This document shows positions 1 through 64,000 of a stretch of 64,000 nucleotides of DNA, piece by piece. This DNA comes from Croceibacterium aestuarii. Lineage in GTDB: Bacteria > Pseudomonadota > Alphaproteobacteria > Sphingomonadales > Sphingomonadaceae. The notes beneath the pieces were generated by a model that saw only the letters and a program-made list of their open reading frames with translations, had not been told where the DNA came from and made no database searches. The stretch's first letter is position 1; each line of letters opens with the position of its first letter. The position numbers and the translations under genes were made by a program. The stretch spans positions 3,054,501 through 3,118,500 of the forward strand of contig NZ_CP131039.1 in NCBI RefSeq assembly GCF_030657335.1, written 5' to 3'.

Positions 1-2
1 CC

Positions 3-224
3 AAGGCCGCATGGAAGCCGGAATGGATAGCCCGCGTACGCTTCCGCGCAAACACCATGATCATGCATGGCATGCCGGGCATGGGTGGCTTCTCGTCCGG
101 CGAAAACGGTAGCGGCAACGACGGCGCAAGCAGTAGTCCTCAAGCGCCGTCCGCTCCGGTCAAACCGCCCTGCCCCAAAGGCTTGAAGGGCATCGCCGCG
201 CGCGCCGCCGGGCTCTGCGGCTAG
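3..224 (+). CDS. C-terminal end of an unrecognised protein (5' truncated by window)
   Basis: An open frame enters the window and ends at a TAG at 222-224, giving about 73 residues. The visible part starts KAAWKPEWIARVRF, then has a Met/Gly-rich stretch (MIMHGMPGMGG), a Ser/Gly/Pro-rich linker and a basic, Cys-containing tail (PPCPKGLKG...GLCG). It has the base composition of real coding sequence here. I do not recognise the family. The low-complexity tail suggests a flexible C-terminus, but the conserved part lies outside the window. Confidence 0.5.
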   Translation, partial: KAAWKPEWIARVRFRANTMIMHGMPGMGGFSSGENGSGNDGASSSPQAPSAPVKPPCPKGLKGIAARAAGLCG

Positions 225-293
225 GGCCTGGTTAGCACAGGGGTAACCACGGCCCTACCGCCCGGATTAACCGCCGCCTGCCAGGGTGCCGGC

Positions 294-647
294 ATGGCAA
301 AAGGCAAGAGCGCAAAACTGGTCCAGTCCGGACCGAGGGATCGCACGGCCGGGCGCGAGCAGGTCGCCATCCCAGGCCGGTGTTCGATCGGCGGTCGCGA
401 GGAGGAAGAGGTGCTGGTCACGGACTTGGGTCGCCACGGCTGCCGCATGCACACCGGCGCGGTCGGCGTGACAAGGTCCGAGCGCCTCGTCCTCATCCTC
501 GCCGGCTGCGCGCCGATCCAAGGCTCGCTCAAATGGAGCAAGGGCGGCGCTCTCGGCGTGCGCTTCTCCGAACCGCTCGGCCAGGAGCAGCTCGAAACCT
601 TGTGCGCCGAGCAATCGGCACCGAACGTCGTGCCCATCCGCAGCTAG
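294..647 (+). CDS. PilZ-domain protein
   Basis: A 117-residue protein covering one PilZ domain. Visible motifs are the basic N-terminal segment GPRDRTAGR (about residues 13-21), the core VTDLGRHGCRM (about 42-52) standing in for the D/NxSxxG element, and the C-terminal WSKGGALGVRFSEPL, typical of sphingomonad PilZ proteins. PilZ domains classically bind cyclic di-GMP. Here the RxxxR motif is imperfect (RDRTAGR) and Ser of NxSxxG is Gly, so nucleotide binding is uncertain. Single gene, converging with the esterase at 715. The start is the ATG that leaves a full domain; no strong Shine-Dalgarno is seen. Confidence 0.8.
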   Translation: MAKGKSAKLVQSGPRDRTAGREQVAIPGRCSIGGREEEEVLVTDLGRHGCRMHTGAVGVTRSERLVLILAGCAPIQGSLKWSKGGALGVRFSEPLGQEQLETLCAEQSAPNVVPIRS

Positions 648-714
648 GCAGCCGCACTCCACCCGCGAGGGGGAAGAAGCCTAGGCGCGCATCCCGAGAT
701 GTTGCCGCTACCGC

Positions 715-1656
715 TCATCCCAGCAACCGCCGCAGCCCACGCTCCAGGTCCGCGGCGGCCTGCGCCGCCAGCGTGGTCTCGGGCACCATCTCGAAGGCAT
801 GGATCGCGCCGGGATAGACGTGGAGTTCGCACGGCACCCCTGCGTCGATCAAGCGGCGGGCGTAGTCGAGGTCCTCGTCGAGAAACAGGTCGAGCGCGCC
901 GGTGGCGATATAGGCAGGCGGCAGGCCTGCAAGATCGTCGGCCAGCGCAGGCGAAAACCAGCCTTTGCACTCGCCCGTCGGATCGTAATTGCCGCGTAGC
1001 GCTTCCCAGCCGAACCGGTTCTTCTCGTGGGTCCAGATCCATTCGCCGGTATGAGCGTTCTTCCACTGGCAGTCGGGCCCGCCGGTGCGCCAGTCGAGCA
1101 TCGGGTAGACCAGCACTTGCCCGGCGATTTTCGGACCGGCTCGGTCGCGCGCCATCTGTGCCAGGCTGGCGGCGAGCCCGCCGCCGGCGCTCTCGCCCAT
1201 CACCACGATGCGACTGGGATCGACACCGAGTTCGGTAGCATGGCCGGCAAGCCAGAGCAGCGCGGCGTAATTGTCCTCCTGCGGGGCGGGGAACGGGTTT
1301 TCCGGGGCGAGGCGGTAGTCGACCGAAGCGATCACCACGTCGTGTGCCTGCGCCAGAGGAAACTTGGAGATCGAAGTGTCGGCGGTGCCGACGACCATGC
1401 CGCCGCCGTGGATGTGGAGAATAGCGCCGCGGCCTGTCTCCTCGCTCGGCGGGTTCTGGATCACCAGCCGGACGTCGGGACCGTGCTCGCTCGGGGCGTA
1501 GACCTCGGTCACTGGAAACGGGGGCTTTGGCAGCTCGTCGGCGGAAAACAGGGGGTTGGCGCGGACATCGGCCAACGTCTCGGCGTTGAGCTCGACCGGC
1601 GGCATGTCGAGCATCGCGGCAATCTGCGGGTCGACGAGGTGGCGCGAGCGGCTCAT
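715..1656 (-). CDS. alpha/beta hydrolase, hormone-sensitive-lipase-like esterase (family IV)
   Basis: A 313-residue serine hydrolase of the HSL/family IV type, which usually cleaves short-chain or aryl carboxylic esters in the cytoplasm. The oxyanion motif HGGG is at residues 83-86, the nucleophile elbow GESAG at 154-158 (Ser156), and the other triad members are probably Asp256 (GALDLFLDE) and His286 (GAIHAFE). No signal peptide. Its ATG overlaps the stop codon of the membrane protein gene upstream (ATGA, 1653-1656), so the two are probably translationally coupled. The natural substrate cannot be read from sequence; the neighbouring symporter and decarboxylase suggest an organic-acid or aromatic-ester context. 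Confidence 0.85.
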   Translation of the reverse strand: MSRSRHLVDPQIAAMLDMPPVELNAETLADVRANPLFSADELPKPPFPVTEVYAPSEHGPDVRLVIQNPPSEETGRGAILHIHGGGMVVGTADTSISKFPLAQAHDVVIASVDYRLAPENPFPAPQEDNYAALLWLAGHATELGVDPSRIVVMGESAGGGLAASLAQMARDRAGPKIAGQVLVYPMLDWRTGGPDCQWKNAHTGEWIWTHEKNRFGWEALRGNYDPTGECKGWFSPALADDLAGLPPAYIATGALDLFLDEDLDYARRLIDAGVPCELHVYPGAIHAFEMVPETTLAAQAAADLERGLRRLLG

Positions 1657-2117
1657 GCGGCAATTTTCCAGACCGGCGTAGTGGCCGGGTGCTCGTCGTC
1701 GTTGGTCGGTTCGCCGCGTCTCGGTCGTTCGATCCGGCGGCGCTTGCGGCGCTGTCCGAAGACCCTCCGCAGCCGCGCCGCCATCTGGCTCGTTTGCGCT
1801 CGCAGCAGCGTGAAGCCCGTGCGGGAACGCGCCACGCTCGCCGCCGCCATGACCGCGAGCATTCCGTCGATATAAAGCGAGAGATCGAGAGCGTAGAGCA
1901 CGAACAGGTCGGCGCTGCCGAGCGCGACGATCATTTCGCCCCCTATCGCGAGCAGGGCGAGGAACAGCACGGCGAAGATCAGGTGGTGACGTCGCATGCT
2001 GCCAAGCCGCTCAAGCGGTCGCTCGACGCCGTGCCGCAGCAACCAGTTCCCGAGCGGCGAGTCCGGCGCCAGTTTCATCACCAGCATCAGCGCGATCAGC
2101 AATCCGTAAACGGTCAT
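1653..2117 (-). CDS. hypothetical membrane protein
   Basis: About 154 residues starting MTVYGLLIALMLVMKLAP. A start 36 bases further upstream is open, but the ATG at 2117 is preceded by a clear Shine-Dalgarno (AGGGGGAGG, about 8 bases away), so I choose it. Predicted hydrophobic segments lie near residues 2-16, 43-65 and 67-90, followed by a long basic, Arg-rich cytoplasmic tail (RRVFGQRRKRRR...). It sits between the symporter and the esterase on the same strand and overlaps the esterase start by 4 bases. I do not recognise the family; a regulatory or anchoring role is possible but unsupported. Confidence 0.6.
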   Translation of the reverse strand: MTVYGLLIALMLVMKLAPDSPLGNWLLRHGVERPLERLGSMRRHHLIFAVLFLALLAIGGEMIVALGSADLFVLYALDLSLYIDGMLAVMAAASVARSRTGFTLLRAQTSQMAARLRRVFGQRRKRRRIERPRRGEPTNDDEHPATTPVWKIAA

Positions 2118-2136
2118 CCGCGATCCTCCCCCTTCA

Positions 2137-3477
2137 TCAGGTGGTCCCGCCACTCTTGCCCAGGTCGCCCAGCGCGTCCTTTAACAGGACCGAGGCGGCC
2201 ATGTCGCCCGTTACGTTGACCACTGTCCGGCTCATGTCGAGCAGGCGGTCGACCCCGAGAATGATGACCAGGCCCGCGGCGGGAATGCCGAATCCGGCCG
2301 CCACGCTGGCGAGAATGCCCATGCTCACCCCCGGCGTACCCGGGGCCCCGATCGAAGAGGCGACCAGGGTCCCGATGATCAGCAACAACTGGCCGGACCC
2401 GAGTTCGATTCCGGAAATCTGCGCGAGGAACAGGATCGCGACGCTCTGGTAGAGCGCCGTGCCTGCCATGTTCATCGTTGCCCCGATGGGCACCACCATG
2501 CTGGCCACGCGATCGGGCACGCCGAAGCGTCGGGCGGTCTGGATGGTTCCCGGCATGACCGCCGACGAGCTCGAGGTAGAGAACGCCAGCACGAGAGTCT
2601 GTCCGGCCCGGGCGAGGAAGCGGCCCGGCCCGATCCTGCCGACAGCGGTGAGCAGGAGCAGATAGCCGAGAAACAGCAAAACCAATCCGAGCAGCACTGT
2701 CCCGACATAGGCGACGAGGCCGAGCAGGCTGTCGGCGCCGACCTGGATCATCAACTTCGCCATCAAGCCGAAGACCGCCAGCGGCGAGAGCAACATAGCC
2801 CACTGGACGATCGTCATCGAGACCGACAGCACGCCGTCCAGGAGCGCCAGCAGCGTGTCGGCTTTGCTCTTCTGGATACGAGTCACGGCGACACCGGTGA
2901 GAAGCGCGAGTATGACGATCGCCAGCAGGTCCCCCTGGATGATCGAGGCCGCCGGATTGGTCGGCAGAACGCCGGCCACGAGGTCGGGCAGGCGCGCAAT
3001 GTCGAAGGCGGGCACGGCGCTGGGGAGGGGCGAGACCGCCGGGACCGGTACGTCGACCCGCTCACCAGGCGTGAACGCCAGCGCCAGGCTGACTCCGATG
3101 GTCGCGGCAAGGCTCGTCGACAGCAGGATGTAAAGTCCGAGGCGAAGACCGATCGCGCGCATCGCCTCGCTCGACGGAGTTGCCGCAAGTCCGCCGACGA
3201 TCGAGGAAAAGACCAGCGGAACCAGGACGATGGCGATGAGGCCGAGGAAAAGCTGCCCTGGCAGAGCCAGCCAACCGCCGATGGCCTCGGCGGTCGAGCG
3301 GGGGACCAAGCCTGGCGCAGGACCCAGCAGCCAACCCGCAAGTACGCCCAGCGCCATAGCGATAAGGACCTGAGCCCAGAGGCGCGAGCGTACCCAGAGC
3401 CGCATCTTGGTGCGCTGGTGGTAGAGCCGGATGAGCCGTTCCGGCGTGACGTCGCGAAGCAGTTCGTCGGTCAGCAC
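2137..3477 (-). CDS. dicarboxylate/amino acid:cation symporter (DAACS family)
   Basis: A 446-residue polytopic inner-membrane transporter of the DAACS (GltP/DctA) family. Diagnostic pieces are the serine-rich re-entrant loop (STSSSSAVMPGTI), the TM7 motif (GATMNMAGTALYQ, here MNMAGT), the second hairpin (GTPGVSMGIL) and the TM8 motif VDRLLDMSRTVVNVTGD. These proteins take up C4-dicarboxylates or acidic amino acids with cations. The GTG at 3477 has a GGAAG-type Shine-Dalgarno and lies 12 bases after the amidohydrolase stop; the ATG at 3405 (MRLWVRSRLW) fits the usual family N-terminus better and is the alternative start. Probably co-transcribed with the amidohydrolase upstream. Confidence 0.88.
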   Translation of the reverse strand: MLTDELLRDVTPERLIRLYHQRTKMRLWVRSRLWAQVLIAMALGVLAGWLLGPAPGLVPRSTAEAIGGWLALPGQLFLGLIAIVLVPLVFSSIVGGLAATPSSEAMRAIGLRLGLYILLSTSLAATIGVSLALAFTPGERVDVPVPAVSPLPSAVPAFDIARLPDLVAGVLPTNPAASIIQGDLLAIVILALLTGVAVTRIQKSKADTLLALLDGVLSVSMTIVQWAMLLSPLAVFGLMAKLMIQVGADSLLGLVAYVGTVLLGLVLLFLGYLLLLTAVGRIGPGRFLARAGQTLVLAFSTSSSSAVMPGTIQTARRFGVPDRVASMVVPIGATMNMAGTALYQSVAILFLAQISGIELGSGQLLLIIGTLVASSIGAPGTPGVSMGILASVAAGFGIPAAGLVIILGVDRLLDMSRTVVNVTGDMAASVLLKDALGDLGKSGGTT

Positions 3478-3489
3478 GCTCGCTTCCGC

Positions 3490-4527
3490 TTACTCCGGCG
3501 CAATATGGAACACGCGCTCGGCGTTGCCATGGCACAGCGCGTGACGCTCGGCCTCGGTGCAGGCGAAATCCTCGATGAATTTCACCGCGGGCTCCATCGG
3601 CTGGTAGGGATAGTCGATCGCCCACATCACGTTGTCGATGCCGAGCTTGTCGATCGAATAGCGCAGCGCCAGAGGGTCCTCGACGCCGCTGGTGGTAATG
3701 ACGAAATTGTCTTGGAAATATTCGGCCATCGAACGCTTGGTCTTCTTCGAGCGGCCCGCCTTCTGCGCGCGGGTGTTCATGAAGTTGAGCCGCCAGAGCC
3801 AGAACGGCACCGCCTCGCCCATGTGGCCGATGCAGATCTTCAGGTTGGGGAATTCGTCAAACACCCCGCCTGCCATCATCCGCACTGCATGGGTGCCGAC
3901 TTCCATGCCGTAGCCCCACATCGCCGAGTCCATGCCGTAGTCCTGCAGCGGACCCTTGAAGCCATAGGACGCGGCGCGCGGGTGGATGTAGATGCAGCGG
4001 CCCAGCGCCTCGGCGGCTTCCAGGATCGGCCAGAACTTCGGATCGTCGAGGTACTCGTCGTAGGTGTGGCTGTTGATCATGAAGCCGTTGAGCCCGAGCT
4101 CGTTTACCGCCCGCTCCATCTCCCTGGCCGCACGCTTGGGGCTGTGCGGGGCGAAGCTGGCGAGACCGGCGAAGCGAGTCGGGTACTTGCGGCACAGGGC
4201 GGCGAGCCGGTCGTTCGCAACGATCGCCAGCTCCATTGCGGTATCGGCATCGAACATCTGCACGCCGGGAGCCGTGAGCGCCATCAGGTGCATGTCGACG
4301 CCCAGCTCGTCCATTTGCCTGAGCCGGGCCTGCTCGGCGTCGAGCAACCCGTCGAGGAAGTTGACCCCGGCATACTGCGCGCCGCCGCCTTCCTGGTCGT
4401 AGATGCCCTTGACCAGCAGCTTGTCGAGGCTCTGCGAAGGGCCGTTGGAGACTTTCTTGAGCTCGGCGGCGACCTCGGGAATCGTCCAGGCTTCCTCAGT
4501 GGCGATCAGGCGGACTTTTCCGGACAT
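3490..4527 (-). CDS. amidohydrolase-family decarboxylase (LigW/2,3-dihydroxybenzoate decarboxylase-like)
   Basis: A 345-residue protein of the amidohydrolase-2 superfamily, closest in motif pattern to non-oxidative aromatic decarboxylases such as LigW (5-carboxyvanillate decarboxylase). The N-terminal TEEAWT places a metal-binding Glu at residue 11; YIHPRA supplies His182, IGHMGEAVPFW His235, and AIDYPYQ Asp305, matching the Mn-binding set of LigW. The Phe/Tyr-rich C-terminal DYPYQPMEP is also typical. Such enzymes release CO2 from ortho-hydroxylated aromatic carboxylates. Directly downstream lies a carboxylate symporter, so uptake plus decarboxylation of an aromatic acid is a reasonable inference. 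Start at ATG 4527; upstream in-frame sequence lacks family similarity. Confidence 0.8.
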   Translation of the reverse strand: MSGKVRLIATEEAWTIPEVAAELKKVSNGPSQSLDKLLVKGIYDQEGGGAQYAGVNFLDGLLDAEQARLRQMDELGVDMHLMALTAPGVQMFDADTAMELAIVANDRLAALCRKYPTRFAGLASFAPHSPKRAAREMERAVNELGLNGFMINSHTYDEYLDDPKFWPILEAAEALGRCIYIHPRAASYGFKGPLQDYGMDSAMWGYGMEVGTHAVRMMAGGVFDEFPNLKICIGHMGEAVPFWLWRLNFMNTRAQKAGRSKKTKRSMAEYFQDNFVITTSGVEDPLALRYSIDKLGIDNVMWAIDYPYQPMEPAVKFIEDFACTEAERHALCHGNAERVFHIAPE

Positions 4528-4625
4528 CGACGCTCTCTCCGTGCTTTTTGACTTCGTCCCAAAGCTAGCCAGCCCCGCGCGCCGAGACCAGCGCCGATTG
4601 CGCCTGGCCCCCCGGAGCACGCGCG

Positions 4626-5501
4626 TCAATTCGAATCGATCTGGATGAAACTGGCTACCGGCCGCCCATTGGCGTCGAGCGCTGCGCTGTAGATGTCTCT
4701 GACCACAGACGCGCAAATTCTCTCTCGCCAGCCATCGTCGACATAGCCGGCTTGGACGACACATTGAGTTGGCTTGCCGTCGGCGTCGATCATCAGCCGA
4801 ACGGGGACCATCATGCCGTCGCGGGAAACTATCTCGGTGGCCTTTTTGCGGCGGCGCTCGGCCCACCCGGGAAAATCGCTGGTAGGCTCGGGGGTGAGGA
4901 TTTTCCGGCCTTCCCCGGCCGCGACGATCTGTACCGGGCGCGATAGCGATCGGTGGGCGACCGGATCGAAACCCCAGCTGGCGACCAGATCATCGATACA
5001 GCGATGCATGGCTGCGAACGGAGCTGCCATGCTTCCCGTTTCAAGCCTGATGGGCTGGAAGTTGCGAAAATCCAGTGTGACCGATTCCACGCTGCCTTCG
5101 AACGCCTCGACGGTCTGTCCTGCCATGGGCCGGAATCCAAGTCTGAACGATACTGCGCTCTTCCCCTCGAATGTGCCCGCTCGCAGGAGGAAGCGCTCGC
5201 GCTCGCCCGGATCGGGTGAATAGCCCACCCTAAGCTCGGTGATCGGCACGGCGCGCGATACCGGGACCAGCCCACCAACCAACGTCACCCGGTAGTTGAA
5301 GCTTGGCCCGTAGGCGTCGATCTCCAACCGGATTGCATCTTCGCCATCGCCGAACTGCCGGATAAGGCTGCAGCGCTCGTCGGCAAAATCGAGCCTCCAT
5401 TGCGACGTTGGTTGGAGGACGAGCGGCATCTGGTCGACAGCGCTTGCCGGACTGGCTGCCAAAAGCACGACGATCAACGCGGCAAACGCGGATCGTTTCA
5501 T
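4626..5501 (-). CDS. secreted protein with TonB-C-terminal-like domain
   Basis: About 291 residues. The start at ATG 5501 follows GGGAGAATGTC and begins a clean Sec signal peptide (MKRSAFAALIVVLLAASPASA). The middle third is unrecognised. The last about 75 residues (GMMVPVRLMIDADGKPTQCVVQ...ICASVVRDIYSAALDANGRPV) match the pattern of TonB C-terminal-like domains common in sphingomonad periplasmic proteins, where two Cys probably form a disulfide. No TM anchor beyond the signal is visible, so it is not a classical TonB. Role unknown; probably periplasmic. Confidence 0.7.
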   Translation of the reverse strand: MKRSAFAALIVVLLAASPASAVDQMPLVLQPTSQWRLDFADERCSLIRQFGDGEDAIRLEIDAYGPSFNYRVTLVGGLVPVSRAVPITELRVGYSPDPGERERFLLRAGTFEGKSAVSFRLGFRPMAGQTVEAFEGSVESVTLDFRNFQPIRLETGSMAAPFAAMHRCIDDLVASWGFDPVAHRSLSRPVQIVAAGEGRKILTPEPTSDFPGWAERRRKKATEIVSRDGMMVPVRLMIDADGKPTQCVVQAGYVDDGWRERICASVVRDIYSAALDANGRPVASFIQIDSN

Positions 5502-5925
5502 GACATTCTCCCTCAGGTTGGGAGAAGATAACCCAACATATTCGTCAGACAAACACCATTGGTTTATATGATCATAGACGTGAAGCCGTCTTATTCGTAA
5601 TGTGATAGCGAGCCGAGCCAGAGCACGAAGTCGGGACCATTACTGGCTGGTCGCAATCACCTCGCGTGTCCGAACAGCGTCCTCGAGCGATTTCACCCCA
5701 ACGATGACGTAAGCGATCCGGCAATCCATGCTCACGCTCCCTTCGTCCGGGAAGTACGGCAGCGCGACTCGACGCGCTATTGCGAGAACGGCAACTTATA
5801 TCGCGGACGCGCCAAATGGTGCGTAGGCGGTGCCGGCGACGGGAACCTTTCGCCGGCGCCCCGCGCGGATTTGTCGCGGAGGGTCTCTTCCGGTATCGAT
5901 GGACCGGGACATGAGGAGGGAGCAG
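5502..5925. other. 424-base intergenic region between divergent genes
   Basis: Separates the secreted TonB-C-like protein (minus) from the secreted protein at 5926 (plus). The left part (5540-5610) is AT-richer than its surroundings and probably holds the minus-strand promoter. A possible 29-codon minus-strand frame lies at 5640-5729. I see no RNA gene, repeat or clear operator. Confidence 0.4.
5640..5729 (-). CDS. possible small ORF (29 aa), doubtful
   Basis: An ATG at 5729 is preceded by a well placed GAAGGGAG Shine-Dalgarno and opens a 29-codon frame starting MDCRIAYVIVGVKSLEDAV and ending at TAA 5640-5642. It has a plausible hydrophobic-then-amphipathic layout, but it is too short to judge by composition and I recognise no family. 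It could be a short regulatory peptide, a remnant of a longer gene, or chance. Confidence 0.2.
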   Translation of the reverse strand: MDCRIAYVIVGVKSLEDAVRTREVIATSQ

Positions 5926-6429
5926 ATGAAGTTACGCTACATTTCTGCCGCGTTGGCGGTGATTTCCACAGCGGCGGCGGGTCAGGTGCCGGGCTGGAAC
6001 TATTACGAGCCCGGCGACGGCACAATCCAGGCCGTCGTGGTGGCGGCAGACGGCGCGCAGTTCATCCTCAAGTGCGACAAGCCGGGCAAGCGCGAGGTCG
6101 TCGGGATCGTGGCCAACACCGCCCAGCTTGCCCGCCCATTGCCCGACGGACAATTTGAAACTCAGCCAGTCGCCGTGCGTTTAGACGGCGGCGCGCCGTA
6201 CGACGATCGCTGGCGCTTCAATGACCGCTTCGCGATGGCGCTCAACAAGGGCAACGAACGCTCGCTCGACCGGTTGCTTATCAAGCTGGTCGACGCAGAC
6301 ACGATGGAGCTGCGCCTCAAGCCGAGCAAGCAGCCCATGACGGTCCTGACCTTCGATCACCTCGCCGGGGCGCGCGAAGCGATCGAGCGGGTCTTCAACA
6401 GTTGCAAGGACGAGGTGCCTTTCGATTGA
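5926..6429 (+). CDS. hypothetical secreted protein
   Basis: 167 residues from ATG 5926, chosen because AGGAGGGAGCAG precedes it. An upstream in-frame ATG would put a non-hydrophobic leader in front of the signal peptide MKLRYISAALAVISTAAAG. The mature part contains a beta-rich stretch with FILKCDK and a C-terminal FNSCKDEV, so one disulfide (two Cys) is possible. The pattern resembles small periplasmic proteins with an invasion-associated-locus-B-like fold, but the match is too weak to name. Ends 10 bases before the AraC gene at 6440 and may be its operon partner. Confidence 0.6.
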   Translation: MKLRYISAALAVISTAAAGQVPGWNYYEPGDGTIQAVVVAADGAQFILKCDKPGKREVVGIVANTAQLARPLPDGQFETQPVAVRLDGGAPYDDRWRFNDRFAMALNKGNERSLDRLLIKLVDADTMELRLKPSKQPMTVLTFDHLAGAREAIERVFNSCKDEVPFD

Positions 6430-6439
6430 GCGGGAGCGA

Positions 6440-7426
6440 ATGGCCAGGCCTCTCCCGTCACCCGAAGACTCCAGTTGGAGCAGCGCCGGACTCGGCAAGC
6501 GTGAGGCGCTGCGCGAATGGCGCGATTGGGCGGCGAGCACGATCGCGCCGATCGAGGTGCAGGTGTTCGACCAGGACAGCTTCGCCGCGCGCTGGGTCAG
6601 CCACGGCATCGGCCAGCTGCGCCTGCTCCACCTCCACGCCCCCGCGCAGCGGGTGACGCACACCGGCGCCGACGGGACAAGCGGCCGCGCCGCCCCATCG
6701 ATACAGCTGGTCTACGCCCGGCGCGGCAGCCTCAGGACGCAGATGGCCGGCAAACGCTTCACCGTCGAGCCAGGGCAGTTCGTGCTGCTCGACAACACCC
6801 GCTTCTACCAGATGGAGATGGACGGCGAGCACGAAGCGGTCGACCTGATGATGCCGCAAGGCTGGCTCGAGAAGTACCTGCCCGATCCCGAGGAGCTGCT
6901 GGCCCGCCCGTTCGACAGTTCGCGTGGCTGGGGCGCCCCGCTCGGGGCGTTGCTCGAGGCCATGCTCGGCAACCTCGACGAGGCGCCCCTGCCGCGCTCG
7001 CTCATCGCCGAACAGGTCGGGCATCTGCTTGGCCTCGCCACGGGCTTCCCCGACCCGCCCGCCAGCTCACGTGCGGGCAGCCGACACCGCGGCCAGCTGG
7101 CGCGTGAAATCCTGCGCCGGATCGAAAGCGATTACGCCGAGCCGAACCTCTCGCCCGAGGCGGTGGCCGACAAGCTTGGCATATCGAAGCGCTACTTGCA
7201 GACGCTGCTCGCGGGCAGCGGGACCAGCTTCGTGCAAGAACTCAACGCCACCCGGCTCGATCGGGCGAGCGACCTGCTGGCCGATCCGCGGGCCGCCGGC
7301 CTGCCGGTATCCGAAATCGCCTGGCGCTGCGGCTTCCTCGACGCCGGCTATTTCACCCGCCTGTTTCGCAAGCGTTTCGGCATTACCCCGCGCGCCTGGC
7401 GCGCCGGCCACGCGCCGCAGAGCTGA
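6440..7426 (+). CDS. AraC-family transcriptional regulator
   Basis: 328 residues. The N-terminal about 200 residues form an AraC-binding-2/cupin-like sensor domain (FTVEPGQFVLLDNTRFYQMEM), and the C-terminal about 100 residues hold the two helix-turn-helix motifs (LSPEAVADKLGISKRYLQTLLAG and VSEIAWRCGFLDAGYFTRLFRKRFGITP). The layout is that of FeaR/NimR-type activators of aromatic or amine catabolism. It lies directly upstream of, and on the same strand as, the PEP-synthase-like/biotin cluster, which makes it the obvious candidate regulator. The 153-base gap to that cluster contains a 12-base-arm inverted repeat (7431-7466) that could be an operator. Confidence 0.88.
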   Translation: MARPLPSPEDSSWSSAGLGKREALREWRDWAASTIAPIEVQVFDQDSFAARWVSHGIGQLRLLHLHAPAQRVTHTGADGTSGRAAPSIQLVYARRGSLRTQMAGKRFTVEPGQFVLLDNTRFYQMEMDGEHEAVDLMMPQGWLEKYLPDPEELLARPFDSSRGWGAPLGALLEAMLGNLDEAPLPRSLIAEQVGHLLGLATGFPDPPASSRAGSRHRGQLAREILRRIESDYAEPNLSPEAVADKLGISKRYLQTLLAGSGTSFVQELNATRLDRASDLLADPRAAGLPVSEIAWRCGFLDAGYFTRLFRKRFGITPRAWRAGHAPQS

Positions 7427-7430
7427 CGAA

Positions 7431-7466
7431 GAACAAGACAAAACAACCCGCGCATTTGTCCTGTTC
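7431..7466. promoter_or_regulatory. inverted repeat between the AraC gene and the phosphotransferase cluster
   Basis: Arms GAACAAGACAAA (7431-7442) and TTTGTCCTGTTC (7455-7466) are complementary at 11 of 12 positions with a 12-base spacer. It lies just after the AraC stop codon and about 115 bases before the next start. It could be a regulator-binding site or a transcript hairpin that separates the regulator from the operon. There is no T-run, so a classical terminator is less likely. Confidence 0.45.
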
Positions 7467-7579
7467 GACTTGCGCACGAATCCTTGCGGGCGCGCCCCGC
7501 ATGGGCTTACTCTCAGCTTCGAGGAAACCCTGACAGACGCCGATACGGCGCGCGGGCCCCATCTGAGAGGTTGCCGACC

Positions 7580-9424
7580 ATGAGCCAAGACAAGTCCTTC
7601 CCCCTGCCCAGCTCGATCAAGGTCGTGCCCGGGACAGAGGCCGCGCAGGCCGCATACCCATACTACACCCAGTTCGTGCCCGAAGACGACGAGAAGTTCT
7701 GGTTCTACAACTCGATGCACTTTCCCGAACCGATGCATCACTTCGACATGATCACGGCGGAAGCGGCCTATGTCGCGCTGGGCGCGTTCAACACCCGGGT
7801 CCACGTGCTGCCGACCGCCAAGGGCATCGACCACCGGGTCATCAACGGCCGCGTCTACATCGGCGGCATCGCGGTGACCGACCCGGACGAGATCGAGGAA
7901 CGGGTCGGCGAGTTCCAGAACCGTGCGTTCTACTACTACGAGAACTGGGAGGACCTCTACGCCCAGTGGAAAGACAAGATGAAGGCGCTGATCGCCGACG
8001 CGCAGGCGTTGCCGACCCCCTCGCTGCCCAAGTACGAACCGCTCGAGACGACCCACACCGGCAAGGGCATCGCCGCCAACCACGCGCTGCTCGACATCTA
8101 CCAGAAGCAGATCGAAGGGTACCACCGGATGTGGCACCACCACTTCGAGTTCCTGCTGCTCGGCTACGGCGCGTACATGACCTTCTTCGATTTCTGCAAG
8201 AAGGCCTTCCCGGAGATAAGCGACCAGGCGATCAGCCGCATGGTCGCAGGGATGGAAGCCGAAATCTTCCGGCCCGACGAAGAAGTGAAGCGCCTCGCCC
8301 GCCGCGCAGTCGAGCTGGGCGTCGACGCGCATTTCATCGACGATGCCGACATCGACAAGGTCCTCGCCGATCTCGACGAACTGGGCGAGAAAGGACGGTC
8401 CTGGCTGGCGGAGCTCGAGACCAGCCGCAACCCGTGGTTCAACGTCAGCAGTGGCGACGGGTTCTACCATTACCATCGCAGCTGGAACGACGACCTTAGC
8501 CTGCCGTTCGCGGCCTTCCCGGGTTATATTGAGAAGATCAAGGCGGGCGTGGACCTCGAACGCCCGACGGCGCAGCTGATCGAGGAGCGTGAGCAGCTCG
8601 TCGCCGATTACCGCGAGCTGCTCGACACCGACGAGGACAAGGCGACCTACGACCAGCTGATCGGCCTCGCTCACCGCGTGTTCCCTTATGTCGAGGGGCA
8701 CAAGTTCTACTGCGAGCACTGGTACACCAACCTGTTCTTCAACAAGATTCGCGAATTCGGCGCCCTGCTGGCCGAACACGGATTCTTCGGCCCCGAGGGC
8801 AAGGAAGACGACGTGTTCCACCTCAACCAGTACGAGCTGGAAAGCGCGATCATCGACCTGATGCTCGCTTGGGGCATCGGCGGGACCCCGCGCGGCCCCG
8901 CCCACTGGCCGGCGCTCGTCGCCCAGCGCAAGGCGGCGATCGAGGAATGGGGCAAGCACGGCTGCCCCCCGGCGCTCGGCAACGTGCCCGACGCGATCGA
9001 CGATCCGGCGATCGTCATGCTGTGGGGCATCACCCGCGAAAACCTCGATGCCTGGCTCGAGGACGAAACCGAGAATGAAAAGGAGCTCAAGGGCTTCGCG
9101 GCGTGCTCGGGCGTGGTCGAAGGCACGGCACGGGTGGTCAAATCGGTCGCCGAAATGGGCCGCATCCAGCAGGGCGATATCCTGGTTTGCCAGGTCACCA
9201 ACCCGACGTGGTCGCCGATTTTCCAGAAGATCGGCGCGGCCGTGTCCGACATAGGCGGTTCCATGAGCCACATGGCCATCGTCGCGCGCGAATACGGCCT
9301 GCCCGCCGTAGTCGGCACCGGCAAGGCGACAACGCTGATCAAGGACGGCCAGCGGATCCGCGTCGACGGTGGCCGCGGGACCGTGACCATCCTCGACGAC
9401 GAACCGGTGCTGGAGGACGCGTGA
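7580..9424 (+). CDS. PEP-synthase-like phosphotransferase, catalytic-His (mobile-domain) protein; phenylphosphate synthase PpsA-like
   Basis: 614 residues from ATG 7580. The C-terminal about 110 residues are a PEP-utilising-enzyme mobile (swivelling phosphohistidine) domain: GGSMSHMAIVAREYGLPAVVGTG, with the phospho-accepting His at residue 564. The N-terminal about 500 residues would be the acceptor-binding part. The nucleotide-binding domain is absent and is encoded by the next gene, 4 bases downstream. This split resembles Thauera phenylphosphate synthase (70 kDa His protein plus 40 kDa ATP protein) and CreH/CreI of cresol catabolism, which phosphorylate a phenolic hydroxyl with ATP. The regulatory CBS-domain third subunit of the Thauera enzyme is not present nearby. 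Substrate unknown; a phenol or enol is inferred from the family. Confidence 0.78.
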   Translation: MSQDKSFPLPSSIKVVPGTEAAQAAYPYYTQFVPEDDEKFWFYNSMHFPEPMHHFDMITAEAAYVALGAFNTRVHVLPTAKGIDHRVINGRVYIGGIAVTDPDEIEERVGEFQNRAFYYYENWEDLYAQWKDKMKALIADAQALPTPSLPKYEPLETTHTGKGIAANHALLDIYQKQIEGYHRMWHHHFEFLLLGYGAYMTFFDFCKKAFPEISDQAISRMVAGMEAEIFRPDEEVKRLARRAVELGVDAHFIDDADIDKVLADLDELGEKGRSWLAELETSRNPWFNVSSGDGFYHYHRSWNDDLSLPFAAFPGYIEKIKAGVDLERPTAQLIEEREQLVADYRELLDTDEDKATYDQLIGLAHRVFPYVEGHKFYCEHWYTNLFFNKIREFGALLAEHGFFGPEGKEDDVFHLNQYELESAIIDLMLAWGIGGTPRGPAHWPALVAQRKAAIEEWGKHGCPPALGNVPDAIDDPAIVMLWGITRENLDAWLEDETENEKELKGFAACSGVVEGTARVVKSVAEMGRIQQGDILVCQVTNPTWSPIFQKIGAAVSDIGGSMSHMAIVAREYGLPAVVGTGKATTLIKDGQRIRVDGGRGTVTILDDEPVLEDA

Positions 9425-9428
9425 TCCG

Positions 9429-10466
9429 ATGAGCGATGCGGTTGCCTGGTTCAGGGACGTCGGCATTGTCGACCGCCCGACGGTGGGCGGCAAGGGCGGC
9501 TCGCTCGGTGAGCTGACCCAGTTCGGGATCGCGGTACCGCCCGGGTTTGTCGTCACCACATCGGCGTTCGAGACTTTCCTCGAAGCGCTCGAGGCACGCG
9601 AACCGGTTCGCGCCAAGGTCGAGGCGCTCGACCCCAATGACATGGGGGCGGCCACGAAATTGTCGGAGGAACTGCGCCGCCGGGTAGTCGAGGAACCACT
9701 GCCGGCGGAGGTCGAGACGGCCATTCTCGCGGCGCATGGCGAACTCGGCGCCGGCGCGGTCGCCGTCCGCTCGAGCGCCACCACCGAAGATGCCGAGGAC
9801 GCCAGCTTCGCCGGCCTGCAGGACACCTTCCTGTGGGTGCTGAGCGGCACAGACATGGTGCAGAAGGTGCGCGAGTGCTGGGGCAGCCTCTATTCAGTCG
9901 AAAGCATGACCTATCGCCGCAAGCAGGACTTCCCCGAAAGCAATGTCGCGATGGCGGTGGTCGTCCAGAGCATGGTCGATGCGCGCTGCGCCGGAGTGAT
10001 GTTCACCCGCTCGCCGACCAGCGGCGACAAGTCGGTCATCACCATCGAGGGTGCGCCGGGCCTCGGCTCGGCGGTGGTCTCGGGCGAGGTCACCCCGGAC
10101 CGCTGGGTTATGGGAAAGATTACCGGCGAGATCAGCGTGCGCGACATCTCCGACAAGCACGCCAAGCAGGTCATGGCCGAAGGCGGCGGCATCAGGGAAG
10201 TCGAGCTGGCGGGCGATGAACGCACCAAGCCGTGCCTGTCCGACGACGAGTTGCAGCAATTGCGCGAAGTGGGCCGCCGGATCGAGCGCCATTACGGCAA
10301 GCCGCAGGACATCGAGTGGGCCTTCGACAAGGACGGCAAGCTGATGATGCTGCAGAGCCGCCCCGAGACTGTGTGGGCGATGAAGGATGCATCGCGTCCG
10401 GTCGCCGAGCCGCAGGCCAACCCGCTCGCTCACGTCATGGGCATTTTCGGCGGGGGCAAGCGTTGA
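9429..10466 (+). CDS. PEP/pyruvate-binding (PPDK N-terminal-type) ATP-binding protein; phenylphosphate synthase PpsB-like
   Basis: 345 residues covering only the ATP-grasp domain of PEP synthase/PPDK. Signatures are VGGKGGSLGELTQFGI near the N-terminus, VAVRSSATTEDAEDASFAGLQD (about 112-132) and the closing DIEWAFDKDGKLMMLQSRPET. In this family the domain transfers the beta-phosphate of ATP to the phosphohistidine of a partner domain, here supplied by the protein encoded just upstream. The two would form one phosphotransferase giving AMP plus phosphate. ATG at 9429 lies 4 bases after the previous stop; its TGA overlaps the TTG start of the BCCP gene, showing tight coupling of the cluster. Confidence 0.85.
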   Translation: MSDAVAWFRDVGIVDRPTVGGKGGSLGELTQFGIAVPPGFVVTTSAFETFLEALEAREPVRAKVEALDPNDMGAATKLSEELRRRVVEEPLPAEVETAILAAHGELGAGAVAVRSSATTEDAEDASFAGLQDTFLWVLSGTDMVQKVRECWGSLYSVESMTYRRKQDFPESNVAMAVVVQSMVDARCAGVMFTRSPTSGDKSVITIEGAPGLGSAVVSGEVTPDRWVMGKITGEISVRDISDKHAKQVMAEGGGIREVELAGDERTKPCLSDDELQQLREVGRRIERHYGKPQDIEWAFDKDGKLMMLQSRPETVWAMKDASRPVAEPQANPLAHVMGIFGGGKR

Positions 10467-10933
10467 GCCTGACCGCTGCCGACATCGCCGAGATCGCCCG
10501 GCTGCTCGACGAATCTAAGTTCTCCAGCCTCAATCTCGAGATGGGCGGCTTCAAGCTGCGCATCCGCCGCGATGGCGGTGGCTGGGCCGGAGAACCTGCG
10601 TCGTTCGAGGAAACGCCTGAGCCCGAGCCCGCCCCCGCTCCCGAAGCGCCGGCTCCGGCCCTGTCGCAGGAAGCCGGCGCGGCCAGGGCCGGCGAGGTCG
10701 ACGTACCGGCCCCGCTGCTCGGCAACTTCTATTCCTCGCCGCGCCCCGGCGACCCGCCGTTCGTCGAAGTCGGCGACACGGTCAACGAGGACACGACTAT
10801 CGCCATCATCGAGGTGATGAAGCTGATGAACCCGATCCGGGCCGGGGTCTCCGGTACCGTCGTGGCGGTGCTCGCCGAAAACGGCAGCGCGGTCGAGGAA
10901 GGCCAGCCGCTTATCCGAGTGAAGGTGGGTTAG
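10463..10933 (+). CDS. biotin carboxyl carrier protein (AccB-type)
   Basis: 156 residues from a TTG at 10463 that overlaps the previous stop (TTGA) behind GGCGGGGGC. Structure: an N-terminal helix (LTAADIAEIARLLDES), a short beta segment, a Pro/Ala/Glu-rich linker (about 50-72) and a biotinyl domain with EVMKLMN; the biotinylated Lys is residue 120. The layout is that of AccB. No biotin carboxylase follows, unlike the usual accB-accC pair. Instead the next gene is a carboxyltransferase, so this carrier is probably dedicated to that enzyme and charged by a biotin carboxylase encoded elsewhere. Confidence 0.88.
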   Translation: MSLTAADIAEIARLLDESKFSSLNLEMGGFKLRIRRDGGGWAGEPASFEETPEPEPAPAPEAPAPALSQEAGAARAGEVDVPAPLLGNFYSSPRPGDPPFVEVGDTVNEDTTIAIIEVMKLMNPIRAGVSGTVVAVLAENGSAVEEGQPLIRVKVG

Positions 10934-10956
10934 GATGAGCGCGAGGCGCCTCTCCA

Positions 10957-11033
10957 CGTTCGTTCTGAGCCTGTCGAAGGGCGAGCCGGCTCAGCGGTTG
11001 CGCAGACGTGCTTCGACAAGCTCAGCACGAACG
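10957..11033. repeat. palindromic intergenic repeat (sphingomonad REP-like)
   Basis: Arms at 10957-10979 and 11011-11033 are nearly complementary over 23 bases (first arm CGTTCGTTCTGAGCCTGTCG, then AAG), with a 31-base loop. Palindromes with TTCGACAGGCTCAG-type arms are scattered through sphingomonad genomes. It lies between the BCCP and carboxyltransferase genes and would fold in the operon mRNA. Confidence 0.7.
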
Positions 11034-11052
11034 GTACTTGTGAGCGTGCATC

Positions 11053-12513
11053 GTGGCTGAGCTCCAGATCGTCGAAACTAGCTTGCGCGATGGCAACCAG
11101 TGCCTGTGGGGCGCGCTGGGCATCGATACCGCCAAGACGCTTACCATAGCTCCGGTGATGGAGCGCGCCGGCTATCGCGCGATCGACTTCACCACCAGCA
11201 CGCACATGGGTGTGGCCGTCCGCTATAAGCAAGAGGACCCGTGGGAGCGGATTCGCGCCATGGCGCAGATCTGCAGGAACACACCCTTGCAGTTTCTCTC
11301 GACGGGCTTCCGCTTCATCGCCTGGGAGACCGCGAGCCCCGAGTTCATGGAATTGGCCTTTCGCACGCTGGCGGGCAATGGCATCCGCCGCTTCGCGCTG
11401 GCCGATCCCAACAACGATGCGGCATCGAACGTCGAGGTTGCAAAGCTGGTAAAGCGCGCGGGCGGCGAACAGGTCGTCGGCGCGCTGGTCTTCACGCTCA
11501 GCCCGATCCACGACGATGCGCATTATGCAGAGGCGGCGCGAATCATGGCGGCCAGCCCCGACATCGGATCGCTCTATATCAAGGACCCGGGCGGGCTGCT
11601 GTCGGCCAAGCGCGCGAGCACGCTGATCCCGGCAATCATGGCCGAAATCGGCGACAAGCCGCTCGAACTGCACAACCACTGCACCACCGGCCTCGCCGAG
11701 CCGGCCTGCCTCGAGGCCGCCGACCTCGGCGTGGCGGCGGTGCAGTGCGCCAGCGGCGGCGCCGCCGACGGGACCAGCAACCCGCCGATCACCCGGATGA
11801 TCGCCAACCTCAAGGCGATGGGCCATAGTGTCGACATCGACGAGGAGGCCGCTCGCGAGGTGGCCGAATATTTTACCGCGCTAGCGGAAGCGGAAGGTCT
11901 GCCGATGGGCCGTCCGATGCACTTCGATGCGGCCTACCTGCGCCATCAGCTGCCCGGCGGCATGGTCGGCACGATGCGCCGCCATCTCGCCGACCACGGC
12001 GTGCCCGAGCTGGAAAGCAAGGTGATCGACGAGATGGGGCGCGTACGCGAGGAGCTCGGCTGGCCGATCGTGATGACCCCGTTCGCCCAGATGCTGCAAA
12101 CCCAGGCCATGCTCAACGTCACCGGCAAGGAGCGCTACGGCGTGATCCCCGACGAGATCATCCGCTATGCGCTCGGCAGGTTCGGCCGGCCCAACGTGCC
12201 CATCGCTGACGAGGTGATGGACCGGATCATGGCCAATCCGCGCACCAAGGAGCTCGAGGCCGAACCCGGCATGGCCGAACTTTCGGACCTCAGGAAACGG
12301 ATCGGCAGCAATCTTTCCGACGAGGAATTCCTGCTGCGCGCGACGATGCCGGCGAACCTCGTCGATGCGATGCGGAAAGCCGGCCCGGCGCCGCGCGAAT
12401 ACGATCCCTCAACCGTGGCGGTGATGAACCTCATGCGCGACGTCCTCAAGCGCTCCGATATCGACGGAATTGCAATCGAGAAGGACGAGTTCAAACTGGA
12501 ACTCGAAGCGTGA
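11053..12513 (+). CDS. biotin-dependent carboxyltransferase (pyruvate carboxylase/oxaloacetate decarboxylase CT-domain family)
   Basis: 486 residues from GTG 11053. An HMGL-like TIM barrel plus the conserved C-terminal PYC/OADA region, without an attached biotinyl domain. Metal and catalytic positions are kept: Asp13 in LRDGNQC, carboxylated-Lys candidate Lys177 in YIKDPGG, His207/His209 in LELHNHC, and Thr241 in DGTSNP. The pyruvate-binding segment (usually LRGRNxVGY) is replaced by LSTGFRFIAWE (about 82-92), so the acceptor is probably not pyruvate. It should move a carboxyl group between carboxybiotin on the BCCP upstream and an unknown acceptor. Several database-style labels (pyruvate carboxylase subunit B, HMG-CoA lyase-like) would be only partly right. 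Confidence 0.78.
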   Translation: MAELQIVETSLRDGNQCLWGALGIDTAKTLTIAPVMERAGYRAIDFTTSTHMGVAVRYKQEDPWERIRAMAQICRNTPLQFLSTGFRFIAWETASPEFMELAFRTLAGNGIRRFALADPNNDAASNVEVAKLVKRAGGEQVVGALVFTLSPIHDDAHYAEAARIMAASPDIGSLYIKDPGGLLSAKRASTLIPAIMAEIGDKPLELHNHCTTGLAEPACLEAADLGVAAVQCASGGAADGTSNPPITRMIANLKAMGHSVDIDEEAAREVAEYFTALAEAEGLPMGRPMHFDAAYLRHQLPGGMVGTMRRHLADHGVPELESKVIDEMGRVREELGWPIVMTPFAQMLQTQAMLNVTGKERYGVIPDEIIRYALGRFGRPNVPIADEVMDRIMANPRTKELEAEPGMAELSDLRKRIGSNLSDEEFLLRATMPANLVDAMRKAGPAPREYDPSTVAVMNLMRDVLKRSDIDGIAIEKDEFKLELEA

Positions 12514-12532
12514 ACCGTTCAGGCCGATTTTT

Positions 12533-12633
12533 CCCGTCAACGTGACCCTGAACTTTTTCCAGGGTCTATTTCTCCACCCGCACCGTCGTTGCGGAGCGAA
12601 GGATGGATGCTGAAACAAGTTCAGCATGACGGG
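12533..12633. repeat. palindromic intergenic repeat (sphingomonad REP-like, second type)
   Basis: Outer arms CCCGTCA (12533-12539) and TGACGGG (12627-12633) enclose two smaller hairpins, CCCTGAACTTTTTCCAGGG and GCTGAAACAAGTTCAGC. This composite of GTCATGCTGAAC-type elements is familiar from sphingomonad intergenic regions. It lies between the carboxyltransferase and HAD genes and could end or attenuate transcription between them. Confidence 0.65.
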
Positions 12634-12669
12634 TAAAGGGAAGGCACCTCCCAGAAAGCGAGCATATCC

Positions 12670-13509
12670 TTGAATTCCAACCGCTCCCCTGTCCCGCCCA
12701 AGGGCTTCATGTTCGACCTCGACGGCACGCTGATCCTCAGCGACCGCAAGCTCGGCGGATATACCGTCATCCCGGGCGCCGCAGAAACGCTCGCCGCCCT
12801 CGACGAGCGCGGCGTCCCGTGGATCGCGATGACCAACGGCAGCGCCTATCCGGCATCGGTTCAAGGCCCGAAGCTGCGCGCCGTCGGTCTGCCGATCCCC
12901 GACGAGCGTCTCTTCACGCCAAATTCGGTCGCCGCCCGAGCCACGGTGGAGCGTGGCTACGAGCGCGTTCTCGTTCTCGGCACATCGGGGGTGTCCGATG
13001 CGCTCGAACAGCTTGGCGTGCCATGCGTCGATCCCGCATCGGCCGATGCGCATTCGGCGGATGCGGTTTACGTGGCCTGGCATCCCGACTGCACGATGAC
13101 CGATATCCACCTGGCCTGCGAGCGGGTACTCGAGGGAGCCGCCTTCCTGACGGCCTCCGACATCCCCTATTTCGCGGCACGGGACGGCCGCGCATTCGGA
13201 TACAGCTGCGCGATCAACGGCGCAGTCGCGCGGATTACCGGAAGAGAGCCAGAGGCTTGCGGCAAACCCTCGGCGCTCGCGCTGCGTCTGGTTGCCGAAC
13301 AGCTAGGCGTGGCGGAAAACGAGGTTGGCGTCGTGGGTGACGATGCCAAGGCAGAAATCGAGATGGCGCATTACGGCGGGGCCACCGGAATCGCCGTCAC
13401 CAGCGGCTCGACCTCCCGCGATGAGTGGGAAGCCCAGACGGCTGACCGCAAGCCGGACCTGATCCTCGAGAATGTGGCCGACCTGCTGACGACCGGCTGG
13501 CTCGACTAG
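12670..13509 (+). CDS. HAD-superfamily IIA phosphatase (NagD-like)
   Basis: 279 residues from TTG 12670. HAD motif I is FMFDLDGT (nucleophile Asp16, Asp18), motif II is MTNGS, motif III Lys is in GKPSALALRL and motif IV is VVGDDAKAEIEMA. The C2-type cap between motifs II and III matches the NagD/PNPP subfamily, which dephosphorylates small phosphorylated metabolites. The start is uncertain because no strong Shine-Dalgarno precedes the TTG. It ends the same-strand run begun by the phosphotransferase genes, so it may remove a phosphate added at the start of that pathway; the repeat at 12533 could also make it a separate unit. Its TAG shares the palindrome CTAG with the stop of the convergent GH3 gene. 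Confidence 0.8.
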   Translation: MNSNRSPVPPKGFMFDLDGTLILSDRKLGGYTVIPGAAETLAALDERGVPWIAMTNGSAYPASVQGPKLRAVGLPIPDERLFTPNSVAARATVERGYERVLVLGTSGVSDALEQLGVPCVDPASADAHSADAVYVAWHPDCTMTDIHLACERVLEGAAFLTASDIPYFAARDGRAFGYSCAINGAVARITGREPEACGKPSALALRLVAEQLGVAENEVGVVGDDAKAEIEMAHYGGATGIAVTSGSTSRDEWEAQTADRKPDLILENVADLLTTGWLD

Positions 13510-15482
13510 CGCACGATTCCGGCGCCGCGCGGGTAGAGCGGGTTCTTGCTGTCGTCAGGCGCCGCCGGGTCCTGCGCCTCGACCGCCGCCATCGAACGCG
13601 GGAGTTCGAATGGCAGGCGCCCCTTGGCGGTCGCCTTGCCGGTCAGCACGTCGAGCACCGCAGCGTCGCTCGCCCCGAAGTTGCCGAGGATCACGTCGGT
13701 GAGCGGCTCGACGCTGGTCAGCACCGCCGGGCGGTCGAGGAAGATCGCCAGCACCGTGGGAACATGTGCCTCGGCCTGCAGCAGTGCCTCGTAGGCTTCG
13801 TCGCCGGGCCGGAAGTCGAGCCGGCCCTCATGGTAAAGCCGGCCGAAGAAGTGATAGGGGTGCAGCAACTCCGAGGGCGTTTGTGCGCGGACGATGGCGA
13901 CATCCGCCTGCGCCGGGTCGCCGACAACCGTCAGACCCGCGGCGCGAGCGGCGGCGGCGTCCATCCCGGAGAGCCAGACCCTTGCGCCGGGCTTGAGCGG
14001 CAGCACGCCCTTGTCCTTGAGGAGGACCTGCGCCTCGCGCTGGGTCCGCGCGGCGAGCGCAAAGTCCTCCGGAGTCCCCGCGGCGGCCTGCGCCCTGGCT
14101 GGATCGACATAGGGGTTCTCGAACAGCCCGAGGCGGAATTTGGGCAGCAGCACGCGGATGACCGATACATCGAGCCGGGCCTCGGACACTTCGCCCCCGA
14201 CCACCGCGGCCAGCAACGGCCCCACATCGTCGGTCCCGCCGAACTGGTCGAGCCCGGCGGCAAGGCCCTTCACATAGCGTTGTCGCACCGTCAGGTCCTC
14301 GACGCCCCAGGCTGTAGAGATGTCCTGCGGGCGCTGCGGGGCTGCCGCAGTGGGCGCGCGGCAGCGCTCGTTGCAGTCGCGGGTAATCGCCCAGTCGGAC
14401 AGCACGATGCCGTTGTAGCCGAACGTGCCGCGCAGCAGTCCGCCCAGCAGCTGCTCGCTGAAGCCCGGCCCCACTGGTTCGAGCGGCTGCCCGTCGAGCG
14501 TGGTGTCGGCCATGATCGGATAGGCCGGCATGACACCCGCGGTCTTCGCCGCCAATGCGCCGCGGAACGCTTCGATATGCAGGGGAAGGAATTTCCCCGG
14601 CCGGGCGAGACGGCCGTACCAGTTGTGCGCATCGAACCCCTCGGGCTCCGCGCCGTATCCGACCCAGTGCTTGACCACCGTCATCACCCCGTCGCGGGCA
14701 AGCCCGTCGTCACCGCCCTGGAAGCCGGCGACATAGGCCGCGCCGAGCCGGCTGGTGAGCGCGGCGTTGCTGCCGAATGTGCCGCTACCGCGAGCCCAGC
14801 GCGGCTCGGTCGCGAGATCGAGCTGCGGGGAGAGCGCCATGTGAATGCCCAGCGCACGGTACTCGCGCGCGGCGATGCGCCCGAAGCGGCGGACGAGCTC
14901 GGCGTCGCCTAGCGCGCCGAAGCCGAGCAGTTCGGCCCACTGGGTATTGCCCTTGGCCTCTGCCGAAGCGCCGAGCACGAACTGAAAATGATTGCGCGGA
15001 TCGGTGCTCACGGTGACGGGGATGCCGAGCCGCGATCCTTCGCCCAGCTCCTGGACCGCGTTGTTCTGCGCCGCGAGGCCCGCGGGCGGGAGCGAGAGGC
15101 GGGTGATGAAGCTGGTGATGTGCTTGTCGTTAACGAGCGCGCCGAGCGCCTTCATGTCGTATGCCGCCGCCGCGCCGAGCTCGCCCTCCAGCCCCGGCAA
15201 GGTCGCGTGCATCAGCGTGCCGACCTTTTCCGCCACGGTCATGCGCGAGGCGAGATCGCGGGCCCGCGCCTGATCGTCGAGGCGCCAGTCCTCGTAGGGA
15301 TCGAGTCGGCCGTTGGCGTCGAGATCGCGGAACCGAAATCCGTCGATGCGCAGTACGGGCTTAACCCGCGCCTCGATCGCGGGCTGCGGCGCCTGTGCGC
15401 CGACATTGGGTACGCATCCTTGCGTTAGAATGGCCGCAAGAGCCGCGCAGCCAAAGGCGGCGGACGAAACCCGGGTCTGCAT
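13506..15482 (-). CDS. glycoside hydrolase family 3 lipoprotein (beta-glucosidase-like)
   Basis: 658 residues. The N-terminus is a lipoprotein signal with lipobox LTQG-C (Cys23). A Ca-loop-like DLDANGRLDPYEDW (53-66) precedes the GH3 TIM barrel. KH at 271-272 and IVLSDW with nucleophile Asp363 are the classical GH3 residues; the second alpha/beta domain runs from about 470 to the end. Expected activity is release of terminal beta-linked sugars from glycosides at the outer membrane or periplasm. Of two nearby starts, ATG 15482 has the better spacing to GGAAAGG. It is divergent from a LacI regulator with an operator-like palindrome between them. The acid/base residue is not obvious by eye. Confidence 0.88.
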   Translation of the reverse strand: MQTRVSSAAFGCAALAAILTQGCVPNVGAQAPQPAIEARVKPVLRIDGFRFRDLDANGRLDPYEDWRLDDQARARDLASRMTVAEKVGTLMHATLPGLEGELGAAAAYDMKALGALVNDKHITSFITRLSLPPAGLAAQNNAVQELGEGSRLGIPVTVSTDPRNHFQFVLGASAEAKGNTQWAELLGFGALGDAELVRRFGRIAAREYRALGIHMALSPQLDLATEPRWARGSGTFGSNAALTSRLGAAYVAGFQGGDDGLARDGVMTVVKHWVGYGAEPEGFDAHNWYGRLARPGKFLPLHIEAFRGALAAKTAGVMPAYPIMADTTLDGQPLEPVGPGFSEQLLGGLLRGTFGYNGIVLSDWAITRDCNERCRAPTAAAPQRPQDISTAWGVEDLTVRQRYVKGLAAGLDQFGGTDDVGPLLAAVVGGEVSEARLDVSVIRVLLPKFRLGLFENPYVDPARAQAAAGTPEDFALAARTQREAQVLLKDKGVLPLKPGARVWLSGMDAAAARAAGLTVVGDPAQADVAIVRAQTPSELLHPYHFFGRLYHEGRLDFRPGDEAYEALLQAEAHVPTVLAIFLDRPAVLTSVEPLTDVILGNFGASDAAVLDVLTGKATAKGRLPFELPRSMAAVEAQDPAAPDDSKNPLYPRGAGIVR

Positions 15483-15583
15483 GGTCATCGGCCTTTCCGG
15501 GAAGCACAATGACGCATGCCCCTGAGGAATCAACAGCGCTTCTTTCCGCGTGAGGTCGATGGCCCAGGCGCATCCTTTGACAC

Positions 15584-15597
15584 TGTGAACGTTATCA
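15584..15597. promoter_or_regulatory. LacI-type operator
   Basis: TGTGAACGTTATCA is an imperfect palindrome centred on the AACGTT core typical of LacI-family operators; 5 of 7 positions pair. It sits in the 196-base divergent region between the GH3 gene and the LacI-type gene, so it could control both. Confidence 0.6.
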
Positions 15598-15678
15598 AAT
15601 ACGAAAATTCCCAACGACGGAAAAGCGGATTGCATCCAGCGCCAGCAGAGATGCTTCCTTGGGAGGGCAACCACGTGA

Positions 15679-16731
15679 ATGGCTAGGCGCAGGCAGGCTG
15701 TAACGATCAAGCATGTCGCTGCCGATGCGGGCGTGTCGTTGCAGACGGTCAGCCGCGTCATCAACGACGAGCCCAACGTCCGCCCGGAAATGAAGCAGCG
15801 GGTGCAGGCCTCGATCGACAAGCTCGGCTACGTCCCCTCGATCGCCGCGCAGCGAATGAGCGGCTCGCGCTCGTACCTGATCCTCGCCCTCAACGATCGC
15901 GAGCGAACCGTCGCCGACTGGCGCGCGCGCGCGGGCACCGATTGGGTCGACCAGATGCTTCTTGGCGGCATGCTCAAGTGCGCCGAGCACGGGTATCGCC
16001 TTCTCATAGAGCTGGTCGATACCCACAACGACCACGTCGAGCGCGAGCTGTCCGCGGCGCTGGCCGCGTTGCGGCCCGATGGCGTGATCCTGACGCAGCC
16101 GCATTCGGAAAACCCCCTGATCATCGGATTGCTCTCCAAACAGGGCATTCCGTTCGTGCGCATCGGCTCGCGCGGCAGCGGTGCGGGCATCGTGGTGCAG
16201 ATGGACGACGAGCGGTCGGCGCGGCTCGCCACCGACCACCTGCTCGGCCGCGGTCACGAGCGGATCGGACTGATCGCCGGGCCGGAAGAGTACGGCGTGA
16301 GCGGCTGGCGCATCGACGGCTGGCGCGCGGCGATGGCCGAAGCGGGCGTCACGACCGCGGGCCTTCTGGCGCGAGGCGACTTCACCTTCGCGTCGGGCGA
16401 GAAGGCGGCGCGCGACCTGCTTGGCTCTCCCCGCCGCCCCACCGCCATCATCGCCAGCAACGACCAGATGGCCCTGGCCACGCTCAAAGTCGCGCGCGAA
16501 CTCGGCCTTGACGTGCCCCGCGATCTTTCACTCATCAGCTTCGACAACACTCCGACGATACGCTTCACCCAACCCGGGCTGACCGCAATCGACCAGCCGA
16601 TCGCCGAGACCGTATCGAAGGCCGTCGAACTGATCATCGCCGCGCAGCGGGGCGAGGACTTGCCCGAACAGCCCGTGATCGTGTCCGGCAGCCTCGTGGA
16701 ACGCGGCTCGGTCTCGGCGCCAGCGGGGTGA
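15679..16731 (+). CDS. LacI-family transcriptional regulator
   Basis: 350 residues. The N-terminal DNA-binding domain is VTIKHVAADAGVSLQTVSRVIN followed by the hinge-helix sequence (YVPSIAAQRM), then a periplasmic-binding-like sugar domain ending in IASNDQMALATLKVARELGLDVPRDLSLISFDN. LacI proteins of this layout repress sugar-use genes and release DNA when a sugar binds. It is divergent from the GH3 gene and 9 bases upstream of an MFS transporter, so the three probably form one glycoside-use unit controlled through the operator at 15584. GGGAGGG lies 11 bases before the ATG. Confidence 0.92.
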   Translation: MARRRQAVTIKHVAADAGVSLQTVSRVINDEPNVRPEMKQRVQASIDKLGYVPSIAAQRMSGSRSYLILALNDRERTVADWRARAGTDWVDQMLLGGMLKCAEHGYRLLIELVDTHNDHVERELSAALAALRPDGVILTQPHSENPLIIGLLSKQGIPFVRIGSRGSGAGIVVQMDDERSARLATDHLLGRGHERIGLIAGPEEYGVSGWRIDGWRAAMAEAGVTTAGLLARGDFTFASGEKAARDLLGSPRRPTAIIASNDQMALATLKVARELGLDVPRDLSLISFDNTPTIRFTQPGLTAIDQPIAETVSKAVELIIAAQRGEDLPEQPVIVSGSLVERGSVSAPAG

Positions 16732-16740
16732 TCCGGCCCG

Positions 16741-17943
16741 ATGCCCGCTGACCTGGCGACGCGAAACCAGTCGACCCGCTTCCTGCTGCTCTATGCCCTG
16801 GCGTGGGCCGGGGGCTCGGTTTCCTACGTTCCGTTCCTGTCCATCCTGTTGCCGGTTCGGGTCAGTGCGGTGGCCCCCGGGGCCAGCGTCGAGTGGCTGG
16901 CGCAGATCGCCTTCGTGGGCGCCGTGGCGGCCAGCCTCGGCAATATCGGTTTCGGATGGCTGAGCGACAAGACGGGCAGCCGCAGGGGACTGATCGTCGC
17001 CGGGGTGGCGATTTCCAGCACGCTGCTGGTGACCATGCCGATCACCCCGGACTATGGCCGGCTGCTGCTGCACATCGTCGCGTGGCAGCTGTCGCTCAAC
17101 CTCATGCTCGCCCCGCTCGCCGCCTGGGCGGGGGACTGCATCCCGCACCATCAGAAGGGGGTCCTGGGCGGCCTGATCGCCTTCGCCCCGGCCATCGGCG
17201 CGATGTCGGGAGCCCTCGTGACCATGCCGGGTCTGGCGAGCGGCGACGGCAGGCTGTGGCTGGTCGCCGTCCTTGTCCCGCTGTGCGTGCTGCCGGCGGT
17301 GCTGATGGGCAAACCGCGTCCGTTCCCCGACCTGTTGCACAGCGGCGCCGCGGCCGTGCCGCTGCACCAAAAGCTCGCCCACCTCCTGCACTCCGCGGTC
17401 GGCAGAATGTGGATCGCGCGATTGCTGATCCAGATCGCCGAATCCGCACTGTTCGCCTATCTCTACGTCTGGCTGCGAACGCTCGACGAAAGTGTCGGCG
17501 ACAACGACACAGCGCGCCTGTTCAGCATCGTTCTCGCCGGATCGGTTCCCATCGCGTTCCTTGCCGGGTACTGGTCGGATCGAAGCGGCCGCCCGGCCCG
17601 GCCGCTGGTCGTCGGGACGGCGCTCTCGGCCACCGGCCTGGTGGTCATGGGCCTTGCCGGTTCGGTGCCGGTCGCAGTCGCCGGATATTGCATCTTCGGA
17701 CTAACCTCGACCGCGTTCCTTTCGCTCCATTCTGCGCAAACGCTTCGTTTCCTCTCGCGGCCGGAGCACCGAGGCCGCGATCTCGGGCTTTTCAACCTGA
17801 CCAATACCGTGCCTTCGCTGGTCATGCCGTGGCTGGCCCTGGCCCTGGTACCAGTCTTCGGCTTCGGCGCGCTGTTCTTCCTTCTGGCCGGCTTCGCCGC
17901 CGCCTCGAGCATGCTGCTGCTTTCGCTATCGCGGCATGCCTGA
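16741..17943 (+). CDS. MFS transporter (sugar-type)
   Basis: 400 residues with about 12 predicted membrane segments. The loop 2-3 signature GFGWLSDKTGSRRG and its second-half counterpart AGYWSDRSGRPARP identify the major facilitator superfamily. It starts 9 bases after the LacI-type regulator and is probably co-transcribed with it. With the GH3 lipoprotein across the divergent promoter, import of a sugar released from a glycoside is the simplest role. Ligand unknown. Confidence 0.85.
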   Translation: MPADLATRNQSTRFLLLYALAWAGGSVSYVPFLSILLPVRVSAVAPGASVEWLAQIAFVGAVAASLGNIGFGWLSDKTGSRRGLIVAGVAISSTLLVTMPITPDYGRLLLHIVAWQLSLNLMLAPLAAWAGDCIPHHQKGVLGGLIAFAPAIGAMSGALVTMPGLASGDGRLWLVAVLVPLCVLPAVLMGKPRPFPDLLHSGAAAVPLHQKLAHLLHSAVGRMWIARLLIQIAESALFAYLYVWLRTLDESVGDNDTARLFSIVLAGSVPIAFLAGYWSDRSGRPARPLVVGTALSATGLVVMGLAGSVPVAVAGYCIFGLTSTAFLSLHSAQTLRFLSRPEHRGRDLGLFNLTNTVPSLVMPWLALALVPVFGFGALFFLLAGFAAASSMLLLSLSRHA

Positions 17944-17983
17944 AGGACGTTCCCACAAACCGATCGCGATCCGCTTGCCGGCG

Positions 17984-18080
17984 TCCTTTTGACTGAAGTG
18001 GCTCAATCATCGCCATTTCAGTGCCCCGCGCAGAGGTTCGCCCTTGCCTCTCACCGGACCGCCACACATGCTGCGCGCCA
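17984..18080 (+). promoter_or_regulatory. leader conserved with the one at 46091-46182
   Basis: The block begins TCCTTTTGACTGAAGTGGC and shares, in order, GACTGA, TGGC-CAA, GCC-TT, GTGC, GCGC, TTGCCTC and ATGCT with the leader at 46091-46182, with almost equal spacing (84 and 79 bases from TCCT to ATGCT). It precedes paralogous genes in both places, so it is probably a duplicated promoter/operator region. TTGACT could serve as a -35 element. Confidence 0.55.
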
Positions 18081-18101
18081 AACGCCTTGGGAGCGATCGA
18101 G

Positions 18102-20216
18102 ATGCCTCGGATTAGCAACCTCCGCCTCGCCGCGGTTCTTTTCGTCGTCCTGACGCCGTGTGCGCCAATCCAGGCCCAGGCGCCAACACCCGCCCAGCTC
18201 GACGCAACGGCGCGCGATGTGACCCGGCTTGAATCGCTGCGAGCGGTCAAGGACTTGCAACGCAGCTACGCGCAATACGCCCAGTTCGGCCTGTGGAACG
18301 ACATGGCCGACCTGTTTTCGCCGCACGGCAAGATCGTTTGGGGGGACGAGGTCGTCGAGGGCCGCAGCGCGATTGCCAGGTGGATCGCCGCCCATGGCGG
18401 GCCGGCGTCCGATCCGGGCGCGCTCAACACCGAACTGATCGACGATCCGCTGGTGAACCTGTCGGTCGATGGCCAGTCGGCCAAGGGACGCTGGCGCGGC
18501 CTCGCCTTGCGCGGCGACGGCAAGGGCCGTGCATGGATGGAAGGCGGACTGTACGAAAACGAATACGTGCTCGAAGGCGGTCGCTGGAAGATCGCCACCC
18601 TGCACTACTACCCGCAATACGAAGGCGATTACCGAACTGGCTGGAGCAATGTCGGGCAGAAGAGCCTGCCGATCATCCCGTATCACTTTAGGGTAGACGA
18701 GACCGGCATTCCGGTACCCAACCCGCAAGGTCCGCCGCCGGCCAGCGGCGCCACAGTCATGGCGCTGTCGAACCGCGTTGCGAACCTCAATGACCAGGAC
18801 GACATCCGCAACCTGCAGAACGCCTACGGCTACTACGTCGATATGCGCATGTGGGACGACGTGACCGACCTGTTCGCCGCGGACGGGATGATCGATATCG
18901 GCGGCAAGGTGTACAAGGGCAAGGCCGGGGTCCGCGAGGCGATGCAACAGATGGGGCCGCAAGGTCTCAGCCACGGCATCCTGAACGACCACCTGCCGTT
19001 CGACACCCTGGTAAGCGTCATGCCGGGCGGCCTCGAGGCCTTCACCCGCGGTACCGAATTGGCCATGATCGGCGACGCCGACGCCGGCACGTCGAGTTGG
19101 CAGGTGAACGTATTCCGCAACCGGTTCGTACGCGAGGATGGACTGTGGAAGATTCGCGAGATGCGGATCACACCGGTGATGGACGCCGATCACGGCACAG
19201 GCTGGGGCACCGGCGGCAGGCTGGGGGCCGTCAGGCCGCCCATGCCGGCGTGGCTGGGGCCCAATCCGGCCACGGGCAAGCCGGTCGCAACCGCCGGTTT
19301 CAAACTTGCGGACACGAAGGCGCTCAGCGGCCCCGCGCCCGAGGGTTCGCGTCCCGAGACTACCGACCTGTCGGACGTGCAGCGCCGGCTGCTGCGCTCG
19401 CTGGCATGGGACGGAACAGAGAACGTCTCGTCCGCCTACGGCAATTGCCTCGACGACTTCCAGTGGCCGTGCATGTCGGGGATCTTCGCGGAAAAGGGCA
19501 ACAAGCAATCGCCGTTCGCGGGCTACTACTTCGGCCGCGACCGGATCGCGGGCGCCGCGACGGCGATGTACGGCAAGACGCCCGATCCTTCGACCGTGAT
19601 GCGCGAAAGACTGGCGGTCCACTGGCGCATCGCGCCTGTGATCAACGTTTCGCACGACGGCCGTTCGGCGCTTCTCAGGACTTATCTCTTCCACCCGAAC
19701 ACCGGAAAATACGATGCATCGAGCGGCGAGCCCAACAAGCCCGGCTCGATCCAGACCGGGATGTATCCCAACGATCAGGTCGTGCTGGAAGACGGCATCT
19801 GGCGGCTGTGGACGCTGACCATCGACGAGCCTTACATGATGATGCCCGACTGGCAGGGCGGCTGGTCGGCAGCCAAGCCGCCCGCTCCCGGTGGCGGGAT
19901 GCGCGCCAGCCCCTTGCTGCAACGCTATCCGCCCGACCTCCTGCTGACCGATCTGGGCCGACGCGAAGAAGGGTTTGCTGGGGGCACCGGCACCAAGATC
20001 GACTGGCCTGGCATCCTCCCGATGTGGTTCCACTATCGCAACCCGGTGAGCGGCCGGGAGCCGCCGCATTACTGGCCCGACTGTGTTCCCTGCGAAATCA
20101 GGCCGGAGGTCCGATTGACCAGCAACGGTTACCAGATGCCGCCAACCGGCCCCTCGGTCGACGGTGTGGAACTGACCCTTCCGGATCCGGCCGATGCACC
20201 GAAGGCGGTAAAGTAG
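18102..20216 (+). CDS. exported protein with three SnoaL/NTF2-like domains
   Basis: 704 residues from ATG 18102 (GGGAG 8 bases upstream). A Sec signal (MPRISNLRLAAVLFVVL...QAQA) is followed by three repeats of the NTF2-like fold: about 40-180 (YAQYAQFGLWNDMADLFSPHG), 225-370 (AYGYYVDMRMWDDVTDLFAADG) and 430-620 (SSAYGNCLDDFQWPCMSGIFAEKG). NTF2-like proteins bind or isomerise small hydrophobic molecules; three in one chain is uncommon. A paralogue lies at 46277. It leads an operon with a DUF8021-like protein and an SDR. Function unknown; a periplasmic enzyme or binding protein for the island's substrate is inferred. Confidence 0.75.
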   Translation: MPRISNLRLAAVLFVVLTPCAPIQAQAPTPAQLDATARDVTRLESLRAVKDLQRSYAQYAQFGLWNDMADLFSPHGKIVWGDEVVEGRSAIARWIAAHGGPASDPGALNTELIDDPLVNLSVDGQSAKGRWRGLALRGDGKGRAWMEGGLYENEYVLEGGRWKIATLHYYPQYEGDYRTGWSNVGQKSLPIIPYHFRVDETGIPVPNPQGPPPASGATVMALSNRVANLNDQDDIRNLQNAYGYYVDMRMWDDVTDLFAADGMIDIGGKVYKGKAGVREAMQQMGPQGLSHGILNDHLPFDTLVSVMPGGLEAFTRGTELAMIGDADAGTSSWQVNVFRNRFVREDGLWKIREMRITPVMDADHGTGWGTGGRLGAVRPPMPAWLGPNPATGKPVATAGFKLADTKALSGPAPEGSRPETTDLSDVQRRLLRSLAWDGTENVSSAYGNCLDDFQWPCMSGIFAEKGNKQSPFAGYYFGRDRIAGAATAMYGKTPDPSTVMRERLAVHWRIAPVINVSHDGRSALLRTYLFHPNTGKYDASSGEPNKPGSIQTGMYPNDQVVLEDGIWRLWTLTIDEPYMMMPDWQGGWSAAKPPAPGGGMRASPLLQRYPPDLLLTDLGRREEGFAGGTGTKIDWPGILPMWFHYRNPVSGREPPHYWPDCVPCEIRPEVRLTSNGYQMPPTGPSVDGVELTLPDPADAPKAVK

Positions 20217-20217
20217 A

Positions 20218-20943
20218 ATGGGCCCGCACCACCTGGTCCGGCGCCTGAGCATCGCGCTGATCGCCGCGCTGGCCCTCGCCTCGACCCAGGCCAGCGCCGC
20301 TGACTGCGATCGCGCCTGCCTGTCGGGCATGCTGACACGCTATATCGACGCCCTCGTGGCGCACGATCCCTCGGCGCTCCCGCTGACAGCGAACGCGCGC
20401 TTTACCGAGGATTCGCACGAACTCCGGCTGGGCGAAGGACTGTGGCAGACCGTCACGCGCAAGGGCGACTTCCGGCACGACTACCTCGACACCTCGAAGC
20501 ATGTGGCAGCGGCGCATGTCGAGCTATTCGAAGGCGCCGTTCCGGTGCTCTATTCGGTGCTGCTGCACATGGACGGCGAGCAGATTGCCGGCATCGAAAC
20601 GCTGGTCCAGCGCGTCACGCCCGATTCCCGCTTCCAGCCGACCGAACTCGGCGCACCGATCCGGGGCATGAACGATCCTGTCCCTCCCGGAGAAAAGCAA
20701 TCGCGCGCCGCGCTGATCGCCACCGCGCTGACTTATGCCGATGGCCTTCGGGTCGGCAATTTCACCGACGCTGGAACGGCGTTCGCCGAGCAAGCCTATC
20801 GGGTGGAGAACGGGGTGATCACCGCGTACGAAGCCTTCAAGATCTGGGGCGGGCAGATTCGCGCGATTAACGCCTTCTTTGCGACCCTGCCAATTTCGAC
20901 CCCTCGTGCCTGGCCCTCTGCCGACCCCTTGCCGCAGCGCTGA
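20218..20943 (+). CDS. secreted DUF8021-like protein
   Basis: 241 residues, starting one base after the upstream stop. A signal peptide (RLSIALIAALALASTQASA) precedes CDRACLSGMLTRYIDALVAHDPSALPL and FTEDSHELRLGEGLW, the pattern of a small secreted family (DUF8021-like) with a fold related to SnoaL. The two N-terminal Cys could form a disulfide. Probably translated with the three-domain protein upstream and acting in the same compartment. No catalytic role can be assigned. Confidence 0.6.
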   Translation: MGPHHLVRRLSIALIAALALASTQASAADCDRACLSGMLTRYIDALVAHDPSALPLTANARFTEDSHELRLGEGLWQTVTRKGDFRHDYLDTSKHVAAAHVELFEGAVPVLYSVLLHMDGEQIAGIETLVQRVTPDSRFQPTELGAPIRGMNDPVPPGEKQSRAALIATALTYADGLRVGNFTDAGTAFAEQAYRVENGVITAYEAFKIWGGQIRAINAFFATLPISTPRAWPSADPLPQR

Positions 20944-20982
20944 ATACCGGCGCTGAACCCGCCGATTTGACTGGAAACCCGG

Positions 20983-21765
20983 ATGAATATGCTCGACCCG
21001 CTTTTTTCGCTGACCGGCAAGATTGCTCTCGTTACCGGCGGCGGCCGGGGTATCGGCGCGATGATCGCCCGCGGGCTCGTCGGGCGGGGTGTGAGAACGT
21101 ATATCACCGGGCGCGACCCGGGCCAGATCGACGCGTTCGCGCAAGAGCTGGCCGGTCCGGGCGGTGAGTGCATCGGCCTGGCGGCCGAACTCAGCGACCA
21201 AAGCGGCCCCGGGAAGCTCGCGGAGCAACTCGCCGAACGAGAGGAACGTCTTCACATACTGGTCAACAACGCGGGCGCGAACGCAGCCGGCAGCCTGGCC
21301 GCCATGACGGTGGAGGACTGGGACCTGGTCATGAACGTCAATGTTCGGGCGGCGTTCTTCCTCACCCAGCAATTGCTGCCGCAACTCCGGGCAGCGGCAA
21401 ACGACGACGACCCTGCCCGGGTTATCAACGTCGGCTCGATCGGCGGGCTGCACATTCCCAATTGGGAGGCGCATGCCTACAACACTTCGAAGGCCGCGAT
21501 CCATCACCTGACCCGGTCGCTATGCAAGGCGCTGGGCAGGGACCGCGTCACCGTCAACGCCATCGCGCCAGGGCCATTTCCGTCCGGACTGACCGACACG
21601 AGTTCCGATGCGGTGAAGAACAGCATTGCGACACACGTCCCGCTTGGCCGCCCGGGGACCGCCGAAGATGCCGAAGGCGCGGTGGTATTTCTCGCCTCGC
21701 GCGCCGGCGCTTATGTCAATGGAACGACCATTCCGCTCGACGGCGGCTATATCGCCGCACTCTGA
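20983..21765 (+). CDS. short-chain dehydrogenase/reductase
   Basis: 260 residues with a complete classical SDR set: cofactor motif TGGGRGIG (about 18-25), NNAG, catalytic Ser in INVGSIGG, and YxxxK in AYNTSKAAI. The Arg in TGRDP after beta-2 suggests NADP(H) preference. C-terminal FLASRAGAYVNGTTIPLDGG is typical. Cytoplasmic oxidation or reduction of a hydroxyl/keto group. The last gene of the three-gene plus-strand group starting at 18102; its product would work inside the cell on an imported intermediate. GGAAACCCGG precedes the ATG; a second ATG two codons later is possible. Confidence 0.9.
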   Translation: MNMLDPLFSLTGKIALVTGGGRGIGAMIARGLVGRGVRTYITGRDPGQIDAFAQELAGPGGECIGLAAELSDQSGPGKLAEQLAEREERLHILVNNAGANAAGSLAAMTVEDWDLVMNVNVRAAFFLTQQLLPQLRAAANDDDPARVINVGSIGGLHIPNWEAHAYNTSKAAIHHLTRSLCKALGRDRVTVNAIAPGPFPSGLTDTSSDAVKNSIATHVPLGRPGTAEDAEGAVVFLASRAGAYVNGTTIPLDGGYIAAL

Positions 21766-21786
21766 GGGGAAAAAGAGACGGGCCGT

Positions 21787-22188
21787 TCACGGCTTGCTGG
21801 CCCTGGCATCCGCCGTACCCTCGATAATGAACAGCCGGCTGTCCGCCGAGGATTGCCGAAGCGGCGCTATCGCCTCGTACTCAGGCGAATATTCGAACAC
21901 CTTGGCCTGTGCCAGGCTCGCAAATTCGATGATCATCACACGCTCGGCCGGCGGCGTGCCTTCGACGGCCACGGTCGTTCCGCCCCGGGTCAGGAATGTG
22001 CCGCCGTATTTCTGGATGATCGGGAAAGCGGCGGCGGCATATCGCCGATAGGCGGCGAGATCCTTCACCGTAATCTCGGCTACGACATAGGCCTTCGGCG
22101 GGGGCAGTGCAGCGGACGAAAGTGCGCCGGCGGCACAGGCTGCCAGCGCGGCGGCGCCCACGAGCGCGACGAAAGGCTTCGCATGCAT
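21787..22188 (-). CDS. DUF1330 protein with signal peptide
   Basis: 133 residues: a leader (MHAKPFVALVGAAALAACAAG, possible lipobox AACA) and a DUF1330 domain, a dimeric ferredoxin-like alpha/beta-barrel fold (KAYVVAEITVKDLAAYRRYAAAAFPIIQKYGG, cited here in parts: YVVAEITV, AYRRY, FPIIQKYGG, VMIIEFASLAQAKVFE, SPEYEAI). Most DUF1330 proteins are cytoplasmic, so the leader is unusual. Just downstream of the IclR gene on the same strand, converging with the SDR. Role unknown. Confidence 0.75.
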   Translation of the reverse strand: MHAKPFVALVGAAALAACAAGALSSAALPPPKAYVVAEITVKDLAAYRRYAAAAFPIIQKYGGTFLTRGGTTVAVEGTPPAERVMIIEFASLAQAKVFEYSPEYEAIAPLRQSSADSRLFIIEGTADARASKP

Positions 22189-22200
22189 CGATCGATCCCT

Positions 22201-23100
22201 TTAGGTCGCGGCTTCAAGAAACATCGGCGCAGCGGTTCGAGGCCCACTTCGCAGGCTGCCGATTGGCGCGGGTTGCGGGGCGAACGGTTCTGGTGAGGGA
22301 CCCTCCAGCTGCGCCGAAATCTCCCGGGCCAAGCCGGTGAGCCCGGGTACATAGCGCTCCGCCGCCTGGCGCGGCGTCATGGCCGCAGAAATCCAGGTGA
22401 ATCCCAAGGTGGCGAGAACGCTTCCGTTCTCGAAAACCGGCACCGCAATCGTCGACGAGCGCGGGTTGCACAACGGGTCTCGAAAGGCGTAGCCGCACTC
22501 GCGAACCCGAGCGATCATCGCGGAGACCGCTTCATCGTCCATCGGCGGCTCAACGCCCGATTGCTGGTTGCGTCGCAGGATCGACAGCAGAATTTCCTGC
22601 TCGTGGCGAGCGCTGTGGGCAAGATAAGCGCGCCCCATAGCGTGCGACAGCAGGCTCAGGCGTCGTTCGAGCGCGGCGTGTTCGAGCGACATCGCGGTGA
22701 ACCTGATGGTGCAGGCGCGCACCACCATGGCATCGAGGTCGAACAGGGCCAGCGACAGCGGCCACCCCTCGCGCCGGGTGAATTCGATCATTGGGATTTC
22801 GGCCACCTCGACGATCCGCGGTTCATGATGAAAGCCGCTGGAAAGCGACTTGACGCTGCCGAGCAGCCGGTAGGCCCCGTACGTCGAAGACCGGGTGGCC
22901 AGGCCTTTCGCCTCGAGCGTACGCAAAAGCCGCACGAGCGAAGGCTTCGGCAAGCCGGTGTCGCAATGTAGGTCGTGGAGTGTCGAAAACGGACGCCGGT
23001 TGAGCGCCCGCAGGACATCGATCGCCCGTTCGACCGAGCGAATGCTGCCTCCCTTTTCGCTGTGAGTTTGCCGCTCCACTCCGACGTCCTCGAATCCCAT
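22201..23100 (-). CDS. IclR-family transcriptional regulator
   Basis: About 299 residues from ATG 23100 (CGGAG 8 bases upstream). The winged HTH is at about 21-85 (RSVERAIDVLRAL, LHDLHCDTGLPKPSLVRLLRTLEAKGLA), followed by the IclR effector domain (FENGSVLATLGFTWI). IclR proteins often control aromatic and organic-acid catabolism. It is divergent from the DUF6282 hydrolase and TonB receptor genes with a perfect palindrome (23183-23197) between them. An ATG 25 codons upstream is also open but has no family similarity. Confidence 0.88.
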   Translation of the reverse strand: MGFEDVGVERQTHSEKGGSIRSVERAIDVLRALNRRPFSTLHDLHCDTGLPKPSLVRLLRTLEAKGLATRSSTYGAYRLLGSVKSLSSGFHHEPRIVEVAEIPMIEFTRREGWPLSLALFDLDAMVVRACTIRFTAMSLEHAALERRLSLLSHAMGRAYLAHSARHEQEILLSILRRNQQSGVEPPMDDEAVSAMIARVRECGYAFRDPLCNPRSSTIAVPVFENGSVLATLGFTWISAAMTPRQAAERYVPGLTGLAREISAQLEGPSPEPFAPQPAPIGSLRSGPRTAAPMFLEAAT

Positions 23101-23182
23101 TGAGTCGGCTCCGGAATCCTTGCTGTGCCTTGCACCTTCGAAAGCTCGGGCCGGTCGTTCCTTGCAATTCACCATAGGAAGT

Positions 23183-23197
23183 TTCCGCACAGCGGAA
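23183..23197. promoter_or_regulatory. perfect palindrome, candidate IclR operator
   Basis: TTCCGC-ACA-GCGGAA, 6-base arms with a 3-base spacer, lies in the 292-base divergent region between the IclR gene and the DUF6282/TonB-receptor genes. Size and symmetry suit an IclR-family dimer. Confidence 0.55.
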
Positions 23198-23392
23198 TGG
23201 CCCAAAACGGCTCGCTGATCTGACCGAAAAGGATCGGTCGCGTTTGCCCGCCGGCTCCCGCCCAAAGCCCAGGCCCAACCCGCTGCGACGACGAGGATTT
23301 CGCCACGCGAAAAGCTGCGAAATCAGCCTTTCAGGCCGCCTCCGCCGGCCATAGACGTCGCCGCCACAAACACAGAACGGTGCGGAGCGGAG

Positions 23393-24319
23393 ATGGTTGA
23401 GGGTAGCGCAGCGCTGACGGGCGGAGGCGACGTCGAAGCACGCGTGAACGCCTTGTTGGTGGGCGCGATCGACATGCACTGCCACAGCGGTCCTTCGGTC
23501 ATGCCGCGGATGATCGATCACATCGAGGCGCTGCAAGAGGCGTCCGAAGCCGGAATGCGAGCGCTGCTGTTCAAGGACCATTTCTACTCGGCGACGCCCG
23601 TCACCGAGCTTCTCACTGCGCACTTCGGGCACCTGAAAGTCACGATGTTCTCCGGCGTGCCGCTCAACGACACGTCGGGTGGTCTCAATCCCTACGCGGT
23701 CGACCATGGCCTCAAGCTGGGAGCAAGGCTGGTCTGGATGCCGACGTTTTCGGCCGCCAACCACATCCGCCACAACCGCCACGGCCACTTGCTGCCGACC
23801 AGCCAGCCGATGAAGCGGCCGAAGATGCTCACCGTCGTGGACGAAGACGGGCGGATCAAAGACGAGGTCAAGGAAATCCTCGACCAGATCGCCGAGTTCG
23901 ACGCGGTCCTGTCCGCCGGCCATCTGCACATCTCGGAAATCTGGCCACTGTTCGAAGAAGCCAAGTCCCGCGGCGTGGATCGGCGCCTCGTCCAGCATCC
24001 GACTTACACCATCGATGCGACATACGCGGATATCCGCGAACTGACCGATGGCGGCGCCTACATCGAGCATTCGCTTTGCATGTTCATCCCGGAATCGCGC
24101 TTCAACTACTATCCGAGCGACGAGCTGCGCGACGTCATCGACGCGGGGGGCACCGAGCGGACGATCCTCGGCTCGGATCTCGGTCAGATCGACAATCCGA
24201 CTCCGGTCAGCGGCTTTCGTTCGGTCATCCGCCTGTGCATCGAGCTCGGCTTCGACGACGCGCAAATACGCCGCCTGGTCGGCGGCAACGCGGCTAGCCT
24301 TCTCGGACTGCCGTCATGA
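23393..24319 (+). CDS. DUF6282 family metal-dependent hydrolase-like protein
   Basis: 308 residues. The N-terminal DMHCHSGPSVMPRMIDHIEAL is the HxH motif of amidohydrolase-type barrels, followed by LLFKDHFY, LSAGHLHI (second His pair) and a C-terminal ILGSDLGQ with the final metal-binding Asp. DUF6282 proteins are predicted cytoplasmic amidohydrolases of unknown substrate. GGAGCGGAG precedes the ATG. It is 51 bases upstream of a TonB receptor and divergent from an IclR gene, which fits hydrolysis of the compound the receptor imports. Confidence 0.75.
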   Translation: MVEGSAALTGGGDVEARVNALLVGAIDMHCHSGPSVMPRMIDHIEALQEASEAGMRALLFKDHFYSATPVTELLTAHFGHLKVTMFSGVPLNDTSGGLNPYAVDHGLKLGARLVWMPTFSAANHIRHNRHGHLLPTSQPMKRPKMLTVVDEDGRIKDEVKEILDQIAEFDAVLSAGHLHISEIWPLFEEAKSRGVDRRLVQHPTYTIDATYADIRELTDGGAYIEHSLCMFIPESRFNYYPSDELRDVIDAGGTERTILGSDLGQIDNPTPVSGFRSVIRLCIELGFDDAQIRRLVGGNAASLLGLPS

Positions 24320-24370
24320 GCCGGTCGTCGCTCGAGAGAAATCAGAACATTCGAATGGGAGTTGCTTAAG

Positions 24371-26902
24371 ATGAGGAAAATTGGGCAGAATCGCGTTTCC
24401 GTGCTGGCGCTCGCCGCGGCAGCCGCGGTGGCCACGCCGGCTCTGGCGCAGGATGCCGGAACGGGTGACGCGGCAAAGAACGCTACGGCGTCTCAGGATT
24501 CCGGGGGCATCGCCGACATCGTCGTGACCGCTACGCGCCAGTCCACCAATATGCAGGACACCCCGATCGCCATCACGGCGGTAACGGCCGAGGCCCTCGA
24601 GGAACGCGGCCTCAAGTCGGTTGCGGATCTCACTGCGGTGGTGCCGAACGCGGAATTCCGCCGCACTCACGGTGCCTTCGGTCCCGGAGTTTCGGCCTCG
24701 ATCCGCGGCATCGGCGCAAGCGACACCAACATCGGTAACGATCCGGTGGTCGCCTACTACGTCGACGACATTTACTATCCGACGCTGCTGGGTTCCAACT
24801 TCGACTTGCTCGACATCGATCACGTCGAGGTCCTGCGCGGACCGCAGGGGACGCTGTTCGGGCGCAACTCGCTGGCAGGTGCGGTCAATATCGTCTCGAA
24901 GCAGCCGCGTTTCGACGAACGGTCCGGATATATCCAGATGACGGTCGGCAGCTATCATCGCACCGACGTTCGCGCGGGCTTCAACATCCCACTGGGCGAG
25001 AACCTCGCGCTGATGGCCTCGGGCGTTTACAAGAAGCGCCAGGGATACCAGCGCGTGCTCGACTTCGCCTGCGAGATGAACCGGCGCGGCACGCCCGGGT
25101 TGATCGGCGACATCCCGCCCTACGACCTCGCGAAGACCAGCAACCCCAAATTCTCACCCAAAGACTGCGTCATCGGCCATCTCGGCGGCGAGGACGTGCA
25201 AGCCGTGCGCGGCAGCCTCGCCTGGGAGCCGGCCAGCAACGTCAGACTGACGGTGACCGGCGAATACATTCGCGATACGTCGGAGAACCCTGCCGACACC
25301 ACACTATCGCTGAATCCGGCGCTCAACACTCCGAACGAGAACGCCTCGTTCGCCTACTACAACGCCGCATACGATTCGCGCTTCATCACCGGCGACCCGT
25401 ATTCGACCTACGAGACATACAACGATCCGATCGGCGCCGGTACGGTCATCCCAGGGCACAGCTATTACAACGGCATGTCGACCCACGGCGGCCATACGCT
25501 CGACCCCAGGGGCAACCTGACCAACTGGGGGTTCTCGGCAAAGCTGGTGGTCGGGCTCACCGACACGATCGACCTGACCGCCATCGCCGGATACCGCTCG
25601 CTCGACGAGACGCACGTCTACCAGAAGGACGGCACACCGCTTCAGACCGAGATGACCACCAACGTCGTCACCAATGACTATTTCACCGGGGAGCTACGTC
25701 TTTCGGGCAAGTCCGACTGGATCGATTGGGTCGTCGGCGCCTTCTACTTCGATGCCAGCGGGTTCCAGCACGCCGTCATCGACCAGCCGCGTACGGGCCT
25801 CATCCGCTATCTGAACAACAGCTTCGATCCGCTCAGCAAGGCGGTATACGCCAACGCGACGATCCGCCCGTTCGACAACGGCCTCAGCTTCACTGGCGGT
25901 CTGCGCTATTCGGACGACAAGAAGGTGGTTTCGCTTTCGAACCTGGTCGAAACCACGCCGAATCCCGGCGACATCGAATTCGCGGTCACGCCGCAGGCGA
26001 AAGTCGTGAGCTGGAAAGCGGGCGTGAACTACGAGGTCAGCTCGGACGTCCTGCTCTATGCATCGGCGGCGACGGGCTACACTCTACCGGGCTTCAACCC
26101 GCGGCCGCAGCAGCCCAGCCAGATCGCCCAGTTCGACGGCAACGAAGACATTGCCTACGAACTCGGTGCCAAGCTCGACCTGTTCGACCGGCGGCTGCGC
26201 CTCAATCTCGCAGGTTTCTATACCGACTTCAACAAGCGCCCGCAGGCGCTGGGCGGGCAGGAAATCCTGCTCGACGCCAACGGCAATCCCACGTCCGGCA
26301 ACAGTGTCGTCATTCCGCTTCCCAATGGCCCCGACGGCTCGACCACCTGCCGGGCGCGCACCGCCGATGAAATCGCCAACAACGTGACCGGCTATTCGTG
26401 CATCATCCGCAATTACTACATAAACACGCCGGCCACGATCTGGGGCTTCGAAGCAGAAATGACCGCCGAACCGGTCGACGGGCTTCTGATCAACGGCGCG
26501 CTCGGCTATCACAAGTTCAGTTCGCCGGACATCGACAGCAGGGCGATCAACCCGCGCCAGGCCGAGCCGTTCTGGAGCGCCAACGCCGGGATCCAGTACC
26601 TCATCGAAGGCGCGCCGCTCGGCGGGACGATCACCCCGCGCGTGGACTGGAGCTACCAAGGCAGCACGGCGCCCAGCACGCGGACGACCAACTGGAACCA
26701 GCCGGGCTATTCGCTGGTCAACGCGCGGTTGACTTATGCCCTGCCCGACGATGGCTTCACCATCGCGGCGGGGGTGACGAACCTGTTCGACAAGATCCAC
26801 TACGACAACTTCTTCATCCTGCAGGACTTCGGCCAATCGAACGTCCAGGGGCAGCCGGCCGCGCCGCGGCAGTGGTACCTGCAATTCGAGAAGAAGTTCT
26901 GA
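24371..26902 (+). CDS. TonB-dependent outer-membrane receptor
   Basis: 843 residues from ATG 24371 (GGGAG nine bases upstream; an in-frame TTG at 24362 is less likely). Signal peptide (SVLALAAAAAVATPALAQ), TonB box DIVVTA, plug domain with YYVDDIYYP and LRGPQGTLFGRNSLAGAVNIVSKQP, a 22-strand barrel, and the closing ITVAAGVTNLFDK-type motif (here TIAAGVTNLFDKIHYDN) ending in a terminal Phe (QFEKKF). It imports a large or scarce substrate with TonB energy. It is clearly related to the receptor at 41739 (same SNFDLLDxDHVEVLRGPQGT string). The absence of siderophore genes and the catabolic neighbours favour an organic substrate over iron. Confidence 0.93.
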   Translation: MRKIGQNRVSVLALAAAAAVATPALAQDAGTGDAAKNATASQDSGGIADIVVTATRQSTNMQDTPIAITAVTAEALEERGLKSVADLTAVVPNAEFRRTHGAFGPGVSASIRGIGASDTNIGNDPVVAYYVDDIYYPTLLGSNFDLLDIDHVEVLRGPQGTLFGRNSLAGAVNIVSKQPRFDERSGYIQMTVGSYHRTDVRAGFNIPLGENLALMASGVYKKRQGYQRVLDFACEMNRRGTPGLIGDIPPYDLAKTSNPKFSPKDCVIGHLGGEDVQAVRGSLAWEPASNVRLTVTGEYIRDTSENPADTTLSLNPALNTPNENASFAYYNAAYDSRFITGDPYSTYETYNDPIGAGTVIPGHSYYNGMSTHGGHTLDPRGNLTNWGFSAKLVVGLTDTIDLTAIAGYRSLDETHVYQKDGTPLQTEMTTNVVTNDYFTGELRLSGKSDWIDWVVGAFYFDASGFQHAVIDQPRTGLIRYLNNSFDPLSKAVYANATIRPFDNGLSFTGGLRYSDDKKVVSLSNLVETTPNPGDIEFAVTPQAKVVSWKAGVNYEVSSDVLLYASAATGYTLPGFNPRPQQPSQIAQFDGNEDIAYELGAKLDLFDRRLRLNLAGFYTDFNKRPQALGGQEILLDANGNPTSGNSVVIPLPNGPDGSTTCRARTADEIANNVTGYSCIIRNYYINTPATIWGFEAEMTAEPVDGLLINGALGYHKFSSPDIDSRAINPRQAEPFWSANAGIQYLIEGAPLGGTITPRVDWSYQGSTAPSTRTTNWNQPGYSLVNARLTYALPDDGFTIAAGVTNLFDKIHYDNFFILQDFGQSNVQGQPAAPRQWYLQFEKKF

Positions 26903-26924
26903 GCCTCCCGAGCGGCAGGCGACC

Positions 26925-26953
26925 GGGTCCGAAGGCCGATGGCTTTCGGACCC
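26925..26953 (+). terminator. strong hairpin after the TonB receptor gene
   Basis: A 13-pair stem, GGGTCCGAAGGCC / GGCTTTCGGACCC with a GAT loop, starts 22 bases after the receptor stop. The sequence after it (AATTCATTTCGG) is T-poor, so termination may be partly Rho-dependent. Confidence 0.6.
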
Positions 26954-27005
26954 AATTCATTTCGGAAGCGATTTATGGTCGGGGCGAAGGCGCCCGCAAC
27001 GGCAA

Positions 27006-27569
27006 CTATTGTTCGAGGCCGGCCTCGATCAGGGACGCGCGGTGGCGACGGGCATTGTCGACGTAATGCTGCGTCTGCTTTGCCATGCCCGCGAGTTCTT
27101 CGTGACGGAGTTCGCGCCGGAATACCGCCGGCCGACCCGCCCATAGCTGCGCTGCGGGGATAGCCTTGCCCGGCGTGAGCATGGCCCCGGCGGCCAGCAT
27201 GGCCCCGCTTCCCAGCCGGCTCGCATCCATGACGATGGCGCCCATGCCCACGAACGCGCGATCCTCGACAACGCAGCCGTGCAGGATGGCCATGTGGCCC
27301 ACCAGGACATCGTCGCCGATTACCGTCGGAAGGCCTTCGGCGCCCGGCCGCGGACCTTCGACGTGCACGATGGTACCGTCCTGCAGGTTCGAGCGTGCGC
27401 CGATGACGATGCTGTTGATGTCGCCGCGCAGAACGCAATTGTACCAGATGCTGGCTTCGGGTCCGATCTCGACGTCGCCGATGATCCGGGCACCAGGAGC
27501 GACAAACGCGCTCGCGTGGATGCGCGGAGTCTTGCCATCGAACGGGAGGATAGTGAGGCGACCGCTCAT
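27006..27569 (-). CDS. gamma-carbonic-anhydrase-like left-handed beta-helix protein
   Basis: About 187 residues of hexapeptide repeats (IGDVEIGPEASIWYNCVLRGDINSIVIG in parts: IGPEAS, IWYNCVLRGD, IVIGARSNLQDG). Metal-ligand positions are visible as His in TIVHVEG and the pair in VGHMAILHGC, the trimeric gamma-CA pattern. Family members hydrate CO2 or act as carrier or CoA-thioester-related proteins. It follows the amidohydrolase gene closely (7 bases) and is probably co-transcribed. The ATG at 27569 is preferred over the TTG at 27575. If the amidohydrolase is a decarboxylase, a CO2/bicarbonate partner would make sense, but this is inference. Confidence 0.8.
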   Translation of the reverse strand: MSGRLTILPFDGKTPRIHASAFVAPGARIIGDVEIGPEASIWYNCVLRGDINSIVIGARSNLQDGTIVHVEGPRPGAEGLPTVIGDDVLVGHMAILHGCVVEDRAFVGMGAIVMDASRLGSGAMLAAGAMLTPGKAIPAAQLWAGRPAVFRRELRHEELAGMAKQTQHYVDNARRHRASLIEAGLEQ

Positions 27570-27576
27570 CGCCAAA

Positions 27577-28518
27577 TCACGCGGCTGCGGTCGTCACACT
27601 GTCGAGGCGATAGATGCGCGCCGCGTTGTCGTGCAGAAACTTGCAGCTCTCGACTTCCGACAGCTCGCCGGCCGCTTCGCGCGCCATGGCGACCTTGGTG
27701 GCGTAATCCCACAACATGCTCTGCCCTACGTCCGAGCCCCAGACGAGTCGGTCTGGACCAAACACGTCCACCATCCGGCGGATTAGCCCCGCCGCGGGAA
27801 CCCCGGCCTTTACCAGCCGCTCCATGTTGATCTCGGTGATTTTGAAATAGACGTTCGGCACGTCGGCGAAGATCGCGATGGTCCCCTCGATGCCATAGTC
27901 CGGCGGCGGCGGCATGGTCACGGTTTCACCTGCCTGCTCACGCAGGGCGACCTCGTACTGTGACATGCCATAGGGCATTGCGCCGTGGTCGAGGATGATC
28001 GCCAGCTCCGGGAACTTGCCCGCGATTAGCTTGATCAGCGGGAGGACATAGGACAGCTGGTTGTCGAACACGATGATCGTCATCGGCGTGCCCAGCTCGG
28101 CGCATGCCTGCCATATTTTCATGGCCGTGGGCGAACTCATCCATCCGGTGTCAAGGATCCAGGGGCGACTGTTGGCCATGCGGAACCCGGCGACGCCGTC
28201 GTTCCGCACCATCCGGCGATAGGTGTCCGGCGTTGCCGGGTCCTGCGTATCCAGGATCACTATCGGATGAAACCTGCCGGGGAACCGGCGTGCCGAATCG
28301 AGGATGTAGCTGTTGTCGTAGCCGTAGACGTGGCCGCGCTGGACCAGGCAGGCATGGTCGACACCGTGCAGGTCCATCAGGGCCAACAGGGCTTCGGCCG
28401 TCACCGTGAAGGCCGGCCGCTCCGGAACCGGGAGGTCAGGTGTGAACGGGCGGGCGCGATAGGTTTCCCAATCGTCGGCTATCAGATGAGCGTGCGTGTC
28501 GAGTAGATTGGCCGACAT
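27577..28518 (-). CDS. amidohydrolase-2 family hydrolase/decarboxylase (cytoplasmic paralogue)
   Basis: 313 residues from ATG 28518 (GGAGG upstream). Motifs: LDTHAHLI (HxH), GYDNSYILD, ILDHGAMPYG (His) and VWGSDVGQS (Asp), the metal set of the amidohydrolase-2 group that includes ACMSD- and lactonase-like enzymes. No signal peptide. The DNSYxLD and WGSDVG strings are shared with the Tat-exported proteins at 36827 and 44899, so these three are paralogues. Expected reaction: hydrolysis of a lactone/ester or decarboxylation. It is followed by the gamma-CA-like gene and faces an AraC gene upstream; direct repeats at 28686-28718 may control it. Confidence 0.8.
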   Translation of the reverse strand: MSANLLDTHAHLIADDWETYRARPFTPDLPVPERPAFTVTAEALLALMDLHGVDHACLVQRGHVYGYDNSYILDSARRFPGRFHPIVILDTQDPATPDTYRRMVRNDGVAGFRMANSRPWILDTGWMSSPTAMKIWQACAELGTPMTIIVFDNQLSYVLPLIKLIAGKFPELAIILDHGAMPYGMSQYEVALREQAGETVTMPPPPDYGIEGTIAIFADVPNVYFKITEINMERLVKAGVPAAGLIRRMVDVFGPDRLVWGSDVGQSMLWDYATKVAMAREAAGELSEVESCKFLHDNAARIYRLDSVTTAAA

Positions 28519-28685
28519 GCCTCCACTGTTCCTCCCATTCCAGGGCGTTTCCGCCCCGGCTCCAAACCGACATACTCGCACACCGGTCCAAGGCGTTACT
28601 CGGTCAACGAGCGGGTCCCCCGGAGGCAATATTCGAACCAGCGATCATGGCCCTGAGCCCGATTACGGTGTCCGAGAGTACAATG

Positions 28686-28718
28686 ACTTGCCTGCCAAGG
28701 CCGGATAACTTGCCTGCC
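28686..28718. promoter_or_regulatory. two direct repeats, candidate AraC-type binding site
   Basis: ACTTGCCTGCC occurs at 28686-28696 and again at 28708-28718, start-to-start 22 bases, about two helical turns, both followed by GGCC within two bases. This is the geometry of AraC/XylS operators. It lies about 170 bases upstream of the amidohydrolase start, within the 315-base gap (28519-28833) to the AraC gene, which otherwise holds only the terminator at 28800. Confidence 0.5.
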
Positions 28719-28799
28719 GGCCACGCCGTAATTGCGCCTCCGGACAGCGGCCGGAATCCCGCGAATCCGAGCCGCCCAATAGAGATCACACTGTGTCGA

Positions 28800-28821
28800 A
28801 CCCCGCCTCGACAGACGGGGT
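28800..28821 (-). terminator. hairpin downstream of the AraC gene
   Basis: ACCCCG (28800-28805) pairs with CGGGGT (28816-28821) around a 10-base loop, starting 13 bases beyond the AraC stop on the minus strand. No long T-run follows, so it is a modest candidate. Confidence 0.45.
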
Positions 28822-28833
28822 GTTAGGCGTCGC

Positions 28834-29793
28834 CTAGGCCGCTTTGGCCAGCCGCATGCGGCGGTATTCGCGCGGCGGCATGCCGTACTTCTCATGGAAG
28901 GTGCGCGTGAAATGGGCGGCGCTGTTGAACCCCCAGGAAAAAGCGATCTCGGTCAGCGTGTGCACACCCCATGACGGATTGGCCATCTGACGAGCGCACT
29001 CCTCGAGCCGACGGCGCAGGATGTAGGCGCTCATCTTCTCGCCGCCCGGCGCGAACACGGTCCGCAGATAGCGCGGGGAAATCCTCAGTCCCGCGGAGAT
29101 CGAGGCCGGCGAGAGCTCGGGATCGCGCAAGTTGTCCTCGATGAACTGGATCACGTCCTTGCGCCGCTGCCAGGCGATGGCAGAGGCTTCTTCGACCGTT
29201 TCGACGCCGATTGTGTAGGACATCGCGATCATCTCGAGCAGGTAGCGTGCGACCCGATCCTCGTATCCGCCATCGATTTCTCCGCCGATGCCGCTGCTCA
29301 GTTCCCGCACCATCGCCGCGGCCGCGCTGGTCACGCCGGTTGCCCGGCCCAGCCGCCGACCGCAGAATTGCTCGGGAGTGGGCAGATAGGTCCGCAAGAC
29401 TTCACCCGGCACGCGAACCATCACCGTGACCGAGTGGTCGTCCGTCAAAAAGTAATGCGGCAGCCCGGTATCGCAGAGCACGAAATCGCCGGCCTCGAGC
29501 TGGGACTCGCGGCCGTTGTGACAGAACGTGCTCGCGCCCTCTGCCTGAAGCAGGAAATTGAAGAGCCGAGGGGAATTGCGGGCGATGTGAATGTGTTTGC
29601 GCTCGACGCTGCAGCGATCGAGCGACAGCCGCGCGAGCTTCACGGGACCGAACTGTCCGATCCTCAGCTCCGCGTCGAACCTGTTGGTGTCGCCCGGCGT
29701 GAACTCGCACTGACTCATCTTGGTCGCATAGATTTCACCCCAGGCAGCCGCGCGACCAGCCACGGGCATCCCCTGCGTCGACAATAGTTCCAT
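28834..29793 (-). CDS. AraC-family regulator
   Basis: 319 residues from ATG 29793. The N-terminal half is an AraC-binding-like domain (RLFNFLLQAEGASTF, LEAGDFVLCDTGLPHYF), the C-terminal the double HTH (LSPASISAGLRISPRYLRTVFAPGG and LTEIAFSWGFNSAAHFTRTFHEKYGMPPREYR). The insertion APGGEKMSAYILRRRLEECARQMANP is the FeaR-type linker helix. Likely an activator of a catabolic unit in the island, perhaps through the direct repeats at 28686. A palindrome shared with the front of the IclR gene at 51453 lies about 97 bases upstream, suggesting that this gene is itself under IclR control. Confidence 0.88.
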   Translation of the reverse strand: MELLSTQGMPVAGRAAAWGEIYATKMSQCEFTPGDTNRFDAELRIGQFGPVKLARLSLDRCSVERKHIHIARNSPRLFNFLLQAEGASTFCHNGRESQLEAGDFVLCDTGLPHYFLTDDHSVTVMVRVPGEVLRTYLPTPEQFCGRRLGRATGVTSAAAAMVRELSSGIGGEIDGGYEDRVARYLLEMIAMSYTIGVETVEEASAIAWQRRKDVIQFIEDNLRDPELSPASISAGLRISPRYLRTVFAPGGEKMSAYILRRRLEECARQMANPSWGVHTLTEIAFSWGFNSAAHFTRTFHEKYGMPPREYRRMRLAKAA

Positions 29794-29889
29794 GCTCTCT
29801 GCTCTCCCGAGATCCCGTTCTGCGCCGGGTATCCATCGCTCTCCCAATGGAGGAAAGTTCGCATGCTAATAGGCGGGAGTCAAGTTTTT

Positions 29890-29904
29890 CGAAACAGTGT
29901 TTCG
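29890..29904. promoter_or_regulatory. palindromic operator in front of the AraC gene
   Basis: CGAAAC-AGT-GTTTCG is a perfect 6-base-arm palindrome, and the core GAAACAGTGTTTC recurs exactly at 52330-52342 in front of the IclR gene at 51453. GAAAC...GTTTC resembles the half-sites of the IclR-family regulator KdgR. Confidence 0.65.
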
Positions 29905-29929
29905 TTTTTGAGCGGGGGCGTGGTTCCCC

Positions 29930-31231
29930 TCAACCCGCTGGCGGAACGGCTCGCTCCGGCTGAGGCCGGAATGCGGGATCGCCCAAGCCCTCCAGTTCCT
30001 TGCCCACGGTTTCAGGCAGCAGGATTGTCGCGATGACGAGGATTGCAACCCCCGAGATGGCCAGGACCAGCATTGCCAGGCTCAGCGTCATCGACATCGC
30101 CACCAGCGGCACGGCCATGATGAACAGGGCGCTTCCCGCCCGTCCGAAATTGTAGGCGAAAGCCTGCCCCGTGCCGCGCAATTCCGTCGGGAACAGCTCG
30201 GTGAAGTACGGTCCGAAGCTGGCGTACATGCCGAACTGGAAAAAGCCATAGACGAAGCCGGCAAGGCCGAGAGCATAGACCGAGCTGCCGAGCGGGGCGA
30301 ACAGGTAGATCGTCGCGGTGATTACGAAGCCCGCGCCGAACAGGCGGAAGACGTTACGCCGGCCCATCGCGTCGCTGACATAGGCGTTGCTCAGGAAGCC
30401 GAAGAAGCCACCCGCGCTGTTGAACATGACCAGCACGCCGGCAGTGGCGATGGGCAAGCCGCGTTCGAGGTTGAGAAACGAAGTGACGTAATTGCTGATC
30501 GAATAGGCCGCGCCCTGCACGCCGAGCGAAAGGATCGAAGCGAGAATGGTGATCTTGAGGACCGAAGGTCTGAAGATGGCCGCCATGCTCAGGCGCGTGC
30601 CGTTCTCCTTGGCCTGCGCCGCAGCCTTCTTGTAGACCTCGGAATCGTCCGATCCCCGGCGGACGAAGAAGATCAGCGCGGCCGGCAGGATCCCGCTCCA
30701 GAAGACGATGCGCCAGCCGATGTCGGGATCGAACGCGGCCGCCACCGGGCCGGCGAGCAATGCGGCGAGTGCCGAGCCGATCGCCGCGCCGCTGTGCACG
30801 GTGCCGAGCGCCTTGCCGCGGTCCTTGGGCATGATGACTTCACCCAGCAGCACCGCCCCGACCGCCCATTCGGCGCCGAAGCCGAGGCCCTGCAACGTCC
30901 GCGCGACCAGCAGTTGCTGGTAGTCCTGAGCGAAACCGCTGATGAAGGAAAAGACCGAGAACCACAGGATCGTCAGCTGCAGGATCCGCGCGCGGCCATA
31001 GCGATCGCACAGCCAGCCGCCGATCCAGCCTCCCAGGGCCGCCGCAAAATAGTTGACGCTGGCGATGAATCCCGCCTGCGCCAGCGTCATCCCGAGCGCG
31101 GCGACGAGCACCGGGATGAGGTAGGAATAGACCACCCCGTCGGCCATATCCATCGCCCAGCCGGCACTGCAGGTCCAGAAGATGCGGCGGGTTTTCTTGT
31201 CCGCGTCGCGGTACCAGGTGAACATCGCCAT
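29930..31231 (-). CDS. MFS transporter (sugar/aromatic-acid type)
   Basis: 433 residues from ATG 31231. Twelve predicted TM segments; loop 2-3 signature GGWLCDRYGRARIL, and GLGFGAEWAVGAVLLGEVIMPKDRGKALG typical of the metabolite:H+ symporter/AAHS-like branch, then LFPTELRGTGQAFAYNFGRAG in the second half. The ASP near the N-terminus (WAMDMADGVVYS) resembles the aromatic-acid symporter DGxD motif. It is divergent from the iron alcohol dehydrogenase operon (253-base gap), so it probably imports that operon's substrate or a relative. A longer upstream reading frame lacks coding character. Confidence 0.87.
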   Translation of the reverse strand: MAMFTWYRDADKKTRRIFWTCSAGWAMDMADGVVYSYLIPVLVAALGMTLAQAGFIASVNYFAAALGGWIGGWLCDRYGRARILQLTILWFSVFSFISGFAQDYQQLLVARTLQGLGFGAEWAVGAVLLGEVIMPKDRGKALGTVHSGAAIGSALAALLAGPVAAAFDPDIGWRIVFWSGILPAALIFFVRRGSDDSEVYKKAAAQAKENGTRLSMAAIFRPSVLKITILASILSLGVQGAAYSISNYVTSFLNLERGLPIATAGVLVMFNSAGGFFGFLSNAYVSDAMGRRNVFRLFGAGFVITATIYLFAPLGSSVYALGLAGFVYGFFQFGMYASFGPYFTELFPTELRGTGQAFAYNFGRAGSALFIMAVPLVAMSMTLSLAMLVLAISGVAILVIATILLPETVGKELEGLGDPAFRPQPERAVPPAG

Positions 31232-31484
31232 ATGCGCTTGAAACCTCTCCGACTTAAGCCGTCCTCTGCCCCTCGACTGGGCGGGAATTCTTCCAGACGA
31301 AGCGCGCAGACAAGCGCGGCCCGTCCACGGTCCTTCGCCGCAAGCTAGGCTTTGGGCAAGCGACGGCTTGACCGGCGCGGCGCGGCGAGTTGCCGCGGCG
31401 GCCAAACGCGCGCAACCGTTCGAGCCGCCTGGGGCAAGACGGCAGACCGGTCTTGCGGGGAATGGAACCGACGAGGAGCGAGGC

Positions 31485-32639
31485 GTGGCAGATCCCCAGA
31501 AATTGATGTTGCACAACGTCCGGACTGTCCGGCTGGGCCAGGGCGTGGCCGACGACTGCGCTGCGGACCTGACGGCCGCGGGCTGTCTCCGGACTCTGCT
31601 CATTACCGGCGCGCCGATCCGCGCTCTGTGCAACGGACCGGTGCGCGCGCTGGAGGCAGCCGGCTGCGCGGTTGAGGTCCTCGAGGCGAGCGAGGGCGAA
31701 CCCACGCTGGCCGACCTCGCCGCCGCGCTCGACGTTGCGCGTCGTTTCGAGGCCGACGGGGTCATTGGCCTCGGCGGCGGCAGCGCGATGGATGTGGCCA
31801 AGCTCGTCGCGGCCCTGATAGACGGCGAACAGGACTTCGCGGAAGTCGTCGGCACCGATCTCTTAAATCCGCGGAAAGTGCCGCTCGCATGCATTCCGAC
31901 AACCGCCGGAACCGGCAGCGAGGTAACCCCGATCGCGATCGTCGAGGATACCGGGGCGCAGCTGAAGAAGGGCGTCGTCAGCCCGCACCTGGTGCCTGAT
32001 TTCGCGTACCTGGACCCCGAGTTGACGCGGTCGATGCCGCGCGGAGTGACCGCAGCGACGGGCATCGACGCGCTGACCCACTGCATCGAATCCTACGCCA
32101 ACCGGTTCGCGCATCCGGTGGTCGACCAGTGGGCGCTCGAGGGCATCCGTCTGGTGGGGCGCTATCTTGAGCGCGCCTGCGCCGATGGCGGAGACATGGA
32201 GGCGCGCGCCGGGATGCTGCGCGCGAGCCATCTGGGCGGACAGTGCCTGGGGCCGGTCAACACCGCCGCGGTGCATGCCCTCGCCTACCCGCTTGGCGGC
32301 GAGTTCCACATCGCCCACGGCGTCGCCAATTCGCTGCTGTTGCCGCACGTTTTGCGCTTCAATCTCGAAGCCGCGCCCGGCCGCTATGCGGATATTGCGG
32401 AAGCTCTGGGGACCGGACGCCGGGCCGACGACACCGCGACCGCCCTCGCCGGGGTCGAGCGGATCGAGCGGTTATCCGAAGCGGTCGGCATCGAGCGGCA
32501 TCTCGCGGCATTCGGCATCAGCCACAACGTGATCCCGCACATGGCCGCCGCGGCGATGACCGTGCAGCGACTGCTCGTACGCAATCCGCGCGAAGTGACC
32601 GAGGCCGATGCCCAGGCGATCTACCAGGCCGCGCTTTGA
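31485..32639 (+). CDS. iron-containing alcohol dehydrogenase
   Basis: 384 residues from GTG 31485, preceded by GAGGAGCG. NAD-binding GLGGGSAMDVAK (about 92-103), PTTAGTGSEVT, and metal ligands in GIDALTHCIESY, AAVHALAYPLGG and FHIAHGVANSLLLPHVL, i.e. the group III Fe-ADH/maleylacetate-reductase fold. It interconverts an alcohol and aldehyde, or reduces maleylacetate. It opens a four-gene operon with SnoaL, aldehyde dehydrogenase and BKACE genes, which suggests alcohol to aldehyde to acid and then beta-keto acid cleavage. The true substrate is unknown. Confidence 0.88.
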   Translation: MADPQKLMLHNVRTVRLGQGVADDCAADLTAAGCLRTLLITGAPIRALCNGPVRALEAAGCAVEVLEASEGEPTLADLAAALDVARRFEADGVIGLGGGSAMDVAKLVAALIDGEQDFAEVVGTDLLNPRKVPLACIPTTAGTGSEVTPIAIVEDTGAQLKKGVVSPHLVPDFAYLDPELTRSMPRGVTAATGIDALTHCIESYANRFAHPVVDQWALEGIRLVGRYLERACADGGDMEARAGMLRASHLGGQCLGPVNTAAVHALAYPLGGEFHIAHGVANSLLLPHVLRFNLEAAPGRYADIAEALGTGRRADDTATALAGVERIERLSEAVGIERHLAAFGISHNVIPHMAAAAMTVQRLLVRNPREVTEADAQAIYQAAL

Positions 32640-32673
32640 CAAGACACCGTTTTACCAGGAGAAACAATCGCCC

Positions 32674-33132
32674 ATGGCCGACGCAGACCTGCTCCAGCTA
32701 AATGCCGAACTGGCGCTTCAGCTGGCCGATTACTGGCACGAGATCGACTTCAACGGGGGCCGCGAGGCTTCCGGTTATTACACCGAAGACGCGGAGTTCC
32801 ATGGCCAGTTCGCCAGCTATATCGGCGTGGCCAAGATCCAGCAGTTCTACGACTGGCGCCGCGACCGCGGCGACCGTCTGTCGGTGCACAGCTTCACCAA
32901 CTTTCGCGCCCGCTTCACCGGCGCCGACAGCGCCGAGGCGACCAACTTCCTGTTCCTATACGCTCGCGACGGGGTCAGGCCGCAGCCGAGTCATGAGCCG
33001 GTGACGATCAGTCTGGCGACGGACCGCTACGTGCGGCGCGACGGGCGCTGGCTGTGCACCTATCGCCGCTTCGAACACCTGTTCGAAAGCGATGTTCCGG
33101 TCACCAACCCCAAGCTGGACGAGGACAAGTGA
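32674..33132 (+). CDS. SnoaL/NTF2-like protein
   Basis: 152 residues from ATG 32674, with CAGGAGAAAC upstream. A single NTF2-like domain: LADYWHEIDFNGGREASGYYTEDAEFHG, cited as ADYWHEIDFNG and YYTEDAEFHG, then IQQFYDWRRDRG and WLCTYRRFEHLFE. Such proteins serve as small hydratases, isomerases or aromatic-ring dioxygenase partners; this one is cytoplasmic. Its stop overlaps the GTG start of the aldehyde dehydrogenase (GTGA), so it belongs to the same operon. Confidence 0.78.
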   Translation: MADADLLQLNAELALQLADYWHEIDFNGGREASGYYTEDAEFHGQFASYIGVAKIQQFYDWRRDRGDRLSVHSFTNFRARFTGADSAEATNFLFLYARDGVRPQPSHEPVTISLATDRYVRRDGRWLCTYRRFEHLFESDVPVTNPKLDEDK

Positions 33133-34589
33133 GCAACAGGCAACGCGGCGCGCTCGACAACACCGACCTGCTGATTGCGAAGAACCTGATCGGCGGCAAA
33201 TGGATCGGCGGCAATCGCGCGCCGATAGCGGTCGACGATCCCTTCACGCTCGACGATTTCGCCGAAGTCCCCAACCTGGGCGAGGACGAGGCCAGGCAAG
33301 CGGTCGCGGCGGCCGCAGAGGCCTTCCCGGCCTGGGCGGCGAAGACCGCCCGCGAACGCGGCGCAATCCTGCGCAGGTGGTTCGAGCTGCTGGTGGCCAA
33401 TCGCGACGACATCGCCCGGCTGATCACCCGCGAGAACGGCAAGACCTTCACGGAGGCGCAGGGCGAATTCGACTACGGCGCCGGGTTCATGGAATTCTAC
33501 GCCGACGAAGCGACCCGCGCGCTGGGCGAGACGATCCCCGCCCCCGTGCCCGGCCGGCGGCTCTACGCCGAGCGCGAGCCGATTGGGGTCGCCGCGGCGA
33601 TCACCCCGTGGAACTTCCCGCTCGCGATGCTCACGCGCAAGGTCGGCCCGGCGCTGGCGGCCGGCTGCACGATGATCGCCAAGCCCGCCAGCGCGACGCC
33701 GCTGACCGCGCTGGCCTTCGCTCGGCTGGGCGAAGAAGCGGGCGTACCCGCCGGCGTGTTCAACATCCTCACGGGCTCGGCACGCGAGATCGGCGGGGTG
33801 CTCACCGCATCGCCGATCGTGCGCAAGCTTTCCTTCACCGGGTCGACCGAAATCGGCGTCCAGCTCTACCGCGAATCCGCCGCGACGATGAAGAAGCTCG
33901 GGCTCGAGCTCGGCGGCAACGCCCCCTTGCTGGTGTTCGACGATGCCGATCTCGAGGTCGCGGTCGAGGCGGCGATGGTCGCCAAGTTCAGGAACGGCGG
34001 GCAAAGCTGCATCGCCGCCAACCGCATCTATGTGCAGGACGGCATCCGCGACCGGTTCGTGGAGGCCTTCGGCGCGAGGGTTTCCGGCATGAAGGCGGGC
34101 GACGGGTTCGACCCTGCCAGCGACATCGGCCCCCTGATCGACGATGCCGGCAAGGCCAAGGTCGCCGAGCACCGCGATGACGCGTTGGAGCGCGGCGCGA
34201 GGCTGGTCGCCGGAGGAACCGAGGCAGCCGGGCGCCTGTTCGCCCCCACCCTGCTCGCCGATGTCCCTGCCGATGCCCAGCTGGCCCACGAAGAGACCTT
34301 CGGCCCGCTTGCCGGGGTGATCGGCTTCGCGACGGTTGAAGAGGCCCTGCGTCTGGCCAACGCAACCGAATTCGGCCTCGCCGCCTACATGTGCAGCGAG
34401 GACCCGAAGACCATCGCGAGGGTTTCGCGCGGTCTCGAAAGCGGCATGGTCGGAATCAACACCGGGCTGATCTCGACCCCGCACGCCCCGTTCGGCGGCG
34501 TGAAGATGAGCGGTCTCGGCAAGGAAGGGTCGCACCACGGGCTCGCCGAATACCTGAGCATCAAATATCTCTGCAAGGCAGGGCTCTAG
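33129..34589 (+). CDS. NAD(P)-dependent aldehyde dehydrogenase (succinate-semialdehyde type)
   Basis: 486 residues from GTG 33129. Motifs: ITPWNFPLAMLTRKVGPALAAGC (cited in part), FTGSTEIG, catalytic Glu in LELGGNAPL and catalytic Cys in NGGQSCIAANR. The overall pattern follows GabD-like succinate-semialdehyde dehydrogenases. It would oxidise the aldehyde made by the iron alcohol dehydrogenase two genes upstream. The start overlaps the preceding stop by 4 bases (GTGA), and the BKACE gene follows after 11 bases. Confidence 0.92.
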   Translation: MSNRQRGALDNTDLLIAKNLIGGKWIGGNRAPIAVDDPFTLDDFAEVPNLGEDEARQAVAAAAEAFPAWAAKTARERGAILRRWFELLVANRDDIARLITRENGKTFTEAQGEFDYGAGFMEFYADEATRALGETIPAPVPGRRLYAEREPIGVAAAITPWNFPLAMLTRKVGPALAAGCTMIAKPASATPLTALAFARLGEEAGVPAGVFNILTGSAREIGGVLTASPIVRKLSFTGSTEIGVQLYRESAATMKKLGLELGGNAPLLVFDDADLEVAVEAAMVAKFRNGGQSCIAANRIYVQDGIRDRFVEAFGARVSGMKAGDGFDPASDIGPLIDDAGKAKVAEHRDDALERGARLVAGGTEAAGRLFAPTLLADVPADAQLAHEETFGPLAGVIGFATVEEALRLANATEFGLAAYMCSEDPKTIARVSRGLESGMVGINTGLISTPHAPFGGVKMSGLGKEGSHHGLAEYLSIKYLCKAGL

Positions 34590-34600
34590 GGAGCGACGCG

Positions 34601-35536
34601 ATGCGCAAATCCAGCAAGGTCATCATCACCTGCGCACCGACGGGATCGATCCACACCCCGTCGATGTCCCCGCACCTGCCGGTCACGCCGGACCAGATCG
34701 CCGAAGCGGCGCTGGGTGCGGCCGAGGCCGGCGCGGCGGTGCTGCACCTCCACGCGCGCAATCCCGCCGACGGCAGCCCGAGCCCACGCGGGGAAGACTT
34801 CATGGCCTTCCTCCCGCGCATCAAGCAGAGCACCGATGCGGTGATCAATATTTCGACCGGCGGCAGCGCAACGATGTCGCTCGATGCCCGGCTCGAAGGC
34901 GCGCATGCTGCGCAGCCCGAGGTGTGCAGCCTGAACATGGGGCCGCTGATCTTCGACTTCTCCGCCGCCGGGAAACGCGTCGAGACCTGGCAGCACGAAT
35001 GGGAGCGCGAGTACGTCGAGAGCAGCCGCGGCCGCATCATGTACAACGATAACGCTTTCATCGAGCTGATCATGGTCGAGGTCGGCCACGCTTACGGCAC
35101 CCGGTTCGAGTTCGAGTGCTACGACGTCGGCCACCTCTATACCCTCGCCCATTTCGCCGACCGCGGCCTGGTCGAGCCGCCCTTCCTGATCCAGGCGGTG
35201 ATCGGCATCCTCGGCGGCATCGGGCCCGACCCGCGCAACCTGGCGCACATGGTCACCATCGCCGACAGCCTCTTCGGCGACGACTATTTCCTCTCGGCCT
35301 TCGCCGCCGGCCGCCACCAGATGGACTTCTGTACCCAGTCGGTGCTGCTCGGCGGCCACGCCCGGGTCGGGCTGGAAGACAGCCTGTTCATCGGCAAGGG
35401 ACAGCTCGCGGCGAGCAACGCCGAACAGGTCACGCGCATCCGCCAGATCGTCGAAGCGCTCGGCCGCGAAGTGGCCACCCCGGCCGAGGCGCGGGAGATG
35501 CTCGGCCTCAAGGGCGGCGACCGGGTAGGCTTTTGA
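34601..35536 (+). CDS. beta-keto acid cleavage enzyme (BKACE, DUF849)
   Basis: 311 residues. The Zn-binding HxH is in VLHLHARNPADGSPS (about 44-58). VINISTGGSATM, PEVCSLNMGPL, FECYDVGHLYTL and the C-terminal GGHARVGLEDSLF are the family's hallmarks. BKACE enzymes join a beta-keto acid with acetyl-CoA to give acetoacetate and a new CoA ester. It closes the operon with the alcohol and aldehyde dehydrogenases, so a beta-keto acid is probably the oxidation product. GAGCGACGCG precedes the ATG. Confidence 0.88.
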   Translation: MRKSSKVIITCAPTGSIHTPSMSPHLPVTPDQIAEAALGAAEAGAAVLHLHARNPADGSPSPRGEDFMAFLPRIKQSTDAVINISTGGSATMSLDARLEGAHAAQPEVCSLNMGPLIFDFSAAGKRVETWQHEWEREYVESSRGRIMYNDNAFIELIMVEVGHAYGTRFEFECYDVGHLYTLAHFADRGLVEPPFLIQAVIGILGGIGPDPRNLAHMVTIADSLFGDDYFLSAFAAGRHQMDFCTQSVLLGGHARVGLEDSLFIGKGQLAASNAEQVTRIRQIVEALGREVATPAEAREMLGLKGGDRVGF

Positions 35537-35619
35537 CGACCGCATAAGATCACGGCCGGGCTCCGCGAGGATACCCGGTCTATCAGGAGGTGGCGGAATC
35601 CGGTTTCCCGAACCAAGGG

Positions 35620-36786
35620 TTAGTCGATCGTGAAAATGCTACGCTGGACGTGCCGTACCCCGCCGTTGGCCTGGATCGGATCGTCCTTGCTGTTGAAGTA
35701 GTACAGCGTCCCTACCGTGTTGCCGCCAACCAGCCATGAGTTGGGATAGCCGAGGTCCCAGCTGCCGCCATCGTCGCGCACGATTATTTCCGGCCCCCAG
35801 GTCTTGCCGCCGTCCTCGCTCACCGTCGCGCGGATGCCCGATGGCATCAGGCGATAGCCGTAGATCGAGACGATCCGGCCGTCCGGCATGATCACGAGGT
35901 TTCCAGGTGCGCCGTAATCGTTGACTCGACTGAGGAAGCCCCAAGTCTCGCCGCCGTCGTCGGAATGGAACACTTCGGACCACATGACCCCGGTGGGATC
36001 GCGCTGACAACGAGTGATGCACAGGATACGGCCGTTGGGCAGCAAGTAACCGCGCGGGTAGAACCAGCGGTGGCCGACGAAAGCCACCGACGGGTCTTCG
36101 TAATTGCCGTCGGTGTTGCCGAACGGGTCTTCGTACGGCGTCACGTAGGACATGAAGTGGAATTCACGCCCCTGGTTGGTGCTGCCGTAGACCAGCGGAT
36201 GGCGATGGGTGTTGTCCTTGTCGACCGCAAACATGAACACCAGCAAGCGACCGTCGGGACGGACCAGCGTCGACTGAATCCCGGTCATCGAAGGGATGCC
36301 TTCGAGCGGGACGAGGATTGTCGGACCCCAGGTCTTGCCGCCGTCGCGCGACAGACGTGCGGTGCCCTGCGTGCCCGAAGTCGCAAATCCGCCCAAGCTG
36401 CCGCTCGAAACCAGCACGTTCTTGTCGAGATAGTTGACCGGTTCGGCAAACTTCGTCGGCATCTCTTCGCGCTTCATCCCGCGCCCTTCGCCGCCGGGGC
36501 CGGCCATCATGTCGTATTGCGGCCCTACCCAGGTCAGCCCGCGGTCGTTTGAACGCATCGTGACCGTCCGCGGATTGCTGCTGTTGGCGCCGAGAACGTC
36601 GTGCCGGATCTTCGAGCCGTCGTCGTAGACCACGTTGCGGGTGGCGAAATTGGCGATCAGCGTGCCCGCCCCGTTTTCCCAGAACCCACTGGTGAAGGGC
36701 CAAGAGCAGAATTCGTCGTCGCGGCGATAGACCACGGCGTGATCGACCTGTTTCGGGCGCCGGGGTGGTGCGAATACTATCGGCAC
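35620..36786 (-). CDS. BNR/Asp-box beta-propeller protein (sialidase-like), no leader
   Basis: 388 residues from GTG 36786 with GGAG 8 bases upstream. Asp-box repeats SRDGGKTWGP, SDDGGETWGF and SEDGGKTWGP mark a six-bladed sialidase-type propeller. Conserved blocks shared with the paralogues at 37982 and 40329 are VVYRRDDEF, WFYPRGYLLPNGR, GYRLMPSGIRA, RDDGGSWDLGYPN and a C-terminus ending FTID. The classical sialidase Arg triad is not obvious. Unlike both paralogues it has no Tat leader and is predicted cytoplasmic. It sits 40 bases after the Tat amidohydrolase. Sialic acid use is unlikely because no other sialic-acid gene is near; the substrate is unknown. Confidence 0.75.
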   Translation of the reverse strand: MPIVFAPPRRPKQVDHAVVYRRDDEFCSWPFTSGFWENGAGTLIANFATRNVVYDDGSKIRHDVLGANSSNPRTVTMRSNDRGLTWVGPQYDMMAGPGGEGRGMKREEMPTKFAEPVNYLDKNVLVSSGSLGGFATSGTQGTARLSRDGGKTWGPTILVPLEGIPSMTGIQSTLVRPDGRLLVFMFAVDKDNTHRHPLVYGSTNQGREFHFMSYVTPYEDPFGNTDGNYEDPSVAFVGHRWFYPRGYLLPNGRILCITRCQRDPTGVMWSEVFHSDDGGETWGFLSRVNDYGAPGNLVIMPDGRIVSIYGYRLMPSGIRATVSEDGGKTWGPEIIVRDDGGSWDLGYPNSWLVGGNTVGTLYYFNSKDDPIQANGGVRHVQRSIFTID

Positions 36787-36826
36787 GGGAGGGCTCCTGC
36801 GAAAGGCGTGACGGCGGATTTAGCGG

Positions 36827-37807
36827 CTAGCTGCTTCCGCGGCCGCCCGGCACGAATATCCGGTTGGCCGTATCGTGGAATAACGATTTCTGTTGTGCTT
36901 CGCCGAGGCCCGAAGCGGAATCGAGTGCGTACTGGACCCAGCCGAACATGCTACCGGGCGTGTTACCCACGTCGCTGCCCCAAACCATCTTGTCGGCGCT
37001 GAAGGTCTTGACCATGTATTCGAGGAAAGGTTTGGGATCGACGGCCTGTTGGTGGAACTGTTCGATCAGCAGCGTGGTGTACTTGTAATAGACGTTGGGG
37101 ATCTGCGCGAGCGCAATGTGCTGAGGTGTGAGGCCTTGAGTCGCCGGCAACGCCTTGGGCTGCGGGAAGCCGATGTGATCGAGCACAATGTTCACGTTGG
37201 GATATCGCTTCGCGAACTCCCCGACGGTCGCCATGGTGGGCGCCATGTTGCCGCCGATCGGCATGAGCACGACCACCAGCCCGAGCGCGTTCGCGGCTTC
37301 CCAATTCTTTGCGGCGGCGTCGCTCAGGAAATTAAATGTGCCGGCCTTATCGGGCGTGCCAGTCCAGCGAACGCCGGCAATCCTGTTCTCCCGGGCGAAC
37401 TTCGCCAGCTGCGCCGGTCCCTCGCCTGACACCGGGTCAGTAATCACCACCGGGATAATGCGGTCGGGATGTTCCCTGGCAATGTCGAGCAGGTAGCTGT
37501 TATCAGTCTGGTAGGTGCTGTTGTACTGCACCCCGCAGCCTTTCTCGATTCCGCACTCGTCCCAGAACGCGAAGATCTCCTTTGGTGTCTGGGGATAGCG
37601 CATGGCCTTGGCCACCATCACTTCCGGACCGTAACGGCTGCGTGTGGCGTGGAAGGGGTATTTGTCGACGTCGTTGGTGTAGAAATGCGCGTGCGTGTCG
37701 AACAGCTTGAACGATGGGTTGATGACATGCGCGAAGGCGGCCTTCGGCAGCAAGACCATCCCGGTTGCGGCGATACCCGACCCGATGAGCGTACGGCGGT
37801 CAATCAT
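36827..37807 (-). CDS. Tat-exported amidohydrolase-2 family protein
   Basis: 326 residues from ATG 37807 (GAGAGG 7 bases upstream). The leader MIDRRTLIGSGIAATGMVLL...AFA has the twin-arginine pattern. The mature part begins FDTHAHFYTNDVDKYPF (HxH), then TDNSYLLDIA, IVLDHIGFPQP (His) and MVWGSDVGNTPG (Asp). Paralogue of the proteins at 44899 (also Tat) and 27577 (no leader). Export of a metal-loaded, folded amidohydrolase fits periplasmic hydrolysis or decarboxylation of a compound crossing the outer membrane. Flanked by BNR genes on both sides. Confidence 0.82.
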   Translation of the reverse strand: MIDRRTLIGSGIAATGMVLLPKAAFAHVINPSFKLFDTHAHFYTNDVDKYPFHATRSRYGPEVMVAKAMRYPQTPKEIFAFWDECGIEKGCGVQYNSTYQTDNSYLLDIAREHPDRIIPVVITDPVSGEGPAQLAKFARENRIAGVRWTGTPDKAGTFNFLSDAAAKNWEAANALGLVVVLMPIGGNMAPTMATVGEFAKRYPNVNIVLDHIGFPQPKALPATQGLTPQHIALAQIPNVYYKYTTLLIEQFHQQAVDPKPFLEYMVKTFSADKMVWGSDVGNTPGSMFGWVQYALDSASGLGEAQQKSLFHDTANRIFVPGGRGSS

Positions 37808-37981
37808 GCTGAAACCTCTCCCAAAGATCATTTTTCGGCCCCCTCCGAACGGATTGGCCGCAAGATTCCTCCACCTTCGTATCCCACGTTGAACTCGGCA
37901 ACTTGATTGCATCGGCGCTGCAAACGTACCGAGCGGTGAGCGCGCAAGATCACCATGCCCTCGAGCGCAGCCGCCGCTCAG

Positions 37982-39361
37982 TCAGTCGATCGAGAAGAAG
38001 CTTCGGGCGATGAACCGCACGCCGCCGGCGCCCCAAGGCGGCCAGGCTTCGGTCTTGACCTGTATCGGGTCATCCTTGGTGTTGTAGTAATACACAACGC
38101 CGACCCTTCCCGGAGAGACCTCCCAGGCGCGCGGGTACCCAATATCCCAGCTGCCGGCATCATTTCGAACGATAATCTCCGGGCTCCAGCTCCTTCCGCC
38201 GTCCTTGCTGACGACGGCGCGTATGCCCGGCGGGTCCATCCGGCGGCCGTAGACAAGCACCAGACGGCCATCGCTCATGAGGACCGGTGCGCTCGGTGCG
38301 CCGAAGTCGGTCGCACGCGAGAGAAACCGCCAGGTGCCGCCGCCATCGTCGCTCGAGTAGATTTCGGTCCACTGCGCAGCCGACCAGTCGCGATCACGCC
38401 GCAGGACACACAGCAACCGCCCATCGGGCAGCGCGACGCCGCGTGGATACATGAAGGGCGGGCCGCCGTTGCGATCCGGGGCGATGGAGGCCAGGAAATG
38501 GAAGTCGGTCCCGTCTTCCGTGCTGCAGTAAACAAGTGGACCATTCGAGCCCGGCGCGCCCTGGAAGCCGGCGGTGCTTCCGGTCATGAACAGGAGACAG
38601 CGGCCGTCTGCGCGGATTGTCGCTGAATCGTACGCGGCAAGCGAGGCCAAGTTGTCCATCGGCAGCATAGCGGAGCGCGACCAGGTGCTGCCGGCGTCCT
38701 TGGATATCCGAATGAACGAATGCCGTTCCGGCGCTTCGGTCACGGTCTTGAGGTCCTCGTAGAAGTCCCTCACCAGCGGATCGTTCTGCATGTAGAGGTA
38801 ATTGAAATTGGTCACGAGCACGTTCGGGTCGGTGAAATCGACTGGCCCTACCTCGCTGAGCGGCCCCGGCCGGCCATCGATGCCGATCCGCGGCACCATC
38901 ACGTCGTTGTTCGGCCGGTGCGGCTCGACACTCGTGACCTCCCAGGTCCGGCCGTTGTCGTGCGAGCGGACGGTCGCCCCCCGGCGCCCCCCCGGACTGT
39001 TGGTGACCAGGAACGTGTGATTGAGCAGGTCGGGATGGCCCGCGGCGGCGGCGGCATAATCGACTGTCGCCAGCGAGAAATTGCAGATGAGCCCCTTCCC
39101 CGGCGTTTCCCAAAAGCCGCGCGTATAGGGGTGGCTCGCGAACTCGTGCACGTTGCGATAGACGACCGCGTTGTCGATGTCCTTCGCCCAGCGCGCGGGC
39201 CCGAACTTGCGGATCAGCGGCGCGGCCTGTGCGCGAACCGCGGTGGACAGCAGCACCAGGCCTGCCGCGGAACCGCCCACTAGGGCACGACGTCGTGAAA
39301 TTCCCGAAGCCGGACTCGCGGCAGTGACCTCGTTACGCGGGCTATGGTTGAACACTTTCAT
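37982..39361 (-). CDS. Tat-exported BNR/Asp-box propeller protein (sialidase-like)
   Basis: 459 residues from ATG 39361, behind GGGAGGCA. Leader SGISRRRALVGGSAAGLVLLSTAVRAQA (cited in part: SRRRALVGG) fits Tat export. Asp-box-like repeats: SHDNGRTWEV, SKDAGSTWSR, SDDGGGTWRF, SKDGGRSWSP. It shares VVYRNVHEFASHPYTRGFW, YPRGVALPDGR, RNDAGSWDIGYPRAW and a C-terminal FFSID with the other two BNR proteins, but is longer in the first half and is the most divergent of the three. Substrate unknown; probably a periplasmic lyase/hydrolase or binding propeller in the island's pathway. Confidence 0.75.
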   Translation of the reverse strand: MKVFNHSPRNEVTAASPASGISRRRALVGGSAAGLVLLSTAVRAQAAPLIRKFGPARWAKDIDNAVVYRNVHEFASHPYTRGFWETPGKGLICNFSLATVDYAAAAAGHPDLLNHTFLVTNSPGGRRGATVRSHDNGRTWEVTSVEPHRPNNDVMVPRIGIDGRPGPLSEVGPVDFTDPNVLVTNFNYLYMQNDPLVRDFYEDLKTVTEAPERHSFIRISKDAGSTWSRSAMLPMDNLASLAAYDSATIRADGRCLLFMTGSTAGFQGAPGSNGPLVYCSTEDGTDFHFLASIAPDRNGGPPFMYPRGVALPDGRLLCVLRRDRDWSAAQWTEIYSSDDGGGTWRFLSRATDFGAPSAPVLMSDGRLVLVYGRRMDPPGIRAVVSKDGGRSWSPEIIVRNDAGSWDIGYPRAWEVSPGRVGVVYYYNTKDDPIQVKTEAWPPWGAGGVRFIARSFFSID

Positions 39362-39439
39362 TGCCTCCCGTGGAATTCTTCGACCTGCCGCCGTTGGTGG
39401 GCAACCTGAGGCCGCCATTCCGCCCCGAACGATTTGCCA

Positions 39440-40252
39440 TCACTTCAAGGACGACCGCAGCAACGCCAGCATCGCGGCCCAGGCCTGGTCGGCGGACGCG
39501 GCATCGTATGCCGGATTGTCGCTCACGCCGAAGCCGTGGTTGCCAGCGGCTACCACGACGGTGCCCTTGAGCCCGGCGTCGGCAAAGGCCTTTTCCAGGT
39601 CGGTCTTGTCGCCCGGCTCGCGCTCGAAGGCATTCTTACCCATCACGACATAGTAAGCCGCCTTGCTCTGGTTGACGAAGAGATGCGGGCTGTTGGGGCG
39701 AGCAGTTGCGACCGCGAGCGGGTGAATCGCCGCAACCGCCCCGATCCGGCCCGGCACTGCGCGGGCGGCGATGAAGGCATAGGCGGCGCCGATGTCGTAG
39801 CCGACCACGCCCAACTTGGCAGACTTGTCGACCTGCGGAACGCCGTCGAGGTAAGCGACATAGGCCTTCGAATCCTCGATCACTGCAGCGTCAGTCGCCG
39901 CCCCGCGCCATTGCTTGCTGCGGGTAGGATAATCGAGAGTGCTCGCGGCCGTGCCGTCGAGCGCAACGCTGCGGTAAAATGCGTTCGGGACTAAAACCAC
40001 ATATCCGTCACCGGCGAGCTTGCGGCCGAGATCGGCGATCGCGGGCCGCAGGCCGCCGAGATCGCTGAACAGGATGACGCCGGGGGCTCTTCCCTTCGCC
40101 GGGGTGAATAGCAAGGCGTCGGCCGCGCCCTCGGCCGTCGTGACAGTGACGTGCCGTTCGCCCGCGGCTGCACTTCCGGCAGGGACCGTGGCGCAGGCGG
40201 CGACCATCATCCCGAACATAGCCGTTAGCGCGGCGAATGCCCGTCGCGTCAT
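39440..40252 (-). CDS. dienelactone-hydrolase-like lipoprotein with Asp at the nucleophile position
   Basis: 270 residues from ATG 40252 (GAGGAACA upstream). A lipobox-like leader ends MVAAC (Cys20). The body follows the dienelactone hydrolase fold: PGVILFSDLGGL, KLGVVGYDIGAAYAF and AAGNHGFGV (His239). In dienelactone hydrolases the elbow is GxCxG with a nucleophilic Cys; here it reads GYDIG with Asp153. The third triad position (usually in GxxD) reads MGKNAFE. Either the protein uses Asp chemistry or it is a non-catalytic relative. It lies between two BNR genes in the minus-strand run. Confidence 0.72.
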   Translation of the reverse strand: MTRRAFAALTAMFGMMVAACATVPAGSAAAGERHVTVTTAEGAADALLFTPAKGRAPGVILFSDLGGLRPAIADLGRKLAGDGYVVLVPNAFYRSVALDGTAASTLDYPTRSKQWRGAATDAAVIEDSKAYVAYLDGVPQVDKSAKLGVVGYDIGAAYAFIAARAVPGRIGAVAAIHPLAVATARPNSPHLFVNQSKAAYYVVMGKNAFEREPGDKTDLEKAFADAGLKGTVVVAAGNHGFGVSDNPAYDAASADQAWAAMLALLRSSLK

Positions 40253-40328
40253 TGTTCCTCTTAGTCCCACCATGACCGTGTTCACTTTCATGTTTGCAAG
40301 TTCGCCAAGGCGGCAACCCGTCTGTCGG

Positions 40329-41588
40329 TCAGTCGATCGAGAAGATGCTGCGTTGCACGTGCCGCACGCCGCCGTTGACCTGAATTTTGTCGTCCTTGCT
40401 GTTGAAATAGTAGATTGTGCAGATCCGGCCGTCGTCCATTTCCCAGGCATTGGGATAGCCGAGATCCCAGCTTCCGCCGTCATCGCGGACGATCAGTTCG
40501 GGGCCCCACGTCGCGCCATCGTCCTCGCTTACCTTGGCGCGGATGCCCGACGGCATCAGGCGATAGCCGTAGACCATGACCAGCCGCCCATCCTTCTTCA
40601 CGACAAGGCTGCCTGGTGCGCCGAAGTCGTTGACGCGCGATAGGAACGACCAGGTGCGGCCGCCGTCGTCGCTCTTGTAGACCTCGGTCCACATGACGCC
40701 CTCCGGGCCGCGCTGGCTGCGCAGGACGCAGAGCATCCGTCCGTTGGGCAGCAAATAGCCGCGGGGATAGAACCAGTGCTGGCCCGCGAACGCGAGCGGC
40801 GGCTTCCAGTCGCCGGCAGTGTTTCCGAACGTGTCAACCTTGGGAGTCACGAACGACAGGAAGTGGAAATCGAGTCCGCGAGGAGGCAGTGCGAACACGC
40901 AAGGGTGACGATCGAAGCCGTTGATCACCTCGATAAGCCAGATTAGCGCCGTGCCGTCCGGCCGGATCAGAACGGAGTTCATGCCCGAAGCCGAATGCAA
41001 CCCGTCGAGCGGAACTTCGAACGGCGGGCTCCAGGTGTGCCCGCGGTCCTTCGAAACCCGCACATTCGTCTTCGAGGTGGGCGCCGCGAAAGCCGTCGCA
41101 TTGTTGGCGATGAGAACGTTTTCGTCGAGATAGTCGATTGGCTGCAGATCGCCCAGGTTCTTGGCATTGGCCATGCTCTTATCGATCCGCCCGAAGATGT
41201 TATTCTCCGGCCCGGTCCAGGTGCGGCCATAGTCCTTTGAGCGGAACGATAGCATCTTGGTGACGCCGCCTTGGCTGCCCAGCTTGTTGTGGGCGATCGC
41301 CTGCGCATTGGGATAAGTAGTAGTCGTGGAGCGGATCTGTTGGAGAATCTCACCGTCACCCATGTTCCAGTAGCCCATCACGTGAGGCCAACCGGCGAAC
41401 TCATCGTCTTTGCGATAAACGACTTTGTGCTCGACGCCGACGAGCCTGCGCGGTGCGGCGTATATCTCGATCGGGCCGCCCCGCCCGCCGGCCCGGGCTG
41501 ATGATGCGAATATCATCAAACTCACGGCGGCGCCGCCCATCAGCGAAGTGCGGCGCGTGATGCGAGCGATCGGGAAATTGCTAGCCAT
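40329..41588 (-). CDS. Tat-exported BNR/Asp-box propeller protein (sialidase-like)
   Basis: 419 residues from ATG 41588. The leader ARITRRTSLMGGAAVSLMIF...ARA has a twin-arginine motif. Asp boxes include SKDYGRTWTG, SKDRGHTWSP, SDDGGRTWSF and SEDDGATWGP. It is closest to the BNR protein at 35620 (WFYPRGYLLPNGRM, GYRLMPSGIRAKVSED, RDDGGSWDLGYPNAW, NGGVRHVQRSIFSID). Between them lie an amidohydrolase, a second BNR gene and the DLH-like gene, all on the minus strand and probably transcribed from the TonB receptor promoter. An ATG 20 codons earlier is open but would bury the Tat motif. Confidence 0.77.
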   Translation of the reverse strand: MASNFPIARITRRTSLMGGAAVSLMIFASSARAGGRGGPIEIYAAPRRLVGVEHKVVYRKDDEFAGWPHVMGYWNMGDGEILQQIRSTTTTYPNAQAIAHNKLGSQGGVTKMLSFRSKDYGRTWTGPENNIFGRIDKSMANAKNLGDLQPIDYLDENVLIANNATAFAAPTSKTNVRVSKDRGHTWSPPFEVPLDGLHSASGMNSVLIRPDGTALIWLIEVINGFDRHPCVFALPPRGLDFHFLSFVTPKVDTFGNTAGDWKPPLAFAGQHWFYPRGYLLPNGRMLCVLRSQRGPEGVMWTEVYKSDDGGRTWSFLSRVNDFGAPGSLVVKKDGRLVMVYGYRLMPSGIRAKVSEDDGATWGPELIVRDDGGSWDLGYPNAWEMDDGRICTIYYFNSKDDKIQVNGGVRHVQRSIFSID

Positions 41589-41695
41589 GTGCACACTCGA
41601 CTTTCCGCTTGTCGCTCCGCTGGGCCCCCCCGAAACTATTCCCGGCATTCCCCCAGTTTATGACTATCCACCGCCTGGGCGAGGAGTTGGAGCCT

Positions 41696-41731
41696 GGCCC
41701 CACCACGCCCCGGGAGGGGCGCGATGGGGCC
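41696..41731. terminator. nested hairpin after the TonB receptor gene
   Basis: GGCCCCA (41696-41702) pairs with TGGGGCC (41725-41731), and inside it CGCCCC pairs with GGGGCG around GGGA. On the minus strand it starts 8 bases after the receptor stop and before the BNR gene. No T-run; it may trim receptor transcripts, so that the downstream genes are expressed at a lower level. Confidence 0.5.
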
Positions 41732-41738
41732 GTAGCCA

Positions 41739-44429
41739 TCAGAAGCGCTTACTGAAGCTGAGATACCAGGAGCGCGGCTCACCCGGCTGACCGAGGTCTA
41801 CTGAGAGCCCGAGGCGGGTGAAGATGGTCCGCTGGATGAAGTACTGCTTGTCAAAGAGGTTGGTGACGCCAGCCGCAACCTCGTATTCGTCCCGGTCATT
41901 TTCGTATGTAAGACGGGCATTGAAAACCGAATGAGCGGGCTCGTCGAACTCAGGGTAGTTGGTGCTATAGGCGATCTTACCCGTCCAGAACCAGTCGAGA
42001 CGCGGGGTTAAGGTACCGGTAAGGGCCGGGACTTCGAACTTGTACTGGACACCTCCGTTCAGCGTCCAGTCCGGGAAGGTAAGAGGGCGGCCGAGAGTCC
42101 CGCCTCGATCGGTGTAGCCGACGGAGAAGTTGGCCACGAGATAATCGATCGGCTCGAGCGTCGCCTCGAGTTCGAAGCCCTTGATCGGATCTCCTCCCGA
42201 GACCGGATAGTTCCACGAACGGCCGATGCACTCGATACCGACGGAGGTGCCGTTCGGCGCGCCGTCGGTTGCGGCGTTGTAAGGCCGGCAGTTGGTGAAC
42301 TTGCCCTCCCATGCCGTATCCGCCGGGCCATCCGGAATAAGAGTTTCCAGGCCGGGTTTGATGACCAGCGCCGTCGAACTCGGATCGTAGCGCGGCTCGC
42401 GTCCGCTAAAGGAGCCGTTGCGCATGGAATACGCCATCCAGAACGCATCACCGTTCAAACGCAACCGGCGGTCGAACAAGTCGGCCTTGAAGCCGATCTC
42501 GTAGCTCGTCAGCGCAGTCGGATACTGTTGCTCGATCTGACCAGCCTGGAAAATGCGGGTATTGAACCCCGGAAGACGATAGCCGGTCGATGCCGAGCCG
42601 TAGACCATGATCTTGTCGGTGATTTTGTAATCCGCGCCGAGCTTCCAGTCCCATCGGGTGTTCTTGATGGGCAACTGGAAATAGGTGCTGCTGCTTGACG
42701 GCGTAAAGACAGTTGATCCTGGCGCGGAAGCATCGAACTGCGCGGTGTAATCGACGAATTTTTTGTCGGTTGAGCGCCGAATGCCGCCGTTAAAGCTCAG
42801 GCCCTCGGCGAAGCCGAAGAGCTCATATGGTCGGAGGGTGACGTTGAGATAGCCGGCTTTGGCCTTTGGATAATAGAACACGTCGTGGAACTGTTGCGTG
42901 CCGGCGGCTGTATTTTGCGGTTGCCCTCGCTCGGTGGCCTTGCCGTCATAATAGAACAGGCCGGCAGTCCAGTCGACCCAGCCGTGCTGGCCGGTAAGGC
43001 GGAGTTCTCCGGTCCAATAGTGCATGTCGTCTTCGTGGTAGATATAAGCGTCCACCAACGGCGTACCATCGTAGTTTGCGCCGAACTGAGTGCTAATCCG
43101 GCGCATTCCGACGATCGCCAGCGCCTCGATTTCGTCGGTAATCCCGACCCGAAGCTTGCCGTTTAGGCCCCAGTTCTCCACGGGAACGCGGCGACCCCAG
43201 CAGTTGCCGCCGCGGAAAATTGAGCCGTTGTAATAGCCATTGCCGGGGATCGTATATCCGTTCGGAAGCGGATCGCAGTTTGTCTCGTAAGTAGAGTAAA
43301 TGCTATCGGTTAGGAAGCGTTGATCGAAGCGGAAAGGCGTTCCCGGAACGGAGTAGTGGTCGAACAGTGTGATGAGGTTTTTGTTCACCCCTGGGCCGGA
43401 ATCGACGATGACGCCGGTGTAGTCTCCATAGGGCGCACCACGTGAATCGAGCCCGCGCAGGTGACCCGCCGTCAGCTGCATGTTGATGTCGGTGACCTTA
43501 TCCGCCGCGCCTTCGTTATTGGCGTACGAATAGTCTCCCGACACGTTGAGCTCGATGTTGCTCGCCGGTTCCCAGCGCATTGTGGCCCGCGCCGCGCGGA
43601 CATCCTCTCCGCCAGCGTGATCCATCACGCAGCTCTTAGGCTGCTGCACACCGCCGGCAAAGCTGGTTTTCGAGCTCGCATAGGGGAAGGTGCCCGCCAG
43701 CTCCGGAGTGCCATTCAGGTGCATCTGGCAGCTGAAATCGAGTATCTTCATGTAACCCTGCTGCCGCTTGGACACCATCGACAGGTTGACCGCCAGGTTC
43801 TCGGAAATGGGTAGATTGACACCGGCGCGAAGGTCGAGGCGGTTTCGCGATCCTACTTTCATGTCGACGTAGGCCGACAGGTCGTCGAAGCTGGCCTTCT
43901 TCGACACCATGTTGACCGCACCCGATATTGCGTTGCGTCCGAACAGCGTTCCCTGCGGACCGCGCAGCACCTCGACGTGATCGAGATCGAGCAGATCGAA
44001 GTTCGAGCCGAAGACGAATGGGTAGTAAATGTCGTCGATGTAGTAGGCGACCGCGGGCTCTTGCGAGAATTGCGTATCGACAAGACCGATGCCGCGAATT
44101 GTCACGGAAACGCCCGCACCGTAAATGGCACCGGATTTCTGGAACGTCGCGTTGGGAACAATCGAACCCAGATCGGCGAAGGTCTTGACCTGGCGGTCTT
44201 CAAGCGCGTCAGCGGTCACCGCGGTAATTGCGATCGGCACGTCTTGGACGTTTGTAACGACCTTGGTCGCCGTGACCAGGATTTCCCCGTTAGCGCGTTC
44301 GGACGGGGCTGCCTTTTCGCTCTGCGATGCGGCCGCGTCCTCTTTCGCATTTTGATCCTGCGCGGACGCGGGCTGCGCGATAACAAGAGCAAGAACTGAG
44401 CACGTGGCGAATGCCAGGACCTTTTTCAT
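41739..44429 (-). CDS. TonB-dependent outer-membrane receptor
   Basis: 896 residues from ATG 44429 (GGGGGTAGGATAACC upstream). Signal MKKVLAFATCSVLALVIAQPA, TonB box EILVTA, plug with YYIDDIYYPFVFGSNFDLL and LRGPQGTLFGRNAISGAVNMVSK (in part), long barrel, and ending with VAAGVTNLFDKQYF and a terminal Phe (LSFSKRF). It shares plug strings and overall layout with the receptor at 24371, so the two are paralogues with probably related ligands. The gene is less GC-rich than its neighbours. It heads the minus-strand run containing three BNR proteins, a Tat amidohydrolase and the DLH-like lipoprotein. Confidence 0.93.
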   Translation of the reverse strand: MKKVLAFATCSVLALVIAQPASAQDQNAKEDAAASQSEKAAPSERANGEILVTATKVVTNVQDVPIAITAVTADALEDRQVKTFADLGSIVPNATFQKSGAIYGAGVSVTIRGIGLVDTQFSQEPAVAYYIDDIYYPFVFGSNFDLLDLDHVEVLRGPQGTLFGRNAISGAVNMVSKKASFDDLSAYVDMKVGSRNRLDLRAGVNLPISENLAVNLSMVSKRQQGYMKILDFSCQMHLNGTPELAGTFPYASSKTSFAGGVQQPKSCVMDHAGGEDVRAARATMRWEPASNIELNVSGDYSYANNEGAADKVTDINMQLTAGHLRGLDSRGAPYGDYTGVIVDSGPGVNKNLITLFDHYSVPGTPFRFDQRFLTDSIYSTYETNCDPLPNGYTIPGNGYYNGSIFRGGNCWGRRVPVENWGLNGKLRVGITDEIEALAIVGMRRISTQFGANYDGTPLVDAYIYHEDDMHYWTGELRLTGQHGWVDWTAGLFYYDGKATERGQPQNTAAGTQQFHDVFYYPKAKAGYLNVTLRPYELFGFAEGLSFNGGIRRSTDKKFVDYTAQFDASAPGSTVFTPSSSSTYFQLPIKNTRWDWKLGADYKITDKIMVYGSASTGYRLPGFNTRIFQAGQIEQQYPTALTSYEIGFKADLFDRRLRLNGDAFWMAYSMRNGSFSGREPRYDPSSTALVIKPGLETLIPDGPADTAWEGKFTNCRPYNAATDGAPNGTSVGIECIGRSWNYPVSGGDPIKGFELEATLEPIDYLVANFSVGYTDRGGTLGRPLTFPDWTLNGGVQYKFEVPALTGTLTPRLDWFWTGKIAYSTNYPEFDEPAHSVFNARLTYENDRDEYEVAAGVTNLFDKQYFIQRTIFTRLGLSVDLGQPGEPRSWYLSFSKRF

Positions 44430-44898
44430 GGTTATCCTACCCCCAAGGTTCATATTGAATTGCCAAGCTGGGTATGACCGGGCCGAATGCGCGGCTTGAC
44501 TGCTTAGGCCCAAGAACTTGTTTTATTTTCGCGCGGTCATTCGGCTTTGAATCACAACAACGATCCGGCGCTACGAAGGCCAATGGGGCCTATAAGGGAT
44601 TGTATTGCAGTGTTAATTTTCTGCATGCCCGCTGCTGCTGAAGAAAATCGTCTTCGAGTGATCCGTGGGTCGCGGCGGCCGAGAAAAGCTTCCGAGCCGC
44701 AGGGATCAGATTCCAAAGTTGTCGAGACGCGCCGGTGCTCGCAATGGATCAACACGGCTCACCAATCCGGCGTTTTTTTCGCGTTCAGTGCGGCACGAGG
44801 GTCAGCAAACGAACTACTAGGGCTGAGGGCTTGCTTCGAATTGTCGAGCTCACTCGAAGGGGAAGCTCGGCGAGCAAAGCTTCCATGCGGTCTTCGTC
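44430..44898. other. 469-base intergenic region upstream of the TonB receptor
   Basis: Lower in GC than its surroundings. It probably holds the receptor promoter and a long 5' leader (minus strand) plus the end of the upstream amidohydrolase transcript. I see T-rich and A-rich patches (TTGTTTTATTTTCG near 44518, GTTTTTTTCG near 44772) but no convincing gene. Open frames across it lack coding character. Confidence 0.4.
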
Positions 44899-45891
44899 TT
44901 AATAGAGCTTGCGCGTACCGCCCGGCACGAAGCACCGGAAAGGTGTATCGAAGAAGAACGCCTTGCGGTCGGCGTACGTCCAGTGTGCGGTGGCGTCGAT
45001 TGCCTGTTGAAGCATCGCGTAATGCTCATCCATCGTCCCTGGCGTATTGCCCATGTCGGACCCCCACATCATGCGATCGGCTCCGTAGAGGTCCTTCACA
45101 TAATCGAAGAACTCCTCGAGCTTGACCCCGGCGGGCTCGAGCTGGTTCTTAATGTGAAAGCTGGTCAGCTTCCAATAGAGGTTGCGGTGCGGCCTGACCG
45201 CCAAGTGGTTCGGTGTAAGACCGAAGGTGGACGGCGAACTCTTGGGAGTCGGATAGCCCAGGTGATCGAGCTCGATCCTCACATTGGGATAGCGGATCGC
45301 GAACTCATGGACTCGACCCATAGCGCGGTTCAGATCGCCGCCGACAAGCATCAGGACGGCAACGATACCCAGCTCGTCGATCGCATTCCAGGCCGGCAGG
45401 GCGGCATCCGTGAAGAACTCGAATTCGCCGTTGATCGGTGAACCAAAAAGCCGAACCCCGGCAATGCTGTTCTCCTTCGCCATCTTGCGTAGCCTGTCGG
45501 GAGTCGTCGGGTCCGTCCCGTGAAGAATCACCACCGGAAGGACGCGGCCCGGGTCGGATTTGCATACATCGAGCAAGTAGCTGTTATCGGTGTTGTAGAC
45601 GGTGTTGTACTGCACGCCACACCCCATCAGGATACCGGCGTTGTCCCAGTACTTGGTGACGACGTCGTGTGTCATGGGGGTGTTTAAGACCTTTTCCTTC
45701 GCCGCTGGTGAAATGTCCGGCTTCGTCGGGTAATGTGCAATGTCATTGGTGTAAAAGTGCGCGTGGGTGTCGAAGATCGGAAAGGGCGCCTTCACCTTTG
45801 CCGATTGCGCCCGCGCCGAGAATGGCATGGCAGCGAGGGTAGAGAGGGCGATGGCCCCTTTCACCAACGAGCGGCGGTCAACCATGGCCAT
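44899..45891 (-). CDS. Tat-exported amidohydrolase-2 family protein
   Basis: 330 residues from ATG 45891, 5 bases after GGTGGAG. Twin-arginine leader MAMVDRRSLVKGAIALSTLA...ARA. Mature motifs: FDTHAHFYTNDIAHYP, TDNSYLLDVC, IELDHLGYPTP and MMWGSDMGNTPG, the same metal-site set as the paralogue at 36827, to which it is closest. Divergent from the three-domain SnoaL protein at 46277, so one intergenic region (45892-46276) may drive both. Predicted periplasmic hydrolase or decarboxylase; substrate unknown. Confidence 0.82.
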   Translation of the reverse strand: MAMVDRRSLVKGAIALSTLAAMPFSARAQSAKVKAPFPIFDTHAHFYTNDIAHYPTKPDISPAAKEKVLNTPMTHDVVTKYWDNAGILMGCGVQYNTVYNTDNSYLLDVCKSDPGRVLPVVILHGTDPTTPDRLRKMAKENSIAGVRLFGSPINGEFEFFTDAALPAWNAIDELGIVAVLMLVGGDLNRAMGRVHEFAIRYPNVRIELDHLGYPTPKSSPSTFGLTPNHLAVRPHRNLYWKLTSFHIKNQLEPAGVKLEEFFDYVKDLYGADRMMWGSDMGNTPGTMDEHYAMLQQAIDATAHWTYADRKAFFFDTPFRCFVPGGTRKLY

Positions 45892-46076
45892 TCTTTCTCC
45901 ACCGATTGTGCCGGTTGAACGACCGGTACCGGAATTCATTTCTTGTCGGTGGAGACTGCACCTTTTTTGCAGCTTCCGAAATGACCAAAAGGGCTCCATT
46001 TCTTGAAGCGTATCGCACCGAAGAGCACGATTTCGCGCCGTGTGGTCGCTCACCCACGTCGGCCAAGTGGCCTTCG

Positions 46077-46115
46077 CAATTTGCGCCGTATCCTTGACTG
46101 AGATGGCGCAAATTG
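46077..46115. promoter_or_regulatory. inverted repeat in the divergent promoter region
   Basis: CAATTTGCGCC (46077-46087) and GGCGCAAATTG (46105-46115) are perfectly complementary over 11 bases, with a 17-base spacer that contains the TTGACTGA element of the conserved leader. A good operator candidate for the divergent amidohydrolase and SnoaL genes. The leader at 17984 keeps only the right-hand half (TGGCTCAA). Confidence 0.55.
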
Positions 46116-46182
46116 TTGCCGTTCGGTGCGAGGCGCGGCGGATGCTTGCCTCCCTCGAAGTCCCCCATCATGCTCGGGCGCC
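46091..46182 (+). promoter_or_regulatory. leader conserved with the one at 17984-18080
   Basis: Begins TCCTTGACTGAGATGGCGCA and matches the leader of the paralogous gene at 18102 in ordered blocks (GACTGA, TGGC-CAA, GCC-TT, GTGC, GCGC, TTGCCTC, ATGCT). Conservation of non-coding DNA in front of two paralogues points to a shared regulatory mechanism. Confidence 0.55.
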
Positions 46183-46276
46183 GGTTCGATCGACGATAAC
46201 TGGCAGAAGGCGGAAGCTCACGGCCCGGCGCTGATCCGCATTTTCGCCGCCGAACCGGGGGTCGGAGGAGAAGGCC

Positions 46277-48385
46277 ATGCCAAGAATAAGCACGATCGCC
46301 CTAGGGGCCGCGATCCTCGTGTCGGCGGTTCCGGCCCATGCGGATCGCCCGCTCGACGAGCTGGCGCGGCAAGTCGAGCGCGCCGAGGGGCTGCGGGCGG
46401 CCAAGGAGCTGCAGCGCGATTACGCGCAATATGCACAGGCGGGACTGTGGGACGAGATCGGCGCGCTGTTCGCGGCAGACGGCAAATTCATCTTCGAAGC
46501 GCCGAACGGCCCGGTCGAGGCGCACAGCGGTCCGGCGGCGATCGCCCAGTTCCTGCGCGACCGCTATGGCGGAGGGCACGACGGGCTTACCGCACCCGAC
46601 CTGTCGACCATGCTGATCGAAAATCCCGTCGCCAACCTCGCGGCCGACGGCAAGAGCAGCAAGGTCCGCTGGGACGTGTTGGTATTCTACGGCCATGGCG
46701 ATGCGGCAATGATCGAGGGCGGGATCTTCGAAAACGACTACACGCTCGATCGCGGGACGTGGAAGATCCGCACCGCGCACTATTATCCGCAATACAGCGG
46801 CCCTTACGACAAGGGCTGGACCAATTGGGGCGGCGGCGATCTGCCCATCGTCCCCCATCACTTCGATGTGCGGACTTCCGGCATCCCCATCCCCCCCGCA
46901 GTCGGCGCAGCCCCGCGCACCCGGGCGAGCCTGGCGCAGTTGCAGACGCGGATCGACCGCCTGAACGACGAGGATCGCATCCGCAGTCTGCAGTCTGCCT
47001 ACGGTTTCTACCAGGACCGCAAGATGTGGGACGACGTGGTCGACCTGTTCGCCGACGATGGCGTGGTCGAGATCGGCGGCCAGGGCATTTGGCATGGCAA
47101 GGCTGGAGTGCGGCGCTGGCTGCAGACGATGGGCCCCGTCGGCCTGAGCCACGGCCAGCTGAACGACCGGGTCCAGTTCGACACCACGGTGAAGATCGCC
47201 CCGGGCGGCAACGAGGCCTGGGCACGGGGCATCGAGCTTGGCATGCTCGGCGAGGCCGATCAGGTGAAGGGCTGGTGGGAAGTCGCCGTCTTCGCCAACC
47301 GCTACGTCCGCGAGAACGGCGTGTGGAAGCTGCGCGAGCTGCGCCGCTTCCCGCTGATGAAGACCGACGTGTTCGAGGGCTGGGGGAAGAGCCGCATCGT
47401 CGATCCGGCGCCGGCCGGCAAGCTCGGGCCCGACGCCCCGCTGCCGGCCGCGGAGCAAGCCCCCGCCGACCTGGCGCTGCCGGCGTTCCTCTCGCCCAAC
47501 CCGGTGACAGGACGGGCGGTCACCGCCGCTGGAAGCGCCCGGCTGGTCGCCATCCGTCCGCTGACCGGCGCCATCGCTGCCGTCTCGCCAAAGCCCGCCA
47601 CGCTGGCGGAAGCCCGTCGCCGTCTCGCCCGCTCGACGGCCTGGGACGGCATCCAGAACGTCTCCTCGGCCTATGGCTACTTCCTCGACGATTCGATGCC
47701 CCAGGGGTTCGGCGGGGTCATCGCCGCCAAGGGCTTCAAGATGTCGCCCTTCTCCGGCTTCTACATCACGCGCGAGCGAGTGCTGAAAGCGCGCGTCAGC
47801 GGCGAGCCGCCGACGACCCGGCCGGGTATTTCCTACCATTGGCTCGTCCAGCCGGTGGTGCAGATTTCCGACGACGGACGATCCGCCAAGGGCCGCTTCC
47901 GCCTGTTTCAGCCGAGGACCGGCAAGGACGTCGGCAAGGCGGGCGCGTTCTACGGCGCCTCGTTCTGGGGCGGCATGTATCACGACCGCTACGTCCTCGA
48001 GGACGGCGTCTGGCGGATCTGGGAGCTGACCCTCGACGAGCCCTATATCACCCCGGTCGCCTGGACCGACGGCGTCTGGGCCAAGTCCAAGGACCCCGAC
48101 CCGAACCTGCCCAAGCGGACCTTCAAAGGCGGCAACTTCCCCCCGGACGTACCGCTTACCGAGCTCGGAAAGCGCGAAGAGCATTTCGCCGGAGGGCCTG
48201 GCAAGACCCTTCAGTGGCCTTCGATCATGCCGATGTGGTTCAGCTACACCAACCCGGTGACCGGCCGCGTGCCCGAACTCTATCAGCCGGGCTGCGTGCC
48301 CTGCTCCGTCCGGCCCGATCTGGCGCTCGACAAGAACGGCTATCAGGAGCCGCCGGACGCGCCGCAGGCGAACACGGCGCCCTGA
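46277..48385 (+). CDS. exported protein with three SnoaL/NTF2-like domains (paralogue of 18102)
   Basis: 702 residues from ATG 46277 behind GGAGGAGAAGG. Signal peptide (STIALGAAILVSAVPAHA), then three NTF2-like repeats: about 30-170 (YAQYAQAGLWDEIGALFAADG), 225-365 (AYGFYQDRKMWDDVVDLFADDG) and 440-600 (SSAYGYFLDDSMPQGFGGVIAAKG). The C-terminal strings PSIMPMWFSYTNPVTGR and CVPCSVRP match the paralogue's PGILPMWFHYRNPVSGR and CVPCEIRP. The CVPC pair could be a disulfide or metal site. Unlike its paralogue it is followed by a convergent gene, not an operon. Confidence 0.75.
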   Translation: MPRISTIALGAAILVSAVPAHADRPLDELARQVERAEGLRAAKELQRDYAQYAQAGLWDEIGALFAADGKFIFEAPNGPVEAHSGPAAIAQFLRDRYGGGHDGLTAPDLSTMLIENPVANLAADGKSSKVRWDVLVFYGHGDAAMIEGGIFENDYTLDRGTWKIRTAHYYPQYSGPYDKGWTNWGGGDLPIVPHHFDVRTSGIPIPPAVGAAPRTRASLAQLQTRIDRLNDEDRIRSLQSAYGFYQDRKMWDDVVDLFADDGVVEIGGQGIWHGKAGVRRWLQTMGPVGLSHGQLNDRVQFDTTVKIAPGGNEAWARGIELGMLGEADQVKGWWEVAVFANRYVRENGVWKLRELRRFPLMKTDVFEGWGKSRIVDPAPAGKLGPDAPLPAAEQAPADLALPAFLSPNPVTGRAVTAAGSARLVAIRPLTGAIAAVSPKPATLAEARRRLARSTAWDGIQNVSSAYGYFLDDSMPQGFGGVIAAKGFKMSPFSGFYITRERVLKARVSGEPPTTRPGISYHWLVQPVVQISDDGRSAKGRFRLFQPRTGKDVGKAGAFYGASFWGGMYHDRYVLEDGVWRIWELTLDEPYITPVAWTDGVWAKSKDPDPNLPKRTFKGGNFPPDVPLTELGKREEHFAGGPGKTLQWPSIMPMWFSYTNPVTGRVPELYQPGCVPCSVRPDLALDKNGYQEPPDAPQANTAP

Positions 48386-48404
48386 CAGGCGGGACGGGAG
48401 CCGG

Positions 48405-49301
48405 TTACTTGCGCGGGTAGTCGGCTGCGTTGAGCACCCAGCCGGGCATGTCGGAAAAGTCTTCGCGCGGCGGCGAGAAGATATCGACCAGCACGTTGCT
48501 ATGGCTATCCGACGGCGCCGAGGTGTGGATCACCTTGGGCGGGATCACGCAGACCGAAGGCGAAGCGCAGCGTTCGTGCTCGTCGTCGCGCCAATCGTGC
48601 TGATTGGCAGTCCACGGCCAGCGCAGATGGTGCATGTACCAGCCCTCGAGCGCCAGCGAGCATTGCTCGAAGTCGTCGTGATGGTGCGGCGAGAGCTTGG
48701 TCACGTCGCGCGGCCCTTGCGCGGGAAAGACATTGACCATGAAGGTGGTGCACCGAAAAATCTTGCCGAACCGCCCCTCCTGGTCGGGCACGTCGAGGCT
48801 GTAGCTGCGGATCTTCCAGCCGCCGACCGGATCGGGCCACGGCTCGAACGCCGGGACTTGCGGGTGCGGACCGGCGTAGCGATCGCCGTTGTCGGCTTTG
48901 GCGGCGATATCGGCATTCTGCGTGGTTATCAGCCGCACGATCCGTCCGCCCGTCCTGCAGGTCACGCGGCTGTCGCCCGGCGGTATCATGGTGATGGTAT
49001 AGCCGGGCACTTCGGCGGTCTCGCCGTTCGCCTCGACCGTCGCCGCCATGTCCGCTTCGTGCAGCAGCAGGACATATTCGTCGAGCTGGCCTCGGCGTTC
49101 GAACACCGCGCCAGGCTCGACTTCGGAATAGCAAACGACGAAGTTCTGTCCGCGGGTGTACCAGTTGCGCTGGCCGTCCCCGGTTTCCTTTGGCGGTTCG
49201 GCATAGAATCGGCCGTAACTCGAGGCGGCGAAAGCGGAGGGCGGCCCGCCGTCCGCCGCTGCGGTTGATAGGCGAGAGCGTGGATCGTCGGCTTCGTACA
49301 T
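48405..49301 (-). CDS. cupin-like protein
   Basis: 298 residues. ATG 49301 is chosen because AGGAGG lies 8 bases upstream; another ATG two codons earlier is too close. A bicupin-like layout: the first half has VEPGAVFERRGQLDEYVLLL, the second SPHHHDDFEQCSLALEGWYMHH, matching HxHx3E for metal binding, then PSVCVIPPKVIHTS. No signal peptide. It could be a dioxygenase or isomerase, but the specific family is not recognised. It heads a minus-strand group with an aldolase upstream at 49493, separated by 191 bases. Confidence 0.65.
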   Translation of the reverse strand: MYEADDPRSRLSTAAADGGPPSAFAASSYGRFYAEPPKETGDGQRNWYTRGQNFVVCYSEVEPGAVFERRGQLDEYVLLLHEADMAATVEANGETAEVPGYTITMIPPGDSRVTCRTGGRIVRLITTQNADIAAKADNGDRYAGPHPQVPAFEPWPDPVGGWKIRSYSLDVPDQEGRFGKIFRCTTFMVNVFPAQGPRDVTKLSPHHHDDFEQCSLALEGWYMHHLRWPWTANQHDWRDDEHERCASPSVCVIPPKVIHTSAPSDSHSNVLVDIFSPPREDFSDMPGWVLNAADYPRK

Positions 49302-49492
49302 GGTCATTCCTCCTGGTCGCGCGCGCCGCAAGCCGGGGCGAGACAGGCGGGGCAGCGTTGAAACGTTCCCCGACGTGCCCCCACATCGTCCCGGCGCTAG
49401 GTCTGCGAACGAGGCCGGGCAACCCGATTTCGCCTCGCGCGCCGCAAGGGAAAAAAACGGGCTCCGCCAAGGGCAAGTCGAACCGCTGCCGC

Positions 49493-50248
49493 TCAGGGCT
49501 GCAGGGCGGCGGCGGCCGCCTCGGCGACGGCCTTGCCAAACATGGTGGTGTCATTGCTGAGCATAACCAGCGAAAATCCCATGTCGAGATGCGCGCGCGC
49601 CTCCTGGGGGGTGCCGACAGCCACCCCCGAAAGGACGCCCGCATCCCGTGTCGCCGCTAATACGCTGGCGGTGAGCGTCTTGACCGCGGGATCGCTCGGC
49701 GGTTTCCCGCTCGACAGGAACAAGTCGCCGTGACCGATGAAGATCCCGCCGACGTCCTCCAGCGCAGCAAAGTCCGCCGCGCGCTCGAGCGAAGCCCAGT
49801 CTTCGAGCTGGAGCATCCGCAGCGCCGCATTCCCACGCTCGATGTAATCGCTCGTCGGCGCGAGGCCCCAGCGGCCGGCGCGCGACGTCGCACCCAGGCC
49901 CCGCTCGCCCTGCGGTGCGAAGACCATCCGCCGCGTGATCGCCGCGGCCGTAGCGAGATCGTCGATCCGCGGCACGAGCAGCCCGTCGGCCCCGCCGTCG
50001 AGCAGCGGCTGGATCGTCGTCCCCAGGTGGTCGGGCAGGCGCACCAGCGCGACCATGCCCATCGCCTGCGCACAGAACACAAGCTCGACCGCCCGGTCGA
50101 GCGAATGCGGTGCATGTTCCATGTCGACGACGATGAAATCGAACCCGGCATGGCCGAGCAGCTGCACGGTTTCGAAAGACGGGATCTTGACCCAGGTGCC
50201 GAGCAGTCCCCGCCCCTTCGCCTTCACTTTGCCGGCGACGCTCGACAC
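49493..50248 (-). CDS. HpcH/HpaI-type aldolase (class II, 2-oxo acid aldolase)
   Basis: 251 residues from GTG 50248. Motifs: GTWVKIPS, FIVVDMEHAPHS (metal-ligand region), LVRLPD, LVPRIDDLATA and IFIGHGDLFLSSG (Asp/Gly of the metal site). Enzymes of this family split 4-hydroxy-2-oxo acids into pyruvate and an aldehyde or do the reverse, typical last steps of aromatic meta-cleavage routes. It starts 2 bases after the stop of the alpha/beta hydrolase gene, so the two are coupled: hydrolysis then retro-aldol cleavage is an attractive order. Confidence 0.86.
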   Translation of the reverse strand: MSSVAGKVKAKGRGLLGTWVKIPSFETVQLLGHAGFDFIVVDMEHAPHSLDRAVELVFCAQAMGMVALVRLPDHLGTTIQPLLDGGADGLLVPRIDDLATAAAITRRMVFAPQGERGLGATSRAGRWGLAPTSDYIERGNAALRMLQLEDWASLERAADFAALEDVGGIFIGHGDLFLSSGKPPSDPAVKTLTASVLAATRDAGVLSGVAVGTPQEARAHLDMGFSLVMLSNDTTMFGKAVAEAAAAALQP

Positions 50249-50250
50249 GG

Positions 50251-51294
50251 TCAGAACCCGTTCTTCTCGAGCCAGGCGAACAGCAGTTTGGCCACTTCAT
50301 CGTTGTTCATGTCGGCGAACGGGATGTGCGAGTTGCCGTGCAGACCGGCGTCGGTCAACCGCATGATCTCGACGTGGCCGCCGCGATCGTTGACCGCCTT
50401 GGCGAACTTCTGGCTGAGCGCAAAGAAATTGGCCCAACCCGGTGAATCGTCGATGTGGTCACCCCAGACGAGCTGGATCGGAATCTGGGTCAGCCGCGCG
50501 AATTCGGCTTCTGACACGTAGACCGGCCCGAACGGCCCCTCCTTGATCTTGGGCTCCATCGTGTCGGGGAAGACGTAGCCGGGGTTCTCGTAGGCGACGA
50601 TGCCCTTCACGTTGTTGCTCTTGAGCCTGGTCAAAAGCGCGCGGAAGCCTCCGGCCGAATTCGTCAGCAGCACCGCCGGGCCGATCCGGTCCATCGCCTT
50701 GCCGGCGGCATCGGTCTCGAGCTGGGCGTTGGCGACCTTGTCGAACTCGTCGTAGCGCGCACGGTTGGCTTGTTCGAGCGCGTCGGGATCGCCGGTCGGG
50801 AATTGCTCGCCGGGATAGAACTGGCCGAACTTGGGACCGAAGCGCCAGGCGCCGAAGTTGCCCTGGTCGCGCCCGACCTGCGCCTTGTATGTATAGTCCT
50901 CGCAGCCCCAGTTGGCGCGGCCGACGCGCGGACCGTCCCAGACGTATGTCGGATATCCGGCGCGCAGCAGCTTCATCTGGTAGCCTTCGCCCCCGTCCCA
51001 GCGGCGCTGCCAGACGGCTGCGCTCGAGCTGTGCCACAGGAACAGCGCGGTCGGCTTGGCCTTCACCGGGATTTCGAATTCGACGTGACCGTGGTCGCAC
51101 GAAAGCGTCGATTTGCCGGGCTCGCCGATCACCTTGCCGCCGGCCTCGAACGAACCCTGGCGGGCAATCGCCACCGCTCCATTGGGAAGCGCCGCACCCC
51201 CGGCTGTAGTGCACCCGGCAGTCATGGCAATCCCTGCCGACAACAGCGCTCGCCAGATAAAGACCCGGCTCCGGGTCAGCCTATTCTCATGCAT
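50251..51294 (-). CDS. alpha/beta-hydrolase lipoprotein
   Basis: 347 residues from ATG 51294. Lipoprotein leader ending AMTAGC. Hydrolase elements: FLWHSSSAAVWQRRWDGG near the N-terminus, WDGPRVGRANW, nucleophile elbow LTNSAGGFRA (Asn in place of the first Gly), GDHIDDSPGW (acid) and AGLHGNSH (His). The GNSH C-terminus is typical of a small clade of proteobacterial esterase-like proteins. Predicted to sit in the outer or inner membrane leaflet facing the periplasm. Coupled to the HpcH aldolase gene downstream and close to an IclR gene upstream. Confidence 0.78.
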   Translation of the reverse strand: MHENRLTRSRVFIWRALLSAGIAMTAGCTTAGGAALPNGAVAIARQGSFEAGGKVIGEPGKSTLSCDHGHVEFEIPVKAKPTALFLWHSSSAAVWQRRWDGGEGYQMKLLRAGYPTYVWDGPRVGRANWGCEDYTYKAQVGRDQGNFGAWRFGPKFGQFYPGEQFPTGDPDALEQANRARYDEFDKVANAQLETDAAGKAMDRIGPAVLLTNSAGGFRALLTRLKSNNVKGIVAYENPGYVFPDTMEPKIKEGPFGPVYVSEAEFARLTQIPIQLVWGDHIDDSPGWANFFALSQKFAKAVNDRGGHVEIMRLTDAGLHGNSHIPFADMNNDEVAKLLFAWLEKNGF

Positions 51295-51452
51295 GGTTTT
51301 GCAGTCCTTTCCGACTTGCGGCTTACCTGAGCGAAAGCGCTGCGGGCGGTCTTGCCCCAAAGGGCTGTATGTCCTTCTCACGCGCCCCGATCGGCGCCCC
51401 CCTGGGCAAGCTTCTCGAACGCAAGGAGCGTGAGGAACGGCCATCCGCGTCC

Positions 51453-52229
51453 TCAGAGCGCCAGCCTGGCCGAAATCTCTGCGGCCGCTTCGCGCATCGC
51501 CGTGATGAGCCCGGCCGGTGGATCGGGGGGAATGAACTGGATCGAATCCATCGCCGAGACCATTGCCACCAGGTCGCCCCTATGATCGTAGACCGGAGAG
51601 CTGACGGCGTTGATCCCAAGCACGACCTGTTGCGGGGCATCGGCCCAGCCGCGCGCCGCGACTGTGGCCAGCTCCTGCCGCAAGTCTGCGGGATCGGTGA
51701 TGGTATACTGGGTGAAGCGGACCAGCTTTCCGGCCGGCAGCGTGCCCTGCTTCTTCAGCCGGTCGGCGAGGATCAGCTTGCCCGCGGCGGTGGAGTGCAG
51801 CGGCAGCGGCTCGCCCAGCTTGACGGTAATGCCGACCAGCGCCTTGCCCGGCAGGCTTTCGACGATCGACGCGCTGTCCCCATAGACCAGCGACAGGTTG
51901 AACGAATGATCGAACTCTTCGTGCAGGCCCTGCATCACCGGCCGCGCGAGCTCGATCACGCCGTCTTCCGCCGACTGACCGATCACCCGTGCCAGCGCCA
52001 GCAGCTTGGGTCCGCGCGCATAGCGGTCGCTGCCGTCGCGCTGCACCGCGTAGCCCATCGCTAGCAGCGTCCGCAGGTGGCGATAGGCGCGCGGCTTGGT
52101 CATGTCGGTTTCGCGGGCGATCTCGGTCACGCCCACTTCGTCGCGGCTGGCGAGCAACTCGAGGATGCGTACCGCCACCCGCGCAGTCTGCACACCTTCG
52201 TCGGCTTTGGCTGGCTTTGCTATCGACAT
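51453..52229 (-). CDS. IclR-family transcriptional regulator
   Basis: 258 residues from ATG 52229 (GGGGGTG just upstream). Winged HTH at about 13-75 (ARVAVRILELLA, VTEIARETDMTKPRAYRHLRTL, cited in parts), effector domain with LHSTAAGKLILA (about 150) and GWADAPQQVVLGINAVSSPV. It lies upstream of the lipoprotein hydrolase and aldolase genes. The palindrome at 52329-52343 is about 100 bases upstream of its start, consistent with autoregulation, and the same core stands in front of the AraC gene at 28834. Confidence 0.9.
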   Translation of the reverse strand: MSIAKPAKADEGVQTARVAVRILELLASRDEVGVTEIARETDMTKPRAYRHLRTLLAMGYAVQRDGSDRYARGPKLLALARVIGQSAEDGVIELARPVMQGLHEEFDHSFNLSLVYGDSASIVESLPGKALVGITVKLGEPLPLHSTAAGKLILADRLKKQGTLPAGKLVRFTQYTITDPADLRQELATVAARGWADAPQQVVLGINAVSSPVYDHRGDLVAMVSAMDSIQFIPPDPPAGLITAMREAAAEISARLAL

Positions 52230-52328
52230 CACCCCCACGGCATGTGCGCCTTCTCGCGCACTGATCCAGTTCCTCGATGGCGCAGCGGCGCCCCGCACCG
52301 AACACAGACAGCGCAGTACGCTACGCTG

Positions 52329-52343
52329 CGAAACAGTGTTTCA
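52329..52343. promoter_or_regulatory. palindromic operator in front of the IclR gene
   Basis: CGAAAC-AGT-GTTTCA. The 13-base core GAAACAGTGTTTC is identical to that at 29891-29903. IclR-family proteins bind such palindromes, and the position fits autoregulation. Confidence 0.65.
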
Positions 52344-52428
52344 AAAACGAGAGCATGTAAAGGCAGACACGCTGCGCAAGGGCGCGGGCCTCAATTCCCC
52401 CACATGAACAAATCAAGGGCGAAATTGG

Positions 52429-52520
52429 TGGCGGAGACGGAGGGATTCGAACCCTCGATACCCGTTACCAGGTATGGTTCCTTAGCAGGGAACTGGTTTC
52501 AGCCACTCACCCACGTCTCC
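52429..52520 (-). tRNA. tRNA-Ser(GCT)
   Basis: On the minus strand the sequence begins GGAGACGTGGGTGAGTGGC and ends CGTCTCC-G-CCA, giving a 7-pair acceptor stem with encoded CCA. The anticodon loop CTGCTAA carries GCT (Ser, AGC/AGU). A variable arm of the long class II type is present, then the T arm GGGTTCGAATCCC. Its 3' end faces the catabolic island. Confidence 0.95.
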
Positions 52521-52729
52521 GGACCCTAGCGGCGAAGGGGGGCCTATAGCGAGGGGTCTTGCGGGCTTCAAGGGCGCTGCCGGCGCCCAGGCAAAATACC
52601 TGTTCGGCCGCGATCGGGACTCGGTTCGCCGCAAAACCGATTCGCCTTGCCGCGCGTTCATTGCCGCTTCAGCGCGGGTGGCTTCTTCTTTGCCGCGAAA
52701 ACGTCCGCCTGGACGGGATGGGAATGCAA

Positions 52730-53515
52730 ATGATGACGATTATCGCCGCCTCACGCCGCTGCCTTCTGGCCGCCAGCCTCGCGCTTGCCGCATTCGGCAC
52801 GGCCCCTGCCGCCGCCCAGTCGATCGAGCAGGTCGATCCCAACGACTACGCCGCCATCGACGCCGACCTCGATCAGCCGCAGGACACGCCGAGCCCTGCC
52901 GAGCCCGCGCGCGACCTGCCGCCCGAAGCCGATCCTGCCATTCAGCCCGCCCCGGCCGAGCCGGGCACCTCTGTGACGGGCTATGCCGCATCGCAGCCCG
53001 TGTCCGCGCCGTCCCCCGCTTCGGCGACGTCGGAGACCTACCACGAAGACGACCTGATCGGCGCAGCCGAGGGCGTGTTCGGCAAGGGCGCCGAAGGCGT
53101 CGCGCGAATGATCGAGGACCTGCTCAAGAAGCAAGGCGAACCCAACGGCTATATCGTCGGCCGCGAAGCCGGCGCGGCGGTCGGCCTCGGCGTGCGGTAC
53201 GGTTCGGGCACGCTCTATCACAAGATCGAGGGCCAGATGCCGGTTTACTGGACCGGCCCCTCGCTCGGTTTCGACCTCGGCGCCAACGCCTCCAACACCT
53301 TCGTGCTGGTCTACAACCTCTACGACACCGACGAGCTGTACGAGCGCTATCCGGCCGGCGAAGGCGACGCCTATCTGGTGGGCGGGCTGACCGCGAGCTA
53401 TCTCAGGAAGGGCGACGTCGTGCTGATCCCGATCCGCATGGGTGCGGGCGTGCGGCTGGGAATCAACGCCGGTTACATGAAGTTCTCGAGAAAGCAGCGC
53501 TGGCTGCCTTTCTGA
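52730..53515 (+). CDS. DUF1134 (EipA-like) periplasmic protein
   Basis: About 261 residues; several in-frame ATGs between 52718 and 52733, of which 52730 is best placed after GGGA. Signal peptide (AASRRCLLAASLALAAFG...AAAQ), a Pro/Ala-rich stretch (about 40-100), then the DUF1134 domain: GYIVGREAGAAVGLGVRYGSG, YWTGPSLGFDLGANASNTFVLVYNL (in part) and GAGVRLGINAGYMKFS. The family includes Brucella EipA, a periplasmic envelope-integrity protein. Single gene after the tRNA, with its own promoter likely in 52521-52700. Confidence 0.85.
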   Translation: MMTIIAASRRCLLAASLALAAFGTAPAAAQSIEQVDPNDYAAIDADLDQPQDTPSPAEPARDLPPEADPAIQPAPAEPGTSVTGYAASQPVSAPSPASATSETYHEDDLIGAAEGVFGKGAEGVARMIEDLLKKQGEPNGYIVGREAGAAVGLGVRYGSGTLYHKIEGQMPVYWTGPSLGFDLGANASNTFVLVYNLYDTDELYERYPAGEGDAYLVGGLTASYLRKGDVVLIPIRMGAGVRLGINAGYMKFSRKQRWLPF

Positions 53516-53593
53516 GGACACAGCAAAACTAGCGTCGCAAAACCCGCCTTCGCGCTTGCGAAGAGCAGTCGCCGGCGGCAAAGCGGCGCCGCC

Positions 53594-54772
53594 ATGCTCG
53601 ACAGACTCGACCAACAGCCGCCCGACGCGCTCCTCGCGCTGATCAAGCTCCACGACGCCGACCCCCGGCCCGACAAGATCGACCTCGGCGTGGGCGTCTA
53701 TCGCACCGGCCAGGGCGAGACCCCGGTGTTCGGCGCGATCAAGGCGGCAGAGCGCAAGCTGGTCGACGAGCAGCCGTCGAAATCCTATCTCGGGCCGGAA
53801 GGCGACATGGGCTTCGTCCATGCGCTGATGCCCTATATCTTTGACGGGACCGATCCTTCGCTCGGCGGCCGGATCGAGGGAATGCAGACCCCCGGCGGCA
53901 CCGGCGCCGTGCGCCTGGCGCTGGCCCTGGCCAAGGCTTGCGGCGTCACGCGCATCCTCATGGGCGTGCCGAGCTGGCCCAACCACGCGCAGATCGTCAA
54001 GGACCTCGGCCTCGAACTGGTGACCTTCGCCCATTCCACCGCCGACGGCGCCGCCGACCTCGATGCGCTCAAGGCGGCGCTGGCCGACGCGCGCGAGGGC
54101 GATGCGGTGCTGCTGCACGGCTGCTGCCACAACCCGACCGGGATCGACTACACCCCCGGGCAATGGGACGAGATCGCAACGCTGCTCGCTGACAGCCCCG
54201 CCCTCCCGGTTCTCGACCTCGCCTACCAGGGCCTCGGCCACGGAATGGACGAGGACGCCTACGGCGTGCGCCGGGTCATTTCCGCAGTGCCGGAAGCGCT
54301 CGTCGCCTACAGCTGCGACAAGAACTTCGGGCTCTACCGCGACCGCGTGGGCGCGCTCTACGCGATGACGCAGGACGCCGAGAGCCTGAACCGCGTGCTG
54401 TCGAACGGCCACGCGCTGGCCCGCGCCGCTTGGTCGATGCCCCCCGACCACGGCGCCGCCGCAGTGCGCCTGATCCTCGAAGACGAGACGCTCACCGCCC
54501 AGTGGCAGGACGAGCTCGACCAAATGCGCACCCGCATACGCCAGGTCCGCGACCGGCTCGGCGCCGCCGGCAAAGTCGGCTCGGTCGACCTGGGCCCGCT
54601 GGCGCAGCAGAACGGCATGTTCGCCGTGCTCCCGCTCGACAAGGATCAAATCGCCGAGCTGCGCAGCGAGCATGGCATCTACATGGCCGGATCGGGCCGC
54701 ATCAACGTCGCCGGGCTGACGATGGACAACATCGACAAGTTCGTTTCCGCCGTGCGCGCGGTGGCCAGCTGA
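53594..54772 (+). CDS. tyrB: aromatic amino acid aminotransferase (class I, AspC/TyrB type)
   Basis: 392 residues. Class I fold: IDLGVGVYR (about 29-37), HNPTG at 179-183, PLP Lys243 in SCDKNFGLYRDRVGAL, and a C-terminal Arg in SGRINVAGL for the substrate carboxylate. It transfers an amino group between aromatic or acidic amino acids and 2-oxo acids with PLP. First of a coupled trio: the GNAT gene starts 2 bases after its stop. The symbol is by family; AspC-like specificity is possible. Confidence 0.87.
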   Translation: MLDRLDQQPPDALLALIKLHDADPRPDKIDLGVGVYRTGQGETPVFGAIKAAERKLVDEQPSKSYLGPEGDMGFVHALMPYIFDGTDPSLGGRIEGMQTPGGTGAVRLALALAKACGVTRILMGVPSWPNHAQIVKDLGLELVTFAHSTADGAADLDALKAALADAREGDAVLLHGCCHNPTGIDYTPGQWDEIATLLADSPALPVLDLAYQGLGHGMDEDAYGVRRVISAVPEALVAYSCDKNFGLYRDRVGALYAMTQDAESLNRVLSNGHALARAAWSMPPDHGAAAVRLILEDETLTAQWQDELDQMRTRIRQVRDRLGAAGKVGSVDLGPLAQQNGMFAVLPLDKDQIAELRSEHGIYMAGSGRINVAGLTMDNIDKFVSAVRAVAS

Positions 54773-54774
54773 CG

Positions 54775-55320
54775 ATGGACCGGCAGCCGGTCCTCGAAGG
54801 GGAGCGGCTCTTGCTCAGGCCGCTGGTCCCGAGCGACTGGGACGCGCTCTATGCCGTCGCCAGCGATCCACAGATCTGGGCGGGTCATCCGATGCACGAC
54901 CGCTGGCAGGAACCGGTGTTCCGCGCCTTCTTCGCCGATGCGCTCGACAAGGGCGGGGCGCTCGCGGTGATCGAGAAGGGCACTGGCGAAATGGTCGGCT
55001 CGAGCCGCTTCCAGGGCTACGATCCGGCGGGCGGCGGCACGGTCGAAATCGGCTGGACCTTCCTCGCCCGCCGTCTGTGGGGCAGCGGGGCCAATGCCGA
55101 AATGAAGCGGCTGATGCTCAAACACGCCCTGAAATGCGTCGACGTCGTCACCTTTCGCGTCGTCGAGGACAACGTCATCAGCCGCAAGGCGATGGAGCAC
55201 ATCGGCGGGCGCCTGACCGACCGGATCGACATGACCGACACGCCGAACGGCCCGGTCGCCCACGTCATCTACGAGATTTCCCGCCAGGACTTTGCCCAAG
55301 GGCCCCTGGCGGCGGCATGA
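54775..55320 (+). CDS. GNAT-family N-acetyltransferase (RimJ/RimL type)
   Basis: 181 residues from ATG 54775. LEGERLLLRPLVPSDWDALY is the RimJ/RimL opening; the acetyl-CoA-binding region is LARRLWGSGANAEMKRLM, followed by VEDNVISRKAMEHIGG. Acetylates a small amine or protein N-terminus; substrate unknown. Starts 2 bases after the aminotransferase stop and its own stop overlaps the next start (ATGA), so it depends on upstream translation; no independent Shine-Dalgarno is seen. Confidence 0.85.
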   Translation: MDRQPVLEGERLLLRPLVPSDWDALYAVASDPQIWAGHPMHDRWQEPVFRAFFADALDKGGALAVIEKGTGEMVGSSRFQGYDPAGGGTVEIGWTFLARRLWGSGANAEMKRLMLKHALKCVDVVTFRVVEDNVISRKAMEHIGGRLTDRIDMTDTPNGPVAHVIYEISRQDFAQGPLAAA

Positions 55321-55790
55321 CGCGGGAGGGGATGACCCGCGTCGTCCCTCTCGCGCCATTCAGCGGACCGGTCTGGCGCATCCTGCCCGCGGCGCAGGCC
55401 GACTGTCCCCAGGCTGCGGCGAAGGCCCCCGAAGGCCGGTTTCACCACTCGGGCCAGCTCGCCGCCTATGCCTCGCTGAGCGCGGAGGGCGCGAGCGTCG
55501 CCGTCCGGCGCTATCTCTCCGACGGAGCCCAACGGGTCCTTGTCCCGATGTGGCTGGAAGCGGCCGCGGTGGCCGACATCCGCGGCAATGCTGCGGCCTC
55601 GATCGTATGGCAGGATCTGCATGCAGCCGGCGCCCCCTCCCCCACGTGGGAGTTTTCCGATGCCGCACGACTCGCGGGGGCGCAGGCGATGCTCTATTCG
55701 TCCCGCTCGCGACCGGACTTGTCGCACGTCGTCGTCTTCGCGACCGAGTGCTTGCGCCTAGCCGGCCCGATCTCCGAGATTTCGTCCTGA
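55317..55790 (+). CDS. RES-domain protein
   Basis: 157 residues from ATG 55317 (overlapping the GNAT stop) or ATG 55332. The sequence VWRILPA, GRFHHSGQLAAYASLSAEGASVAVRRYL (cited as GRFHHSG and AAYASLSAE) and HVVVFATECLRLAGP fits the RES fold of NAD-degrading toxins. The Glu expected in the alphaE-type segment is not obvious, and no Xre/MbcA antitoxin gene adjoins, so it may be an inactive or solo RES protein. Its 3' end overlaps the convergent crtZ by 33 bases. Confidence 0.65.
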   Translation: MTREGMTRVVPLAPFSGPVWRILPAAQADCPQAAAKAPEGRFHHSGQLAAYASLSAEGASVAVRRYLSDGAQRVLVPMWLEAAAVADIRGNAAASIVWQDLHAAGAPSPTWEFSDAARLAGAQAMLYSSRSRPDLSHVVVFATECLRLAGPISEISS

Positions 55791-56324
55791 CGGCACGAGC
55801 TCGGCAGCACCGGGCACGCTATCCCGCAGCCGCGTCTGCCCCGTTGCCGCCTGGCGCTTGAGGTCAGCCTTGAGCGCCGCCGGATCGCGCACGAAGACGA
55901 AGCCGAAGCTGACCCCGCCCTCGCGGCTGACGGTGGCGTGGTGCAGCTTGTGCGCCTGCACCAGCCGCCGCGCATAGCCACGCTTGGGCACCCAGCGGAA
56001 ATAGCGCTGGTGGACGAGACCGTCGTGCACCAGCGTGTAGATCACGCCGTAGAACAGCACGCCAAGACCGATCCATGTGCCCGGCCACCAGGCGCCCGCC
56101 CCCATCACCAGCGGGCTGCCGATGGCGAAGAACGCAATCGAAACGGCGGCACCGACAAGGCCGAACAGGTCGTTCTTCTCCAGCAGCTTGTCGTGCGGTT
56201 CGTGGTGGTCGCGGTGCCAGCCCCAGCCGAAACCGTGCATCACGTACTTGTGGCTGCTCCACGCGACCGCCTCCATCGCCAAAGCGGTGGCGAGGACGAT
56301 CAGGACGGGGGCGAGCCAGGACAT
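55758..56324 (-). CDS. crtZ: beta-carotene hydroxylase (CrtZ type)
   Basis: 188 residues from ATG 56324. Membrane-bound di-iron hydroxylase motifs: HKYVMH (His25, His30), HRDHH (His37, 40, 41), LVHDGLVHQRYF and AHKLHH, with about three to four TM segments. Converts beta-carotene to zeaxanthin via 3-hydroxylation; sphingomonads such as Erythrobacter make such xanthophylls. It is divergent from leuC, and no other carotenoid gene is in the window. Confidence 0.92.
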   Translation of the reverse strand: MSWLAPVLIVLATALAMEAVAWSSHKYVMHGFGWGWHRDHHEPHDKLLEKNDLFGLVGAAVSIAFFAIGSPLVMGAGAWWPGTWIGLGVLFYGVIYTLVHDGLVHQRYFRWVPKRGYARRLVQAHKLHHATVSREGGVSFGFVFVRDPAALKADLKRQAATGQTRLRDSVPGAAELVPSGRNLGDRAG

Positions 56325-56402
56325 GCTCGCTAAATAAGGGCTTTGGCCGCGCAAAGACAGCCCCCGCTTGCCTTGCCACGGCAGGGGGGCCATTTCTTGC
56401 CC

Positions 56403-57833
56403 ATGTCAAGCCGCCCCCGCACCTTGTACGAAAAGATCTGGGACGCCCACGTCATCGAGACGCGTGACGACGGCACCTGCCTCATCTTCATCGACCGCCA
56501 CCTCGTCCACGAAGTGACCAGCCCGCAGGCCTTCGAAGGGCTCAGGATGAACGGCCGCAAGGTCCGCCGGCCCGAGCTGACGCTCGCCGTGCCCGACCAC
56601 AACCTGCCGACCACCGCGCGGATCGACGCCGAGGGCAACCGCGTGCCGATCGCCGACCCGGAAAGCCGCGGCCAGCTCGAAGCGCTCGAACGCAACGCGC
56701 CGGCCTTCGGGGTGCGTTACTTCGGCGCCACGGCCAGGGAACAGGGCATCGTCCACGTCGTCGGACCCGAGCAGGGTTTCTCGCTGCCGGGCACGACCAT
56801 CGTCTGCGGCGACAGCCACACCGCCGCGCACGGCGGCATGGGCGCGCTCGCCTTCGGGATCGGCACGAGCGAGGTCGAGCACGTGCTGGCGACGCAGACG
56901 CTGCTGCTGCGCAAGTCCAAGACCATGCAGGTCGTGGTCGAGGGCGAGCTCGGCCCGGGCATCACCTCGAAAGACCTGATCCTGCACATCATCGGCACGA
57001 TCGGCACCGCCGGCGGCACCGGCCACGTGATCGAATACCGCGGCAAGGTGTTCGAGGAGATGAGCATCGAGAGCCGCCTGACGGTGTGCAACATGTCCAT
57101 CGAGGGTGGCGCCCGCGCCGGCCTGATCGCGCCCGACGAGACGACCTTCGCTTACCTCAAGGGCCGCCCGCTGGCGCCGAAGGCCGAGGAATGGGACGCG
57201 GCCGTCGCCTACTGGCGCACGCTGCATTCCGACGAGGGCGCGGAATTCGACAAGACCGTCACGATCAACGCTGCAGAGGTCGAGCCGACCGTGACCTGGG
57301 GCACCAGCCCGGAGGACACCGTCGCCATCGGCGGCGTCGTGCCCGACCCGGCAAGCTTCGCCGACGCCGGCAAGCAGCAGGCGGCCCGGGCCAGCCTCGC
57401 CTACATGGACCTCAAGCCCGGCCAGCGGATGGACGAGGTCGAGGTGCAGAACGTATTCATCGGTTCGTGCACCAATAGCCGGATCGAGGACCTGCGCGCC
57501 GCCGCCGAAGTGCTCAAGGGGCGCAAGAAGGCTTCGGGCGTGAAGTGGGCCATCGTCGTGCCCGGGTCGGGCCTGGTGAAGGCGCAGGCCGAGGCCGAGG
57601 GGCTCGACAAGGTTTTCATCGAGGCCGGGCTCGAGTGGCGCGAGCCGGGCTGTTCGGCCTGTCTCGGCATGAACCCCGACAAGGTTCCGGCGGGCGAACG
57701 CTGCGCCTCGACCAGCAACCGCAATTTCGTCGGCCGCCAGGGCCCGGGCGCACGCACCCACCTCGTCAGCCCGGCGATGGCGGCGGCGGCGGCGGTCACC
57801 GGCAGGCTAACCGACGTCAGGGAGCTTGCGTGA
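56403..57833 (+). CDS. leuC: 3-isopropylmalate dehydratase large subunit
   Basis: 476 residues. Aconitase-type signatures: [32 protein letters not shown] (in part), [13 protein letters not shown] and [13 protein letters not shown], giving the three Cys that hold the 4Fe-4S cluster. With LeuD it isomerises isopropylmalate in leucine synthesis. No leuD follows in the window; instead a GFA-family gene starts in the leuC stop codon. ATG 56403 begins the family N-terminus. Confidence 0.95.
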
Positions 57834-58228
57834 AAGGCTTCTGCCTGTGCGGCGCGGTGACCGTCACCGTGCCGGGCAGGCCCGAATACATGAACTCGTG
57901 CGACTGCACTGCGTGCTTCAAGCTCGGCTCGCTGACCGGCTACTATCCTCCCGACGACGTGACCATCGAGGGCGAGACCGAAACCTTCGTCCGCTCCGAC
58001 ATCCCGGCCTGGATCAGGTTCGTCTTCTGCCCCAGGTGCAGCGCCAACGTCGGCTGGACATCGATCGAACCGCTCGACCGGATGGGCGTGAGCATGCGCC
58101 TGTTCGATCCCGCCGAGCTGGTCGGCGTGCCGATCCGCTTCCCCAACGGCCGCGATGCAACCGCCGACGGCGACTGGCCGCCGCCGCGGCGCGATGAAGT
58201 ACCGTTCACGCGCGAGGGGCCGTTTTAG
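57830..58228 (+). CDS. GFA-family (glutathione-dependent formaldehyde-activating-like) Zn protein
   Basis: 132 residues from GTG 57830, overlapping the leuC TGA (GTGA). The Zn-binding Cys set is CLCG (about 5-8), SCDCTACF (about 24-31) and [11 protein letters not shown] (about 66-76), the GFA/CENP-V fold. The family is poorly characterised; many members are not formaldehyde enzymes. Coupled to leuC by overlap, though a link to leucine synthesis is not known to me. Confidence 0.82.
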
Positions 58229-58342
58229 AGCCAGTCAGGCGCGACCAATCAACCTCGGTCGTGGCAGGCAGTGGAGTGGATGGCCGCGCCCGCCGCCGAA
58301 AACCTATGTCCTACACGCGCCAAACCTGCTTCATCCTGCCGG

Positions 58343-58885
58343 ATGACCCGCAGCACCCCGCAAACCCCGCCGCCGCGCCGCCGAGTGCCGGCCTTCGTCC
58401 CCGTCCCATTGCGCGCCCGGCGCGACGGCTGGACGCCCCTCAGGCAGGCCGAGTTTCTCGGGCATTTGGCGGAGACCCGCTCGGTCGCCGAGGCGGCGCG
58501 GCGGGTGAACATGGCACGGGAAACCGCTTATCGGCTGCGCAAGCTGCCCGGAGCGGAGAGCTTCAACGCGGCGTGGGACGCGGCGATGGGGCTGCGCGAA
58601 AGCCGGACGATCTCTTCGCGGAAGGTCACAGGCTACGAGTTGTGGCACCGCGCTTATCACGGCACGCTCAAGCCCATCGTGCGCGGCGGGCGCTACATCG
58701 GAACACGCGTTAAAACAGATACTTGCGCCTTGCTGCGGGTGATCGAAAGTCCCTACCTTGCCGCACCCGACCCCGCCGTAAGGTCACGGAAAAACTTTGC
58801 CGATCCGTGGTCCATGTCCGCCTGGCCCGACGAATCGTTTACCTCGTCCGCCGCCTCTGCCAGACATAGTCAAGAAGAGGAGTAG
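58343..58885 (+). CDS. small HTH protein common in sphingomonads
   Basis: About 180 residues from ATG 58343; a GTG at 58271 is an alternative with no family similarity in the added part. A helix-turn-helix is recognisable at LRQAEFLGHLAETRSVAEAARRVNMARETAYRLRKLPGAE (cited in parts: QAEFLGHLAE, SVAEAARRV, ARETAYRLR), the layout of a sphingomonad DNA-binding-like family that carries a C-terminal GTRVKTDTCALLRV segment. Likely a regulator. Two bases before the downstream SDR gene. Confidence 0.6.
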   Translation: MTRSTPQTPPPRRRVPAFVPVPLRARRDGWTPLRQAEFLGHLAETRSVAEAARRVNMARETAYRLRKLPGAESFNAAWDAAMGLRESRTISSRKVTGYELWHRAYHGTLKPIVRGGRYIGTRVKTDTCALLRVIESPYLAAPDPAVRSRKNFADPWSMSAWPDESFTSSAASARHSQEEE

Positions 58886-58887
58886 CG

Positions 58888-59757
58888 ATGCCGATAACCA
58901 GTTTCGAAGGAAAGATCGCCTTCATCACCGGCGGCGCCAGCGGAATCGGCCTCGGCATCGCCAAGGTGCTGGTCGAGCGCGGCGCGCAGGTCGTGCTGGC
59001 CGACCTCAGGCAAGACCACATCGACGATGCGCTGGCCGAATTCGCCGGCGGCGGGCGCTCCAATGCGGTCAGCGCGCTGCAGCTCGACGTGACGAGCCGC
59101 GAGAAGTACCGCGAGGCGGCGCAGAAGATGCTCGACGATTTCGGCGGCATCGACATCCTGGTCAACAACGCCGGCGTCGGGCCGGAAGGCCCCATCCTCG
59201 AGGCAACCTACGCCGACTACGACTTCGGTTTCGGGGTCAACGTCGGAGGGGTGATCAACGGCTTCGTCGAGTTCCTGCCACAGATGATCGCGCACGGCCG
59301 CGGCGGGCATATCGTCTCGACCGCGAGCCTTGCCGCCGAAGTCGTCATGCCGAGCCACATGGCGATCTACGCCGCCAGCAAGGCCGCCGTGTGCCATTAC
59401 TGCGAGAGCGTGAAGGCGGAGCTGGCGACCAAGGACATCGGGGTCTCGATCCTGCTGCCCGGCCCGGTGAAGAGCAGGATCCACGAGACCCAGCAGAACC
59501 GCCCCGAGCACCTGCGCGCTGGCAGCGGCTATGTCGCCAGCGAGGCCAAGCTGCAGCGCCGGATCGTCGGCGACAACTGGATGGAGCCGGAGGACGCCGG
59601 GCGACTGGTGGCCGACGGCATCCTCGCCAACCAGACCTACATCGTCACCCACGGCTTCTACAAGGATGCCATGCGGGCACGCTGCGAAGCGGTCCTGGGC
59701 GCGACACCGGACACGAAGGAAGAAGCGCCCGACTTCGGGCAGTTCAGGGATGAATAG
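58888..59757 (+). CDS. short-chain dehydrogenase/reductase
   Basis: 289 residues; AGAGGAG precedes the ATG at 58888. Complete SDR motifs: TGGASGIGLG, ADLRQD (NAD-type acidic residue after beta-2), NNAG, Ser in VSTASLAAE, and YAASK. A C-terminal extension beyond about 250 contains the PEDAGR and SDR-typical loops plus a non-standard tail. Oxidises or reduces a hydroxyl/keto substrate. Followed after the repeat by a second SDR and an AAHS transporter, which suggests an aromatic or terpenoid catabolic group. Confidence 0.9.
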   Translation: MPITSFEGKIAFITGGASGIGLGIAKVLVERGAQVVLADLRQDHIDDALAEFAGGGRSNAVSALQLDVTSREKYREAAQKMLDDFGGIDILVNNAGVGPEGPILEATYADYDFGFGVNVGGVINGFVEFLPQMIAHGRGGHIVSTASLAAEVVMPSHMAIYAASKAAVCHYCESVKAELATKDIGVSILLPGPVKSRIHETQQNRPEHLRAGSGYVASEAKLQRRIVGDNWMEPEDAGRLVADGILANQTYIVTHGFYKDAMRARCEAVLGATPDTKEEAPDFGQFRDE

Positions 59758-59889
59758 TCCTCCCCGGCACGGGGAGGGAAACCATGTGAAACATGGTGGA
59801 GGGGGACTGCCCCATGCGCCGCGCCAGGAGGAGAATCCCCTCCCCCACGCCGCTGCGCGTCGCGGTCCCCCTCCCCATTCTGGGGAGGA
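59758..59889. repeat. palindromic repeat element between two SDR genes
   Basis: The element is framed by TCCTCCCCGGCACGGGGAGG (59758-59777) and CCCTCCCCATTCTGGGGAGG (59869-59888), each a hairpin, with an inner ACCATGTGAAACATGGT hairpin and CT-rich/GA-rich tracts that pair across the element. This GGGGAGG-type repeat is common between sphingomonad genes. It starts at the base after the first SDR stop, and its right arm supplies the Shine-Dalgarno of the second SDR. Confidence 0.7.
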
Positions 59890-59895
59890 ATTCCA

Positions 59896-60846
59896 ATGCA
59901 GGATCTGACGGGCAAAGTCGCCTTCATCACCGGCGGTGCCAGCGGCATCGGCCTTGGCATGGCGCGCGCGTTTCTCGACGAGGGGATGAAGGTCAGCCTT
60001 GCCGACTGGAGCGACGATCACATCGCCAAGGCGAAGGAACAGCTCGCCGGCAACAACGCGGTGCATTTCGTCAAGGCCAACGTGGCCGATCGCGACAGCT
60101 TACGCGCCGCTGTCGATGAGACGCTCGAGGCGTTCGGCAAGATCCACGTGCTGTGCAACAACGCCGGGGTTAACGGCGGCGGCACCGCGGCAAGCCCCGA
60201 CTTCGACGATTTCGACCGGGCGATGGCGGTCAACCTCGGCGGGGTGGTCAACGGCACCAAGATCGTCGTGCCGATCATCCGCGAACAGGGCGAAGGCGGC
60301 CACGTGGTCAACACCAGCTCGATGGCCGGCGTCGTCCCCCTGCCCGGCCTCGCCGCCTATTCGACCGCCAAGTACGCCGTGCGCGGCTTTTCCGAAAGCC
60401 TGCGCATCCAGCTCGCCGAGAAGGGTATCGGCGTCTCGTGCCTATTCCCCGGCGCAACCCGCACCGCGCTCGTGCCGCTGCCCGAGGACGATCCCGAGCA
60501 CATCAAGGAAGAAGGCGCACCGCAGTTCCTGAAGGACCTGTGGGACGCGATGCGCGCGGCGATCGATCCCTACGACACCGGCAAGGCAGTGGTCGAGGCG
60601 ATCAAGGAGAACCGCTTCTACATCTTCACCAACAACGAATTCCTCGAAGAGGTGAAGGAGCGCCACCGCGAGATCGAGACCGCCTTCCCGCAGGAAAAGG
60701 CGCCACCCGGACGGCTCAAATTCGAAGGCATGCGCTGGGAGATGACCCGCAACCTGATGGCCCCCGGAAACCGTCCCGTACCGACCGAGAACAAGGAGGA
60801 CATGGCGCTCGACCTCGGCTCGAAGTCACCCGCCGGCGGACAATGA
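59896..60846 (+). CDS. short-chain dehydrogenase/reductase
   Basis: 316 residues. TGGASGIGLG, ADWSDD (NAD-type), NNAG, Ser in VNTSSMAGV, YSTAK. The C-terminal part (KENRFYIFTNNEFLEEVKERH) is longer than in a classical SDR and is typical of a sphingomonad SDR subgroup. The GGGGAGGAATTCC just before the ATG comes from the repeat element. Probably acts with the upstream SDR and the downstream AAHS transporter. Confidence 0.9.
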   Translation: MQDLTGKVAFITGGASGIGLGMARAFLDEGMKVSLADWSDDHIAKAKEQLAGNNAVHFVKANVADRDSLRAAVDETLEAFGKIHVLCNNAGVNGGGTAASPDFDDFDRAMAVNLGGVVNGTKIVVPIIREQGEGGHVVNTSSMAGVVPLPGLAAYSTAKYAVRGFSESLRIQLAEKGIGVSCLFPGATRTALVPLPEDDPEHIKEEGAPQFLKDLWDAMRAAIDPYDTGKAVVEAIKENRFYIFTNNEFLEEVKERHREIETAFPQEKAPPGRLKFEGMRWEMTRNLMAPGNRPVPTENKEDMALDLGSKSPAGGQ

Positions 60847-60909
60847 TTGCAAGTCGCTGGTCTTTTTGAGTCCGGCAAGCAATGATGGCGACGGGATAGG
60901 GAGAATCCG

Positions 60910-62250
60910 ATGGCCACCACCTTCAGCGCAGCGATCTCGCGCCAGCAGCTCAAGACTTTTTCGATCCTGACGTTCGCGATCTGCATGCTGGTGCTCGTCG
61001 CCGACGGGATGGACGCGCAGCTGCTCGGCATTGTCGCGCCGGTGGTGATCGACGAGTTCGGTGTCGACCGCGGAACCTTCGGCATCGCCATGAGCTCGGC
61101 GCTGGTCGGCTTCGGGCTTGGCTCGTGGGGCGGCGGCTGGCTGGGCGACATGGTCGGGCGGCGCTGGTCGCTGGCCCTCGCCTCACTGGTCTTCGCGCTC
61201 GGCACGGTGGGCGCGAGCACGTCCGACGACGTCTGGATCATGGCGGCCTGGCGGCTGGTCAGCGGGCTCGGGTTCGGCTCTGCCTATGCCAACGCCATCG
61301 CGCTCGCAGGCGAGTGGTTACCCGACAAATGGCGCTCGGTCGGGGTCACCACCCTCTCGGTCGGCACACCCGCCGGGGGCCTCGTGGTCGCCTCGCTCGC
61401 CCCGACGCTGCTCGACGCCTACGGCTGGCGCGGAACCTTCGTCGCGGTGGGTATCGCAACGCTGATCGTCGTGGTGCTGATCGTCGCCATCTTGCGCGAC
61501 AGCCCCTCGTTCCTGCTCGCGCGGGGCAAACCCGATGCCGCCCGAATCGCGGCGCGAAAGGTCCTCGACCAGGATGTCGAGTTCGTGACCGAACGACACA
61601 TGACCGACACCGAGGCCGGCGCGATCGGCGTGCTCGATGCCAGCAACTTCCGCCTCAACCTGGGGATCGGTATCGCCTTTGCGGCGGCCACGATGGTTGC
61701 CTACGGAATGCTCAACTGGGGCACGACCTTCCTCACCGCCAAGGGCATGACGCTCGATGCCGCCTCCTACACCGTGGCGGTCGGCGGGATCACCTCGATG
61801 ATCGCCTCGATCGCCGTCGGCCTGGTGATCCAGCGGCTCGGCTCGCGCCGGGTCGTCGCCGCGCTGAGCGGCAGCCTGTTCGTCACTCTGGTGGTCTTCA
61901 CGGTCGTTCTCGAAAGGCTCTCCGGGCCCCCCAGCGCCTCCGAGCAAACGCTGGTTATCGTGCTCTACGGTCTTTCGGCTGCACTGTTCAGCGGCGCCAT
62001 CGCCAGCTTCTACGCGCTGATGACTCACGGCTATCCCGCCTCGTGTCGCTCGGCCGGGATCGGTTTCGGCATCTTCGTCGGCCGGGTCGGCGCGATAGCC
62101 GCCACCGGGCTCGGGGGCTGGCTGATCGACCTGGGGGGCGGCAGTCTGCTGCCCTTCTTCGCCGTGCTTTGCGTCGGCGCCCTGCTGATATCGGCCGCGG
62201 CCATCATCAACGACCGCCACGTACCGCCGGCGGTCGCCGCAAAGGAATAG
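60910..62250 (+). CDS. MFS transporter, aromatic acid:H+ symporter (AAHS)-like
   Basis: 446 residues with 12 predicted TM segments. DGMDAQLLG (about 33-41) is the AAHS D-G-x-D motif in TM1. GGGWLGDMVGRRW is the loop 2-3 signature, GWRGTFVAVG and PPSASEQTLV mark the central region, and FGIFVGRVGAIAATGLGGWL is in the second half. AAHS proteins take up aromatic acids such as 4-hydroxybenzoate or vanillate with protons. It closes the SDR-SDR-transporter group. Confidence 0.87.
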   Translation: MATTFSAAISRQQLKTFSILTFAICMLVLVADGMDAQLLGIVAPVVIDEFGVDRGTFGIAMSSALVGFGLGSWGGGWLGDMVGRRWSLALASLVFALGTVGASTSDDVWIMAAWRLVSGLGFGSAYANAIALAGEWLPDKWRSVGVTTLSVGTPAGGLVVASLAPTLLDAYGWRGTFVAVGIATLIVVVLIVAILRDSPSFLLARGKPDAARIAARKVLDQDVEFVTERHMTDTEAGAIGVLDASNFRLNLGIGIAFAAATMVAYGMLNWGTTFLTAKGMTLDAASYTVAVGGITSMIASIAVGLVIQRLGSRRVVAALSGSLFVTLVVFTVVLERLSGPPSASEQTLVIVLYGLSAALFSGAIASFYALMTHGYPASCRSAGIGFGIFVGRVGAIAATGLGGWLIDLGGGSLLPFFAVLCVGALLISAAAIINDRHVPPAVAAKE

Positions 62251-62425
62251 GAATCCGGCGGACCGGACCTCGCAAGGGCGGCGCCTCGGACGGGTCCAGC
62301 GCTGCAGCGGATCGGCCGTCGAGCCGATCTGAAACTAGTATTCGCGCCGCCCCAAAATTAGGATTTTGTTAACCATTTTACCTGACGTTGCTGTTTGCGC
62401 AGCAGAGCGCGGGATTTTCTTAGCA

Positions 62426-62725
62426 ATGGACGAGCTGGGGCAAGTTGCCGGTGTGTCGGCCAGGCAGGTCGAACACGTGGCCCGCCGGTTGTTGAACAGC
62501 TGGCCGGACACCGTCGACCTGCGCCCGTCGGACCTGGAAATGGACGAGATCCACCGCGCTTTCCTGCAACTGATGACAGGGCTCCAGGACCGCGGCTGGA
62601 TGATGTACGAAGCGCTTCTTGTGGGCGCCGGCCCAGAGCCGCGGGTGCTGGACGCTGTGCTCACTGCCAAGGGCCGGGTCGCGCTCGGCGGGCTCGACCG
62701 ATCGCCGTCCGGCGCGGCAGGCTAG
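62426..62725 (+). CDS. hypothetical small protein
   Basis: 99 residues from ATG 62426; an upstream TTG (62366) extends into AT-rich, non-coding-looking DNA. Sequence MDELGQVAGVSARQVEHVARR suggests a helical, possibly HTH-like N-terminus, then an amphipathic central helix (MDEIHRAFLQLMTGLQ) and a Gly-rich tail. No family recognised. Its TAG shares the CTAG palindrome at 62722-62725 with the convergent GAF gene. The AT-rich promoter region upstream (62335-62390) supports independent expression. Confidence 0.5.
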   Translation: MDELGQVAGVSARQVEHVARRLLNSWPDTVDLRPSDLEMDEIHRAFLQLMTGLQDRGWMMYEALLVGAGPEPRVLDAVLTAKGRVALGGLDRSPSGAAG

Positions 62726-63189
62726 ATTGGCCTGGCGCGCTGACCGGCGGGCTCTGCCGGCGGCTCGATAACGTCCCGCACCAGCCGCGCGAAGAGCTTC
62801 AGGGTTTCCAGCGCGTCGTCTCCCAGCTCGCGCTCGCGAGCGTCAAGGGCCGCCAGGGTTCCATATACCGCACCGTCGCTGGTCCGCAGCGGAACTCCGG
62901 CATAGAATGGGAGCCCTAGATCGCCGGCGGCGACGGGATCCGCCAAAAGGTGCGCGTCGTCGCCAGCGACCGCAGCGCCGGGCCAGACGCCGTCGTCGGG
63001 GCCGGCCACCGCTGCCATCCGCTCCGCGCCCGGGCGCTGCTCGCCGGGAATGCTGATGACCGCGGCCTGACAGCCCATGGCGCGGCGAACCAGCTCGGCG
63101 AGCGTCCCGAGAGCACGGGCGCGCCGCGCCGCAGGCGATTCCGGGGCCGCCAGAGTCGCGGTCTTCTCGGCTTGGTTGTCCCGGCTCAC
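62722..63189 (-). CDS. GAF-domain protein
   Basis: 155 residues from GTG 63189. A single GAF domain: LAELVRRAMGCQAAVISI, DLGLPFYAGVPLRTSDGAVYGTLAALD (cited in parts) and DDALETLKLFARLVRDVIE. The form resembles stand-alone GAF proteins of sphingomonads. It could sense a small ligand or redox signal; no partner kinase is adjacent. A longer upstream frame lacks family similarity. It lies about 300 bases from the LuxR-type gene, divergently. Confidence 0.75.
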   Translation of the reverse strand: MSRDNQAEKTATLAAPESPAARRARALGTLAELVRRAMGCQAAVISIPGEQRPGAERMAAVAGPDDGVWPGAAVAGDDAHLLADPVAAGDLGLPFYAGVPLRTSDGAVYGTLAALDARERELGDDALETLKLFARLVRDVIEPPAEPAGQRARPI

Positions 63190-63488
63190 TTTGCTCGGCG
63201 TCCATCTATTTGCTTGGCCAAGTCTGGCCTCGGTGCCGCGGATATATCTGCGAGCGGTTAACGGAGCTTTTACATAGATTCGCGCGGCGCGCATGTCCCG
63301 CAGCTGCGTGACAGGCAATTCCTCGGCCGCTCTCGTAAGAAAGTCACCGCACCTCCCGCCGGGCGCGTTCGAGCGCGTTTGCCGGCGCGAGGGCTTGCGT
63401 GCCCGGCGTAGGAGTGGCACGAGTTCCGAAACGACAGAGAATGCAGGGTTTTTCGCCCGGAGTCCGGGCGTCGGGCCGGAAGTACGCC

Positions 63489-64000
63489 ATGTCGGAGAAG
63501 CAGCAAGATTTCAGTAGCCTGCTGAGCAAGATCGCTACGTCGCAGGATGTTGCGGCTCTGCGCGACGCCACTGTCGCCGTGGTTTCCTATCTCGGCATCG
63601 CCAAGGGCTATTTCGTGACTCCGCCCAAAGCCGACCCGCGCGCCGGCCGGATTGTCGTCACTCTGGACCTTCCCGCTACCTGGACCCGCCATTATCGCGG
63701 CTGTCTGTACAGTTTCGATCCCGTGCCGGCCCTGGCGATGGCACGTGCGGGACCGTTCGTCTGGCCCGAGGATATCGATCCGGACGTGTGGAGCGAGCGC
63801 GATCGACGCTTTCTAAAACTGGCAGGCCGCTATGGTCTCGGCCGCGGCATTGGCACCGTGTGCTATGGGCCCCACGGTCGCTGCGGGTTCCTGGGGCTGA
63901 TCCTCGCACCGGACGCGCCGCGGCCCGACGAGCAGGTACTGTTGCGGATCAATTCGATGGGCCAAATCGCGTTCCAGCACTATTGCAGCCTGGTCAGGAG
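63489..64000 (+). CDS. LuxR-type regulator, autoinducer-binding N-terminal part (3' truncated by window)
   Basis: The open frame from ATG 63489 (GGAAG 6 bases upstream) runs 170 codons to the window end without a stop. It matches the autoinducer-binding domain of LuxR proteins: SYLGIAKGYFV, LPATWTRHYRGCLYSFDPV, FVWPEDI, YGLGRGIG and CGFLGLIL. The DNA-binding domain lies beyond the window. No luxI-type synthase is visible in this window, so it may be an orphan (solo) or paired with a gene to the right. Confidence 0.75.
   Translation, partial: MSEKQQDFSSLLSKIATSQDVAALRDATVAVVSYLGIAKGYFVTPPKADPRAGRIVVTLDLPATWTRHYRGCLYSFDPVPALAMARAGPFVWPEDIDPDVWSERDRRFLKLAGRYGLGRGIGTVCYGPHGRCGFLGLILAPDAPRPDEQVLLRINSMGQIAFQHYCSLVR

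Follow-up and report, generated by a model that had tools for sequence, protein, structure and literature searches.

A working pathway of the Hpe/Acv type, encoded without the biotin carboxylase gene hpeA and with its biotin carrier charged by AccC, was considered the best overall explanation (probability about 0.72) of a gene cluster located in the window, i.e., the whole 64,000-nucleotide stretch of Croceibacterium aestuarii DNA that was analysed. Judged from the sequences of its products, the cluster is very probably a hydroxyphenylethanone/acetovanillone (Hpe/Acv-type) operon, and we infer the corresponding activities for this organism. The operon and many of its relatives lack the gene of the CO2-loading biotin carboxylase, and this loss appears to be undescribed; no version of the Hpe/Acv operon lacking this gene was found in the literature listings searched, although Fig. 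S5 of PMC9618137, with its "various combinations" of hpe genes, may include one.

Gene content of the operon and the published pathway

All genes named in the initial annotation (AraC regulator, phosphohistidine protein, ATP-grasp partner, carrier, carboxyltransferase and HAD phosphatase) were found at the sites claimed for them on the forward strand. The features of the region are as follows:

6440..7426, + strand: AraC-family regulator, the probable operon regulator (Pfam AraC_binding_2 and HTH_18)
7580..9424, + strand: HpeH/AcvA-like kinase component (PEP-utiliser) with a substrate-binding part and a swivel phosphohistidine domain (PF00391, residues 529-600)
9269..9271, + strand: codon of the predicted phosphorylated His564 (from the sequence; the motif matches that around HpeH His581, PMC12167813)
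9429..10466, + strand: HpeI/AcvB-like ATP-grasp kinase component (PPDK_N; PF01326, E 2.2e-101)
10463..10933, + strand: HpeC/AcvC-like biotin carboxyl carrier protein with a TTG start (PF00364)
10820..10822, + strand: codon of the Lys predicted to bear biotin (carrier motif EVMKLM; from the sequence)
10934..11052, no strand: carrier–carboxyltransferase gap with an inverted repeat; position of the biotin carboxylase gene in related operons
11053..12513, + strand: carboxyltransferase subunit (HMGL-like and PYC_OADA, Pfam)
12605..12631, + strand: palindromic intergenic repeat ahead of the HAD gene, within the carboxyltransferase–HAD gap
12670..13509, + strand: HpeD/AcvF-like HAD-IIA phosphatase (PF13344, PF13242; motifs DxDGT, here DLDGT, and GDD)
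34391..35536, + strand: beta-keto acid cleavage enzyme (BKACE), a later-step candidate weakly linked to the operon (PF05853; true start probably downstream of 34391)

Two of the three 4-base junctions claimed initially were confirmed (the gap at 9425-9428 and the overlap at 10463-10466), but the third was not, the carrier–carboxyltransferase and carboxyltransferase–HAD gaps being 119 and 156 bases long. The former gap has room for at most a remnant of a biotin carboxylase gene and holds an inverted repeat with arms at 10957-10979 and 11011-11033. A homologue of the AraC regulator was present upstream in 18 of the 19 neighbourhoods compared, and in the 19th (L051, sharing its contig with L149) it was found about 7 kb upstream.

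The HpeH/AcvA-like protein scored 771.8 bits against NF006153 (cut-off 578) and carries the motif SDIGGSMSH (SxxGGxxxH) with Met two residues ahead of His. For the ATP-grasp protein the top PDB match was 9GOJ (HpeI, E 2e-72), with 150 of 324 aligned residues identical (46%). The carboxyltransferase matched 14 NCBIfam models, every one under its cut-off, including those of pyruvate carboxylase and oxaloacetate decarboxylase (276.8 vs 402, 256.4 vs 718 and 230.2 vs 756.5). PADLOC gave nothing for either kinase protein. The window holds an HpeHI-type kinase with the phosphohistidine motif, a carrier with a carboxyltransferase, and a HAD phosphatase.

The idea of an undescribed pathway had to be abandoned, as these genes belong to the published Hpe/Acv pathway, described in 2022 for Rhodococcus GD02 and Sphingobium SYK-6 (PMC9618137). 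The Hpe pathway, encoded by hpeHICBADEF of Rhodococcus rhodochrous GD02, degrades lignin-derived aromatic ketones, and hpeHICBAD is homologous and syntenous to acvABCDEF of SYK-6 (PMC9618137). Its demonstrated steps, with kinase, carboxylase and phosphatase activities shown experimentally for the Rhodococcus proteins, are phosphorylation by a split, phosphohistidine, ATP-dependent phenol kinase (treated in PMC12167813), biotin-dependent carboxylation and dephosphorylation (PMC9618137), and the same three steps had been proposed initially for the window genes. The suggested carboxylation of an enol (or ring) carbon did not hold for the homologous pathway, in which the acetyl substituent of the 4-hydroxyphenyl ketone is carboxylated (PMC9618137). 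The term "biotin carboxylation pair" obscures the fact that the carboxylase as published has three subunits, including the biotin carboxylase HpeA (PMC9618137), which is absent here.

As in GD02, the two-component phosphohistidine kinase, carrier, carboxyltransferase and HAD phosphatase share one operon; along the part that could be aligned, the ATP-grasp protein of the window shares 46% identity with HpeI of GD02, the other GD02 proteins being compared by description. Unlike in GD02, which belongs to a different phylum, hpeA and hpeE/hpeF are missing from the operon and an AraC regulator adjoins it. Compared by gene description with the six-gene Acv operon, the window has five of the six genes and differs in lacking the biotin carboxylase gene. 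The Acv pathway of SYK-6 was reportedly described by Higuchi et al. in 2022. The host is a sphingomonad in both cases, and later steps of the SYK-6 pathway are encoded outside its operon (PMC9618137, PMC13101465). XccBCA of Aromatoleum aromaticum EbN1, which is homologous to HpeCBA, takes part in the metabolism of 4-hydroxyacetophenone and is encoded next to hpeHI homologues, differs by description from the window system in having three subunits including a biotin carboxylase and in belonging to an anaerobic pathway (PMC9618137). The Rhizobium plasmid cluster, annotated as H, I, carrier, biotin carboxylase, carboxyltransferase, HAD and CoA ligase, matches the window in gene content except for the biotin carboxylase and ligase.

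By homology, the HpeI-like protein would bind ATP and the HpeH-like protein would, through its phosphohistidine, transfer phosphate to the phenolic hydroxyl group of a 4-hydroxyphenyl methyl ketone, with 4-hydroxyacetophenone, acetovanillone and acetosyringone as candidate substrates. The carrier and carboxyltransferase would next carboxylate the acetyl group, and removal of the phosphate by the HAD phosphatase would yield a hydroxyphenyl beta-keto acid, presumably cleaved to hydroxybenzoate by other enzymes. The dedicated hpeA-type biotin carboxylase would have been lost, and the carrier most likely receives CO2 from AccC of fatty-acid synthesis.

Conservation of the operon and absence of the biotin carboxylase gene

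The set of loci comprised the window, eight relatives and 80 loci kept of 168 (89 in total), 16 of which stop at a contig end ahead of a readable carboxyltransferase gene. The two kinase genes, carrier and carboxyltransferase genes were kept together in 72 of the 73 testable loci, the exception being L170, and the arrangement is therefore not due to chance. Free separation of the PEP-type and biotin genes, named initially as evidence against the reading, was thus not seen within the clade; distant kinase homologues (43-49% identity), on the other hand, do occur in other contexts, namely phenylphosphate, P450-containing and Thermomicrobium clusters.

For the tree, four hand-picked plasmid loci (hits 1-4) were included, giving 93 loci; the query was covered to 80% in ten plasmid records, and hits 5 and 6 were likewise retrieved. 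Nineteen loci without readable carrier and carboxyltransferase genes were left out (16 cut at contig ends, L124, L125 and L170). One of the loci cut by a contig end, L169, shows a biotin carboxylase ahead of the cut. A locus was scored as positive solely when the biotin carboxylase gene lay between the carrier and carboxyltransferase genes. Such a gene was present in 35 of the 74 scorable loci and missing from 39, the window among them, with the matched segments of the carrier and carboxyltransferase lying 1339-1664 bases apart in the former group vs 3-237 bases in the latter. On the tree of the 74 loci, presence and absence of the gene required six state changes, four of them forced by well-supported branches, and 29 loci of one supported clade kept the shortened arrangement. 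Within the family, the gene was missing from the C. aestuarii operon and from 10 of the 18 other neighbourhoods in which the complete cluster was visible. The sole other biotin carboxylase match in the vicinity of loci lacking the gene was located about 10 kb away (L046, L137 and L140).

Charging of the carrier

Of the 39 loci lacking the gene, 21 were followed into their genomes (C. aestuarii, ten of the family and ten others, these last mostly MAGs). C. aestuarii and the ten family genomes each carried one standalone biotin carboxylase beside accB, as judged by score and open-frame length, while two or three were present in the eight family genomes with the gene in the operon; six Acidobacteriota lacking the operon gene had two apiece, neither of the operon type. 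In the tree of standalone biotin carboxylases, which leaves multidomain enzymes unplaced, the 35 operon copies formed one clade and 37 unlinked copies another, with a support of 100. Every standalone copy from the 21 genomes fell into the unlinked clade, and hence none of them, including that of C. aestuarii, has an hpeA-type standalone copy elsewhere. Relocation of the operon gene was rejected for these 21 genomes on the basis of copy counts and the tree.

We infer that AccC, which provides biotin carboxylase activity for fatty-acid synthesis, likely charges the carrier. Charging by the biotin carboxylase domain of a multidomain alpha subunit (putatively of the propionyl-CoA or methylcrotonyl-CoA type) seems unlikely: the genome encodes two such enzymes besides AccC, and in L046, L047, L048 and L055 a homologue of one is found at a distance of 10-14 kb from the operon, but these domains share one chain with their own carrier and the operon of L055 retains its own biotin carboxylase gene.

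The operon carrier passed the AccB model TIGR00531 by a narrow score (116.5 bits, cut-off 115.2), yet it was placed outside the clade formed by 21 AccB proteins (support 100), and a recent AccB duplicate was rejected on this basis. With this model, carriers from 11 genomes lacking the operon biotin carboxylase gene (94.5-120.7 bits) were no more AccB-like than those from eight genomes possessing it (107.7-127.1 bits). A profile built from all 21 AccB and scored on full carriers gave higher values for operons lacking the gene in Erythrobacteraceae (89.6 vs 72.2), about equal values in Gammaproteobacteria (80.2 vs 78.5) and lower ones in Acidobacteriota (66.8 vs 73.9). With the biotin domain alone the order in Acidobacteriota was reversed (49.6 vs 43.3), but no weight is placed on this comparison, as the domain was not cut out properly in the Sphingobium rows (mean 10.0). 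The signs of a possible adaptation of these carriers to AccC are therefore mixed.

That the operon, having lost its biotin carboxylase, is decaying into a non-functional state was judged improbable. One subunit gene is indeed absent and repeats occupy two intergenic gaps, but the shortened layout is kept by 29 loci of one supported clade, and the phospho-His and biotin-Lys motifs are intact in all 39 loci lacking the gene. The latter motif, with the pattern as written, was matched in 31 of 35 carriers from operons with the gene. The carboxyltransferase LRD motif was found in 30/35 loci with the gene and 39/39 without it, the H-x-H pattern in 30/35 and 36/39 and, where a HAD gene was found, DxDGT in 32/33 and 37/37, respectively. 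Moreover, dN/dS values of the five operon genes against five relatives also lacking the gene were far under 1 (0.06-0.38; 0.06-0.21 for the carboxyltransferase), and these genes are under purifying selection.

Very little weight was given to an ATP-independent transcarboxylation, in which, as in transcarboxylase, a metabolite such as oxaloacetate or methylmalonyl-CoA would donate a carboxyl group to the carrier and such operons would pass it onto the phosphorylated aromatic ketone with no biotin carboxylase needed. The carboxyltransferase does belong to the OadA/5S/pyruvate carboxylase domain family, and a dedicated biotin carboxylase was found neither in the operon nor as an operon-type standalone copy in the genomes examined; however, a second carboxyltransferase is absent from the operon and the homologous carboxylase requires ATP and bicarbonate. 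If true, transcarboxylation would account for several losses of the biotin carboxylase. To our knowledge, it would also be the first such reaction in aromatic catabolism.

Kinase relatives, substrate and later steps

A kinase tree of 25 rows placed the window kinase, 18 relatives and the Rhizobium kinase in one group of 20 (100/100), with the kinases of Azoarcus pps, Thermomicrobium, Rhodococcus JS3073 and the P450 clusters outside it. The JS3073 kinase, from an hpe-type cluster, had a long branch, and its identity to the window kinase (47.2%) was hardly above that of Azoarcus PpsA (46.5%). PpsAB of Thauera/Azoarcus is a split kinase of the same superfamily (46.5% and 41.7% identity to two Azoarcus KH32C proteins), and the CreHI-type enzymes are split phenol kinases (43.3-43.6% for two Rhodococcus plasmid examples). 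The Azoarcus kinase, unlike that of the window, adjoins Ppc and UbiD-type carboxylase genes, none of which turned up in the scan of window genes surrounding the operon, and in the Rhodococcus clusters the kinase is accompanied by P450, SDR, HD-domain and aldehyde dehydrogenase genes and by no biotin genes. The latter clusters are presumably cre-type, after CreHI of Corynebacterium glutamicum. A different substrate, either phenol or a 4-alkylphenol as for PpsAB/CreHI or pyruvate as for PEP synthase, is very doubtful despite the 43-47% identity of the window kinase to Azoarcus PpsA and the P450-cluster kinases, as it has no adjoining ppc or P450 genes, the PEP-binding C-terminal barrel of PEP synthase was not found in the phosphohistidine protein (PF00391 was its sole Pfam match, PEP synthase models remaining under their cut-offs) and the kinase is linked to the carboxyltransferase in nearly all testable relatives.

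For the later steps of the Hpe/Acv-type pathway, the BKACE candidate scored 475.4 bits against NF053538 (cut-off 430). A BKACE over the cut-off was present in 14 of 21 operon-bearing genomes, being missing from seven, vs 10 of 39 genomes without the operon (hand-picked from 178; relatedness uncorrected), so that BKACE is a weak candidate for a general later step. A second BKACE of the genome adjoins unrelated genes. A scan of the genes flanking the operon revealed neither hpeE nor hpeF (CoA ligase and beta-ketoacyl-CoA hydrolase). A homologue of the Rhizobium operon ligase (41% identical) is encoded elsewhere in the C. aestuarii genome, an HpeE-like ligase at E 1e-50 or better was detected in four of the 21 genomes, and PobA scored over its cut-off in C. 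aestuarii.

Lignin upgrading is a field in which the known Hpe/Acv pathway is of interest. The variant lacking the biotin carboxylase gene suggests that a catabolic carboxylase can shed its own biotin carboxylase and use that of fatty-acid synthesis instead. Such sharing of AccC would couple the use of lignin-derived ketones to lipid metabolism, and the variant would offer a five-gene version of the pathway for engineering.

Gene content of the operon and the published pathway

The initial annotation had described a kinase pair, a biotin carrier, a carboxyltransferase (CT), a HAD phosphatase and an AraC regulator, and all these genes were present on the + strand of the window.

Features of the operon and its junctions (window positions)
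6440-7426, +, AraC regulator
7580-9424, +, PEP-utiliser protein with phosphohistidine swivel domain
9429-10466, +, PPDK_N ATP-grasp protein
10463-10933, +, biotin carrier
10957-10979 and 11011-11033, gap between the carrier and CT genes, inverted repeat based on CTTCGACAAGCTCAGNACGAACG
11053-12513, +, HMGL/PYC_OADA carboxyltransferase
12605-12631, palindromic repeat GGATGCTGAAACAAGTTCAGCATGACG, between the CT and HAD genes
12670-13509, +, HAD-IIA phosphatase

Three 4-base junctions had been claimed, of which one was indeed a 4-base gap and one a 4-base overlap, whereas the third was a gap of 119 bases. No biotin carboxylase (BC) gene was found within the cluster. The inverted repeat lies in the 119-base gap and its unit CTTCGACAAGCTCAGNACGAACG had six exact copies in the genome, with none for the reversed control. 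The distance between the carrier and CT genes was 119-143 bases in several relatives lacking the BC gene and 3-17 in others, a pattern suggestive of the insertion of a small mobile repeat, the relatives being judged from distances alone. Upstream of the operon, an amidohydrolase-2 gene was located (3490-4866), with homologues also upstream of the operon in the relatives' loci L043, L044, L052, L053, L055 and L056.

For the aromatic-ketone (Hpe) pathway of Rhodococcus rhodochrous GD02 (hpeHICBAD), three activities are described: a kinase (HpeHI), a biotin carboxylase system (HpeCBA) and a HAD phosphatase (HpeD). Their substrates are 4-hydroxyacetophenone and acetovanillone, either as such or phosphorylated (PMC9618137, PMC12167813). 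Carboxylation by HpeCBA was confined to the phosphorylated ketones and required ATP and bicarbonate, and acvABCDEF of Sphingobium SYK-6 is homologous and syntenous to hpeHICBAD (PMC9618137). The operons of GD02, SYK-6 and Actinomadura macra are compared in PMC13101465. The phosphorylation, biotin-dependent carboxylation and dephosphorylation guessed from the sequence were well chosen, as they match the steps described for HpeHI, HpeCBA and HpeD; the accompanying statement that no described pathway joins these parts was wrong, the Hpe/Acv system being already published (PMC9618137).

Among PDB entries, the ATP-grasp protein of the window best matched 9GOJ (150 identical residues of 324 aligned), the crystal structure of HpeI (PMC12167813). 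Among other kinases, that of a Rhizobium leguminosarum plasmid was 56.5% identical to the window kinase and belongs to an annotated H-I-carrier-BC-CT-HAD-ligase cluster. The cluster around the Rhodococcus JS3073 kinase (47.2%) has the same composition; it lacks annotation in its record, and its gene content was deduced from tblastn. Azoarcus KH32C PpsA (46.5%) adjoins ppc genes, a Thermomicrobium kinase (48.7%) has no carrier or CT genes adjoining, and Rhodococcus kinases of P450-containing clusters showed 43-44% identity. A tree with 25 rows grouped the Rhizobium kinase with those of the window type (support 100/100); the JS3073 kinase fell outside this group on a long branch, with an unsure placement.

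Distribution of the operon and of its biotin carboxylase gene

Full-length HpeH (80-100% identity) was encoded in 21 of the 199 sampled family genomes, including that of the window. Neighbourhoods were obtained for 19 of the other 20, the remaining one being on a 3.1-kb contig. The BC gene was located between the carrier and CT in eight of them and was lacking in the window and ten others; one further neighbourhood ended at a contig end and was left out of this count. A wide scan matched 168 relatives, of which 80 were kept, representing Croceibacterium, Alteraurantiacibacter, Aurantiacibacter, Altericroceibacterium, Sphingobium, Parvularculaceae, Gammaproteobacteria, Acidobacteriota and others; SYK-6 was absent from these 80. 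In the wide set, 74 of 93 loci could be scored, 35 with BC and 39 without, the matched carrier and CT segments being 1339-1664 and 3-237 bases apart, respectively.

The order carrier, BC, CT was found in all 35 BC-bearing loci, including a Rhodococcus plasmid, this position being the scoring criterion, and in none of the loci examined did a BC gene directly follow CT. Table 1 of PMC9618137 lists carrier, carboxyltransferase, biotin carboxylase for GD02, which points either to a different gene order in GD02 or to an exchange of two labels.

CT and the two kinase proteins were combined in a tree with 74 rows and 1444 columns, built by a quick method and with its root on a single long-branched row. 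It required six changes of BC state, four of them forced by supported branches. The nearest row to the window was Croceibacterium salegens. The outgroups carry the BC gene and the six changes therefore indicate repeated loss. One loss covers 29 loci of Erythrobacteraceae type, the window among them; the gene was lost again in L153, in the two gammaproteobacterial loci L175 and L186 and in a Hyphomonadaceae MAG (L201), and one or two times in Acidobacteriota (L196, L197, L198, L200, L202, L204).

Other departures were also noticed. About 700-800 extra bases, possibly an extra gene, separate the kinase genes in Acidobacteriota and the Hyphomonadaceae MAG (L195, L197, L198, L200, L201, L202, L204). 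In the MAG locus L170, the kinase pair and carrier are followed by transporter and pyruvate-dehydrogenase-like genes (identities read from the translations by the author), replacing CT and phosphatase.

Function of the operons without biotin carboxylase

Phosphohistidine and biotin motifs were matched in 39/39 BC-less loci. Nei-Gojobori dN/dS values of the window genes against five BC-less relatives were 0.06-0.21 (CT), 0.16-0.29 (carrier), 0.13-0.17 and 0.12-0.21 (the two kinase components) and 0.20-0.38 (phosphatase).

Standalone BC copies (>130 bits, open frame below about 610 residues) numbered one each, beside accB, in the window's genome and the ten BC-less family genomes; the eight with an operon BC had two each, one genome having three. 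Other BC matches in the family genomes were weaker and mostly lay in frames of at least 630 residues. One standalone copy each was found in the genomes of L153, L175, L186 and L201 and two each in the six BC-less Acidobacteriota, completeness being unstated for all of these. In a tree of standalone copies only, without multidomain alpha subunits, 35 operon and 37 unlinked BCs formed two clades (support 100), the unlinked set including every standalone copy from the 21 BC-less genomes examined (21 of the 39 BC-less loci).

The simplest explanation, to which we give a probability of roughly 0.6, would be that the carrier is charged by AccC, the BC of fatty-acid synthesis. Carrier sequences lend this mixed support: scores against an AccB profile were higher for BC-less carriers in Erythrobacteraceae (89.6 vs 72.2 with BC), about equal in Gammaproteobacteria (80.2 vs 78.5) and lower in Acidobacteriota (66.8 vs 73.9), and with the public AccB model BC-less carriers showed no score rise.

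Candidate genes for later steps

A beta-keto acid cleavage enzyme (BKACE) gene at 34391-35536 is a candidate for beta-keto acid cleavage. The protein scored above the cut-off for 3,5-dioxohexanoate:acetyl-CoA acetone transferase. BKACE was commoner with the operon, being present in 14/21 operon-bearing and 10/39 operon-free genomes (the 39 hand-picked, relatedness uncorrected), and absent from 7/21 operon-bearing ones.

An aldehyde dehydrogenase gene adjoins it (33054-35536 together), and the surrounding region encodes three amidohydrolase-2 proteins, SnoaL proteins and TonB receptors. A single run at 35620-44513 comprises three BNR-repeat (sialidase-like) proteins, an amidohydrolase and a TonB receptor, and two long proteins, at 18021-20216 (731 aa) and 46277-48385 (702 aa), possess three SnoaL_4 stretches apiece.

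The genome encodes PobA (631.3 bits, cut-off 538.7) and gave five LigB-type dioxygenase matches, which makes the use of 4-hydroxybenzoate by this organism plausible. Overall, the pathway is a known one, and what looks new is the recurrent loss of its BC subunit.
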